A stretch of DNA of 43,043 nucleotides from a virus (IMGVR_UViG_3300043783_000045:1-43043), one strand, 5' to 3'; numbered from the stretch's first letter, positions 1 through 43,043 are shown. A program made the numbers and translations. The notes: generated from the letters alone by a model not told the origin.

Positions 1-202
1 GAATCCCGAATTTGAGATGGACTGATTCGTCCTTCGACTGCCAGCCTTCGATCATGGTGTAGTAATACAGCCTTGGGCATGTCTTAAAATAGCCGATCGA
101 GGTCGAATCGAGGGCGTATTGGATATTGGTGCCGGGGAGGAATGGGGAAGGAGCGTCGTAAACTTCGGAGATGTCTACCGGGCCTTGTGACATTACGTCC
201 AC
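1..202 (-). CDS. PD-(D/E)XK nuclease-like protein, N-terminal fragment
   Basis: The reading frame runs off the left edge of the window, so only about 67 N-terminal residues are visible. The stretch SIGYFKTCPRLYYY, residues 35-48, matches the conserved N-terminal helix of RecB/Cas4-type PD-(D/E)XK nucleases, in which a serine, an aromatic and a Cys-Pro-Arg pattern precede the catalytic core. The catalytic residues lie outside the window, so activity cannot be judged. The start is taken as GTG at 202: an AGGAGG Shine-Dalgarno, contained in the last codons of the upstream gene, sits 7 bases before it. An in-frame ATG at 193 is the alternative. In phages such nucleases usually serve recombination or replication, which fits the UvrD-like helicase a few genes upstream. 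Confidence 0.7.
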   Translation of the reverse strand, partial: MDVMSQGPVDISEVYDAPSPFLPGTNIQYALDSTSIGYFKTCPRLYYYTMIEGWQSKDESVHLKFGI

Positions 203-203
203 G

Positions 204-425
204 TTAGAACCTCCTCTTGATCGGTGCCTTCGGTGGCTGCACACCCTTAATCACCTTCATCACATCCGCAAGGGCATCGTCATCAACCGAGCGGGCCTTC
301 TTTCCGCCGCTCTCATAGATCGCCCGTTGCCGACGGATGTCAGCGACGATGAGTTCGATCTCGGGTGGGGATGGAGGAATTCCCTCGGAAAGGCGGCGCA
401 TTACCTCGTTTAAATCTTGGCTCAA
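204..425 (-). CDS. Hypothetical 73-aa protein with SD-encoding C-terminus
   Basis: No family was recognised. The protein is mostly helical and charged and ends in PIKRRF. The start is TTG at 425: it overlaps the TGA of the upstream HTH gene (TTGA) and has a perfect AGGAGG five bases before it, so translation is probably coupled. The first ATG is only at codon 9 and has no such site. The last codons, AAG AGG AGG TTC, double as the Shine-Dalgarno for the nuclease gene that follows. Confidence 0.75.
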   Translation of the reverse strand: MSQDLNEVMRRLSEGIPPSPPEIELIVADIRRQRAIYESGGKKARSVDDDALADVMKVIKGVQPPKAPIKRRF

Positions 426-595
426 GGATACCTCCTACGTTTTGGTAGCAGCCCAGCTTTCTTTGCACGCACCCAGATCATATAAATGGTGATAGGACGT
501 AGTCCAAGATCGGTGGCAATTTCTCTAGCAGTTAGAGAGCTATGCCAAAGACGTATGATCCAGGAATGTAGTCCCGGACGAGGGTGAGTGTTCAT
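422..595 (-). CDS. Small helix-turn-helix DNA-binding protein (57 aa)
   Basis: This short gene lies in a gap between longer ORFs. Its centre, LTAREIATDLGLRPITIYMI (about residues 23-42), has the spacing and residues of a helix-turn-helix: TAREIA helix, Gly turn and a recognition helix. It is followed by a basic tail, KAGLLPKRRR. The layout resembles GcrA-like and sigma-region-4-like HTHs, but the protein is little more than the HTH itself. ATG at 595 overlaps the TGA of the upstream gene (ATGA). The CGT AGG AGG codons near its end form the ribosome site for the next gene. A role as early-region regulator is inferred, not shown. Confidence 0.75.
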   Translation of the reverse strand: MNTHPRPGLHSWIIRLWHSSLTAREIATDLGLRPITIYMIWVRAKKAGLLPKRRRYP

Positions 596-924
596 TCCGC
601 AGCGTCTGGTTCAGAAAGGCTTTCCACAACCATATTCTCAATCGACGCATGCTCGATGTAAACCCACCAAGCGCCTTCGGTGTCTTGTTTGATTCGGACG
701 ACGAGGGGGTCGTAGGCTGAGCGACCGAACAAGGGGTCCCCCTCGTCGTAGATTTGAGCGTTGTCCCGTCGATCCACCTGCCGAGCGTAGTGAACGCGGG
801 AGCGAAAGGTCGCTGCGGCTGCGTAGTCGTCGAAGCGGAGACGGATGCCCTTTGCGTCGTCTTTGGCGCGGTCGAGGGCATCGTAGGCGTCGCCGTAGGA
901 GAGGCGAGTGGTGGGTGCGGTCAT
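592..924 (-). CDS. Conserved phage protein of unknown function (110 aa)
   Basis: The pattern LSYGDAYDALDRA, then RSRVHYARQVDRRDN, then GRSAYDPLVVRIK and a WWVYIEH strand looks like a small protein I recall from other proteobacterial phage early regions, but no function is known to me. ATG at 924 overlaps the TGA of the zinc-ribbon gene upstream (ATGA) and has GGAGG 11 bases before it. An in-frame ATG at 951 has no visible ribosome site. The 3' end overlaps the HTH gene by four bases. Confidence 0.8.
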   Translation of the reverse strand: MTAPTTRLSYGDAYDALDRAKDDAKGIRLRFDDYAAAATFRSRVHYARQVDRRDNAQIYDEGDPLFGRSAYDPLVVRIKQDTEGAWWVYIEHASIENMVVESLSEPDAAE

Positions 925-1088
925 TTGAATCCAAGCCTCCAGCAAGGGCATATTTTATTGCCGCATCTAAAGACCTTGCCCGGTTTAATAGACATGTCTT
1001 TCCAACAGAATGGGCAATAAAGAACGCCAGTTATTTTGTGCAACACCATACATATGGTGTCCCTGAGTTCGTATTCTATTAGAGTCAT
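921..1088 (-). CDS. Zinc-ribbon-like microprotein (55 aa)
   Basis: This small leftward gene fits exactly between its neighbours, with ATGA overlaps at both ends (start 1088, stop 921-923). The product holds four clustered cysteines, Y-CPFC at about residue 25 and C-GNKI-CPC at about 43-50, in the pattern of a small zinc ribbon or knuckle. It has no other recognisable domain. Such microproteins in phage early regions often bind host proteins or nucleic acid; that is inference only. The exact fit between two coupled neighbours is the main argument that it is real. Confidence 0.75.
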   Translation of the reverse strand: MTLIEYELRDTICMVLHKITGVLYCPFCWKDMSIKPGKVFRCGNKICPCWRLGFK

Positions 1089-1297
1089 TTGGTTTCCTCA
1101 AAAACTTTGCGGACGATATCCCAGGCTTCATTAAAGCCTGTTATTGAATCGTCGTAGTTGGGTTTCATTTCACAGAGATAGTCATTGAGCCGTGAGTCGA
1201 TTGTGCTTTTTAGTCTGTCAAAACGGATCAAAAGCTCATCTAACTCGCAGCCATTACCTTTGGTATAGCAGTTTTGACCGCAACAATCATCAATCAT
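1085..1297 (-). CDS. Hypothetical protein (70 aa), cysteine-rich N-terminus
   Basis: It starts MIDDCCGQNC, giving three cysteines in the first ten residues, followed by a helical, acidic body. No family was recognised. ATG at 1297 overlaps the helicase stop codon (ATGA), the usual junction in this operon. An in-frame ATG at 1309 would add four residues and lie inside the helicase gene. The stop at 1085 overlaps the zinc-ribbon gene start. Confidence 0.7.
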   Translation of the reverse strand: MIDDCCGQNCYTKGNGCELDELLIRFDRLKSTIDSRLNDYLCEMKPNYDDSITGFNEAWDIVRKVFEETK

Positions 1298-2706
1298 TTG
1301 ATATCCCATGAGTTGATTAGGTACAGTTCCTGCTTCGCTCGAGTCATTATGACATAGCGAAGGTTGAGCTCTTGTTCGTCAGAGCCAAGAAGTGATTCAT
1401 CGAGGAAGTAAACCCTATCCCACTCCAGCCCTTTCGCCTTATGCCCAGTCAGGAGCTCGATCGTCCCTTCCTGCTCGAATAGGTGGTCGATATAGGCCAG
1501 GGCATGCTTTAAGGTCGGTCCATAGGACGCAAAGACCCGCATGCACTCAGCGATGTCCTTGGCGGTTTTGTTGCCCTTTTCAAGCCGTTCGCCTTCCCAA
1601 TCTTCTATGGCGGAGAGCGTTGAGGCTTGGGACATGTCTTCGGGGCCGAGCTTGCGCATGATGCCGGTTATCTTAGGACCCATATCTGAGCCATGCACAG
1701 ACACACTACGGCCAACAGAAAGAAGCCGTATGGCGAGCCTGAATAGAGGAGCATTATTGCGGCAGATAATAGCAGAATTATCAAGAATGCCTGAAAGAGT
1801 TGGGTTCTGTAGCTCACCGACCTTACCTCCAGGTTTGGCCCACTTAAAGTGCGGGACACGCCAATGGACGGACTTGACTACGGCTTCGGGGCAGCGGAAG
1901 GATATGGAGAGGTCCTTAGAAGACATGGCAAATCGTTTGCTAAGATCTCCCATTCCTTCCTGTTTAGCTCCTCTGAAACCATAAATAGATTGCCAAGGGT
2001 CGCCAACAGATATGAGACGTTCTTTGGCAAGCTTATCGACCATCGCATGGTTAACTGGGCTAAGGTCTTGGGCCTCGTCGACCATGACCAAGGGAAACTT
2101 TGGAAATGTTCCTCCAAACAATGCGGGCATGTATATTTGATCGTTATAGTCAATGTACCCTCGGTAAGCGGTTTTGATGGATTTGATGAGGAGGGCATCG
2201 ATTAGGTCCTTCGCTAAGGGTGAGGGGGGCTCATCGAGAGCCAGAGAAAGAGTATCCCAATCGCATAGACGACGAGCATTAGGGAACTTATCTCCAGGGA
2301 TGTAGCCAAGTGCTTTAGCCAGTTCAATACCCTGACGAACATTGTGGAGCTCTCCCCACGCATCCGAGGCGTCGTGCTTGCTGAAGTCGGAGATGTGTTC
2401 ACGAAACTGCTCCATGGTTTTCTTCGGATTAAGGGTCAGCTTCCCTTGTGCCTTGTACCAAATCCCATGCCCACATCCGTTGAGGGTTTTGATCTTGGTT
2501 GTGGAGTGGAACTCATCGGAGTGCACTGCCTCATCAGCGTTGCGTTTGTTGAACACGAGGTAGAGGATAGGCTCGGGGCCGAGAACCTTGTCGATCATCT
2601 TCAGCGTGGCTGTTTTGCCGGTGCCTGCGAGGGCGTTGATTTGAAGGTTGTCGTCACAGCCTTGGACGAAAGAGAGGATTGAGGATTGCTCATCGGTGGG
2701 GGTCAT
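1294..2706 (-). CDS. UvrD/Rep-type superfamily 1 DNA helicase (470 aa)
   Basis: An ATP-driven 3'-5' DNA helicase of the UvrD/REP class, presumably for phage DNA replication or recombination. All key motifs are visible: a Q-motif-like DEQ (5-7), Walker A AGTGKT (27-32), Walker B VDEAQD (209-214), motif III GDPWQSIYGFRGA (235-247), motif IV FRCPE (270-274), motif V TGHKAKGLEWD (420-430) and motif VI YVIMTRAKQELYL (451-463). At 470 residues it is shorter than cellular UvrD (about 720), like the compact helicases of other phages. The start overlaps the upstream stop (ATGA). The nearby nuclease fragment suggests a helicase-nuclease partnership, but that is inference. Confidence 0.95.
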   Translation of the reverse strand: MTPTDEQSSILSFVQGCDDNLQINALAGTGKTATLKMIDKVLGPEPILYLVFNKRNADEAVHSDEFHSTTKIKTLNGCGHGIWYKAQGKLTLNPKKTMEQFREHISDFSKHDASDAWGELHNVRQGIELAKALGYIPGDKFPNARRLCDWDTLSLALDEPPSPLAKDLIDALLIKSIKTAYRGYIDYNDQIYMPALFGGTFPKFPLVMVDEAQDLSPVNHAMVDKLAKERLISVGDPWQSIYGFRGAKQEGMGDLSKRFAMSSKDLSISFRCPEAVVKSVHWRVPHFKWAKPGGKVGELQNPTLSGILDNSAIICRNNAPLFRLAIRLLSVGRSVSVHGSDMGPKITGIMRKLGPEDMSQASTLSAIEDWEGERLEKGNKTAKDIAECMRVFASYGPTLKHALAYIDHLFEQEGTIELLTGHKAKGLEWDRVYFLDESLLGSDEQELNLRYVIMTRAKQELYLINSWDIK

Positions 2707-2978
2707 TTGATGTACTTCTCGGGATTCGCGCGCATATCAGCGATGGCTGCGTTACCAAGAGCATCTGAAGCAGCCTTGCGCTGAGCTTCGTAATCCATTG
2801 AAAGCTGGCTTTTTAGTTCGGCAATGGCTGCCTTGGCCCAACTAAGCTCGCGCTCAAGCTGTTTGGCTCTAGAAGCCATATATTCTGCTTTGTACAGATC
2901 GGTTATCATATCTTCGTGGCGCTGATATGATAGTCTGCCTTGAATCGCAGCCCAAATGGATTTGATTCGATCGTGCAT
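2703..2978 (-). CDS. Coiled-coil hypothetical protein (91 aa)
   Basis: Residues about 30-75 are strongly helical with heptad-like spacing (ASRAKQLERELSWAKAAIAELK), suggesting a coiled coil. No family was recognised. ATG at 2978 shares a base with the upstream TGA (TGATG) and has AGGAGG five bases before it, inside the last codons of the upstream gene. A TTG one codon earlier is less likely. It is coupled to the helicase gene by an ATGA overlap. Confidence 0.8.
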   Translation of the reverse strand: MHDRIKSIWAAIQGRLSYQRHEDMITDLYKAEYMASRAKQLERELSWAKAAIAELKSQLSMDYEAQRKAASDALGNAAIADMRANPEKYIK

Positions 2979-3271
2979 CAAAACCTCCTCTTGATTGGCT
3001 CTTTTCGTCGAACTAAACCCAGCGCTGCGAGGTCGATCGGGGTGTTGATTTCCTCAGCCTCTAAAGCCGCTCGATCACGGTCGTAAAGGCGACCAGATGA
3101 CTGGCGCTCTGTTGCAGTTGCAATAGCCTCAATTGCTGACTGGCCCGTTGCAGTGTGAGTGAAGCCCTCGTCGTCGATAAGACAGGCATACCATCCCTCC
3201 TCAAGTTGGCAGAGAGAGCCCAGGCGCCAACCGCAAGAGTTGAGGGATTGTGTAAGGGCCTCAAGACTCAC
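2978..3271 (-). CDS. Conserved phage hypothetical protein (97 aa)
   Basis: The segment CQLEEGWYACLIDDEG followed by an alanine-rich helix, SAIEAIATATE, resembles small phage proteins of unknown role with one beta-hairpin and one helix. The C-terminus EPIKRRF is nearly the same as that of the 73-aa gene at 204-425. In both cases the tail codons encode the ribosome site of the next gene, so the likeness need not mean common descent. ATGA overlap with the upstream gene. Confidence 0.8.
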   Translation of the reverse strand: MSLEALTQSLNSCGWRLGSLCQLEEGWYACLIDDEGFTHTATGQSAIEAIATATERQSSGRLYDRDRAALEAEEINTPIDLAALGLVRRKEPIKRRF

Positions 3272-3495
3272 TGTCTCGTCTCCGTGCCTTGCGCGCTGGC
3301 TACGTTGAAGGACTCAACAAGGCTACGTGAGAAATCCGAAGCGAAGGTTGCGATCGAAAGGTCTTCAGACCCAGCTTTAAAAACCTTGAGAAGTGTTATT
3401 CCGAGGATAGCGATCGCGTCAATCGGCTGCTCGGTCTGCTCAACGAGGTATTTGAACAGCCCTTCGGCGATGGAGTCGAGCTCTAGATCAGTCAT
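3268..3495 (-). CDS. Hypothetical helical protein (75 aa)
   Basis: No family was recognised. The sequence reads as two or three amphipathic helices with a hydrophobic stretch, AIAILGITLLKVF, at about residues 27-39, too short and too charged around it to be a clear membrane span. ATG at 3495 has GGAGG nine bases upstream and overlaps the upstream gene by eight bases. Confidence 0.75.
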   Translation of the reverse strand: MTDLELDSIAEGLFKYLVEQTEQPIDAIAILGITLLKVFKAGSEDLSIATFASDFSRSLVESFNVASAQGTETRQ

Positions 3496-3721
3496 CTTGG
3501 TATTCCTCCTCCGCTAACTGTTGGCGCACTGCTTCAAAACCTTCCCACTCTTCAACACCAGCTTCGATTAAACGGTCGTACCAGTGTCCACGACGCAGTG
3601 CTGCTGCAAGTCGGTTGCGCAAACCAATGATCTCTGAAGAGGCCAATTCAAGTATGCGTCGTGCTGCTTGATCGTCTTGATGCTGAGCTTCATCAGCTAG
3701 TATGAATTCAATTGCTCTCAT
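3488..3721 (-). CDS. Hypothetical helical protein (77 aa)
   Basis: An acidic, helical protein (MRAIEFILADEAQHQDD at the start, EEEYQDD at the end). No family was recognised. A GGGAGG site six bases before ATG 3721, inside the end of the upstream gene, and an ATGA overlap support the start. Confidence 0.75.
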   Translation of the reverse strand: MRAIEFILADEAQHQDDQAARRILELASSEIIGLRNRLAAALRRGHWYDRLIEAGVEEWEGFEAVRQQLAEEEYQDD

Positions 3722-3936
3722 CTGAAGCCTCCCTTTTCGCGCAAGCTTCGCGTTGCTATATTCGTCACATTGATCTGCGTCATCTTCAACATCTCCCCAA
3801 CCGCAAGGAACCCCTGCCCATAGGCAAGATCATCCTGCGCCTTGAACAGGTGTCCGATGGTATAGGCGGCTTCCTCGGCCATACGAAGGCGTTCGAGGAG
3901 GGAGGAGAACACGTCAGACTCACTGCGGTTTGGCAC
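3718..3936 (-). CDS. Hypothetical protein (72 aa), paralogue of upstream neighbour
   Basis: The core LLERLRMAEEAAYTIGHLF aligns without gaps to LIEFLRLAEEDLRELGKLC in the gene just upstream, and the similarity continues through about 35 more residues, so the two look like a tandem duplication. The frame is open much further upstream, but there it lies within the neighbour. GTG at 3936, next to that neighbour's stop, is the likeliest start. No function is known to me. Confidence 0.65.
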   Translation of the reverse strand: MPNRSESDVFSSLLERLRMAEEAAYTIGHLFKAQDDLAYGQGFLAVGEMLKMTQINVTNIATRSLREKGGFR

Positions 3937-4183
3937 TTCGATACCCCAACGAGGTTCGCGTTTTCGAGTTCGCAAGATGGGAAACCACCTGCTGCGTTCG
4001 CTTGAAGCTGTCCGCGATGGCGATCCATTGAAAGCCGAGGGAGTCGTTGTGGCGGAGCTTGCAGAGCTTGCCGAGTTCACGGAGATCTTCCTCAGCGAGG
4101 CGTAGGAATTCGATAAGTTGTTCGAAGGTGGCGGATTCGCTGAGGTTACCACCGGAAGTTTCGTATGGGAGACGGTTGGTCAT
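3920..4183 (-). CDS. Hypothetical protein (87 aa), paralogue of downstream neighbour
   Basis: A helical protein whose residues about 17-70 match the next gene in register (FLRLAEEDL, GFQWIAIADSFKRTQQ). ATG at 4183 overlaps the upstream stop (ATGA); the open frame continues 15 codons further but inside the upstream gene. It keeps an N-terminal MTNRLPYETSGG segment and a C-terminal basic tail that the paralogue lacks. Confidence 0.75.
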   Translation of the reverse strand: MTNRLPYETSGGNLSESATFEQLIEFLRLAEEDLRELGKLCKLRHNDSLGFQWIAIADSFKRTQQVVSHLANSKTRTSLGYRSAKPQ

Positions 4184-4440
4184 CGGTCGACATAACCAGT
4201 TAGAACGACTTGCTCGACTTCCTGACAAGTAATCGTTGTGTCATATTCAAACGGTCTTTCATCTTGCATTTCAGTCGCGCCAACTCGATAATATGTTCGA
4301 TACAACTTATTGTTGTATGAAAATATCAGCGTGTGATTAACTGTCCAGCGGCCAACGCCACTGATTGTGTCACTAATAACCGCTGATTTTTCTTCAAGAA
4401 TGCTTTGCAAAACTTCGCGCGTAAAAGTTTCCGTGGCCAT
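4180..4440 (-). CDS. Conserved phage hypothetical protein (86 aa)
   Basis: The strands LIFSYNNKLYRTYYRVGATEMQ and the ending CQEVEQVV suggest a small beta-rich protein. I recall similar sequences in other phages without a function. ATG at 4440 shares a base with the upstream TGA (TGATG), and AGGAGG lies seven bases before it. A TTG one codon upstream is an alternative. Confidence 0.8.
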   Translation of the reverse strand: MATETFTREVLQSILEEKSAVISDTISGVGRWTVNHTLIFSYNNKLYRTYYRVGATEMQDERPFEYDTTITCQEVEQVVLTGYVDR

Positions 4441-4739
4441 CAAACCCTCCTCGGAAGTTGCTTCGGTGCAGATTCATCGATTGCATTTTCATGCTTTTTC
4501 ATCTGATCCAAGTCCTGCGGTTCATTCGCAGTGGCCTCCGGCTTGAGCACCATGATGTCCATCATACGGTTGAAGAGAACCCGAGCCTCTTGCGCTGTAA
4601 AGGTTGTCCTGCCCGTCCGTGTGCGAATCGCGTAGGCATAGTTGTTGATCTCCGTTGCTAGAAGGTCGTATTCGGTCGGGTGAAGGTTCGCAAGGACGTG
4701 GAATGCGTGGGTGGGATGGATTGGGGGAGGATTGGTCAT
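4440..4739 (-). CDS. Hypothetical protein (99 aa)
   Basis: It has a Pro/His-rich start (MTNPPPIHPTHAFHVL), a helical middle with an R-T-R-T-G-R-T stretch and a charged tail ending QLPRRV. No family was recognised. The CCG AGG AGG GTT end supplies the ribosome site of the next gene. ATGA overlap with the upstream gene. Confidence 0.75.
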   Translation of the reverse strand: MTNPPPIHPTHAFHVLANLHPTEYDLLATEINNYAYAIRTRTGRTTFTAQEARVLFNRMMDIMVLKPEATANEPQDLDQMKKHENAIDESAPKQLPRRV

Positions 4740-4924
4740 GCGATTTCCAATGTGGCTTTGATAACTGATCCTACTTGAATTTGGCTTAGCAAATCTCGCC
4801 CGTTACTTGTCTCGTTTGAGATTTCAAATATGGCTCGATCTTTTGTGGATGCTTTACACACGACTGCTTTACCTAGTCTGTCATCTATGACTGCTTCCAC
4901 AGTCCAAAGTGCTTGAACACTCAT
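4736..4924 (-). CDS. Hypothetical small beta-rich protein (62 aa)
   Basis: Alternating hydrophobic residues (WTVEAVIDDRLGKAVVCKAS, then QVGSVIKATLEI) suggest a small beta-barrel-like fold. No family was recognised. A GAGGGGG site lies five bases before ATG 4924, which overlaps the upstream stop (ATGA). Confidence 0.7.
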   Translation of the reverse strand: MSVQALWTVEAVIDDRLGKAVVCKASTKDRAIFEISNETSNGRDLLSQIQVGSVIKATLEIA

Positions 4925-5193
4925 ACCAACCCCCTCTTTTTCAATATCTCCATCGCCTTACCTTTGGCTTCGCTAGTCACCTCCGGCTTAATCCGCTTCG
5001 CCGGCATCGGCATCTTAGCCTTGGAAGGCTTGGCCGTTGGGCGGGATTCGCGTTCAAGGAGCTTCAGAACCTTGGAAAGGGCACCTTCGGTTTTGTCGAA
5101 CCGGGTTATCATTCCGCACGCGAGTTCGACGTAGATCGCGGCTCGGTCGTGCCAGATACGGCAGGAATAGGAGGGGGAGTTGGATTCAACCAT
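4921..5193 (-). CDS. Hypothetical protein with basic C-terminus (90 aa)
   Basis: The N-terminal half has strand-like segments (CRIWHDRAAIYVELACGM) ending in a leucine-rich helix. The C-terminal half is rich in Lys, Pro and Ala (KPSKAKMPMPAKRIKPE), suggesting a disordered nucleic-acid-binding tail. GGAGG lies six bases before ATG 5193. It overlaps the upstream gene by eight bases. No family was recognised. Confidence 0.75.
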   Translation of the reverse strand: MVESNSPSYSCRIWHDRAAIYVELACGMITRFDKTEGALSKVLKLLERESRPTAKPSKAKMPMPAKRIKPEVTSEAKGKAMEILKKRGLV

Positions 5194-5377
5194 TGGTAGC
5201 CTCCAATCGTTTGGCTAGGTCCTTCGCAAAGGTGGTTAGTGAAAAGTTGATTGGGAAGTCCCAATCGGTGAGCTTGAGCATAAGGTCCGCGCTATCTGCG
5301 CTGCGCTCGACCGTGTAGTGGTGCCCACGGAGGATTTCGGTGATTTCGCGCTCTAAGGTGCGCCAGGAAGGGGTCAT
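5186..5377 (-). CDS. Hypothetical protein (63 aa)
   Basis: A short protein starting MTPSWRTLEREITEILRGHHY and ending in an alpha helix, FAKDLAKRLEATNG. No family was recognised. The frame is open further upstream, but ATG 5377 overlaps the stop of the 41-aa membrane gene (ATGA), the standard junction here. The longer version would overwrite that gene. Confidence 0.7.
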   Translation of the reverse strand: MTPSWRTLEREITEILRGHHYTVERSADSADLMLKLTDWDFPINFSLTTFAKDLAKRLEATNG

Positions 5378-5499
5378 AGGTCGAGCCCTATTACGATGCA
5401 GACAAAGGCCAGCGCGAAGGGACTGGTGTAGATTGCCCATTCTTGGATTAGCCAAAGGATGATCAGGGTTTGGTTGCTGAGGGCGATCGAAGGGATCAT
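5374..5499 (-). CDS. Single-span membrane microprotein (41 aa)
   Basis: This small leftward gene is joined by ATGA overlaps to both neighbours (start 5499, stop 5374-5376). The product is almost wholly hydrophobic, with TLIILWLIQEW and FALAFVCIVIGL, enough for one long or two short membrane spans. No family was recognised. The double coupling and hydrophobic content argue that it is real. Small early membrane proteins in phages often act on host membranes or exclude other phages, which is only inference here. Confidence 0.65.
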   Translation of the reverse strand: MIPSIALSNQTLIILWLIQEWAIYTSPFALAFVCIVIGLDL

Positions 5500-5699
5500 C
5501 GTACATCCTCAAGAAAGAACGGGCTGGAGTTATAACCGTTTACACGAGTAAAACCAGTACGCTGTTGCATTTGCGTAATGTATTCATTTGGAATTGTGCA
5601 AAGGTCAGAAGCTGAAAGTCCGTAAAAGTAAATGTAGAAATCTCTTTTAGGACCAATTACAAGCAAGCGGCAGACTTTGATCTTTGATTTGCGTTTCAT
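5496..5699 (-). CDS. Hypothetical protein (67 aa), first gene of leftward operon
   Basis: It starts with a basic stretch (MKRKSKIKVCRLL) followed by an aromatic segment, DFYIYFYG. No family was recognised. It is the first gene after a strong promoter whose -10 box ends 25 bases upstream of ATG 5699, so it leads the operon that runs to the left window edge. A GGAGATAGGTC leader holds the ribosome site. Confidence 0.75.
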   Translation of the reverse strand: MKRKSKIKVCRLLVIGPKRDFYIYFYGLSASDLCTIPNEYITQMQQRTGFTRVNGYNSSPFFLEDVR

Positions 5700-5723
5700 G
5701 ACCTATCTCCACTTTAAGGTCCC

Positions 5724-5752
5724 ATTATACCATGCCTAGCCCTTCAGGTCAA
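5724..5752 (-). promoter_or_regulatory. Leftward sigma70 promoter with extended -10
   Basis: On the minus strand: TTGACC (-35, 5752-5747), a 17-base spacer, then TATAAT (-10, 5729-5724), preceded by TGG so that an extended -10 (TGnTATAAT) is present. The match is near perfect and lies just upstream of the operon starting at 5699. Confidence 0.85.
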
Positions 5753-5810
5753 GCCCTTTCGCGTACCTGATCCGGCTAGTGTGGTCTAATTGGATAAAGA
5801 AAATGGACAA

Positions 5811-5842
5811 ATAAAAAGGGAGGAGCGAATTGTGCTCCTCCC
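5811..5842 (-). terminator. Rho-independent terminator after the coiled-coil gene
   Basis: A perfect 9-bp stem, GGGAGGAGC/GCTCCTCCC, with a 7-base loop at 5818-5842. On the minus strand it is followed by TTTTTATTTG. It lies ten bases past the stop of the gene at 5852 and separates it from the promoter at 5724-5752. Confidence 0.9.
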
Positions 5843-5851
5843 TGATTGAAG

Positions 5852-6478
5852 TTAGGCCAGCGCAGAGCGGATTGAGTTGAGTTTATCACAATATCGCTCA
5901 GCGTCTTGCTTGTAATAGTCACGGTCAGTTTCCATAGCGTGTACCTTGTCTTCCATTTCCATCATCTTCATCTGCGCATCATCCCGTTCGCGCTTGTAAT
6001 CCTCACCAGCGGTGGACGCTGTGATGAAATCATTATGCCACCGATCACGCTCAGTGCAGGCTTGGTTCCAACGGGTCTCAGCGACCATACGATCGTTTTC
6101 AGTCTGAGCAAGCGCAGTACGCAGCGCAGCGTTTTCATCCTGAAGCTGCTGGCGCTCCCGGCGGAGATTGTTGATCTCCTCATCCATTCTCGCGTTGTGC
6201 TCGCGGTAAGAGTCAACATCCCGCTTAAGCTGCTCTACCACCGCACGAAGCTCCTCGACCTCCTTCGGAAGGGTGGAGGCAAGCACCACCTTATCCGCAA
6301 GGGATTGAAAAAAGGCCGAGACAGAATAGGCGTCTTGGGTGTTGAGGTTGGTCATTGAGGGCTCCTGGGTGATGGGGATCGCACGAGTTGAGGCTACCGG
6401 AAACTGTACGATAGCTTCGTTTTGGACTTCGGGACGCATTTCAGCTTCGCTGGGCGCCGTGTTTCCGTATAGGTCCAT
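5852..6478 (-). CDS. Long coiled-coil protein (208 aa)
   Basis: From about residue 70 to the end the protein is one charged heptad-rich helix (KEVEELRAVVEQLKRDVDSY onward), a classic coiled coil; the first 65 residues look disordered. No family was recognised; it could be a scaffold-like or DNA-associated early protein. GGAG lies eight bases before ATG 6478. A second start, ATG 6355 (MTNLNTQD), has its own AGGAG six bases upstream, so a 167-residue form may also be made. A terminator follows directly. Confidence 0.8.
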   Translation of the reverse strand: MDLYGNTAPSEAEMRPEVQNEAIVQFPVASTRAIPITQEPSMTNLNTQDAYSVSAFFQSLADKVVLASTLPKEVEELRAVVEQLKRDVDSYREHNARMDEEINNLRRERQQLQDENAALRTALAQTENDRMVAETRWNQACTERDRWHNDFITASTAGEDYKRERDDAQMKMMEMEDKVHAMETDRDYYKQDAERYCDKLNSIRSALA

Positions 6479-6498
6479 GTGGGTTGCTCCAGTTAGAG

Positions 6499-6669
6499 TT
6501 AGCGCACGAGCCAGTTGATAAGCTCTACAGCTTCGCCTGGATAGGGCTCGTCTTCTGAGCTACCTTCCCAAGCCCTGCCAAGGATTTCAATAACAAGGCC
6601 TAGAAGCTCACGGCCAGATATAAGACCGTCCTGATATTGCTCACAGCGTTCTTGGATCGTTGGGCTCAT
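6499..6669 (-). CDS. Hypothetical acidic protein (56 aa)
   Basis: The chosen start ATG 6669 (MSPTIQERCEQ) has TGGAGCAACC just upstream, the same leader as the next gene's start at 6478. An ATG at 6705 adds 12 residues but shows no ribosome site. The protein ends GEAVELINWLVR and is acidic and helical. No family was recognised. Confidence 0.65.
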   Translation of the reverse strand: MSPTIQERCEQYQDGLISGRELLGLVIEILGRAWEGSSEDEPYPGEAVELINWLVR

Positions 6670-6793
6670 TGGTTGCTCCATTGTTAATGGGCAGTTTTCC
6701 GTCATGCCCAGGACATTCCCAAATCAACGGCCAGCTTTAGCAATGCTGGATCGCGTTTAGAGAGGGTCGGCTTGGAACCCTGCGGGCAAGAGT

Positions 6794-6825
6794 AGCGAGG
6801 CTTAGTGATCCTTATAAACCTCGCT
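6794..6825 (-). other. RNA hairpin after the 209-aa gene
   Basis: An 11-pair stem, AGCGAGGTTTA/TAAGCCTCGCT in the minus-strand transcript, with a 10-base loop. One pair is G-U only in leftward RNA; in rightward RNA it would be an A-C mismatch, so the leftward transcript is favoured. No U-tract follows, so it could be a weak terminator or an RNA stability element. The rest of the 6706-6835 gap shows no gene with a normal start. Confidence 0.45.
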
Positions 6826-6835
6826 GCGCTCGTTG

Positions 6836-7465
6836 TTAGTGGGTGGCGTGTTGAGCCTTGCCCTTACCCTTGGCCTTCGCAGCCACAACATCCTCAGTTG
6901 TGGCAGTGTCCTTCTTCTTTCGCGTAGGCGCAACCTTGGGCTTCGCAGTCTCCGCGCTGGCAATCATCTTCGCAAGCGTGGTGCCTTCGGCTGGCTTCGC
7001 AATCATCGCTTCGCGGGTTTTCATCTTCGCAACGTTCTCACGCGCCTTTTCAACGTAGGACTGATCTTCCGCGATCAGTTCATCTGCCGCAGCGGTGATG
7101 ACAGAGGCCTTGATGCCGCTGATCTTCTTTCCGGCTTCGCGGAAGGCAGCCTTCACCGCTTCGCGAGCGAGGCGACGGGCCTCGGTAGTGACCTCCCGGC
7201 TCTCTTTCCCAGCAGCCTTACGCCGCTTAAGGTTCCCGGCCATAAGGTTCTCAAGGCTTTCAGTGGCCTTGGCGAAGGCTGCCTCCTGTGCCTGAAGGAG
7301 TTCATCCCCTTCCAGGTCCTTCACGGTGATTTTGCTCATGTTCTTGTTGAGGAGGGACTTGAGCCCCTCCGCAAGGGCAGCCTGATAGACTTCATCAGGC
7401 AGCGCATCGGTATCGACCGAGATGTTTTTCTTTGCCTTCGTGATGGCAATCGGAATAACAGGCAT
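6836..7465 (-). CDS. Lys/Ala-rich protein, possibly DNA-binding (209 aa)
   Basis: The body is helical and alanine-rich. The last 60 residues are a basic, low-complexity tail (KPKVAPTRKKKDTATTED then AKAKGKGKAQHATH) like histone-H1-type or nucleoid protein tails. The N-terminal 60 residues (ITKAKKNISVDTDALPDE, then SKITVKDLEGD) look folded. No family was recognised. DNA binding is inferred from composition. GGGAG lies ten bases before ATG 7465. It stands between a structured repeat upstream and a hairpin downstream, so it may be a separately processed transcript. Confidence 0.8.
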   Translation of the reverse strand: MPVIPIAITKAKKNISVDTDALPDEVYQAALAEGLKSLLNKNMSKITVKDLEGDELLQAQEAAFAKATESLENLMAGNLKRRKAAGKESREVTTEARRLAREAVKAAFREAGKKISGIKASVITAAADELIAEDQSYVEKARENVAKMKTREAMIAKPAEGTTLAKMIASAETAKPKVAPTRKKKDTATTEDVVAAKAKGKGKAQHATH

Positions 7466-7543
7466 TGTCGGTTTGTCTCCCTTGGGTTGCCCAGCGCATC
7501 CTGAGGATTTAAGCTGGCCCTCATTGCTGCGCTGGGGTCGTGT

Positions 7544-7592
7544 TGATCACACGATCAAGGGGAGGGTTAGTTCCCCTTGGGCTTGTGGTCAC
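7544..7592 (-). repeat. Structured intergenic RNA element, copy A
   Basis: In leftward RNA the order is an outer arm UGACCACA, AGCCC, an inner hairpin (AAGGGGA paired with a UCCCCUU arm, at 7571-7577 and 7557-7563), GAUCG, and an outer arm UGUGAUCA. Copy B at 7812-7857 shares the outer arms and linkers but has a different inner stem that also pairs. The UGA that begins the element is the stop codon of the gene at 7589-7792. There is no U-tract, so it is not a plain terminator. This and a short leader are all that fill the 7466-7588 gap. Confidence 0.65.
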
Positions 7593-7792
7593 TGTTTAAG
7601 TGGCAGCGCAGTGTATATTCGTCGTAAAGCCTCCTCTTGTGAAGTTGCGCGGCTTATCGGTTTCCAACCGCTGTATATTCGGCTGTCTTGCGAAGCTCCG
7701 CGCGCAATGTGGTGCTGCGCTTGCCATGCGCCGTTAGCGACTGAGATAACCCTGTAGGCCTTTGATTGCTCGTGGTATATTGGCTGTCTCAT
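7589..7792 (-). CDS. Hypothetical protein (67 aa)
   Basis: It contains AYRVISVANGAWQAQ and WKPISRATSQEEALRRIY, a strand-then-helix pattern. The SQEEALRRI motif is common in small phage proteins, but no function is known to me. GGAGG lies before ATG 7792. It lies between the two structured repeats, and its stop codon forms part of copy A. Confidence 0.75.
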   Translation of the reverse strand: MRQPIYHEQSKAYRVISVANGAWQAQHHIARGASQDSRIYSGWKPISRATSQEEALRRIYTALPLKQ

Positions 7793-7811
7793 TCTCGGTC
7801 CTCCGCGTGCG

Positions 7812-7857
7812 GGATCACACGATCTAAGCCCCCGTAAGGGCTTAGGGCTTGTGATCA
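7812..7857 (-). repeat. Structured intergenic RNA element, copy B
   Basis: Same plan as copy A: outer arm UGAUCACA, AGCCC, then a perfect 7-8 bp inner stem (CTAAGCCC/GGGCTTAG, loop of six), GAUCG and UGUGAUC. As in copy A it begins with the UGA stop of the preceding gene. The inner stem bases differ from copy A but remain paired. Confidence 0.65.
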
Positions 7858-8040
7858 GTGATTGTGTCTTATCATAAGGTTATCATGATACTTATTGAGC
7901 AATTCACAAATCAGTTCTGCCCAACGCTTGTCCACAATCTTACCGCACACTTCAGCATCAATGCCATCAGTAGCAGTGAAGATGCTGAAACAGCCTTCGT
8001 TATCAGGGTCGTCAATGTATGTTACAGGATATGTTTCCAT
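7855..8040 (-). CDS. Hypothetical acidic protein (61 aa)
   Basis: It starts METYPVTYIDDPDNEGCFSIF and has a helical second half, AELICELLNKYHDNL. The pattern is a common small phage protein shape (hairpin plus helix), unnamed. ATG 8040 shares a base with the upstream TAA (TAATG). Its stop codon lies in structured repeat copy B. Confidence 0.75.
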   Translation of the reverse strand: METYPVTYIDDPDNEGCFSIFTATDGIDAEVCGKIVDKRWAELICELLNKYHDNLMIRHNH

Positions 8041-8258
8041 TATCGCACCCCTTGCGCTGCGCTGTTAACCTTAATCCCATAGGCCAGCCATTGCTTAGCC
8101 AAGGGTAGGTCTTGCCACTCAACCGCAATATGCTGCGCCTTGTCATAGCATATCTCCCTGATCGCTGCGAGCACCACATCAAGGCCCTCAGCATCAATCA
8201 AGGCCTCAAGGCTGACCGCTATTCGGTCCATCTTGGCTTTGGTTTCGAGGACGGTCAT
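8040..8258 (-). CDS. Hypothetical protein (72 aa)
   Basis: A fully helical protein (KMDRIAVSLEALIDAEGLDVVLAAI). The LIDAEGLDVVLAAIREIC segment resembles small phage and plasmid helical proteins without a known role. It is coupled to the downstream gene by TAATG and follows the upstream stop by one base. Confidence 0.75.
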   Translation of the reverse strand: MTVLETKAKMDRIAVSLEALIDAEGLDVVLAAIREICYDKAQHIAVEWQDLPLAKQWLAYGIKVNSAAQGVR

Positions 8259-8259
8259 A

Positions 8260-8595
8260 TCAGTGGTCCTTCATGGGTTCAATGTCTTTTAGTCTCTCAT
8301 TCACAGCCCTGTCAGGTAATGATAGCAGTGCTTGTGGGTTCGCGCACACTCTGCCATCAGCGTCAATCTCAGCAATCTCTCTATCACGCGAAGCGTTGAA
8401 ATACCAAACCTTATTGAACCCGCTACCACGATGTGGATAGATTTCATCAAATATCGCTTCCACATCCTTGCGTCTAAATACCACAATCAATCCATCTGGC
8501 GGCAATGCGCACACAACACTGTAACGCTGTTCAAGCCACCAACCCTTGCGTATTTCACTTCGTGTTCGTATCTCGCATAGGCTCTCAATATCCAT
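8260..8595 (-). CDS. Hypothetical protein (111 aa)
   Basis: No family was recognised. Residues 15-60 have alternating hydrophobic strands (QRYSVVCALPPDGLIVVFRRK) and a tryptophan-rich KVWYFNAS segment, suggesting a mixed alpha/beta domain. It overlaps the upstream gene by 11 bases. Confidence 0.75.
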   Translation of the reverse strand: MDIESLCEIRTRSEIRKGWWLEQRYSVVCALPPDGLIVVFRRKDVEAIFDEIYPHRGSGFNKVWYFNASRDREIAEIDADGRVCANPQALLSLPDRAVNERLKDIEPMKDH

Positions 8596-8839
8596 TTTCC
8601 CACCCTCCGGTTTTTGGTTTTGGCTGTTTCATTACCCTCTTACGCGCGAGCTCAATCCACTTGGGATCAGCCTTCACCATTTCTCTAGCTTTCTGTCCAA
8701 TCCACGTACCGCTTGCGTATGTCCGTTTGGCTGTGATGATATTCATCATATGCTGTTTTGCGAGCTTAATTGCCCAATTCTGTATCGAGATATCAAGTGG
8801 CGTTATCCCATAGCCCAATCCGGTTCTCTTGGCTGTCAT
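8585..8839 (-). CDS. Hypothetical basic protein (84 aa), first gene of early leftward operon
   Basis: A basic protein (13 Lys plus several Arg) with a central helix IQNWAIKLAKQHMMNIITAKR. No family was recognised. It is the first gene behind the promoter at 8864-8892, with the -10 box about 25 bases before ATG 8839 and a GGGGA leader, so it is probably among the earliest products made. Confidence 0.75.
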   Translation of the reverse strand: MTAKRTGLGYGITPLDISIQNWAIKLAKQHMMNIITAKRTYASGTWIGQKAREMVKADPKWIELARKRVMKQPKPKTGGWENGY

Positions 8840-8863
8840 TTTAGTCCCCGATTTCTAACCCCT

Positions 8864-8892
8864 ATAGTATCACACCTCACGCCCGTTTGCAA
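8864..8892 (-). promoter_or_regulatory. Leftward promoter of the early block
   Basis: On the minus strand: TTGCAA (8892-8887), a 17-base spacer, then TACTAT (8869-8864), preceded by TGA, an extended -10. It sits directly upstream of the gene starting at 8839. Confidence 0.7.
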
Positions 8893-8918
8893 GCACAATC
8901 GCACCGCGCTGTGTGCAT

Positions 8919-8930
8919 ACCATCGATGGT
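8919..8930. promoter_or_regulatory. 12-bp perfect palindrome, possible operator
   Basis: ACCATCGATGGT is a perfect palindrome 27 bases upstream of the -35 box of the leftward early promoter. Its size and position suit a dimeric regulator site. This is inference from symmetry alone. Confidence 0.35.
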
Positions 8931-8963
8931 TTACGCTGACCATCTCACCGATTTCTTCTGCCC

Positions 8964-9060
8964 GGCTTATATGATCCTGGTACTACGCAGAACCTACCTT
9001 TATGAGGGGTCATACTCTACTGGTAGCTGTTTGGGCATATATCGGAGATTGGGAGTGGGC
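8964..9060 (+). repeat. Left arm of a diverged inverted repeat
   Basis: Pairs with 9119-9217. The outer 55 positions (8964-9018) match the reverse complement of 9163-9217 at 45 of 55 by hand alignment without gaps, including an exact 25-base core at 8994-9018. The inner 42 bases match only loosely. No credible gene is seen here. The two arms surround the T-run. Confidence 0.8.
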
Positions 9061-9078
9061 GGGCTAGCTCTATTTTAA

Positions 9079-9106
9079 TTTTTTTTTTTTTTTTTTTTTT
9101 TTTTTT
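9079..9106 (+). repeat. Homopolymer run of 28 T
   Basis: An uninterrupted run of 28 T in the centre of the inverted repeat. It could be a biological tract (slippage, unwinding or termination element) or a library or assembly artefact; the sequence alone cannot decide. Confidence 0.8.
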
Positions 9107-9118
9107 CTAAAGAAGGTT

Positions 9119-9217
9119 GCCCAACTCCGAAATCTCTAACATGCCCCCATTCTCCTGTTAGCAGAGTATGACCCCTCATAAAGGTAGCACCCGGATAGTA
9201 CCAGGGTGGAATAAGCC
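9119..9217 (-). repeat. Right arm of the diverged inverted repeat
   Basis: Reverse-complement partner of 8964-9060, with the exact 25-base core at 9163-9187 and the outer blocks TAGTACCAGG (9196-9205) and ATAAGCC (9211-9217) kept at identical spacing. Reading frames across it end in a run of lysines from the T-tract and are not credible genes. The stretch from 9218 to 9379 holds no gene I can support; it contains a 15-base palindrome at 9287-9301. Confidence 0.75.
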
Positions 9218-9286
9218 AACCACGCGCCGCCGACGAGCCGTAGGATGCCTCCAGGGCGGCTAGCGGAGGGCAGGGATTGAGTTGCC

Positions 9287-9301
9287 GTGGCTGGCAGCCA
9301 C
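9287..9301. repeat. 15-base palindrome in the control region
   Basis: GTGGCTG-G-CAGCCAC: seven perfect pairs around one base. It lies in a non-coding stretch and could be a protein site or a small cruciform. Nothing ties it to a given gene. Confidence 0.35.
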
Positions 9302-9379
9302 CAGGGTAGCGGCCTGGCCGAAAACGCACCAGCGACCTCGCTAGGGCGTTTTGGGTTAAACCGTGAACGCGCTGAACGC

Positions 9380-9404
9380 AAGAAAGCCCGGGACATGCCC
9401 GGGC
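9380..9404 (-). terminator. Probable terminator of the 88-aa leftward gene
   Basis: A perfect GC-rich 7-bp stem (GCCCGGG/CCCGGGC, five-base loop), followed on the minus strand by TTTCTT. It lies about 100 bases past the stop of the gene at 9501-9767 and would isolate that gene from the inverted-repeat region. The imperfect U-tract lowers confidence. Confidence 0.6.
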
Positions 9405-9432
9405 GATCCTGCGAGTGTGAGCTTAGGCTAAC

Positions 9433-9459
9433 CGTAGCGATATCGTAGCCAATCGTAGC
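9433..9459. repeat. Three phased CGTAGC repeats
   Basis: CGTAGC occurs at 9433, 9444 and 9454, spaced 11 and 10 bases, about one DNA turn, with further likeness around each (ATCGTAGC in the last two). They lie just past the end of the gene at 9501. Phased short repeats suit cooperative protein binding or iterons. Confidence 0.45.
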
Positions 9460-9500
9460 GCCGCAGTGCGCGCCATATTTGGCCTAGGGCTCTGCGTCTG

Positions 9501-9767
9501 CTACGCCGCATGGCCATTGCCCACGCTCTGCGCGAGATAATCCGCCAAGCTCTGCGTGGCTGCCTTGGGCGCAGCGATAGTCGCCAAGGCGATCTTCAGC
9601 TCGCCGTATTTCTCGACAAACTGCACGCGCTTTCCCGCTGGCGCAATCTGCTGTAGCGAGGCCTTGAACGCCGCTTTGACTTGCAGCAAATCCGTCCAAA
9701 GCTCTCTGCATTCCTCCGGCAGACTGGCGGCGTCGATCTTCACAAACGTCAATTGCTCGCGTGCCAT
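9501..9767 (-). CDS. Hypothetical protein (88 aa) in the control region
   Basis: An isolated leftward gene with AGGAG seven bases before ATG 9767. The product is helical (LPEECRELWTDLLQVKAAFKAS), with an Ala-rich end, and mentions no known domain. Its place between the divergent blocks, with repeats on both sides and its own terminator, is typical of a regulator or a replication accessory, but no DNA-binding motif is visible. A second open frame on the same strand (9484-9774) lacks a ribosome site and is a shadow. Confidence 0.75.
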   Translation of the reverse strand: MAREQLTFVKIDAASLPEECRELWTDLLQVKAAFKASLQQIAPAGKRVQFVEKYGELKIALATIAAPKAATQSLADYLAQSVGNGHAA

Positions 9768-9791
9768 GTGGCAACTCCTATGCTGCGAGCG

Positions 9792-9827
9792 ATTGCCCTT
9801 TCATGACCTTTCATGATGTGGGGCAAT
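9792..9827. promoter_or_regulatory. Operator-like repeat cluster upstream of the 88-aa gene
   Basis: Two exact tandem copies of CCTTTCATGA (9797-9806 and 9807-9816), one helical turn apart, lie inside an inverted repeat ATTGCCC (9792-9798) / GGGCAAT (9821-9827). The cluster starts 25 bases upstream of ATG 9767. It looks like a regulator binding site. Confidence 0.5.
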
Positions 9828-10051
9828 GCGCCCCGTTGACCGACCCACTAGGCGCCTCGATTGTGGCGGAACTAAGGCCGGAGCTATGTTATTCCGTCGG
9901 GGCTGCCATGCATTCCGTTTGACCGAACCGTTCGTTCAGCCCCTCCGCCAGGGCCACCCGGCCCCCAAAATCGCCTCGCGCTGGGCGGCCACTACCCCTC
10001 CGCGCAAAAATATTAAAATTTGGTTTCGCTGCTTCTCTCACGCGATTGTGC
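9828..10051. other. Non-coding stretch upstream of the rightward promoter
   Basis: No supported gene. It holds a motif CCGTT(T)GACCGA twice (9833-9843 and 9915-9926), a palindrome CGAACCGTTCG at 9924-9934 overlapping the second copy, and an A/T-rich tract at about 10003-10020, upstream of the -35 box. These may be control sites for the late promoter. Confidence 0.4.
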
Positions 10052-10080
10052 TTGACATACTGAGCTTAGAAGCGCATAAT
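10052..10080 (+). promoter_or_regulatory. Rightward late-block promoter
   Basis: TTGACA (10052-10057, perfect -35), a 17-base spacer, CATAAT (10075-10080, five of six for -10). Transcription would begin near 10087. It is the only consensus-like promoter I noticed ahead of the rightward block, and it lies just upstream of its first gene. Confidence 0.8.
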
Positions 10081-10105
10081 GGAACTCAGGATCGGAGATT
10101 GGGCT

Positions 10106-10294
10106 ATGGTCAATTGGATTGGTACGCCGCCGAGGATTGGATTGAAGCATGGATGCAACTCGTTGCGCAAGCTGATTAATGAAGATCAGATCGTTGCGCA
10201 GCGCGGCAAGCCAAGTTTGCCGAAGTTGAAATTCATGGAAGGCCTGGGGCCAGAGGACCCGAAGTGGGAGCCGCAGAAATGCATGTCACAATGA
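10106..10294 (+). CDS. Hypothetical protein (62 aa), first rightward gene
   Basis: No family was recognised; the start MVNWIGTPPRIGLKHGCN is followed by a basic, proline-containing body. ATG at 10106 has GGAG eight bases before it. The in-frame ATG at 10079 overlaps the -10 box and lies before the expected transcript start, so it cannot be used from this promoter. Confidence 0.65.
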   Translation: MVNWIGTPPRIGLKHGCNSLRKLINEDQIVAQRGKPSLPKLKFMEGLGPEDPKWEPQKCMSQ

Positions 10295-10569
10295 TACGAA
10301 GGGCGCTGAGCTTGAAAGAGCGCCGAGAGACAATGCTTCTGTTGCTTAAGGAGCTCAATGAGTGCAACGCTCCAAGTCCCGATAATTACCTTGCGCCGTG
10401 CGTTCCATCTGAGGTTTTGAGTTACGTTGATCAAAAGCTCGCGGCCAAAGGGCTCATTTCGTTGTTGGTTGAGAGCATCGCGCTAACCGAGAAGGACTTA
10501 GAAGCTCTTGGCGTAGACCTTTCTGAGGAAACGGTGAAATCGAATGACTCGAGTCCGCGGGCGGCCTAA
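10291..10569 (+). CDS. Hypothetical helical protein (92 aa)
   Basis: A helical, leucine-rich protein (ERRETMLLLLKELNEC) with an acidic C-terminal half (LTEKDLEALGVDLSEE). No family was recognised. ATG 10291 overlaps the upstream TGA (ATGA); an upstream in-frame start at 10264 lies inside the preceding gene. It ends 26 bases into the small terminase gene. Confidence 0.7.
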   Translation: MIRRALSLKERRETMLLLLKELNECNAPSPDNYLAPCVPSEVLSYVDQKLAAKGLISLLVESIALTEKDLEALGVDLSEETVKSNDSSPRAA

Positions 10570-11227
10570 GGGCGGCTACCTTCCCGACACAGAGCGCAAG
10601 CCGGCCTTGCAGCGCATCAAGGAGCGGCATCGGTTGCTTGCGAAGTACGTTGCCGCGGGGCTCACTCGGAATGAGATCGCAGCGCGGTTGGATATGACCC
10701 CTGAGCGGGTGGGTCAGTTAACCTTAGACCCTGCAATGCAGAATCTGATCTCCCAGTTCCGAGACCACCCACACGTGGTTGAGATGACTGGGATGGACGA
10801 AATTGCATTGCTGCGAAGTGTTTCGATTCAAAACGCTTTGCGCTCCGCCCTTGCCATGCAGGACACGCTGAACTACTACGAAGACGCGGACGAGAAAGTC
10901 CCGGTGCGTGAATCCGCAAAGATCTTCGAGCTCTCCGCCGACCGCATCGGCTTCGGGAAGCACTCGACCAACATCAACGTGAATGTTGATTTCGCAGCGC
11001 AGCTTGACCGAGCCATCGATCGCTCTCGCAGCGTGCGCCAGAGCGACAGCAAGAAGGCCGACCATTTACTCACGAAGGCCGACAACCGGCCTATGATTAC
11101 CATCGCTCCGTCGGGGGATGGGGTGGGGAGGGAACGGCTTGAGGAGGCTCAACGTTCCCTCCCTCCCCTCAGCGAGCGCAGCGAGGTTCGTGTGATGCCG
11201 ATTCCTTCTCTGGCACGGAGGTTCTAA
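10544..11227 (+). CDS. terS: Terminase small subunit (227 aa)
   Basis: Recognises phage DNA and hands it to the large terminase for packaging. An N-terminal helix-turn-helix is clear (LTRNEIAARLDMTPERVGQL, about residues 40-59), followed by a helical region and a segment FGKHSTNINVNVDFAAQL (about 137-154), which resembles the oligomerisation hairpin of such proteins. The C-terminal 60 residues are basic and likely disordered. It lies directly before TerL. A five-codon reading frame sits in the gap before TerL. Confidence 0.85.
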   Translation: MTRVRGRPKGGYLPDTERKPALQRIKERHRLLAKYVAAGLTRNEIAARLDMTPERVGQLTLDPAMQNLISQFRDHPHVVEMTGMDEIALLRSVSIQNALRSALAMQDTLNYYEDADEKVPVRESAKIFELSADRIGFGKHSTNINVNVDFAAQLDRAIDRSRSVRQSDSKKADHLLTKADNRPMITIAPSGDGVGRERLEEAQRSLPPLSERSEVRVMPIPSLARRF

Positions 11228-11247
11228 CCGTGGCTCGGGGGGATTAA

Positions 11248-12756
11248 ATGGACGCAGGGCTGGATCCAAGATTGATTGAGTGGCTGGCGTCAGTCAGCGA
11301 TGACCCCCTTGCCTTCGTCATGGGTGCGTTCCCTTGGGGGCAGCCTGGGCGCCTGCTCGAAGAGACCGGTCCGGAGGAATGGCAGCGTGCGCTTCTCTGT
11401 CGCATCCGCGATGGGCTGATCTCCCTCGACCAAGCAATCCTCGAAGCCACAGCCTCCGGTCACGGCGTGGGGAAGTCCTGCTGCGTTGCGTGGATTATCC
11501 TCTGGGCCATCTCCACCTGCACCGACACGAAGGGTGTTATCACTGCCAACACCGAAACCCAGTTAAAAACCAAGACCTGGGCCGAGCTCGGCAAGTGGTA
11601 CCAACTCTTCATCGCGAAGGATCTATTCAAACTGACCGCCACCTCCCTCTTCCACCCCGAGCGGGAGCGCACTTGGCGCATCGACATGGTCCCTTGGTCC
11701 GAGCGCAACACTGAGGCCTTCGCAGGCCTCCATAACAAAGGCAAACGAATCGTCCTGATCTTCGACGAAGCCTCCGCCATCCCAGACATCATTTGGGAAA
11801 CCGCTGAAGGCGCGCTCACTGACAAGGACACCCAAATCCTCTGGCTGGTTTTCGGCAACCCCACCCGCAACGCTGGCCGTTTTAAGGACTGCTTCCCAGG
11901 CGGTGCCTTCTCTGCCTTTTGGCATTCCCACTCGGTCGACTCACGTAGCGTGCGCTTCACGAACAAAGAGCAGATCGCAAAGTGGGTTCAGGCCTACGGT
12001 GAGGACTCTGACTTCTGTCGCATTCGCATCTACGGTCAGTTCCCACGCGTTGGTGAAATGGAGTTCTTCTCAAATGAAGATGTCATGGCTGCCGCGCTGC
12101 GTGAAGCGACGAGTGGACTCGCTGATCCTATGGCACTGGGTGTGGACGTCGCTCGTTACGGAAAGAATTCCTCGGTTATCTATCCTCGAAAGGGTCGAGA
12201 CGCTCGTACGTACGAGAGGCAACGTTTCCAAGGCCTATCTACTACTCAACTTTCCGACAAAGTCTTCGAGGTTAATTTCACGCTCCATGCGAACGGGATT
12301 ATGGTAGATGGTGGTGGCGTGGGAGGCGGCGTTGTAGACCAAATCCGTGCCAAGGCCCTCCACTGCTACGAAGTCCAATTCGGCTCCAAGGACGACACTC
12401 CGCACATCGTCTTCGGCTCATCCGGGGAGCGCTATGCAAACAAGCGCTCGGGGATGTACGGGGCGTGCCGGGCCTGGCTGAAGACCGGCTGCATCCCCAA
12501 CGACCCAGCGCTGATTAAGCAATTTAGCTCGATCAAGTACACCATCAACAAGCGCGATGAAATCCAGCTGATCTCTAAAGACGATATGTTAAAATTAGAT
12601 CCAGATTTGGAACTGGATGATATTGATGCCCTGGTCTTGACCTTCGCTCACGCACTATCGCCGAGTGAGATGGCGGGTGGGATGCACCAACCGAAGTCCC
12701 TTGTTGAGCACGAGTACGATCCTGTTTCTGCGTTCGAGAAGGAGATCGCAGCGTGA
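11248..12756 (+). CDS. terL: Terminase large subunit (502 aa)
   Basis: The packaging motor: an ATPase that drives DNA into the prohead and a nuclease that cuts it. Walker A is GHGVGKS (71-77) and Walker B VLIFDEAS with D173 and E174. The RNase H-like nuclease acids appear as D300 (GVDVARYG), D354 (MVDGGGVGGG) and the D457/D458/D460 cluster (LDDIDALVL). The length is normal. GGGGGGA lies just before ATG 11248. The stop overlaps the next GTG start (GTGA). Confidence 0.97.
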   Translation: MDAGLDPRLIEWLASVSDDPLAFVMGAFPWGQPGRLLEETGPEEWQRALLCRIRDGLISLDQAILEATASGHGVGKSCCVAWIILWAISTCTDTKGVITANTETQLKTKTWAELGKWYQLFIAKDLFKLTATSLFHPERERTWRIDMVPWSERNTEAFAGLHNKGKRIVLIFDEASAIPDIIWETAEGALTDKDTQILWLVFGNPTRNAGRFKDCFPGGAFSAFWHSHSVDSRSVRFTNKEQIAKWVQAYGEDSDFCRIRIYGQFPRVGEMEFFSNEDVMAAALREATSGLADPMALGVDVARYGKNSSVIYPRKGRDARTYERQRFQGLSTTQLSDKVFEVNFTLHANGIMVDGGGVGGGVVDQIRAKALHCYEVQFGSKDDTPHIVFGSSGERYANKRSGMYGACRAWLKTGCIPNDPALIKQFSSIKYTINKRDEIQLISKDDMLKLDPDLELDDIDALVLTFAHALSPSEMAGGMHQPKSLVEHEYDPVSAFEKEIAA

Positions 12757-12947
12757 GCTTACTTTCTGGCCCGTCTGCTGGACCCACACCGCCAGCCATT
12801 CCGGCCCAGCCAACTCCTCCACCCGCTTTCGGCTCCGCACCTCAGGGCCAGAAGCCACAGGCGAAAGCCTCTCAGCCGACCTTTCTCGGCGCACAGTTAA
12901 CCGCCAACCCTGCAAACACTGGGCAGAAATCCCTATTAGGCACATGA
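12753..12947 (+). CDS. Proline-rich small protein (64 aa)
   Basis: Low-complexity Pro/Ala/Gln/Gly sequence (GPTPPAIPAQPTPPPAFG), probably disordered. No family was recognised. GTG at 12753 overlaps the TerL stop (GTGA), and its own stop overlaps the next start (ATGA). Its place between TerL and portal suggests a packaging or head accessory. Confidence 0.7.
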   Translation: MSLLSGPSAGPTPPAIPAQPTPPPAFGSAPQGQKPQAKASQPTFLGAQLTANPANTGQKSLLGT

Positions 12948-13084
12948 TCATCCCAATGACAAAGGGCACACAGCCGCAGGCCGCCCAGCCTCAGCCATCT
13001 CAGACCGATCTCCTGATGGCACTGGCCATGATGCATAAAGACGGCAGGTTTGCCAAGCCTCAACCCAATCCTAAGGCTGATTGA
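12944..13084 (+). CDS. Gln/Pro-rich microprotein (46 aa)
   Basis: A very short gene fitted exactly between two others: ATGA overlap at the start and TGATG at the end with the portal gene. The product has a Gln/Pro-rich stretch (TQPQAAQPQPSQTD) followed by a short amphipathic helix (LLMALAMMHKDGRF). No family was recognised. Confidence 0.7.
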   Translation: MIIPMTKGTQPQAAQPQPSQTDLLMALAMMHKDGRFAKPQPNPKAD

Positions 13085-14892
13085 TGACCCAATCCTCCGT
13101 TGCCGCAGCCTTCCCCGACCTTGGCCCGAAAGCGGTTAAGGAAGTCGCACGCGCAACGCAGCGTCGAGCCGACTACGCTGACGAACCAGACCAACTCTTC
13201 CGTAAAGCTTCTGAAGGACGAATGATCGGTTTGAGAGTTAATCGTTTTGGATTTTGGGTGCATTGGCGAGAGCTCGGGGACTATATCCTTCCACGAAGGT
13301 ACAAATGGCTGATCACTCCCAACCAAATGAGCCGCGGGTCCCCAATCAATGCCCATATCTTGGACAGCACTGGTTCTATGGCCGCTCGGAATCTCGCCGC
13401 AGGTATGATGATGGGGTGCTCGGACCCTACCAAGCGATGGTTTCGATACAAGATTGGCAGGCTGGATTCGACACTTACTTCTCCAATAAGCCTGTGGCTC
13501 GCTGAGGTTGAGCGCATTATTGGATTGGTTCTTGCTGAATCCAACTTCTACGACTCCCTCGCCATCTTCTACTTCGACCTCGTCGTCTTCGGCACCGCAG
13601 CAATGCTGATCTACGAAGACTTCGATAACGTCATCCGCTGCGTCAACCCATGCCTCGGCGAGTACTACGTCGACAACGACGGAAACCTGAACCCTAACAT
13701 CTTCGCACGTGAGTTCACCTACACTGTGTCCCAAGCCGCTGACGAGTTCGGCGTCGAGAACCTCTCTCCTTCCACCGCTGACCTTTGGGCCGGAGGCAAG
13801 GCCAACCTAACCCGCGAGCTCGTCATCGCGCACATGGTCGAACCGAATAAGGACGGGCGCAAATATGGAATCCCAGAATCTTTCGCCTACCGTGAATGCT
13901 ATTGGGAATGGGGAGGATCAGCGTCGCCGCAAGGAGGCTCTTCTTACTCTCCTGGACTATTACGGAAGCGAGGCTTTCATGAATCGCCAGCGATTGTTAC
14001 GCGCTGGGACCTTGTTTCCAATGACGCTTACGGACGATCTCCGGGAATGGATGCTCTTCCCGATATCAAACAACTTCAGCTAGAAACCAAGCGCCTCTCG
14101 CAGGGGATTGACAAAATGGTCAATCCTCCGATGATCGCTGACGTTCAGCTGAAAAACCAACCAGCATCCCTTCTCCCCGGTGGCGTGACCTACGTCTCCG
14201 GGATGATCTCTCAGGGCAAAACCGGCTTCGCTCCAGTCTACACCGTCAATCCTCAAGTCAAGGAGATGATGGAGCAGTTGGCAGAAGTCCGCGGCCGAAT
14301 AGGGAGCACGTTCTACAATGACCTCTTCAAAGTCATCTCGCAGTTCGAAACCCGCTCTAACGTCACCGCAACCGAAATCGACGCTCGGCGAGCCGAGGCT
14401 ATGCTTATGCTTGGGCCAGTGCTTGAAAGACTTAATCACGAAGGATTTGCAAAAATCCATGACCGAGTTTTCGGAATTGCGTCTCGAGCCGGCATTCTGC
14501 CTCCCGCTCCCGCTGAAGTGCAGGGCCGACACATCAACGTCGAATTCACCTCTATGATCGAGCTCGCGCAAAATGCAAATCAAGCTTCCGGGATTGAACG
14601 CCTATTCAATATGGTGGGAGCGCTTGCCGGGATCGACCCAGCTGCGGTTGATAACGTTGACATTGACTACGGTCTCGATAAGGTATCGTATCTATACAAT
14701 AACGATCCCAAGCTTATTCGTTCGCCAAAGGAGCTAGCTGCGATCCGTGCCCAACGCGCGCGACAAGCTCAGCAAGCTCAACAGGCCGCTCAAGCCGACA
14801 CCGCACAGAAGCTTGCGACCGGTGCGAAGACCCTAAGCGAAGCGCAGCCTGGAGCGGGGTCGTTGCTTACCAAATTGACGGGGGCGGCATGA
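13084..14892 (+). CDS. Portal / head-to-tail connector (602 aa), T7 gp8 type
   Basis: Forms the dodecameric ring at the packaging vertex. The N-terminal half (WRELGDYILPRRYKW, then DSTGSMAARNLAAGMMMG and TKRWFRYKI) matches the bacteriophage head-to-tail connecting family that includes T7 gp8 and podophage portals. The C-terminus is a Gln/Ala-rich helix (RARQAQQAQQAAQAD), as in the barrel or crown of portals. ATG 13084 shares a base with the upstream TGA; a TTG one codon earlier is unlikely. Confidence 0.92.
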   Translation: MTQSSVAAAFPDLGPKAVKEVARATQRRADYADEPDQLFRKASEGRMIGLRVNRFGFWVHWRELGDYILPRRYKWLITPNQMSRGSPINAHILDSTGSMAARNLAAGMMMGCSDPTKRWFRYKIGRLDSTLTSPISLWLAEVERIIGLVLAESNFYDSLAIFYFDLVVFGTAAMLIYEDFDNVIRCVNPCLGEYYVDNDGNLNPNIFAREFTYTVSQAADEFGVENLSPSTADLWAGGKANLTRELVIAHMVEPNKDGRKYGIPESFAYRECYWEWGGSASPQGGSSYSPGLLRKRGFHESPAIVTRWDLVSNDAYGRSPGMDALPDIKQLQLETKRLSQGIDKMVNPPMIADVQLKNQPASLLPGGVTYVSGMISQGKTGFAPVYTVNPQVKEMMEQLAEVRGRIGSTFYNDLFKVISQFETRSNVTATEIDARRAEAMLMLGPVLERLNHEGFAKIHDRVFGIASRAGILPPAPAEVQGRHINVEFTSMIELAQNANQASGIERLFNMVGALAGIDPAAVDNVDIDYGLDKVSYLYNNDPKLIRSPKELAAIRAQRARQAQQAQQAAQADTAQKLATGAKTLSEAQPGAGSLLTKLTGAA

Positions 14893-15080
14893 AAACGCCA
14901 AAGAAGTATTGGAAACATGTTGGGCGTTACACTCATCCACCTGAAGGCAAGTGGATTAATGAGTGTATCGTAATCGGTGGTTTAGTTGGAGCGTCGATTG
15001 TATACGAGGCTGAGAATGGTGCTTCAGAGTTTCTGGTGATTAATGGACAGATGTTCGAAGCTATGGTGTGTGATGAATGA
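14889..15080 (+). CDS. Hypothetical protein (63 aa)
   Basis: A small, probably beta-rich protein (YWKHVGRYTHPPEGKWINEC, then a glycine/valine strand). No family was recognised. Linked to the portal gene by an ATGA overlap and to the next gene by an eight-base overlap. Confidence 0.7.
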   Translation: MKTPKKYWKHVGRYTHPPEGKWINECIVIGGLVGASIVYEAENGASEFLVINGQMFEAMVCDE

Positions 15081-15525
15081 ATACAACGCCGCCGACCTCA
15101 AATCCATCCGACGCGCAGCGAAAGCTGCGAAGCAAGCCGAAGCCGATCGTCGGTCCGTGGTATACGCTCTTATGTCTTCTCCAGCTGGCAGGAATTGGAT
15201 GCATGACCGTCTGGTTCGCTGCCATGTATTTTCTACCTCCTTCTCCCTCCACGCACTTTCCATGGCGTACGCCGAAGGAGAACGGAACATCGGATTGCAG
15301 GACCTCAACGATGTTATGCAATTCGCACCCGATCAATACATTCAGATGATGCGTGAAGCCAACGATAGGAACCAAGCAGATGGCCGACGAACAGACGACA
15401 GTGGACACGAGCGGGATAACCCGGAGCGCGGACGGGACGATAGCGGACGGCCAGTCGACTCAGGTGGATCAGTCGAATCAGAATACGACCCAGTCGACGG
15501 AGTCGGGGAAGACGCTCCTAACTGA
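15073..15525 (+). CDS. Bbp19-like head protein (150 aa) with overprinted tail
   Basis: Residues 20-100 (SSPAGRNWMHDRLVRCHVFS, then AYAEGERNIGLQDLNDV and PDQYIQMMREA) match the family of Bordetella phage BPP-1 Bbp19, found beside portal and scaffold genes in many podoviruses; its role is not well defined. After about residue 103 the protein continues as a polar, acidic tail that overlaps the start of the scaffold gene by 146 bases in another frame. ATG 15073 is preferred over 15043, which lies in the upstream gene. Confidence 0.8.
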   Translation: MNEYNAADLKSIRRAAKAAKQAEADRRSVVYALMSSPAGRNWMHDRLVRCHVFSTSFSLHALSMAYAEGERNIGLQDLNDVMQFAPDQYIQMMREANDRNQADGRRTDDSGHERDNPERGRDDSGRPVDSGGSVESEYDPVDGVGEDAPN

Positions 15526-16099
15526 CGTCAAGGAAGAGCCGAAGGTCGACGCTGCGAAGACCGACGATAAGAAGCCCGACTCGACTGCTCCTGAGAAGTA
15601 CGAGGACTACAAACTCCCCGAAGGCATGTCCCTCGACGCTGAAGTCAAGACCAAAGCCGACGCTTTGTTCAAGGGCCTTGGCCTCACTCAAGACCAAGCT
15701 CAATCCGTTGTCAATCTCTACGGTGAGCAGATCGCGAAGGTCGCGAGCGCTCCAGTGGAGGCCTATAAAACCCTGACCTCTGAGTGGAAAACAGAATCCG
15801 AATCCCACCCCGACCTCCGAGGCAAACTCGGACCCGGGAAGGAAATCAACGTCCGGATCGCAAAGGCCCTTGACTCTGTTGGCGATCCGAAACTCGTCTC
15901 GGACTTCAAAGCCCTTATGGACCTCACTGGAGCGGGCAACAACCAAGCCTTCATCCGGGTGCTCGATAAGTTCGCTGCGAAGCTCACCGAAGGTACGCAT
16001 GTTGCAGGTAACGGACCTAGCAAGGACGGTCAATCCGCCCGACCTACGGCCGCTCCCACAGCCGCTGCGGCCATTTGGCCAAGCCTATCAAACCGTTAA
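15380..16099 (+). CDS. Capsid scaffold-like protein (239 aa)
   Basis: An acidic protein with a disordered N-terminus (SGITRSADGTIADGQSTQVD) followed by KYEDYKLPEGMSLD and helices (LFKGLGLTQDQAQSVVNLYG), the usual layout of phage scaffolding or head-assembly proteins. It stands just before the capsid gene, where BPP-1-type phages keep the scaffold. ATG 15380 has AGGA nine bases upstream; 15353 is an alternative. No protease is seen nearby. Confidence 0.8.
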   Translation: MADEQTTVDTSGITRSADGTIADGQSTQVDQSNQNTTQSTESGKTLLTDVKEEPKVDAAKTDDKKPDSTAPEKYEDYKLPEGMSLDAEVKTKADALFKGLGLTQDQAQSVVNLYGEQIAKVASAPVEAYKTLTSEWKTESESHPDLRGKLGPGKEINVRIAKALDSVGDPKLVSDFKALMDLTGAGNNQAFIRVLDKFAAKLTEGTHVAGNGPSKDGQSARPTAAPTAAAAIWPSLSNR

Positions 16100-16122
16100 C
16101 CGCAACATAGGAAACCCTACTC

Positions 16123-17163
16123 ATGGCTACGATTGGTAACGTCGCACTGACATATGCCGATTGGGCCAAGCGTTTGGATGATGGCTACAAAGTAGCACGT
16201 ATCATCGAACTCTTGTCTCAAACGAACGAAATCCTTGAGGACATGATGGTCGTCGAGGGCAACTTGCCCACCGGGCACAAGACCACCGTGCGCACCGGCC
16301 TCCCTCAGGCCACTTGGCGCCTGCTCAACCAAGGTGTTCCGAATGCTAAGTCCACGACCGCGCAGATCGTTGACACTTGCGGAAACCTCGAGACGTATTC
16401 CGTTATCGATAAGGATATCGCAGACCTCAACGGTAACACGGCTGAGTTTCGCCTTTCGGAGGTCAAGGCATTCCTCGAGGGGATGTCTCAGCAAGTGGCG
16501 TCCACGCTGATCTACGGGAACCAGTTTATCAACCCTGAGCGCTTTACCGGATTGGCCCCTCGATTCAGCACGTCGAACACCGCCAATTCACAGACCGCCA
16601 ACAACGTCCTCGTCGGCGGCGGCGCTGCCTCGACCAACACCTCGATCTGGCTGAAGGTTTGGGGCGACGATACCGCCCACGCGACCTTCCCAAAGGGCAA
16701 GATCACTGGCCTTCAGCACCGAGATATGGGTGAGTGGCCAGTCACTGACTCTTCGTCGAACACCTACCAAGCCTATCGGGATCACTTCAAGTGGGAGATC
16801 GGATATGTCCTCAGGGACTGGCGCTACGTCGTTCGCATCGCGAACATCGACATCACCCAACTTACCGGGGTGTCCGCTGCCAACCTCATCAACCTCCTCG
16901 TCCGTGCGATATACAAGCTCCCGACCCAGCCAGTATCAGCTGGTACGATTCAGACTAGCGATACTCCCGAAGTCCGAGCGAACATGGGCCGCTCGGTCAT
17001 CTACTGCAACCGTGTCGTCAGAACCTACCTCGACTTGCAGGCCATGAATAAGACGAATGTCCTGCTGAGAATCGAGGAGTTCGACGGTAAGCCGATCACC
17101 ACTTTCCGCGGCATCCCGGTCCGGACCTGTGACGCAATCTTGAACAATGAGGCCACGATATGA
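16123..17163 (+). CDS. Major capsid protein (346 aa), Bbp17-like
   Basis: Builds the icosahedral head. The start MATIGNVALTYADWAKRLDD, then LLSQTNEILEDMMVVEGN and LPTGHKTTVRTGLPQATWR, matches capsid proteins of the BPP-1 Bbp17 family. Length and position, between scaffold and cement genes, agree. AGGAAA lies upstream of ATG 16123. Three cysteines are present, unlike the even counts of the secreted cassette that follows. Confidence 0.92.
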   Translation: MATIGNVALTYADWAKRLDDGYKVARIIELLSQTNEILEDMMVVEGNLPTGHKTTVRTGLPQATWRLLNQGVPNAKSTTAQIVDTCGNLETYSVIDKDIADLNGNTAEFRLSEVKAFLEGMSQQVASTLIYGNQFINPERFTGLAPRFSTSNTANSQTANNVLVGGGAASTNTSIWLKVWGDDTAHATFPKGKITGLQHRDMGEWPVTDSSSNTYQAYRDHFKWEIGYVLRDWRYVVRIANIDITQLTGVSAANLINLLVRAIYKLPTQPVSAGTIQTSDTPEVRANMGRSVIYCNRVVRTYLDLQAMNKTNVLLRIEEFDGKPITTFRGIPVRTCDAILNNEATI

Positions 17164-17699
17164 TCCTCGACGCACTACTCCAGTTCGACGCCGCGAACAA
17201 CCTCGCGCAGGTCGCAGGGACGTATAACTCTACGAACGTTCTCGACCTCCATATCATCAACGGCGGCTTGCCGGTCCTCGCCAACCTTCAGGGTGCGCGG
17301 GATATTGGCATCGGCGATGACCCAGCGCTGAAGCTCTTGGTCCTCGTCACTACGACCTTCACCTCCGGTGGTGCAGGGACCCTGCAGGTCAACTTCCAAG
17401 GTGCCACTGACAACGGCTCGGGTGCCCCGGCTACCTTCTCGACCTACTACTCCACTCCAGCCTACGCCCTAGCCACCTTGGTCGCTGGTGCTCGGCTGAT
17501 GGACATGGATGTCCCTCGGCCGCCGGCTGGTGTTGCTGTCCCGCGGTTCTTGCGCCTCACTTACGTCGTGGGCACCGCAACCATGACTGCCGGTATCGTT
17601 GAATCCCTGATCGTCCTCGATCGCCACGATCAGATGTACCAGTCCACCTCCAACGCGGTCCTAGGTGGTTACCCGGCCGGCATTACGGTGGCGAACTAA
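17160..17699 (+). CDS. Capsid cement/decoration protein (179 aa), Bbp16-like
   Basis: MILDALLQFDAANNLAQVAG with a beta-sandwich body (TSGGAGTLQVNFQGATD, RFLRLTYVVG) matches the Bbp16-type protein that stabilises the BPP-1 capsid from outside. It has no cysteine and no signal peptide. ATGA overlap with the capsid gene and TAATG with the first secreted gene show that the secreted cassette is in the same operon. Confidence 0.85.
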   Translation: MILDALLQFDAANNLAQVAGTYNSTNVLDLHIINGGLPVLANLQGARDIGIGDDPALKLLVLVTTTFTSGGAGTLQVNFQGATDNGSGAPATFSTYYSTPAYALATLVAGARLMDMDVPRPPAGVAVPRFLRLTYVVGTATMTAGIVESLIVLDRHDQMYQSTSNAVLGGYPAGITVAN

Positions 17700-18352
17700 T
17701 GCGCCGCCTTCTCCTCGCGCTTGCGGCTTCCCTCGCGTTTGCGGGGGCGGCTTCAGCCCAAGTATCCTGCACTGGCGTTAGCGGTGTCAATTCTGTTCCG
17801 CAGATCGGAGTCAACTGCAACCAAGAGCCCACCGTTGCTACCTTTGGTGGTATGGGCTATGGTATCGTCCCCGCTGCTTCCGCAACCGACATTGCTTGCA
17901 TCACCGGCTCAGCTACGAAGGTGGTTCGGGTTCAGCAGGTAAAGGTTTCGGGTACCGCAGGCACTCTGGTTACTCTACCCGTTCTACTAAACAAGCACAC
18001 CATCGCCAACACTGGTGGCACTGCTGCCACTACCACCGCGTTGCCAGTGCCTGTGACCATGGACACCGGCGTTGCAACCACAGCCTCTGCAACCGCAACG
18101 CTGACCGCCTACACCGCCAATCCGACGGTAGACGCATCCGCGCTGCAACTCGATGCGCAGGCTGCGTCCTTCAACACCACCTCCGCTCTCGTCACTGGCT
18201 ACCCAGCCTTCTTCGACTACCGAGAGCGTAGCTTCTCTTCGGCTCCGGTGCTTCGTGGTGTAGCTCAGCAACTTTGCGTGAACCTTGGTGGCATATCTGT
18301 CTCCTCAGGGCTTCTCGCGGTTAGCTTCGTTTGGACGGAGGCTGCACAATGA
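17699..18352 (+). CDS. Secreted decoration-like protein 1 (217 aa)
   Basis: A clear Sec signal peptide (MRRLLLALAASLAFAGAASA, cut before Gln21). The mature part (ATDIACITGSATKVVRVQQV, then ANPTVDASALQLDA and LRGVAQQLCVNLGG) resembles beta-rich phage proteins that I know only without a signal, often annotated as hypothetical or structural. Four cysteines in the mature chain, an even number. TAATG junction with the cement gene. Export into the periplasm or beyond is inferred from the signal. Confidence 0.8.
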   Translation: MRRLLLALAASLAFAGAASAQVSCTGVSGVNSVPQIGVNCNQEPTVATFGGMGYGIVPAASATDIACITGSATKVVRVQQVKVSGTAGTLVTLPVLLNKHTIANTGGTAATTTALPVPVTMDTGVATTASATATLTAYTANPTVDASALQLDAQAASFNTTSALVTGYPAFFDYRERSFSSAPVLRGVAQQLCVNLGGISVSSGLLAVSFVWTEAAQ

Positions 18353-19443
18353 AAAAGCTCCTCCTTCTTTTCGCACTGCTTTTCGAAGCCCAACCCGCAC
18401 TCGCAGTCGACTCCGCAACCCTTGTAGGCAACGTTGCCTACACAATGCTGTCGACCGACTTTCGGATAACTCCGACCGTCGCGCTTACCGCTAACCGAAC
18501 TTGGACCTTGGTTTCAGCCTCCGCAACCTGCGTTGGGCAGACCTGTCCATCCACCACTCTTGACATCATCGACTCTCAAGGTAACGTTGGCGGTGCAAAC
18601 TCTTGCATCGTTATCGCTCCGCAGAGCGGTGAAACCATCAATGGCTCGACTTCCTCGGTTACTTTCTGTGCTACTTACGGTCGAGCTATTCTCTTTCCAA
18701 TGTCTGGGACGAACTGGTTTTACCAATCAGTTGCTCCTGGCCAGCTGCTTGGCACAACCACCAACGACAACGCAACAGCAGGCAATATTGGAGAGGTGAT
18801 AACTACCGGGTTGTGTCCTGGGTCAGCTGCGACCGCCACGGTCACAATCACTATCGCAGCCCCTGGCGTTGTCACTTGGACCGCGCACGGTATCACTGGT
18901 GCCTGTCCGGTTGTGTTTACCACTTCCGGTGCGCTGCCAACTGGTATCACCTCCGGCACAACCTACTATGTGGTTCCGGGATCGGTGACAGCTAACACTT
19001 TCACCATCGCAACCACTGTTGCAAACGCTCTTGCGGGCACCGCAATCACCACCTCTGGCTCACAGTCTGGCACACAGACAGGTACTGGTGGCGTTTCTCT
19101 TTCTACTGGCGCCGCTGCTACCGTAACTGGCCTCGCTCTCACCGCCGGTGATTGGGACTGCCGTGCGGTAAACTCCCACGTCCTCGGTGCGTCAACCTCT
19201 GTCACTGTTCTCGAGGCCTCAATCTCCACCGCCGCAACCACTATGGCTGCGCAAGGCTTGACCTCCTCGAACTATCACCAAGACGCAGCTACGGTTATGG
19301 GTGCTCTTGGACAGGACCTCACGATAGGTCCCTTCCGTATCTCCATGGCCGCAACAACCAACGAATTCCTAGTCGAATCCGATACCTTCACCGTCTCAAC
19401 CGATGTTGGCTTCGGCTCAATGACCTGTCGGAGGGCTCGCTAA
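18349..19443 (+). CDS. Secreted decoration-like protein 2 (364 aa)
   Basis: Signal peptide MKKLLLLFALLFEAQPALA, then a Thr/Ser-rich beta protein. Residues about 165-250 hold a phage surface module with PGVVTWTAHGITG, GTTYYVVPGSVTANTFTIAT and TSGSQSGTQTG; a related PGVVT..AHG module occurs in the nozzle at 28440-31556. The mature chain has eight cysteines. ATG 18349 overlaps the upstream stop (ATGA). The function is unknown; it is probably a surface or fibre-type protein that is exported. Confidence 0.8.
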   Translation: MKKLLLLFALLFEAQPALAVDSATLVGNVAYTMLSTDFRITPTVALTANRTWTLVSASATCVGQTCPSTTLDIIDSQGNVGGANSCIVIAPQSGETINGSTSSVTFCATYGRAILFPMSGTNWFYQSVAPGQLLGTTTNDNATAGNIGEVITTGLCPGSAATATVTITIAAPGVVTWTAHGITGACPVVFTTSGALPTGITSGTTYYVVPGSVTANTFTIATTVANALAGTAITTSGSQSGTQTGTGGVSLSTGAAATVTGLALTAGDWDCRAVNSHVLGASTSVTVLEASISTAATTMAAQGLTSSNYHQDAATVMGALGQDLTIGPFRISMAATTNEFLVESDTFTVSTDVGFGSMTCRRAR

Positions 19444-19844
19444 TGCGTAAGCTTGGGCTGGCGCTTTTTCTTACCCTTCTGGGCTTTGCGCCAGCCCAGG
19501 CTCAGCCTGTGATTCCACTTACACAGGCTTCAATCCCGATAACGATCTCAACTGCTACAACAACGCAGTTGGTTGCGTTAAAAGCTGGGCAGAGTATCTA
19601 CGTTACTTCAATAAGTATCATCGCTGCTGGCACAGGCAACATCCAACTCGTATATGGTACTGGCACCGCCTGTGCAACCGGTCAAGGGAATGTCACTGGT
19701 AACTATAGCCTCACCACTCAAGTTGGCTTCACTCTCGGTAACGGTTCCGGAGTTGTTCTTGTGGTCCCACAAGGTGCTGCCCTTTGCGCTGTCACCTCCG
19801 GTGCCGTTGGTATGCCAGGGAGCTTATCCTATGCGCAGTTTTAA
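19443..19844 (+). CDS. Secreted decoration-like protein 3 (133 aa)
   Basis: Signal peptide MRKLGLALFLTLLGFAPAQA. The mature part (TATTTQLVALKAGQSIYVTS, then IQLVYGTGTACATG and GSLSYAQF) is a small beta sandwich of a type seen in other environmental phage genomes. Two cysteines. TAATG junction with the upstream gene; the end overlaps the next gene by 14 bases. Confidence 0.8.
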   Translation: MRKLGLALFLTLLGFAPAQAQPVIPLTQASIPITISTATTTQLVALKAGQSIYVTSISIIAAGTGNIQLVYGTGTACATGQGNVTGNYSLTTQVGFTLGNGSGVVLVVPQGAALCAVTSGAVGMPGSLSYAQF

Positions 19845-20007
19845 AATCTTGCTCCTACTTCTCCTCGCCGCAAGTGGTCCTGCCTCAGCGCAGCTTACCC
19901 AGACCGGCGCTGGACAAGTTGCTGGAGGCGGTGGTCCTCCACCTACATGTAATGGTGTAATCGACTTCTCCGTTGGCTGCGTTCTACCAATGTTCGGAGG
20001 TCTGTGA
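19831..20007 (+). CDS. Secreted microprotein 4 (58 aa)
   Basis: A signal peptide (MRSFKILLLLLLAASGPASA) takes a third of the protein. The mature 38 residues contain GGGGPPP and the pair TCNGVIDFSVGCVLP, two cysteines ten apart, which could form one disulfide loop. The frame is open upstream, but ATG 19831 begins a perfect signal peptide. Function unknown. Confidence 0.75.
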   Translation: MRSFKILLLLLLAASGPASAQLTQTGAGQVAGGGGPPPTCNGVIDFSVGCVLPMFGGL

Positions 20008-20834
20008 TGCGCAAGATTGCACTAAGGCTTCTTAAGTATCTTTACGTTGGCTTGATCGCAGTCCTTCCGGTCTATGCGATTGCCAATAACTATCAAGCAA
20101 CTTCTGGCAGCGGCATCACATTTGGTTCGATCGTTGTTTCCGCTGTGAACTATGCACAGTTTATGCTTTGCGACTTGACCACACCTACCCAGTGCGCAGC
20201 AGTCTCAGCCGCAGGTGCAGTCAAGGTTGATGGTAGCGCCGTCACTCAGCCAGTAAGCGCGGCATCGCTCCCGCTCCCGACCGGGGCGGCAACCTCAGCC
20301 AATCAATCCTCACAGATCACGCAAGAGACGGCTACGGCTGGGGTTCTTGGCACAACGACAGACACCGCCGCCGCGAACGGTGCTGCCACGGCGACGTTGA
20401 ATGCCGTGGCAAAGGGCATCTTGACGGCGGCACAAGCGCAAATTCCTGCCGGCACGAACATCATCGGCAAAGTCGGCGTCGACCAGACGACGCCAGGAAC
20501 TACTAACAATGTCACGGTAGGTCCAGTAAATTCATCTCCAACAAACTTTTCAGCAACCACAAGCGGAACTCCAAGTACCGCCACTACACTTTTGGCGGCG
20601 AGTTCCACACATCAAAAAATTGTTATAAAGGTGGAAGGCGCGACGGCTGTTTGTTTCTCTCAGTTCGGCACGGCTGTCATAGGCGCGACGGGGACATGGT
20701 GTCTTAAGGGCGCCAGCACTGCTAACGCCGGGGACGGCGGATCATACGTGACGCCAGGAGGGATGACTGAACCTGGCGCAATATCTATGATTAGCACCGG
20801 AACGTCGATTCTCGTTACGGGATGGTGGCAATGA
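20007..20834 (+). CDS. Secreted or membrane-anchored protein 5 (275 aa)
   Basis: A basic-hydrophobic N-terminus (MRKIALRLLKYLYVGLIAVLP, then VYAIA) acts as a signal peptide or anchor. The middle holds LPLPTGAATSANQSSQIT and PAGTNIIGKVGVDQTTPGTT, linker-like motifs common in phage fibre and baseplate proteins. The C-terminal 90 residues (HQKIVIKVEGATAVCFSQFG, WCLKG) look like a beta domain. Four cysteines. ATG 20007 shares a base with the upstream stop; a GTG one codon earlier is possible. Confidence 0.75.
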   Translation: MRKIALRLLKYLYVGLIAVLPVYAIANNYQATSGSGITFGSIVVSAVNYAQFMLCDLTTPTQCAAVSAAGAVKVDGSAVTQPVSAASLPLPTGAATSANQSSQITQETATAGVLGTTTDTAAANGAATATLNAVAKGILTAAQAQIPAGTNIIGKVGVDQTTPGTTNNVTVGPVNSSPTNFSATTSGTPSTATTLLAASSTHQKIVIKVEGATAVCFSQFGTAVIGATGTWCLKGASTANAGDGGSYVTPGGMTEPGAISMISTGTSILVTGWWQ

Positions 20835-21307
20835 GCAAGTTCTTATGCGCTCTGCTGTCATTGTGGCTTGCTGCCGTTCCGGCTTCTGCTCAGTTCGGCG
20901 GCAGCGGGGGCTCAACTACCGTCAACAACACGGCCGCTGGTGCAACGCGCGTCCTCTGCTCGATCCGAGCTGCTAATTTCAACATCACGACGGACCAGGC
21001 CTGCACAATTCCGGCTGGCGTCACGGCCTGGGTTCCTGCTTCGATCATCGCCACAAACTGCTCTGGCACGTTCACGCTGGCGGCTGGTGGCGTGTACCCT
21101 GCGACCAGCAAAGGCGGCACGGCTTTGGTTGCGGCGGCGCAGATCTATACCGCGCTGACCGGCGCTACGGTTGTGCTCGGTCTCACGTTGGCGGCTAACG
21201 TCGCCACGACGAGACAGACCATCAACACGGTTTACCTGTCTCTGACAACCGGAACCGGTAGTGCCGCAACGTGTGATTTCTACGTCATCGGGAGCGATCT
21301 CACATGA
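20831..21307 (+). CDS. Secreted protein 6 (158 aa)
   Basis: Signal peptide MSKFLCALLSLWLAAVPASA, then a glycine stretch (QFGGSGGSTT) and a beta-rich domain (ITTDQACTIPAGVTAWVPAS). Four cysteines in the mature chain. ATGA junctions at both ends. No named family. Confidence 0.8.
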   Translation: MSKFLCALLSLWLAAVPASAQFGGSGGSTTVNNTAAGATRVLCSIRAANFNITTDQACTIPAGVTAWVPASIIATNCSGTFTLAAGGVYPATSKGGTALVAAAQIYTALTGATVVLGLTLAANVATTRQTINTVYLSLTTGTGSAATCDFYVIGSDLT

Positions 21308-22062
21308 TCGCGCGGGTTACTCTTGCGCTGTTCTTGACGGCTTGCCTTGCCGCAGTGGGGTTGAACGCACCTTCGCGTGCGCAGTTCAATGGATGCTCTG
21401 CCGGATTTTGCAATCTATCGGGCGCGGCTGGAGGCGCTGCCGTCGCCGTAGATGTTTGCGGAACGAATACCAGATTGGGGTCGAGCGGAACCTCCTTCAA
21501 TTATACTGGTCTTACGATTACTGGAGGCCTGACGAATAGCGCTGTGGTCGCTGTTTTGGGCTTCAATGTAAGCACCATAACAGGATTGACTGCGACGTGG
21601 AACGGAGTCGCCATGTCGCAGATAGTTACACATAATACAGCGACGGCCGGTGTTGGGCGTGTAGATTTGTGGGGGCTCATTGCGCCGGCATCCGGGAATC
21701 AGACCCTTGCTCTATCGTGGACGGGAAGCTCAAACGTTACTGTTGATGCGTGCTCATGGAGTAATGTAAAACAAACTGGCGGCGCCACGAGCTTTCCCAA
21801 TTCAGCAGGCGCGCAAGGGACAACAGCAACATCTACGATAACGATTACAAGTGCATCAGGTCATGCTGTCATGGCAGGACATGTTGCTGGATCGCCAAGT
21901 CCAACTATTACCGCAGTCAACAATACGCAGGTGTTTATAGATAATGTCTTTAATGTCGCCACCGCAGGTAACCGCGCGGCCGGAAGTGGAAGCGTGACTA
22001 TGACTTCAACTCTATCGTCTGGATTTAATTGGGGCGTTGTTGGGACCGACATTTCGAACTGA
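21304..22062 (+). CDS. Secreted protein 7 (252 aa)
   Basis: Signal peptide of about 27 residues (MIARVTLALFLTACLAAVGL, then NAPSRA). The mature part is a Thr/Ser/Gly-rich beta sandwich (SSVTVDACSW-type strands, ATSTITITSASGHAVMAGHV), a pattern seen in phage and bacterial adhesin-like domains. Four cysteines in the mature chain. ATGA overlap with the upstream gene; the next gene starts two bases after its stop. Confidence 0.75.
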   Translation: MIARVTLALFLTACLAAVGLNAPSRAQFNGCSAGFCNLSGAAGGAAVAVDVCGTNTRLGSSGTSFNYTGLTITGGLTNSAVVAVLGFNVSTITGLTATWNGVAMSQIVTHNTATAGVGRVDLWGLIAPASGNQTLALSWTGSSNVTVDACSWSNVKQTGGATSFPNSAGAQGTTATSTITITSASGHAVMAGHVAGSPSPTITAVNNTQVFIDNVFNVATAGNRAAGSGSVTMTSTLSSGFNWGVVGTDISN

Positions 22063-22064
22063 AA

Positions 22065-23723
22065 ATGATAAAATCAATATCTCTTCTTTTATTTCTTGTT
22101 ACCATCGGCGCTGCTTCAGCAGCAATTCACGGTGCCGTACCAACTAACTCGTCTCTCCGTAATCCTACAGCGCAGGACGATTCCACGCGCGGGAACGTTG
22201 TTAACGAGTTATGGTTGAACACATCTACAGGGACGTTTTTTACAGCCAGCGGCGTTTCGCCAGGAGCGGCAGTTTGGGCAAATAGCGGAACACCGTCGTC
22301 TCTTCCGTGCGATGCCGTTGCGAGCGTGACTGTTTGCTATGGGCTGTTTTCTCTCACGTCTTCATGGTCCAACGGGAATCTGTTCGATATTCAAAGAAGC
22401 ACGGACAGCACGACAACAACTATTGCCGCAGTCGGTGGGAAGGCCGACATGGCATCATTAAATTCGTTTCTTGCCGGTGGGGCGGGTGGCGTAATAACAA
22501 AGTGGTACGATCAGAGCGGAAACGGCAACGATTGTATTCAGGCGACGGCGGCGAATGCGTTGGCCTTGCGTAATATCAATGGCGTTCTGTCGCTCGTTGG
22601 AGATTATCAGGATACTCCTATCGGCGTCACCGCGTTTATGCGCTCTTGCGCACTTCCCAGCGTGACGTTTGGGACCTCCAATTCAGCGTTTTCAGTTACG
22701 CAAGTAAGTGCGACACACTATGCCAATTTCATATGGGAGCTTGGCACATCGACCGCTGGCTACATGGGACTTTACGGCAACGCGCTAAACACTTGGCGCG
22801 TTAACAACAACGCTACAAGCTTTACGAACAGCGAAACCGAACAACAGGTGTGGAGCGTTGTTGCCAGCCCATCGACCGGAACGTTTGGCGTTGGAGAGAA
22901 TATTGCAACCGCAGCCAACCAAGCGCTCAATGCGGCTCCAACGGGCGGCTCTATTGGGCTGAGTTTTCAGCATTCTTCGACGAGTGAGATATTTGATGGT
23001 CAAATGTATGCCTTTGCCGCGTGGAACGGGCTGGCGATGAGTGGCGCGCAAAGCCTTGCGGTTAGAAAGGCATTTTATCAAGCCTACAAAATCGCGCCGC
23101 AGATGCGCAACGATCAGATTGTGTTTGCAGGAGATAGCTGGCTTTCGGCAAATGGAGGTCAGTTCCAATCACCAAATGGGCCTTTCGGATTAAGCGCTGA
23201 GGCGCAGGTTACGCCGCTTTTGAACAGGCCCGTGACGCAGATTAATTTAGCCTTGTCTGGGGAAAAGCTCGCGACAATGCTGAGTGAATATTCAAGTCTA
23301 GTGGCTCCGCTTTTCGATTCTTCGCGCAGGAACAACATTCTAATATTTGACGGTGGAGCAAATGACATTTTTACAGCTGGCCATACCACCGCTCAAACAT
23401 TTGCCGATCTACAATCGTATTGCAATGCCGCTATCGCGACGGGCTGGCAGGCTTATTATATAACCTCGATTGCATTCCCAGGTGGGAACACTTGGGACAC
23501 ATCCCTGAACTCACTTGTGCGTGGAGGGCCGCTTTCATGCACGGCTCTCATAGACATAGGGGCAAATCCACACTTTGATCCTTCCATTTCTCCGGCTGTC
23601 AACACTAACCAAACATATTACTCGACGGACGATGAGCATCCCAACGCCTTTGGATATAGCATATGGGCAATGGCTCCGTACATATCGACGGCGATCAACG
23701 GTGTTCTTGGTGTCGGTCCGTGA
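22065..23723 (+). CDS. Secreted GDSL/SGNH esterase with ConA-like domain (552 aa)
   Basis: Signal peptide MIKSISLLLFLVTIGAASA. Residues about 75-340 look like a carbohydrate-binding ConA-like/LamG or arabinofuranosidase-type domain (RSTDSTTTTIAAVGGKAD, then KWYDQSGNGNDCIQAT). The C-terminal 200 residues form an SGNH hydrolase: block I FAGDSW (Ser358), block II LALSGEK, block III GGANDIF (Asn433), and the Asp-His pair in DDEHP (Asp522, His525). The likely role is removal of acyl groups from a surface polysaccharide, as in phage spikes. Six cysteines. The signal peptide is unusual for a spike. Confidence 0.85.
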   Translation: MIKSISLLLFLVTIGAASAAIHGAVPTNSSLRNPTAQDDSTRGNVVNELWLNTSTGTFFTASGVSPGAAVWANSGTPSSLPCDAVASVTVCYGLFSLTSSWSNGNLFDIQRSTDSTTTTIAAVGGKADMASLNSFLAGGAGGVITKWYDQSGNGNDCIQATAANALALRNINGVLSLVGDYQDTPIGVTAFMRSCALPSVTFGTSNSAFSVTQVSATHYANFIWELGTSTAGYMGLYGNALNTWRVNNNATSFTNSETEQQVWSVVASPSTGTFGVGENIATAANQALNAAPTGGSIGLSFQHSSTSEIFDGQMYAFAAWNGLAMSGAQSLAVRKAFYQAYKIAPQMRNDQIVFAGDSWLSANGGQFQSPNGPFGLSAEAQVTPLLNRPVTQINLALSGEKLATMLSEYSSLVAPLFDSSRRNNILIFDGGANDIFTAGHTTAQTFADLQSYCNAAIATGWQAYYITSIAFPGGNTWDTSLNSLVRGGPLSCTALIDIGANPHFDPSISPAVNTNQTYYSTDDEHPNAFGYSIWAMAPYISTAINGVLGVGP

Positions 23724-23766
23724 ACGATAACAGCCCGGTAGGGCTCAACAAAGTAGGATAAAACAC

Positions 23767-24291
23767 ATGGCTAGATGGAAATTGACGGAACCTCACTATT
23801 TGGCGGTTGAAGGAATCAAGTGGGAATACTCCGAGGTCGACCGTGTAACTGGTCGCCCGAAGCGAACTCAGTTCCCTGTACCCTTGCACCTCGATCCCAA
23901 TATCGAATCGGATTGGACCCACCGCTATGATGCTTGGTCAGGAGACATCATAGTCTCCGATGGCCACAATAACGATCCAAAGGACCTGATTTACACTGGT
24001 CCAGTCACGCCCGGTATGCTCCCTCTCGACGACGAGGCGAAGGCCATCACGGCAAAGGCTGCGAAGGATAAGTGGCGCCCAACGCAGGGGCTTGATCCGG
24101 AGTCGCAGAACGAGTCCTACACGAACAAGCTGCTCTCCGGTTTCATCGATCAGATGACCATGGTTCAAACCAACGCACAGCAGGCTCCGCAAATCGCTGG
24201 GCTTGAAGAGATGCTGAAGTCGATGACCGCCGTCATGACAATGCAAACTGAGCTTCTTGCGAAACTCGCTAATTCTGCGCGGAGAGTGTAG
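23767..24291 (+). CDS. Conserved phage hypothetical protein (174 aa)
   Basis: No signal peptide and no cysteine. The N-terminal half (MARWKLTEPHYLAVEGIKWE, then GPVTPGMLPLDDEAKAI) resembles unnamed phage proteins with a small beta domain; the C-terminus is a long helix (IAGLEEMLKSMTAVMTMQTE). It follows the secreted esterase after 43 bases holding only a short hairpin and a ribosome site (AGGA). Probably a minor structural or assembly protein. Confidence 0.8.
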   Translation: MARWKLTEPHYLAVEGIKWEYSEVDRVTGRPKRTQFPVPLHLDPNIESDWTHRYDAWSGDIIVSDGHNNDPKDLIYTGPVTPGMLPLDDEAKAITAKAAKDKWRPTQGLDPESQNESYTNKLLSGFIDQMTMVQTNAQQAPQIAGLEEMLKSMTAVMTMQTELLAKLANSARRV

Positions 24292-24663
24292 GTGCCTGAA
24301 GAACGAACCGAAGCGACCGAACTAGCCGAAATCCGTCGGGAACTCAAAACCATCCGTGAGATGATGACAACTGTTGTGTTCGCGATTCGGGAAGCTGAAA
24401 GCGAAGTCCCTGAGAAGATGCGGCGGTTTGTGATGTACATGCACGATATTCACGACATCTCTTACATGTACACCGAGATGGGTCACGAGCCGCCGGAATG
24501 GATCAAGCGTGAAATGGAGCGGTGCGATGATCGCTTTCGGCAGCTTCTCACCGAGTCGCACTCAGATGGCGGTGCGTTTGAAAAGGTCAGGCGCACTATG
24601 GCAGAGGACCCACTTAATCGGTGGGACCACACTCGACTTTTAACCAAGCCTAAGGAGGCGTAA
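24292..24663 (+). CDS. Hypothetical helical protein (123 aa)
   Basis: A coiled-coil-like N-terminus (LAEIRRELKTIREMMTTVVF) is followed by a His/Met-rich stretch (MYMHDIHDISYMYTEMGH). No family was recognised. GTG 24292 directly follows the upstream TAG, with GGAGAG in the upstream tail codons as ribosome site. Confidence 0.75.
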   Translation: MPEERTEATELAEIRRELKTIREMMTTVVFAIREAESEVPEKMRRFVMYMHDIHDISYMYTEMGHEPPEWIKREMERCDDRFRQLLTESHSDGGAFEKVRRTMAEDPLNRWDHTRLLTKPKEA

Positions 24664-24897
24664 ATGAAACAAGGAAGTGGAAGAAATAGTATGGCTGGAC
24701 AGAAACGTGAACCGATTGCGCACGCGATTAACCCTGCGGGCGTGAGCCAGATTGGCAGCGCGATGGGGAACCACGCTACGGAAGTCGGTAAGACCCTTCA
24801 CGGTGCGTCAGTGTCGATGGACCGTGGTCGTGGGTTTGAGGCGCCCAAGGATGCAGGGCGAACTGTGCATCATAACGGTAGCCAAGGAAAACGATGA
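24664..24897 (+). CDS. Hypothetical basic protein (77 aa)
   Basis: Glycine-, His- and Lys-rich, probably disordered (AGQKREPIAHAINPAGVSQI). No family was recognised. AAGGAGG lies just before ATG 24664, which directly follows the upstream stop. Confidence 0.7.
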   Translation: MKQGSGRNSMAGQKREPIAHAINPAGVSQIGSAMGNHATEVGKTLHGASVSMDRGRGFEAPKDAGRTVHHNGSQGKR

Positions 24898-25196
24898 TGA
24901 ACTGGGACAAGATAGAACAGCTATTGAATATCATCAGCAAGGCTTCGGAGCACGGACCGAATCTTTCACCGGTCGTTCAGTTTGCGCAGCAAGAGCTCTC
25001 GACGCACGTGAAAGAAGCGCAAATGCAGGCGGCTGAAGCTAAGGTGAAAAAGGATAAAGAAGAAGCTGACGCTGCGGCGAAGTTGAAGGCCGAATCTCCT
25101 GAAGAAGTCCAGCGCGACCGAGAGGATGCTTTTGATCAAGCTCAGGGGATTGAAGAGGCTGACCCCGCTGAAACCTCAACCGTAAGGAGGGTTTAA
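24894..25196 (+). CDS. Hypothetical helical protein (100 aa)
   Basis: A folded-looking start (WDKIEQLLNIISKASEHG), then a Lys/Glu/Ala-rich helix (AKVKKDKEEADAAAKLKA) and an acidic tail. No family was recognised. Two adjacent ATGs at 24894 and 24897 overlap the upstream stop. Confidence 0.75.
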   Translation: MMNWDKIEQLLNIISKASEHGPNLSPVVQFAQQELSTHVKEAQMQAAEAKVKKDKEEADAAAKLKAESPEEVQRDREDAFDQAQGIEEADPAETSTVRRV

Positions 25197-25393
25197 TGTC
25201 CAAGGACATCCTTTCAATGTACGGTCCCGATTCGCCGTCTAACCAAATGCCCCGCGCAACTTCCGGCGGTGTGAAGGAAGCAAAGAAGCTGGCTTACGAT
25301 CCACCGAAGGGTCCAACCACCTTCTCTCATGAAGGTCCCGGGCTTGCGGATCATACCAACCACGGTTGTTGCGGTACGCAGGGCAAGTACTGA
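25196..25393 (+). CDS. Hypothetical protein with Cys/His tail (65 aa)
   Basis: A small, loosely structured protein ending ADHTNHGCCGTQGKY. The H-T-N-H-G-C-C cluster might bind metal. No family was recognised. TAATG junction upstream with an AAGGAGG site; TGATG downstream. Confidence 0.7.
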   Translation: MSKDILSMYGPDSPSNQMPRATSGGVKEAKKLAYDPPKGPTTFSHEGPGLADHTNHGCCGTQGKY

Positions 25394-25824
25394 TGCCCTC
25401 GCAAAAGGACTTGGATCAGGGGGGTACATCTCGAGCGTGGGTGCGAACCTACCTTGGTCCAAGCGTGGGCTGGACTTGGGTGCCTTCAAGTAATGTACTA
25501 CCGATCACGGCTGCTGGCACCTACGTCCTTGATCCGAGTACCTCTCTTGTGACCGTGAGCGTAGCGGGGGCGGTGATTATCGTTCTCCCTTCTGCAATCG
25601 ACCCTTCCGTTCCTGCCGGAGTTCAGCCCGGTCTATTCGCAAACAACCCTATCACGATTGTGGACATCGGTGGCAACGCCACTGCGCACCCAATCACAAT
25701 CCAGCCTGCTTCAGGTTCTGAAAACATCATGAACCTCCCGTCGATCAGCCTCTCCGTCAACTACGGCGGGTACTCGCTCCTTCCGAACTCCGCCTTAAAG
25801 GGATGGAATTCCATATCACCATGA
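25393..25824 (+). CDS. Fibre/decoration-like protein without signal (143 aa)
   Basis: A small beta protein (WVRTYLGPSVGWTWVPSS, then NPITIVDIGGNATAHPITIQ and YGGYSLLPNS). The PITI..G.. pattern is common in phage head fibre and tail fibre domains. No cysteine and no signal peptide, in contrast to the spike gene that overlaps it by four bases. It may be the virion-bound partner for a surface protein. Confidence 0.75.
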   Translation: MPSQKDLDQGGTSRAWVRTYLGPSVGWTWVPSSNVLPITAAGTYVLDPSTSLVTVSVAGAVIIVLPSAIDPSVPAGVQPGLFANNPITIVDIGGNATAHPITIQPASGSENIMNLPSISLSVNYGGYSLLPNSALKGWNSISP

Positions 25825-27119
25825 AAAAGATCATCCTCGCACTTGCACTTGCGCTTGCTCCATCGTTGGCCTTTGGACAATGTAACGGTGTGTTCCCGGC
25901 CAACACTCTTTGTGGTAACCTCAGTGCGAGCCCTGCGCCACCCGCAGCATTTAGCGCTTCCGGCACGGTCGTTGGTCCAGGGTCGTCGGTCGTCAATGAC
26001 ATTGCGACCTATGCCAATACTGGTGGTACGCAGATTAAGGATAGCGGAGTTTTAATCTCAAACGTTCCACTTTTAGGAAGCAACAACACCTATACAGGCA
26101 CCAATACTTTCAACAACACCGTCTCCGGTACCGGCGTTACATCACTCTTCGCTTCCCCGCCAGCTATCGGAGGAACAGCTGCCGCGGCTGGAAGCTTTAC
26201 AACCCTGTCATCTAGTGGCAATGCAGTTTTCGGTTCAGGTAAGCCCTGGATCGACATTACCTCTGGCGCGCAAGGCTGTACAGCTGCCGACCCAACCGCT
26301 GTTTCGGATTCCACTATGGCTATTCAATGCTATTTAAACTATATGAACTCCACTTTTGGTGGAGGTATAGTTTTTGTCCCGCCTGGACAGTATCTTGTAT
26401 CTGCTGGTGGAGTGACAGTAAAAGGCGGGGTACAGATTCATGGAACCGGGGTTAGCGGTTCCATTATCAAAACTAACACCGATAGCAAAGTCATCACTTT
26501 CGACAGCGCTACATGTAATAAAGGAACCGCGTTAGAAAACACTTGGATTCAAGGCTTTCAAAGCGCAGCGGCTACCCAGGACGCGGTAACCATTGGCGCG
26601 AACTGCCCTGTGATACTTCGTGATAATTACATTTGGGGCGGTAAGAGTGGCCTAACCACCGCAGGGGTGGATGGAAGGTACACAAACAACTTCATCTGCG
26701 GTGCGTCTGCATCCGGCGCTAATGTAAATTCGACTGGGGCAAACTTCTACACTGACGACAAGATCGACACTTGTGGATTCACTGTGTCCGTCGGGTTCTC
26801 TCAAGGGGTTGCTTGTTGCAGCCTCGGCGTGGCAGAGAACCATTTTACTAATACCGACTTTTCAGGGGCTTTCACGGATAGTGTAGCTATCAATGACGGT
26901 GGTGGGGCTACTGCGCTCACAACTTTTACTGGCGGCATTTTCAGCGGCCCAATTGTTATCACCGCCGCAAAGGCATCGATGTTTTCGGCGGCGGAGTTTG
27001 GGTCAACCATGCTTAGTGTTAATGGCCCGATTAATATCGTAGGCAGCTTTGCCTTCTCCCCTACTACGGTTACAGGTGGTACACGTAGCTGTGCCGGTAA
27101 CACCAATATTACGTGCTAA
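25821..27119 (+). CDS. Secreted beta-helix spike-like protein (432 aa)
   Basis: Signal peptide MKKIILALALALAPSLAFG, then a linker with repeated GTNTFNNTVSG-type motifs and a pectate-lyase-like right-handed beta helix from about residue 160 (MNSTFGGGIVFVPPGQYLVS, VQIHGTGVSG, then repeated short strands). This fold is typical of tail spikes that bind or cut surface glycans. Twelve cysteines, an even and unusually high number for a phage spike, fit oxidation after export. No catalytic residues can be assigned. ATG 25821 overlaps the upstream stop (ATGA). Confidence 0.85.
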   Translation: MKKIILALALALAPSLAFGQCNGVFPANTLCGNLSASPAPPAAFSASGTVVGPGSSVVNDIATYANTGGTQIKDSGVLISNVPLLGSNNTYTGTNTFNNTVSGTGVTSLFASPPAIGGTAAAAGSFTTLSSSGNAVFGSGKPWIDITSGAQGCTAADPTAVSDSTMAIQCYLNYMNSTFGGGIVFVPPGQYLVSAGGVTVKGGVQIHGTGVSGSIIKTNTDSKVITFDSATCNKGTALENTWIQGFQSAAATQDAVTIGANCPVILRDNYIWGGKSGLTTAGVDGRYTNNFICGASASGANVNSTGANFYTDDKIDTCGFTVSVGFSQGVACCSLGVAENHFTNTDFSGAFTDSVAINDGGGATALTTFTGGIFSGPIVITAAKASMFSAAEFGSTMLSVNGPINIVGSFAFSPTTVTGGTRSCAGNTNITC

Positions 27120-27122
27120 GTC

Positions 27123-28265
27123 ATGACCACCAACCTCGATATCGGTAACCGTGCGCTGCAGGTGATGGGTAGCCGGACCAATATGTCCTTGGCCGAGTTC
27201 AATGCACAGTCGTCGAACGAAGCCATCCAGTGCCAGCTGATCATGTTCAAGCTCCGCGATGAGCTCAACCGAATGGCGCCGTGGGACTGTGTAACGAAGT
27301 GGGGGAGCCTGACCTACATAACTACCGCACCGGGCAATCCTGAACAGCCAAACTCTGGCGCACCGCTGTGGCAGCCTGGACAGCCACCGCCTCCGTGGAG
27401 CTATGAGTTCCAATATCCCGTGGACTGCCTACGCGCAAGGATGATTATCCCGCAATTTACTCAGCAGGCTGGCGGCGTTCCGATCTATCCATCTAACACT
27501 GTTACCGGCGCTGGACAGACTGGCTGGACTGGGCCTGCCATTAAGTTCAAGGTCGCAACGGATAGCTTCTTTGGAGTGACTGCAGCCGTGCCTGCGGTTG
27601 GTGGAACTGGGTATGCGATTGGGGATATTATCACTCTTACGCAGCCTAGCTATACCTTTATTCAGAACTCTGCACCAGTCGGTCAGCCTGCGTCGAACTT
27701 CTCCTACACCCTTGATGCAGGAGCCCCTGCGCAGCTTCAGGTCCTGACCGCGCCTGGAGGAGTAATCGGCACGGTTGCGGTCGTGAACCAAATCATGGAT
27801 GCGGCCACACCGATCGGTGGGAGCTACTTCTCCGTTCCGACCAATCCGGTTGCGCAGGGATCGACCTCTGGCGTCGGTGTGGGTGCCACGTTCAACCTCA
27901 CCTTTGGTTCTCAGTCTCCTCAGCGTGTGATCCTTTGCAACATCACCCAGGCAATCCTATGCTACAACACTCAGATCACCGACCCCAATATAATGGACCC
28001 ACTTTTCCAGGACGCCTGGATTCACATCCTGGCAGCGCGGCTCAGTCCGCAGCTGAATGGTGAAGTGGCTCGAGCCAACCAAAACATCGCCCTCGCCAAC
28101 GCTGCAATTATGGAAGCACGAAAGGCGGATGGGAATGAGGGGATTACAGTGAACGACGTTACGCCAGACTTCCTACGAACTAGAGGTGGCTTTGGCGTGG
28201 GCCCAAACTGGGAATATAGTCCGAATATGGATTTCGATTGGGGCAGCACGTACTCCCCTTACTAA
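27123..28265 (+). CDS. Tail adaptor (T7 gp11-like) with inserted beta domain (380 aa)
   Basis: The ring that links portal and nozzle. Residues 5-60 (LDIGNRALQVMGSRTNMSLA, then CQLIMFKLRDELNRMAPWDC) and the C-terminal LFQDAWIHILAARLSPQLNG helix match gp11-type adaptors, which are usually near 200 residues. Between about 152 and 268 a Gly/Thr-rich beta module is inserted (GGTGYAIGDIITLTQ, then GVGVGATFNLTFG), of a type seen in phage surface proteins. Five cysteines, no signal peptide. Confidence 0.85.
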   Translation: MTTNLDIGNRALQVMGSRTNMSLAEFNAQSSNEAIQCQLIMFKLRDELNRMAPWDCVTKWGSLTYITTAPGNPEQPNSGAPLWQPGQPPPPWSYEFQYPVDCLRARMIIPQFTQQAGGVPIYPSNTVTGAGQTGWTGPAIKFKVATDSFFGVTAAVPAVGGTGYAIGDIITLTQPSYTFIQNSAPVGQPASNFSYTLDAGAPAQLQVLTAPGGVIGTVAVVNQIMDAATPIGGSYFSVPTNPVAQGSTSGVGVGATFNLTFGSQSPQRVILCNITQAILCYNTQITDPNIMDPLFQDAWIHILAARLSPQLNGEVARANQNIALANAAIMEARKADGNEGITVNDVTPDFLRTRGGFGVGPNWEYSPNMDFDWGSTYSPY

Positions 28266-28266
28266 C

Positions 28267-28440
28267 ATGATGTTACATGCACCAAATACATTCCTACAGT
28301 TCTGGACAGCTAAAGAGCTTCGTGGTTGGTATAAAGAGCTATTAGCGCGGCATCGTGGAAATTGGCCTCGCTATCTTTGCGTACCCACTAAAGAACAAGT
28401 GCGCAATGAAATGAAACGTAGACGAATGAAACTGCACTGA
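28267..28440 (+). CDS. Hypothetical basic protein (57 aa)
   Basis: A basic protein with tryptophans in helices (FLQFWTAKELRGWYKELLAR) and a basic end (EMKRRRMKLH). No family was recognised. ATG 28267 follows the adaptor stop by one base, and its TGA shares a base with the nozzle ATG. Confidence 0.7.
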   Translation: MMLHAPNTFLQFWTAKELRGWYKELLARHRGNWPRYLCVPTKEQVRNEMKRRRMKLH

Positions 28441-31400
28441 TGAGCACTTCCACAATCAAAACCAGCTTCGCTAGCGGTGAATGGGCTCCCAAGCTCCGCG
28501 GTCGCGTGGACATTCAAAAGTACCACGCTGGCGCTGCGCTTATGCGGAATTTCTACGTTGATTTCTCAGGCGGTGGTGCCAGCACTCGTCAGGGAACGAA
28601 GTTCATTAACCAAGTAAAGGCTGCTGGTGCACGAATCGTACCGTTTCAGCCCTCTACTTCGATCTCATATGTCCTTGAGTTCGGTCAGTTTTACATCCGG
28701 TTCTTTTCCAACGGCGCACCAATTGTCGAAGCGGGAACGACGATTACTGGCGTAACGCAAGCTAACCCCGGCGTGGTCACCGACGCTGCGCACGGTTATA
28801 TCAACGGCCAGTGGGTGCTGATCTCTGGCCTCGTTGGTATGACGCAGCTTAACGGCAACTACTACATCGTCGCTGGTGCCACAACCAACACCTATGCCCT
28901 CACCGATCTCAACGGCAACCCAATCAACACCACCGGCTTTGGTGCGTACGTCTCTGGCGGTATCGCACAGCGGGTTTATGAAATCACTTCTCCGTACGCG
29001 GTTTCAGACCTCTTTCCAAACCCACTCACCAAGAATCCCGGCATTAAATGGGTTCAGAACGTAACCTCACTTATCATTACCCATCCAAGCTACTCGCCGA
29101 CCGTCCTGACCATCCAAGCGCCGACCAACTGGAATATCGGACCGATAGTGTTTGGGGCATTATTACCTGCCCCGACCGCGCCAACAGTTACTTCCACCTC
29201 CGCCACCGGCGCTGGGATTAACTACGGTTATGCAGTAACCGCAGTAGATGCTAATGGTTTGGAAAGCGCACCGTCAGTAGTCGGTACTATCTCCAACTTG
29301 TCTTATATCGGCACCACGCCGATGACGAATAAAATCGCCTGGACAGCCGTGTCCGGCGCGGTCAGTTATAACGTTTATAAGAACAGCCCGACCTTCACTA
29401 CTGCAATTGCATCCGGTGCGCCGCTTGGTTTTATTGGCAACACGACCGGAGTTACCTTTCTCGACTCTTACCCAGGCATTGTTCAGGACTTCTCTCAATC
29501 ACCACCGATCGTGGAGAACCCATTCCAGGGCGCGGGAGTACAATCGACCTCCGTCACCGCTGGAGGTTCCTACACCACGGTTCCTGGTGTCACCTTCACC
29601 ACCGCTCCAGCTGGCGGAGTGACTGCAACCGGCACTGCGTTGATGACATTGTTAACCTCTAGCATACTTCATGGAGGTGGGTTTTTCAACGTTAACGATC
29701 TTATAACGTTCTTTTATGGAATTGTTATTAAAGTAACCTCACAAACTGGCGGTGTTGTTACAGGGTATCAGGTAATCTCCACCGGCTCTTTTACTGCGGC
29801 AGTCGGCACTTCTCTGGCCTTTACGCTGAACCAAGTATCGACAACCGGAACCGGAACTAGCTTTGCGCTAAACGCACTGACTTGGGCTGTACAATCGATT
29901 CAACTTGGGACTGGTGGTGCTGGGTACACTGCGACACCGACGATCACCTTCTCCTCTGGCGCGGCAACCGCTACTGCAACTCTTGGCACTACGTCAACCG
30001 GTAACCCAGGCGTTCCTGGCTTTATTCAAGAGCGTCTAGCCTTGGCTGCGCAAGCACAAGATGTGCAAGGGTTTAACTTCTCGCAGCCTGGAGGGTATTT
30101 TAACTTCAACGTTTCTAACCCTTCGCAGAGCGACGATGCGATTTCGGGTACGATTATCTCTGAAGAGCTCAATGACATTCGCTGGCTGGTTCCGGTCCCA
30201 ACCGGGATCATTGCCGGTACTGGCAAGGGTGCGTGGCTAATCAACGGTGGTGGTGGTATCTCTACGCAAGTCCCAATCACTCCGTCGAACGTAACGGCGC
30301 AACCACAATCATTCACTGGGTCCAACGATCTCAGACCGATCAAGATTAATTTCGATATTCTCTACGTTACGAACAAAGGTAATTACGTCCGCGATCTCAC
30401 CTACAATCTATATGCTCAAACCTTTACAGGTTCGGACATCTCAGTGCTTAGTAACCATCTATTCTTTGGTTACTACCAAGTCGACTGGTGTCATTCTGAA
30501 GAGCCGTTCAAAACCACTTGGGCTGTGCGCAATGATGGACAGTTGCTTTCGCTCGCGTATGTTAAGGACCAAGAACTAATCGGTTGGTCCCACCATGACA
30601 CCAACGGTCAGTTCCTTTCAACCTGCTCGGTTATTGAGACAGTTGGAAAAGGCAACGTCGTTGATGCGGTTTACTTTGTAATCCAACGAATTATCAACGG
30701 CGTTACAGTTCAATACGTTGAACGCATGGCTGATAGGTTCTTTGACTACGGCTATGAAGACGCTTGGAGCGTTGACTGCGCGTTGCAAACCGTTTCAGCT
30801 AACAGTGGTGCACAGACTGGTACGACCGCAGTTTTCACTGGACAGAACACCGTTGGTAGTAGCGTCACGATTAACTTTGTTGGTCCTAATCCAGGATACA
30901 GCGCAGGGAACATTGGTAATGTTATCCGTGCTTCAGGTGGCATCTTTACTATTACTACAGTACCACTCAGTACACAAGTCACTGCAATAGTTAACCAAGC
31001 AGCGGCGAACTTTAATCAATATACCAATACCCCCTTTTCCGATGCAGGATGGACGGTATGGATACCGAACTCAACGGTGACTGGCTTGACCCAGCTGATC
31101 GGACAGAGTGTTGTTGGTGTGGCAGACGGCGCTGCGATAGGACCGTTTACTGTGTCAGCTACAGGGAGTGTCGCTTTAGGGTTGACGGCGACGAAGGTAA
31201 CTCTTGGGCTATCGTACCTACCACAACTGCAAACCCTCCCCTTGGACCTGGGTGAGCCGACGGTCCAAGGAAAGCGGAAGAAGATCACTGGGCTAACGCT
31301 TCGTGTAGCTGATACACTTGGGCTGTCGGTTGGGAAGACCTTCCAGACCTTGGTTCCAATGAAGGATCTAATTCTCGGCAACGTACCCACAACTTCGACC

Positions 31401-31556
31401 GGGATTGCTGTGGTAAACGGGTTAGTCAATGGTGACGCAAGAACGATCCTGGATCAAGAGTGGGACACTGCTGGAAACTACTGCATTCAGCAAAACCTAC
31501 CATACCCAGCGACGGTTCTTGCTGCGATGCCAGAAGTTATAGTGGGGGACAAATGA
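28440..31556 (+). CDS. Tail nozzle protein (T7 gp12-like), multidomain (1038 aa)
   Basis: Forms the tail tube end through which DNA leaves. The start (TSFASGEWAPKLRGRVDIQK, then GGGASTRQGTKFINQVK and IVPFQPSTSISYVLEFGQFY) is typical of podovirus nozzle proteins. Inserted modules follow: an FCCH-like domain at about 100-185 (PGVVTDAAHGYINGQWVLIS, NTYALTDLNG), an FnIII-like domain at about 245-350 (YGYAVTAVDANGLES, WTAVSGAVSYNVYK), and Gly-rich strands. The C-terminal half regains the nozzle pattern (WCHSEEPFKTTWAVRNDGQL). At 1038 residues it is longer than T7 gp12 (about 790). Confidence 0.9.
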   Translation: MSTSTIKTSFASGEWAPKLRGRVDIQKYHAGAALMRNFYVDFSGGGASTRQGTKFINQVKAAGARIVPFQPSTSISYVLEFGQFYIRFFSNGAPIVEAGTTITGVTQANPGVVTDAAHGYINGQWVLISGLVGMTQLNGNYYIVAGATTNTYALTDLNGNPINTTGFGAYVSGGIAQRVYEITSPYAVSDLFPNPLTKNPGIKWVQNVTSLIITHPSYSPTVLTIQAPTNWNIGPIVFGALLPAPTAPTVTSTSATGAGINYGYAVTAVDANGLESAPSVVGTISNLSYIGTTPMTNKIAWTAVSGAVSYNVYKNSPTFTTAIASGAPLGFIGNTTGVTFLDSYPGIVQDFSQSPPIVENPFQGAGVQSTSVTAGGSYTTVPGVTFTTAPAGGVTATGTALMTLLTSSILHGGGFFNVNDLITFFYGIVIKVTSQTGGVVTGYQVISTGSFTAAVGTSLAFTLNQVSTTGTGTSFALNALTWAVQSIQLGTGGAGYTATPTITFSSGAATATATLGTTSTGNPGVPGFIQERLALAAQAQDVQGFNFSQPGGYFNFNVSNPSQSDDAISGTIISEELNDIRWLVPVPTGIIAGTGKGAWLINGGGGISTQVPITPSNVTAQPQSFTGSNDLRPIKINFDILYVTNKGNYVRDLTYNLYAQTFTGSDISVLSNHLFFGYYQVDWCHSEEPFKTTWAVRNDGQLLSLAYVKDQELIGWSHHDTNGQFLSTCSVIETVGKGNVVDAVYFVIQRIINGVTVQYVERMADRFFDYGYEDAWSVDCALQTVSANSGAQTGTTAVFTGQNTVGSSVTINFVGPNPGYSAGNIGNVIRASGGIFTITTVPLSTQVTAIVNQAAANFNQYTNTPFSDAGWTVWIPNSTVTGLTQLIGQSVVGVADGAAIGPFTVSATGSVALGLTATKVTLGLSYLPQLQTLPLDLGEPTVQGKRKKITGLTLRVADTLGLSVGKTFQTLVPMKDLILGNVPTTSTGIAVVNGLVNGDARTILDQEWDTAGNYCIQQNLPYPATVLAAMPEVIVGDK

Positions 31557-31978
31557 TCTCCATCCGCCTCGTTTCCGACGTAACGCTGAAGGAGCTATTC
31601 GACCGAAGCCCTGCGTCGGAGATTCCTAAAGGTGAGGAGCTTCTCCTCACTTGCCTTCAGCGAAGCACGGACGTTCGGTACGGTTACGTTGATAACCAAT
31701 GCGCCTGCGTTTGGGGGCTCATTCCGCCCACGCTGCTTTCAGGTTCAGCCTATCTCTGGCTCCTCACAACCGACCTTGTTGAGCAGCATAAGTTTCTCTT
31801 CGTTCGCCATTCTCAGCGCTGGATTGAGGAGGCTCTTCAGGTCTATCCGACGATCATCGGCGACTGGATACCCGGTGACCCAAGGTCCAGGCGCTGGCTA
31901 GAGTGGCTCGGAGCAGAGTTTGCAGCATTCCAAGGTGGTAGGATTCCATTTGTGATTAGAAAGAAGCCAAATGGCTGA
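31553..31978 (+). CDS. T7 gp13-like / GNAT-like protein (141 aa)
   Basis: CACVWGLIPPTLLSGSAYLW, then LFVRHSQRWIEEALQVYPTI and RRWLEWLGAEF, is the pattern of phage acyltransferase-like proteins (T7 gp13 family), which are encoded beside the internal virion proteins and help assembly. ATG 31553 overlaps the nozzle stop (ATGA); the frame is open upstream but within the nozzle gene. Confidence 0.75.
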   Translation: MISIRLVSDVTLKELFDRSPASEIPKGEELLLTCLQRSTDVRYGYVDNQCACVWGLIPPTLLSGSAYLWLLTTDLVEQHKFLFVRHSQRWIEEALQVYPTIIGDWIPGDPRSRRWLEWLGAEFAAFQGGRIPFVIRKKPNG

Positions 31979-32564
31979 TCCAGTTACCCTAACCGCAATC
32001 ACCATTGGTGCCACCGCAGCCGGTGCAGGAGTCGGTGCGCTCGGAAAGCTTGGACAGGGCCAGTCCGAAGCGCAGATGTACAACTACCAAGCCGGAGTGG
32101 CGAGGGTTAATGCACAGATTGCGAAGCAGGATGCGAACTATACCGTAGCCGCGGGGGGAGTACAGCAAGAGCAGGCCGGTATGCGTGAGCGGGCCAATAT
32201 CGGTGCGACTCGAGCGGGCTTTGGCGCAAGTAACGTTGCTGGAGGAAGTAAGAACGCAGTCGTGTCGAGTGAGATCGAGGTGGGCCAGCAAAATCAAGGG
32301 ATCGTCGCAGCCAACGCAGCGAAAAGGGCGTATGGATTCGAGGTTGGCGCAGCGTCAGATACAGCTACCGCAGGGGCCTTAGACTTCTCTGCGACAAACG
32401 CTAAAACTGCTGGAGATATCGGCGCTGTATCATCAATCCTCGGCGGGGTTAGTTCGGTATCAAGTAAGTGGCTCCAGATGGGTCCGGCGTTTGGGAAGGG
32501 TGTTGATCCAACTCAAGGTGGAATGGGACTGTATGGTGATGCGTCAACGGGGAGCCTTTACTAA
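31971..32564 (+). CDS. Internal virion protein (T7 gp14-like, 197 aa)
   Basis: A Gly/Ala-rich hydrophobic N-terminus (LTAITIGATAAGAGVGALGK) followed by QSEAQMYNYQAGVARVNAQI and helices is typical of T7 gp14-like ejection proteins, which enter the outer membrane early in infection. Position between the gp13-like and gp15-like genes agrees. Confidence 0.8.
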   Translation: MADPVTLTAITIGATAAGAGVGALGKLGQGQSEAQMYNYQAGVARVNAQIAKQDANYTVAAGGVQQEQAGMRERANIGATRAGFGASNVAGGSKNAVVSSEIEVGQQNQGIVAANAAKRAYGFEVGAASDTATAGALDFSATNAKTAGDIGAVSSILGGVSSVSSKWLQMGPAFGKGVDPTQGGMGLYGDASTGSLY

Positions 32565-34312
32565 TGCCCCAAGTCCCATATCAACCATTTTCAACCGAAC
32601 AACCGCAGTCTGGCGGGGAGCGTGTATCGGTTAGCACTCCTCCCGCAGCCTTCGGCGTCAACGTTGCGCAGGCGGTGGAAGGCCTTGGTGGGCAGCTTGA
32701 AAAGTCCGGGGACGAACTCTTCACTCGCGCAATGGCGTTGCAGGATCTACGAAACGAAACCGATGCGCGAGAAGCGCAAACCCAATACGCTGAGAAGGCT
32801 TCAGAGCTCCATGCGCAATACGGTGCGCTTGAAGGAAAGGCTGCTGCAGATGGACTTCAAGGGTACATTAAAGCCCAGGCCGATCTCCGTACCCAGTTCC
32901 GAGACGGACTCAAGACCCAGTTCGCTCAGCGGTATTATGACCGCGATACACTTCCCTTCATGCAGCGAAATATCTTCTCCGCAGCCGGTCACGCAGCGGA
33001 TCAAAACAAGGCCAGCGTAATCGGCACTGCGCAAGCACAGAAGGATATAACCGCCCGGACTTTTGTCGACCCGAAATCGGATGGTGAATTCCAGCACAAG
33101 CTTGAAACAACCAACTCTGCTGACGAGACTATCGCAGCCGCCCGGGGAATGACTCCAGAGCAGTTAACCGACCTCAAAATGCACTCAGCGTCAGGGCTGT
33201 GGCTCGGGAGGATCGGCCAGACTGCGCACGATGATCCTCAAGCTGCGTTGAAGATGCTCGACGAAAACAAGGGGTCTATGACGCAAGATGACTATGGAAA
33301 GGCTCTTCAGGTCACTCGTGCACAGAATAGGGCTATAGGTGGAGCTAACCTTGTCAATGATGTCTACTCTCCAGACAAAACCGCAGCGCAGATGGAAGCG
33401 GAGATCAAGGATCGGTCTGCTGATCTTGCGCACGGTGATCCGCTGTTTGAGAAGGATGCGCTGACGGGATTGAGAGGGAAGATCACAACGGATCGGTACG
33501 TTAAGAATCAAGATGATAACACCGCCATTCAAAGTATCCAAAAACAAATCGGCGATGGTGTAACAGATATTCGTGATCTTCGCTTACGTCCTGGAATGGC
33601 TCAGGCTATTGATAGCCTACCAGATTCAAAGAAGAATGAAATACCTGGTATGATTACTAGATTCAATGCGTCGCGAGATAAGGCTGGGCATGAGCAGAAC
33701 TACACACAACTAACGGGCATGTACTACAACGACAGAGAGCAGTTTCTTGACACAGACTTCACTAAGTATGATCTCTCGCAGCCTCAAATCCGCGATCTCA
33801 TGGCTAAACGCGCTCAAGCAGTTGCGAAGCCCACCGATGATCCTATGCTCAACCGAGCAATGGGATGGCTGCGACAAGGACGTGCTGCCGAGCTCAGGGC
33901 ACTTGGTATATATTTCCGCCCCACACAGGGAGCAGATGCGACCGATTATGACCACTATACCGGTGCTCTCCAAGCTGGGATCGATGCTTGGCGCCAAGAA
34001 CACGGCAAGCCTCCAGGGTACAAAGACATCGTTGACACAATCGGGCCCTCAGTAATCCATCAGCGCACCGAACCTGGGACCTTCGGTATGCTATTCGGGG
34101 GGAAGCAGCGCCCAGCCTTTGACCAAGATATGTCCGTTGTGAAAGACTGGGCTGAGAAGAAAGGCCTAGTTGATGAAATCAAATCCCGAGGCGGTGCTGA
34201 TCCCACGGATGAGGAACTATACCGTGCCTTCCTACGCAGCCAGTTTATAGACCTCTACTCCAAGCCTACCGGAGGTGATAGTGGCCGACCCACTGTACCC
34301 CAATCCAAGTGA
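32564..34312 (+). CDS. Internal virion / ejection protein (T7 gp15-like, 582 aa)
   Basis: A helical, charged protein (AVEGLGGQLEKSGDELFTRA, QTQYAEKASELHAQYGALEG) placed and sized like T7 gp15 (about 750 residues) or shorter podovirus equivalents. It is thought to form part of the channel across the periplasm. It overlaps the giant ejection protein gene by 32 bases; its GGAGG codons near the end supply that gene's ribosome site. Confidence 0.75.
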   Translation: MPQVPYQPFSTEQPQSGGERVSVSTPPAAFGVNVAQAVEGLGGQLEKSGDELFTRAMALQDLRNETDAREAQTQYAEKASELHAQYGALEGKAAADGLQGYIKAQADLRTQFRDGLKTQFAQRYYDRDTLPFMQRNIFSAAGHAADQNKASVIGTAQAQKDITARTFVDPKSDGEFQHKLETTNSADETIAAARGMTPEQLTDLKMHSASGLWLGRIGQTAHDDPQAALKMLDENKGSMTQDDYGKALQVTRAQNRAIGGANLVNDVYSPDKTAAQMEAEIKDRSADLAHGDPLFEKDALTGLRGKITTDRYVKNQDDNTAIQSIQKQIGDGVTDIRDLRLRPGMAQAIDSLPDSKKNEIPGMITRFNASRDKAGHEQNYTQLTGMYYNDREQFLDTDFTKYDLSQPQIRDLMAKRAQAVAKPTDDPMLNRAMGWLRQGRAAELRALGIYFRPTQGADATDYDHYTGALQAGIDAWRQEHGKPPGYKDIVDTIGPSVIHQRTEPGTFGMLFGGKQRPAFDQDMSVVKDWAEKKGLVDEIKSRGGADPTDEELYRAFLRSQFIDLYSKPTGGDSGRPTVPQSK

Positions 34313-37300
34313 CGACCCGGCTGGGTTTATCGTAAGTCAGCAACGGGCTGCGCAGAGTAGTGCGCTGCAGGGGCTGGATGCGAACGCCGATGACGGTGCG
34401 CGGGCGATTGAGCTTGGGAAGGCTACAGGGACTGATCCGAGCTTGGTGTACGGAAACCTTGAGCAGTTCGAACAGCAGCACAAGGCCTCCCTCACTTCCC
34501 AGCTTTTGCAAAGCAACCAATTCCTCCGTGACTATGCCAACTCCCATCCTATGGCTGGAGTGGTTTCCAACGACGATTGGGGACAGTTGGATGAGGTGTC
34601 GCATAGGGTAACCGGTCTCTTCGGCCCGCATTATGGTGGGCTGCTGTCAGCCCCGGCTGACGCAGTTGAGGCTGGAGTTAGAGGGTTCTATCAGGCCTTC
34701 ACGAGCGAAGGAAAGCTAGGGCAGCAATTTGTTCGGGATGAGGACGCACAGTTTGCGTCGGACCACCCGATTCTGTATAGCAACCTCGTTCAAACCGCAC
34801 AACTACTCGGCGCACCGATTGAGATTCTCAACCGCACCATCTCTGGCGTCATCGCCGGTGGCGGCGCTGCGGTTGAATCGGTTGCGAAATCTGTCGGCGC
34901 AAGTGACGACACTGCTCGGCAGATGAAGGAGGACGTTGCTAGCATGGCCGACGTAGCCATGCAGATGGAGATGACTGGGCAGGTTCCGCATACACCTGAG
35001 CCTGGTGCTGGAGCGGTGGCTAAGCAGCAGCTTGCGATGGATGTCTACCGGGCAGCGCGACCGTTTGTGGAGAACGGGCAGAAGCCGCCGGTCGGGCTGC
35101 ATGAAGTCATTGACAAGGTTTACGAAGCGCAGACGAAACAGGATGTGAAGGACTTAGATGACCTCACAAAAGAAGCTCAATCAAGCTCAACTCGAGAACG
35201 CGCGCCTGAATTATTTGAAGACTTTGTTAAATCGCACGGAGACGCGAGCATCGGTGTTAGCGCTGAAGCCATTCGAGCACTATACGGGGACAAGCTCCCG
35301 ACTCCGGATGACAACCTCCTTGGCTCGGTGCCGGACCTCGCAAAGCAACTAGAGAGCGCTGAGCAGTTCGGTGGGGATGTTCAAATCCCGCTCTCGACCT
35401 GGCTAGCGCACGTTGAGCCTGACGTTGCTAAGGCGCTGCATGATGACATTCGGGTTAGGCCGGGTGGGATGACCTTGAATGAAACGAAGCTCGAGGTCCC
35501 TGAGCGCCCAGCGCCCATTGATTCGGTGGATGCGATCCGGCGGCCGGCTGGGCTTGATCCGATGGCGGCACCTGGGCAAATGCGTCTACAACGTGTTCCA
35601 ACCGAGGAGGGTGATAGAGGGCACACTTTCGATATACAAGACCCAGATGGCAAACGAATTGGCGGAGCAACGTTTGATGAATTCGACGATGGTAAAGTGC
35701 TTAGGGTTTCGAGTATTGCTGCCGGGACCGCTGAAGGCCTACCTGGATTTCTTGGCCAGCGTCAATTAACTGGTTTGCTTCGGCAACTTCAGCGAGAATT
35801 TCCCAATGCCGAAACTTTAGAAGGCTGGCGAGTTAGTGGAGCAAGAGAACAACCGGGGATGGTTTCTATTCCCCTCCGCCCAACCCCTTCCCAACTCACC
35901 GACTTCATGCGCTCGGGGTTTGAGAAGCAAATAGTCCGAGGACCTAGTGGAGAGACAATAGGAATTCAGCCGCTGTACTCTACCACAGTTGGCCAGAGCA
36001 TTACGTCAGACGTACTGTCCAAGGCTACTGACAGTCCAGTTATGAAAGCGTTTGGTGAAAAGATTCATACACTAACAAAAGACGTTCCGATTCATGTGAT
36101 CTCTCAAGAAGACATTCGCAAGGTTTATGGTGGTGATGTTCAAGGGTTCCATCAGCTATACTCAGACGGACAAAGTAATATATTTCTTCCGGACGATATT
36201 GGATACTGGGACCCTAAGAAAGTGCTTCATATCGTTATGCATGAGGCCAGCCACGCTGCGACGGTTGGTGCTATTGAGAGCTATCCGGAGATCAAGTCTA
36301 AGATTCGGAGCCTGATGAATGAAGTTAGAAAGATCGACGACGTTGATGAAGATATATTGAGATCACATGCTTATGCTTTTAAAAATGAAAAGGAATTCAT
36401 CGCTGAAGGTCAGTCCAAAGAGAACTTTCAAGAAGCATTAAAAAAGGTCCCTGTTTCTCCAGAGCTTATGAAAGAGTTAGGCACCCCTGCGACCAACGCT
36501 TGGGAAGCCTTGAAGAACATCGTCAAGGAAATCTGGGAACGGATCACCGGAGGTAAGGTTCCACAGAACGCACTGGATGCGCTGTTCAAGCTGAGCGATG
36601 AAATCTTCGAAGCGCAGAAGGATGTGCAGGCGAGAGGGAAGGTGGGGACGGACTTCGCTCCGCCGAAGCAACTCGAGCTCCCAGGTCTGACCCGGATTGA
36701 AGATAGAGAGGCATTTGAGAAGGCCGCTGCGATTGGAATGACCGTTAAGCAATACCGTCAGTACCAGGAGCTTATTGAAAAGCGCGAATCACAGGATATG
36801 GAACTCTTTCGTGCGCAGGCGGAACGAAAGGAGCGGGCACGGCAGACTGCGGAATGGAAGGCGGAAGAGGCTCGTGCGCGAGAGGAAGCGAAGACCAGTT
36901 TGATTAACCGTCCTGATATCGCTGCGGATAACCTTCTTCGAGAAGGCACTCTGTTCGGAGATAAGCTCAAGGGTCGACCGAGGCTGAACAGCGATCTCCT
37001 CAGCGCTGAGCAAAAGTCCGGCCTGCCTGACGACTATCACAAGTCCGGCGGTGTCAACCCAGATGACGCTGCGCAGATGTTCGGGTACCACAGCGCGGAT
37101 GCGATGCTTCAGGGTATCAAGCAACTTCACGCTGACCGAGGGGAGCTCGGGCCGAGGGAGCATATCAATAACCTTGCGGAGAAGATCACCCAGGACCACA
37201 TGACTCGTGAGTTCGGTAACCTTGAACAGAATATCTTGGAGGAGCTAAAAGACCACGTCATCTCTCCGTCCCAGTTGGACATTCTCCATGAGGAACTGGT

Positions 37301-40058
37301 GGCGCTGGGTTCGAAGTTCGGCGGGGAACTTTCTATCTCCAAGTCTGATATCAAGGCTTGGGTGAAAAAGCAGTTCTCAGAGATGCCGATCTCGATGCAT
37401 CGTGTGGATGACTACCTTGCCGCAGCTGGTAGGTCTGGTCGAGGGGCTGAGCAAGCCTTGCTTGATGGCGATGGCCGGGAGGCGTTTAAATTCAAGCAGC
37501 AGCAGTACATCTCAATGCAAATGGCCAACGAAGCCAAGGCCTACGAAAAGGCCCGAGCCAGCTTCGACAAGCTCGCAAAGCGGCTTGCGAAACGGGAGAT
37601 CACGGGGCTGCCGCAGGACTATGTAGCGCATATCCGAGATCAACTCCTCCGCGCACAGCTGCCGATTGGCCGGTCGGTGCAGACCTTAGGGGAGGATGTA
37701 AGGGAGGCTGGGGACCTACTGCAATTTGCCCGCCGCGCAAGTGAGGGTTCGCAGGTTCCGATATTCCTTCCGGATTGGATGTATGGCGATTGGAATAAGA
37801 AACTGGACACTATGTCCGCAGGGGAGTTCAGCGAGTACTCGAAGGGGATTAGGCAGCTTTATAACTTCGGACGGGATGAAAGGAAGGTCGAGGTTGCTGG
37901 GGATAAGATTGATCTAGGAGAGTTTCTTGATAAGGCGAAGGATCAGCTAGCGTTGCAAGGGACTAAAGACATACCTTATAACCCATCCAAGGTTGGCAAG
38001 CTCATTGGCCTTGCCAAGAATATCTTCTACGGTAAGCTGATTCAAGCTGAGACTATTTTCAACCGATGGGATATGGGAAATCCCCGCGGCATTTTCAACG
38101 AAAACTTCATGTACCGTGCAGCAGCGTCAGCCAATGACCTCTCAGCGCGGATCAAACGGTATAGTGAGAAGGTGCAGACGGCGGGGCAGATGATTAAGGG
38201 GCTCGATCTTACTAAGCCCTTACCGAACCTGCTAAAGAAAGTCACCGATGGTCTTCCGGTTAACATGACCGTGGAGAATGCGCTACGGATCATCACTGAT
38301 ATGGGGAACCTTTCTAATAAAGATAAGTTCACTCGAGGTTGGAAAGTCGATCCGCAGGTTCTTGAAGGCTGGCTTAAAGCCAACACAACAAAGGAAATGT
38401 GGGACTTTGCTCAGGCGCTAGGGGATGTGCACGAGGAGATGTTCAGTGAGCTAAAGGACATGATCCACTCCATCTCCGGCGTGACTCCAGACCGCGTTCC
38501 GCTCGCCCCGTTCACCGACCCACACGGAGTAGAGCGCAGGGGTTGGTACTCGCCGATGATCTATGATCAGGTGCAGATGGGGACTAGTCGTCGGCTGGCT
38601 GGGTTGCCCCAGATCGACCCGAACGAGATCACAGGGCTGATGGACACTGGGTACTTTAAGTCCACCACCGCGACCGGCGCTGAAATCCAGCGCACCGGAT
38701 ACGCAGCGCCGACCGACCTGACTTTGTCTCGGTTGCCTCAAAGGATGACTCAAATCCTCTACGACACCGCATTCCGTCCGTTCGTGATTAACTTCGGGAA
38801 GGTAATGAGGGATCAAGGATTTCAGAACGCTATCACGAAGCACTCCGGGGTGGAAGTCCGGGATATGATGCGAGATTGGCTTAATGATATCATCGGCGCT
38901 GGGAAAGGGGCCTCGACCTCGTCGGACCTTGCAACCGGGCAGGTGGTGGAATACTTCCGTCGGAATATCATTGGGCAGTTAATAGGTTGGAATCTGCACA
39001 CGGTTGAGAAGCACGGCTTGTCAGCGCTGGTTAACTCTATGGCTGAAGTCGGCGTAGGTAACTTCGCTCGAGAGTTTCAAAACATGATCCTCTCTCCCAA
39101 CGCTGGGAAGGATTGGGACTTTGTTCTCAGCAAAAGCGAAGAACTTCAGCGCCGACGTCAGCACTGGACTGAATCCCTCGGTGGCCAGTTCGAGGCCGTC
39201 CGCCTCGGTGGTCAGGGCTGGCGAGATTGGATGCTGGAGAAGGGCTCGTCGATCGTTGCGTGGTCCGACATGGCCTCGGCAGCCCCTTCGTGGATGGCTG
39301 AGTACAAAACGCAGATGGAGAACCTCGCAAAGGAACGTCCAAATGACCTACCATCCGACTACGAAGGCGTCGCCATTTCTCTCGCGGACCGTGCGGTTCG
39401 GCGAGCCCACGGTTCAACTGCCATCACTTCCCGCCCTGGGGGTATGCGTGGAGGGGCCTTTGCAAGGACCTTTATGTCCCTCTACGGGTTCTTCAACCAA
39501 ATGCTCCAACGAAACTACGAAGTGATGTGGAGGACGAAGTACGCAGCGGAGAACTTTAAGCAAGGGGACTATGAAAAAGGGTTAGATAACCTCAAGCGCG
39601 CTGGGGTGCTTTTTGCAACCGCTACTCTTTGGCCTGCGCTGGTTGAAGAAATGGTCACGCCGTATACGAATGAGGAAAAGGATTCTTGGGGAAAGTGGAC
39701 GGGGAAGACACTAGCGCTGGGAGTGTCTGCGACAGTGCCCTTCGTTCGCGAGTTCGTCCATGGTTGGATTAACAACTTCGAAACGGGAGCGGGGATACTT
39801 GATACAGGCTGGAAGGAACTGGCGTCGACCTTCTCCGACGTGCGAAAGGGTACAAAAATGATGGACGCTGAGCATGGAGGGAAGACCATCAAGGATTTCA
39901 ATGGCCTTGTCGGAGTGGCTACCGGTGTCACTAACAACGAAGTCGGAAACATCATGAAAACCATCTGGGACAGCACGCACCGATCCAAGGAAACTCCAAA
40001 GGGCGTTAAGGAAACTGCAAAGGACCTAATCACTGGGCACGCAAAGGAGCGGAAATGA
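34281..40058 (+). CDS. Giant ejection protein with HExxH metallopeptidase domain (1925 aa)
   Basis: By position and size it is the T7 gp16-like large internal protein ejected with the DNA. It is not a transglycosylase by any motif I see. Instead residues 640-720 hold a zincin-type site: HIVMHEASHAATVG with His654, Glu655 and His658, and a possible third ligand in KEFIAEG (Glu705 or Glu709). Helical regions follow, and the C-terminal 700 residues (WDFAQALGDVHEEM, GWYSPMIYDQ, HGSTAITSRPGGMRGGAF) resemble large polyvalent phage proteins. Start: GTG 34281, five bases after GGAGG; GTG 34275 lies in that site. Confidence 0.85.
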   Translation: MADPLYPNPSDDPAGFIVSQQRAAQSSALQGLDANADDGARAIELGKATGTDPSLVYGNLEQFEQQHKASLTSQLLQSNQFLRDYANSHPMAGVVSNDDWGQLDEVSHRVTGLFGPHYGGLLSAPADAVEAGVRGFYQAFTSEGKLGQQFVRDEDAQFASDHPILYSNLVQTAQLLGAPIEILNRTISGVIAGGGAAVESVAKSVGASDDTARQMKEDVASMADVAMQMEMTGQVPHTPEPGAGAVAKQQLAMDVYRAARPFVENGQKPPVGLHEVIDKVYEAQTKQDVKDLDDLTKEAQSSSTRERAPELFEDFVKSHGDASIGVSAEAIRALYGDKLPTPDDNLLGSVPDLAKQLESAEQFGGDVQIPLSTWLAHVEPDVAKALHDDIRVRPGGMTLNETKLEVPERPAPIDSVDAIRRPAGLDPMAAPGQMRLQRVPTEEGDRGHTFDIQDPDGKRIGGATFDEFDDGKVLRVSSIAAGTAEGLPGFLGQRQLTGLLRQLQREFPNAETLEGWRVSGAREQPGMVSIPLRPTPSQLTDFMRSGFEKQIVRGPSGETIGIQPLYSTTVGQSITSDVLSKATDSPVMKAFGEKIHTLTKDVPIHVISQEDIRKVYGGDVQGFHQLYSDGQSNIFLPDDIGYWDPKKVLHIVMHEASHAATVGAIESYPEIKSKIRSLMNEVRKIDDVDEDILRSHAYAFKNEKEFIAEGQSKENFQEALKKVPVSPELMKELGTPATNAWEALKNIVKEIWERITGGKVPQNALDALFKLSDEIFEAQKDVQARGKVGTDFAPPKQLELPGLTRIEDREAFEKAAAIGMTVKQYRQYQELIEKRESQDMELFRAQAERKERARQTAEWKAEEARAREEAKTSLINRPDIAADNLLREGTLFGDKLKGRPRLNSDLLSAEQKSGLPDDYHKSGGVNPDDAAQMFGYHSADAMLQGIKQLHADRGELGPREHINNLAEKITQDHMTREFGNLEQNILEELKDHVISPSQLDILHEELVALGSKFGGELSISKSDIKAWVKKQFSEMPISMHRVDDYLAAAGRSGRGAEQALLDGDGREAFKFKQQQYISMQMANEAKAYEKARASFDKLAKRLAKREITGLPQDYVAHIRDQLLRAQLPIGRSVQTLGEDVREAGDLLQFARRASEGSQVPIFLPDWMYGDWNKKLDTMSAGEFSEYSKGIRQLYNFGRDERKVEVAGDKIDLGEFLDKAKDQLALQGTKDIPYNPSKVGKLIGLAKNIFYGKLIQAETIFNRWDMGNPRGIFNENFMYRAAASANDLSARIKRYSEKVQTAGQMIKGLDLTKPLPNLLKKVTDGLPVNMTVENALRIITDMGNLSNKDKFTRGWKVDPQVLEGWLKANTTKEMWDFAQALGDVHEEMFSELKDMIHSISGVTPDRVPLAPFTDPHGVERRGWYSPMIYDQVQMGTSRRLAGLPQIDPNEITGLMDTGYFKSTTATGAEIQRTGYAAPTDLTLSRLPQRMTQILYDTAFRPFVINFGKVMRDQGFQNAITKHSGVEVRDMMRDWLNDIIGAGKGASTSSDLATGQVVEYFRRNIIGQLIGWNLHTVEKHGLSALVNSMAEVGVGNFAREFQNMILSPNAGKDWDFVLSKSEELQRRRQHWTESLGGQFEAVRLGGQGWRDWMLEKGSSIVAWSDMASAAPSWMAEYKTQMENLAKERPNDLPSDYEGVAISLADRAVRRAHGSTAITSRPGGMRGGAFARTFMSLYGFFNQMLQRNYEVMWRTKYAAENFKQGDYEKGLDNLKRAGVLFATATLWPALVEEMVTPYTNEEKDSWGKWTGKTLALGVSATVPFVREFVHGWINNFETGAGILDTGWKELASTFSDVRKGTKMMDAEHGGKTIKDFNGLVGVATGVTNNEVGNIMKTIWDSTHRSKETPKGVKETAKDLITGHAKERK

Positions 40059-40546
40059 TTAACGCAGCAGGAATGGCTCTTATCGAGAGCTTCGAGGGGC
40101 TTATTCTCGGGGCCTATGACGACTCCGACGACAAGGTTCTCAAACCAGGAGATAGATGCTATGGCACACTCACTATTGGCTGGGGACACACTGACGCAGC
40201 AGGGCCACCGAGGGTCTACATTGGGCAGGTTATCGATAAGCCCACCGCCGATGCAATCCTCGCAGCCGATCTATCGTCAGTGGAAATTGAGGTGGGCCAT
40301 CTGGTTAAGGTCACACTTAACGAGAATCAGCGCGCTGCTCTTGTGAGTTTTCAATACAACACCGGCTGGCTTGGGCACCCGAACTGTTCACTCACGCGTG
40401 CGCTGAACGCCGGGAACTACGCCCTCGCCGATCAAGACTTCGGCCTCTACGACCGTGCAAGCGGGAAGGTCCTAGTTGGCCTTCAGCGCCGTCGGATCGC
40501 AGAGGCAAAACTATTCAACACTCCTATACAGGGTTCGGGGAACTGA
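40055..40546 (+). CDS. Lysozyme endolysin, GH24 (163 aa)
   Basis: Cuts the glycan chains of peptidoglycan at lysis. The T4-lysozyme triad is visible as Glu14 (ESFEG), Asp23 (AYDD) and Thr40 (LTIGWGHT), with about 14 extra residues between the Asp and Thr. Helices NENQRAALVSFQYNTG and a C-terminal RRRIAEAKLF complete the fold. There is no signal or SAR sequence, so release depends on a holin. ATGA overlap with the ejection gene. Confidence 0.95.
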   Translation: MINAAGMALIESFEGLILGAYDDSDDKVLKPGDRCYGTLTIGWGHTDAAGPPRVYIGQVIDKPTADAILAADLSSVEIEVGHLVKVTLNENQRAALVSFQYNTGWLGHPNCSLTRALNAGNYALADQDFGLYDRASGKVLVGLQRRRIAEAKLFNTPIQGSGN

Positions 40547-40547
40547 T

Positions 40548-40787
40548 ATGTGGAAATGGGTTGCTTGGCTTCTCCTAATCGTCGTCAGCTTCTCACTCAT
40601 GGAGGGCTACTCCCTCTACGACAACACCGCCACGCTGTCTCGGTTCATCTGGACCGTCACCGCTTACTTCCCACCCTTTCCATGGATCGCAGGGTTCATC
40701 ACTGGATTTCTATGCTGCCATTTCTGGTGGGGCGGTATAGTTCCATTCGCACCAGTGAAAAAGGGCACGACAAAGGAGTCGAAATGA
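40548..40787 (+). CDS. Two-span membrane protein, holin candidate (79 aa)
   Basis: Two hydrophobic segments, WVAWLLLIVVSFSLMEG (4-20) and PWIAGFITGFLCCHFWWG (about 46-63), with a short loop and a basic tail (VKKGTTKESK). Size, two spans and position after the endolysin suit a class II holin or a holin accessory. ATG 40548 follows the endolysin stop by one base. Confidence 0.7.
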   Translation: MWKWVAWLLLIVVSFSLMEGYSLYDNTATLSRFIWTVTAYFPPFPWIAGFITGFLCCHFWWGGIVPFAPVKKGTTKESK

Positions 40788-41002
40788 ATCAGGATGAAGT
40801 GATTAGCTTGGTTACCAAACTCGTCGTCGCTGGGTTTGGTAGCTACCTTGGCCAGCAAGGGTTTGACGTCACGCAGCTACCTGGGGCTATCGGTGCGATC
40901 GGCACCCTAGTCGGGATCGGGTATGGCGTCTATACCCACTGGAACATGAAGAAGGTGCCTGAAACCTCGACTGTGATTCCTAATCCACACGAAACACACT
41001 GA
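40784..41002 (+). CDS. Holin-like membrane protein (72 aa)
   Basis: A hydrophobic middle (QLPGAIGAIGTLVGIGYGVY) followed by THWNMKKVPET, an ending common in small phage holins (HWNMKKVP). The N-terminal helix (DEVISLVTKLVVAGFGSYLG) may be a second span. Which of this and the preceding gene is the holin cannot be told. ATGA overlap upstream. Confidence 0.75.
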   Translation: MNQDEVISLVTKLVVAGFGSYLGQQGFDVTQLPGAIGAIGTLVGIGYGVYTHWNMKKVPETSTVIPNPHETH

Positions 41003-41013
41003 AAGGAAAGATC

Positions 41014-41736
41014 ATGAAGAAGATCATCTTTGCGTTGCTCGCAACTACCTCACTCGCTAGCGCAGCGGACCTGAAGCTGCCTGTCAAGGCCGCGTACTCC
41101 GCTCCGATCTGCACTGCTGGAGTACCGATGACCCCGACTATGGCGGCAGTGTCCCCGTCGTGCTCGGGGTTCTATGCTGGGTTTGGGATCGAGGGGTTGG
41201 GCTCCAACCTCGATATCCTTGGCTCGGGGATCAACAACTCAGTCTTCGCTGGTGGCGGGGTGGTTAAAGCTACTGGTGGATATCAGTTCTGGAATGGTCA
41301 GTTCTTCTTCGCCGGAGAGGGAAACGTCGGGATCAATATGACCAACTCCGGCCTCGGTGCGCAGGTTGGTACCGGGAAAAACTGGGATGCGAGCATCATC
41401 GCCAAGGCAGGCGTAGGTCTCAGCAACATCATCGGTATTGGCCAGCAGGGAACGGTCGGCACTGGCACTCCGTCGCAGGGGATTAACCTCGCTGTGATCC
41501 CGGGAACCTCGTTGATGTCTCCCTACGTTGCGATTGGAGAGAGCTTCAAGCAGGGCAACCAGGGCTGGACGATGGGTGCGGGGACTGAGTTCATCCTCGC
41601 TCAGGGGTGGAATATTGATGTCTACTACCACCATATCACCTGGAACGGTACGCAAACTACCGTCATTCCCGGCGCAGCTATCACGTCAACCACTCCCGAG
41701 AACCGGGTGGGCGTGGCTTTCTTGAAGATGTTCTAA
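41014..41736 (+). CDS. Omp25-like outer-membrane beta-barrel protein (240 aa)
   Basis: Signal peptide MKKIIFALLATTSLASA, then ADLKLPVKAAYSAP, the typical start of Rhizobiales Omp25/RopB-type porins, and CSGFYAGFGIEGLGSN. The rest is alternating beta strands (KATGGYQFWNGQFFFAGEGN) ending in a final strand with terminal Phe (RVGVAFLKMF), the signature for BAM insertion. Two cysteines. AAGGAAAG lies before the ATG. It closes the late operon, with a terminator following. Likely acquired from a host; possible roles are exclusion of rivals or envelope change, both inferred. Confidence 0.85.
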   Translation: MKKIIFALLATTSLASAADLKLPVKAAYSAPICTAGVPMTPTMAAVSPSCSGFYAGFGIEGLGSNLDILGSGINNSVFAGGGVVKATGGYQFWNGQFFFAGEGNVGINMTNSGLGAQVGTGKNWDASIIAKAGVGLSNIIGIGQQGTVGTGTPSQGINLAVIPGTSLMSPYVAIGESFKQGNQGWTMGAGTEFILAQGWNIDVYYHHITWNGTQTTVIPGAAITSTTPENRVGVAFLKMF

Positions 41737-41764
41737 GCCGGCCTCCCTGTGGCTTAGGCAAACT

Positions 41765-41790
41765 GGGAGCGCAAATGCTCCCCTCTTTTA
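41765..41790 (+). terminator. Rho-independent terminator after the OMP gene
   Basis: GGGAGC, six-base loop, GCTCCC, then CTCTTTTAAT. It lies 28 bases after the OMP stop and probably ends the main late transcript, with the three small genes beyond read by run-through or their own promoter. Confidence 0.75.
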
Positions 41791-41803
41791 ATAGGAATGC
41801 AAG

Positions 41804-42124
41804 ATGAACGTTGACGCCACGAGCCTAGACTTAGCTAAGACTGGAATTGAAATCATCGGTGGTGGCAGCGCCCTGGCTGCAATCATCTTGAAAATGGGAA
41901 GAATGGCAGGGACGTTTGAACAGATCAGTCAACAGCAAACGGAGGAGATTGGGGAGATTAAGGTTGAGGTCAAGCGGCTGTCCGAGGTCGTGACCTTAGT
42001 CGCTGTGCAAAAAGCTGAATTAGCTGGGTTGCGTGAGCAAATGGCGTTGTTGATGAAGTGGTATGATGACCTAAGGCGCGGGAATGGATTCATCCATAAA
42101 GGAGGCGGCGGTGACGTGGGGTGA
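41804..42124 (+). CDS. Membrane-anchored coiled-coil protein (106 aa)
   Basis: One hydrophobic segment (IEIIGGGSALAAIILKMG, about 14-31), then a coiled coil (EEIGEIKVEVKRLSEVVTLV). It could be an inner-membrane spanin-like or holin-regulating protein; the lack of a clear partner keeps this open. AGGA lies eight bases before ATG 41804. Confidence 0.75.
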   Translation: MNVDATSLDLAKTGIEIIGGGSALAAIILKMGRMAGTFEQISQQQTEEIGEIKVEVKRLSEVVTLVAVQKAELAGLREQMALLMKWYDDLRRGNGFIHKGGGGDVG

Positions 42125-42308
42125 CGCAGCGCAAATGATAACAGCAATCGCAGCAATAAGCGCTGTGGCTATGTCTTACAGGAATTCAAGGAAGATTGAG
42201 CAGGTGCATATATCAATCAACAGCCGGATGGACCAGCTGCTATCCGCAACCAGCGACGCAGCCAGGGCTGATGGAGCAAAGGAAGAACGGGATAAACCAA
42301 GGCTATAA
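42111..42308 (+). CDS. Small single-span membrane protein (65 aa)
   Basis: An N-terminal hydrophobic span (AAQMITAIAAISAVAMSY) followed by RNSRKIEQVHISINSRMDQLL, the pattern of a common short phage protein of the lysis region with unknown role. GTG 42111 has AAGGAGG five bases upstream; an ATG at 42084 lies inside the preceding gene and lacks a site. Confidence 0.8.
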   Translation: MTWGDAAQMITAIAAISAVAMSYRNSRKIEQVHISINSRMDQLLSATSDAARADGAKEERDKPRL

Positions 42309-42323
42309 CCAAAGGAGACTATC

Positions 42324-42503
42324 ATGTCTAGAGGCTTACTTTTCTGGATGATCTGGGTGATCTGCGTGCTAATTTGGGCTGGAGTTAACTTCGCTGGAAT
42401 TGGCGGACCTATGGCAGCGAGGATGGCTGGAGGAGGGGTGATTGAGTTCGTACTGTTCGGCCTGCTCGGTTGGGCTGTGTTCGGTCCGGTAGTTCACGCT
42501 TGA
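42324..42503 (+). CDS. Two-span membrane microprotein (59 aa)
   Basis: This small gene has AAGGAGA eight bases before ATG 42324. The product holds two hydrophobic segments (LLFWMIWVICVLIWAGVNF and IEFVLFGLLGWAVFGPVV), so it is a membrane protein of holin-like size. Its last ten bases overlap the end of a leftward gene (42494), tail to tail. No family was recognised. Confidence 0.75.
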   Translation: MSRGLLFWMIWVICVLIWAGVNFAGIGGPMAARMAGGGVIEFVLFGLLGWAVFGPVVHA

Positions 42504-42685
42504 CGCTTGCTATAAGGTCTGCGCTTCCCTCCGCGAGGTTGAATGAACTTTGCAAGGGCAGCGTGGACCTTAGCTTTTGCTTCAGCTACACAGGGCTTGC
42601 AGAAGTAATGCGAAGTGTTTCGGTCCTTGCGGATGCCGGTCATGTAGCATTGATGGATTGGACAATAGGGTTTAATCTTGCGCAC
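42494..42685 (-). CDS. Small Cys/His protein, possible zinc finger (63 aa)
   Basis: The N-terminal half holds YCPIHQCYM (about 7-15) and YFCKPCVAEAK (about 27-37), giving four cysteines and a histidine that could bind one zinc. The C-terminus is basic (RGGKRRPYSKRQ). GTG 42685 overlaps the end of the upstream leftward gene by 14 bases. It resembles small phage zinc-finger proteins near replication genes. Confidence 0.75.
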   Translation of the reverse strand: MRKIKPYCPIHQCYMTGIRKDRNTSHYFCKPCVAEAKAKVHAALAKFIQPRGGKRRPYSKRQA

Positions 42686-43043
42686 GATCTAGTGCCACCC
42701 ATTTTGGTTCCTTTGTGGTCTTATCGTGCCCCATCCGCTTTATATACCCCCCAACCTCCAGCGCCTCGAAGAACTGCTTGTACTGCATCGGGGAGACGCG
42801 TTGAAGGACGAAGTTCTTTACCTTTGACTCCGACACACCGACGCCGGTGATGTCGAGTTGCTTCAAATAGTAGTGCACCTCCTCCATCACTTTACTCTCC
42901 ACCGATCTAGGTCCCTCTGCAAATATTCGTGGCATCGCGTGCTCGACCTCGATGAGCCACCCAAGGGCTCGGTTGAAATCTTCGACAGTAATAACGAGCC
43001 CGTTGCCGCGGTCAACTGATGACACCATAGACAGTTTGAGCAG
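42672..43043 (-). CDS. C-terminal fragment of a replication-type protein
   Basis: The frame is open to the right window edge, so this is a C-terminus of at least 123 residues. LLKLSMVSSVDRGNGLVIT, then EDFNRALGWLIEVEHAMPRI and a winged-helix-like end (YLKQLDITGVGVSES, FFEALEVGGYIKRMG), resembles the last part of phage primase/helicase-type ATPases (LKLAM.. followed by a helical pair). The assignment is by pattern only. An ATG at 43028 is internal. Confidence 0.6.
   Translation of the reverse strand: MLKLSMVSSVDRGNGLVITVEDFNRALGWLIEVEHAMPRIFAEGPRSVESKVMEEVHYYLKQLDITGVGVSESKVKNFVLQRVSPMQYKQFFEALEVGGYIKRMGHDKTTKEPKWVALDRAQD

Follow-up and report, generated by a model that had tools for sequence, protein, structure and literature searches.

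The stretch of DNA analysed in this work (hereafter the window) is a virus record in IMG/VR, 43,043 bases long. Its source phage belongs to the podoviruses of the phiV10/epsilon15 type: homologues of capsid, portal and cement lie in the order expected for such a phage, PHROG matches identify the portal (phrog_332), major capsid (phrog_212), cement (phrog_427) and tail (phrog_394) genes, and the major capsid protein is 47–53% identical, over its full length, to those of the best cultured phages, among them phiV10, Tyrion, Jess A and HU1. We noticed no integrase gene in the window. The clade, which consists of soil bacterial viruses, was sampled by fetching 80 of 549 IMG/VR capsid-protein relatives, some of which may be incomplete contigs; one contig from a Terriglobia MAG (L083) may be misbinned.

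The genes of interest are all on the plus strand and begin where the cement gene stops. The phiV10-type cement/decoration homologue (17160–17699) has no signal peptide, and its 3' end is the start of a cassette of eight coupled genes (17699–23723), in which neighbours overlap by 1–14 nt and the only break is a 2-nt gap before 22065. We name these genes by their first nucleotide and mark predicted cleavage sites by a slash. Gene 17699 (17699–18352) encodes a putative exported jelly-roll protein of 217 amino acids (MRRLLLALAASLAFAGAASA/QVSC) that belongs to a large family; in minimal genomes, for instance L135, a gene of this family also immediately follows cement. Next come genes for predicted exported proteins of 364 amino acids (18349–19443, MKKLLLLFALLFEAQPALA/VDS), 133 amino acids (19443–19844, a beta-sandwich protein with a signal ending in APAQA/QPV), 58 amino acids (19831–20007, MRSFKILLLLLLAASGPASA/QLTQ), 275 amino acids (20007–20834, a signal with a long n-region ending in VLPVYAIA/NNY), 158 amino acids (20831–21307, ending in VPASA/QFG), 252 amino acids (21304–22062, ending in SRA/QFNGCSAGFC) and 552 amino acids (22065–23723, MIKSISLLLFLVTIGAASA/AIHG). 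The 22065 product has a weak GDSL/SGNH hydrolase match in its C-terminal half and a weak match to a virion structural PHROG. In one relative (L035), part of the 21304 domain is present without a signal. The main block is followed by a non-signal gene (23767–24291, product beginning MARWKL) that is kept in relatives and resembles a post-cement gene of cultured relatives. Further on, a gene for a signal-less protein of 143 amino acids devoid of cysteine (25393–25824) overlaps by 4 nt the start of the ninth exported gene (25821–27119), which encodes a tail-spike-like protein of 432 amino acids with a pectate-lyase beta-helix (MKKIILALALALAPSLAFG/QCNGVFPANTLCGN). The tail tube gene (27123–28265, phrog_394, no signal) is the right border of the region. 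Outside the cassette, a lysozyme-like endolysin gene lies at 40055 and the lysis region also encodes an outer-membrane beta-barrel protein, or OMP (41014–41736, MKKIIFALLATTSLASA/ADL).

The earlier note had proposed nine signal-bearing, coupled genes, and a basic n-region, a hydrophobic core and an AxA-type site are indeed found in each. Its gene boundaries hold overall, apart from three starts that shift slightly, the fourth to 19831, the fifth to 20004 or 20007 and the eighth to 22065. Recounting cysteines in the mature chains gave identical values, all even (4, 8, 2, 2, 4, 4, 4, 6 and 12 in gene order, and 2 in the OMP), and, in the proteins devoid of signal, again 3 for the major capsid protein, 0 for cement and 5 for the tail tube protein, which the note had called an adaptor.

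Signal peptides were called by a heuristic rule scoring the n-region, the h-region and the residues at positions −3 and −1, not by SignalP; the background of this rule is 0% for shuffled proteins, 2.2% when the first 45 residues are shuffled and 0.4% for antisense ORFs. In relatives, 146 of 407 ORFs between the cement and tail tube genes bear a predicted signal versus 7 of 510 upstream, up to the capsid gene, and there was no call at the cement position (0/63). Such genes recur in related genomes: a signal gene is present at most 3 kb past the capsid gene in all 44 clade contigs that have at least 3 kb there. The signal remains intact across members whose remainder diverges to less than 40% identity, and 17 of 32 unrelated families have Q at +1, a residue that earns nothing there under the scoring rule. 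By this heuristic prediction the proteins thus carry the n-, h- and c-regions and the AxA site of Sec/SPI substrates, conserved within families.

Cysteine content differs between exported and non-exported proteins. In the cement-to-tail-tube region, the number of cysteines is even in 134 of the 137 exported proteins that have at least one, versus 85 of 192 non-exported ones. Because the contigs are related, the count was redone with one protein per homology group, and it was even in about 26.9 of 28.9 exported versus about 28.9 of 67.9 non-exported proteins. We considered that even parity could be an effect of composition, a possibility against which the non-exported proteins of the same genomes speak. 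The rule is weaker among the largest exported spikes, since 58 of 67 have an even number and 9 an odd number. Cysteines are, in addition, gained or lost two at a time: in families 1, 3 and 5 the only patterns are paired ones (all four cysteines, the first pair, the second pair or none). In family 1, to which 19443 belongs, 26 members have all four cysteines and 5 lack exactly the first two; in family 3, 15 members have four, 7 have none of the four, 3 have only the second pair and 2 only the first; in family 5, a single apparently unpaired case is a two-column alignment shift. Conservation and pairwise loss, as expected of disulfide-bonded residues, are seen in families 1, 3, 5 and A4, which suggests that these cysteines pair.

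The 17699 domain offers a comparison of versions with and without export. A scan for this family extends to other phage types, and a signal was called in 42 of the 56 homologues scored. In the clade the domain has two core cysteines, in ATDI-x-C and in QQLCVNL. The signal-bearing homologues from outside the clade (L171, L174, L180, L184, L185 and L186) also have exactly two cysteines in the domain, placed elsewhere, as in VSCTQTTAG with LGCMA, while 12 signal-less homologues have none (six proteins), one (three) or two (three). Exported versions of the domain therefore appear to have gained a cysteine pair more than once, and these differing pairs are the strongest evidence, at the level of sequence, for real export and oxidation. 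Given the even parity, the paired gain and loss of cysteines and the patterns of the 17699 domain, export of the cassette proteins by Sec and formation of disulfides in them are very likely. As export is supported by a sequence-based prediction, the hydrophobic N-termini might instead be uncleaved anchors in the virion or in a membrane, with an even number of cysteines by coincidence or with bonds that form in air after release. This is highly improbable in view of the statistics of the cleavage site (AxA and Q at +1) and of the conservation of the signal in strongly diverged members; furthermore, cysteine pairing is confined to signal-bearing proteins and the exported 17699 domains place their pairs differently.

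What the exported proteins resemble was addressed by structure models and domain searches. The AlphaFold model of 19443 (pLDDT 83.6) is a beta-sandwich. Among viral proteins it best matches short phage proteins, several of which are named as virion proteins, and among the matches listed the KHP40 cement protein has the best PDB overlap by TM-score (0.54–0.57). The model of 17699 (pLDDT 84.9) is a jelly-roll-like sandwich with weak PDB matches. These two cassette proteins may share a jelly-roll or beta-sandwich fold with cement and head decoration proteins, a likeness that is a match between folds, and their genes directly follow the cement gene of the phage itself; they differ from such proteins by the signal peptide and the conserved cysteine pairs. 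Apart from the GDSL and pectate-lyase matches, the nine cassette proteins gave little in scans against PHROG and Pfam. In a pool of 44 large exported proteins, all named PHROG matches are to tail or virion families (tail protein, tail spike, tail fibre, tail collar, pre-neck appendage and virion structural protein), and Pfam matches include Phage Tail Collar (9e-14, a match known at the level of the pool), Pect-lyase, beta-helix and Peptidase_S74 (21.6 bits, slightly under the Pfam cut-off of 22), among others. From their sequences, the cassette proteins look like virion parts.

Many of the large exported proteins begin, after the predicted cleavage site, with one of two constant segments: type A, QCNGvFPaNTvCGN, which includes 25821 of the window, and type B, QNxTCPTRPxGDsTNACASTxFV. 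Pattern scans found type A in 35 contigs and type B in 68, and both together in none of 103 contigs, 22 of which are at least 38 kb long, although such scans can miss copies. The C-termini of these proteins fall into 23 homology groups, and in the 15 loci that extend as far as the tail tube gene, types A and B alike are found some 1 kb ahead of it. This is how tail spikes behave, with an N-terminus that stays constant, a C-terminus that varies and alleles that exclude one another at a single locus. Tail spikes and fibres of the P22, phi29 and phiV10 types likewise combine a constant N-terminus with a variable C-terminus and adjoin tail genes in the late operon, and the exported spikes have the same tail-type domain architecture, with beta-helix/pectate-lyase, Collar, Peptidase_S74 and fibre domains. 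In contrast, ordinary spikes lack a signal peptide and reach their fold within the cytoplasm, whereas a predicted Sec signal directly precedes the constant segment in the cassette spikes, whose cysteine number is mostly even: 88 of 92 type A or B spike ORFs scored as signal-bearing, and the other four comprise three that look signal-like by eye and one cut at the end of its locus.

In one contig (G002) every large receptor-binding candidate seen bears a signal, and no signal-less one was seen. In contrast, ordinary signal-less fibre-like genes are also present in L035, L066, L068 and L071, so that the exported spikes need not be the sole receptor-binding proteins. The coexistence of such fibres with exported spikes, and the fact that Sec takes its substrates out of the compartment in which virions form, speak for the main rival to a role in the particle, namely that tail-type domains were recruited as effectors acting in the periplasm, on the surface or outside, and never bind virions. 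Beta-helix and GDSL proteins would then trim the envelope or exopolysaccharide for the escape of progeny, with the small jelly-roll proteins serving to mask receptors or to exclude other phages; OMPs encoded by the same phages (41014 in the window, L195:2722) are a known type of phage surface protein. We regard this as possible but rather doubtful, as no receptor-binding candidate of the ordinary kind was seen in G002, as constant N-termini joined to variable C-termini, with alleles adjoining the tail tube gene that exclude one another, fit a docking slot on the particle, and as Collar and Peptidase_S74 are tail modules.

The cassette is absent from the cultured relatives phiV10, HU1 and Jess A and from prophages of Acetobacteraceae. 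Beyond the clade, cassette proteins were found in a podovirus with a different capsid match (L171, phrog_3437), in a phage with a head-maturation protease and genes of the major-tail type (L184/L185) and in a contig with capsid phrog_264 (L186). The last (IMGVR_UViG_2902699553_000002) has a number that suggests an isolate genome, and its 17699 homologue lies near a head gene. Among cultured phages, nucleotide and protein searches with 17699, 22065 and 25821 gave no match, and the Synechococcus phages Yong-M4-211 and Ssp-JY42 encode a signal-bearing protein that shares 61% identity with 19443 over 94 amino acids. It is followed by a signal-bearing protein of 786 residues with 10 cysteines; the pair, deposited as hypothetical proteins under the accessions UPT53194.1 and UPT53193.1, lies between the tail genes and the endolysin, a position that in Yong-M4-211 would also suit secreted effectors. 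It is possible, although we lean slightly against it, that several unrelated tailed-phage lineages independently route receptor-binding and decoration proteins through Sec and periplasmic disulfide formation, their virions being finished at lysis. The lineages in question would be the present podovirus clade, another podovirus, a phage with a lambda/HK97-type head and a prophage-like contig.

Exported proteins are well known among the morons and exclusion proteins of phages (Lom, Cor, Llp, Bor), which are Sec substrates too, a class that may include the OMP at 41014; the mature chain of this OMP starts with ADLKLPVKA, which looks alphaproteobacterial. The cassette could similarly consist of lysogenic-conversion genes for host-type surface proteins that help the lysogen and lie in the late operon by chance, and the homologue near a head gene in L186, the contig whose number suggests an isolate, could be read in this way. 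We consider this improbable: morons are usually single genes outside the structural operon, whereas the cassette is a multi-gene block for tail- and decoration-type proteins whose genes overlap one another within it, hence not stand-alone; the signal genes recur in all the clade contigs tested, 44 of 44, and tail-type domains are present among their products. In addition, scans of genomes from the class to which contig L105 (titled Agrobacterium) belongs, 385 in one set and 190 in the other, run without a positive control, gave no match to the OMP or the 17699 family; the 385-genome result for the latter argues against this reading, as does the lack of a noticed integrase. Late Sec users also include SAR endolysins, Rz1-type spanins and Sec-dependent endolysins, some of them controlled by disulfides; in contrast with these lysis proteins, no peptidoglycan-degrading domain was found in the cassette, and the endolysin is encoded separately.

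Signal-bearing virion proteins with disulfides formed in the periplasm are known in the Inoviridae, whose coat and adsorption proteins, for example pIII, follow this route. These phages assemble at the membrane and are extruded, whereas the window has the head, tail and ejection-protein genes of a podovirus, in place of genes for a filamentous virion, and a lysozyme-like gene, so that cytoplasmic assembly with lysis is expected.

The earlier note took the cassette for virion-like surface proteins that the phage sends out of the infected cell. Probable Sec export and disulfides, and many virion-type domains, agree with this view; the departure of the proteins as a free set does not follow from it. 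Sec by itself delivers to the periplasm only, and, given the constant N-termini, the spike alleles that exclude one another and the fact that every receptor-binding candidate seen in G002 bears a signal, the proteins are no less likely to attach to virions at lysis than to be secreted freely. Our favoured explanation is a two-compartment maturation of the virion, which we consider about evenly balanced between right and wrong. The late operon would yield proteins of the decoration and tail-spike types that bear cleavable Sec signals, as their sequences indicate; these would cross the inner membrane and be cut at AxA/Q-type sites, as the type and conservation of the signals suggest; and their cysteines, paired according to their evolution, would be oxidized in the periplasm, probably by DsbA/DsbB of the host. 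Meanwhile, capsid and tail would be assembled in the cytoplasm as usual for the family, and, once holin and endolysin open the cell, the particles would meet the periplasmic stock, which would attach to tail or capsid by the constant N-terminal segments. The part of this scheme that comprises signal, export and periplasmic oxidation is very probably correct; cytoplasmic particles and docking at lysis have an even chance of being so, and we know of no precedent in tailed phages for the docking of exported spikes after lysis. The gain would be fibres and spikes hardened by disulfides, impossible in the reducing cytoplasm.

In textbook accounts, tailed phages are assembled in the cytoplasm, and their tail proteins would not encounter the oxidizing periplasm. 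The earlier note did not know of such an export system as described, and likewise our searches of open-licence papers in full text met no account of tailed phages that export tail or decoration proteins; the nearest finds were a signal-bearing endolysin and unexplained signal peptides in Bacteroides phages. Whether the proteins are on the virion is testable, because a homologue occurs in two phages in culture, Yong-M4-211 and Ssp-JY42. If they stay off it, a whole set of tail-derived proteins would be secreted by these phages, and of this, too, we found no description. Under either reading, a signal peptide on a tail-type gene is a simple annotation signal that has been overlooked. If the proteins join the virion, tailed phages would have a second assembly compartment, the Sec and Dsb systems of the host would become host factors for completion of the virion, and signal peptides on tail proteins would be a means of finding such phages.

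Two cultured phages, Yong-M4-211 (locus L202, 8860-11647) and Ssp-JY42 (L204), carry near an integrase gene a signal-bearing pair composed of a homologue of the window's beta-sandwich protein (19443..19844) and a 786-residue protein. Both are recorded as Synechococcus phages; since this homologue is 61% identical to the protein of the soil phage studied here, the recorded host may merit a second look.

Signal-bearing outer-membrane beta-barrel proteins are encoded by these phages (window 41014-41736; fetched locus L195, 2722-3426), with an ADLPVK-type N-terminus that resembles those of alphaproteobacterial outer-membrane proteins, and their role is possibly superinfection exclusion. In some relatives the exported cassette includes polytopic membrane proteins (loci L022, 12515-13651, and L083, 12240-13130; e.g. 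cluster 16), which might modify the envelope. The early region of L193 encodes a 206-aa protein without a signal (2788-3408), with 23 cysteines in CxxC-like repeats (NCKNCWNCQRCSDCSGC...).

A tail-fibre-like protein of Arthronema virus TR020 (L203, 5521-6792), which lacks a signal, includes TGDNSTKVASTAYV, similar, minus the cysteines, to the type B segment GDNSNACASTAFV of large exported spikes (a weak database match, E = 3). In certain exported spikes (L135, 9488-11563; L228 and L257) the signal-like N-terminus contains no basic residue, as in MFNIITILAGLLISPAQA and MIQILALLLWLGVAQA, and predictors requiring a positive n-region will overlook such proteins.
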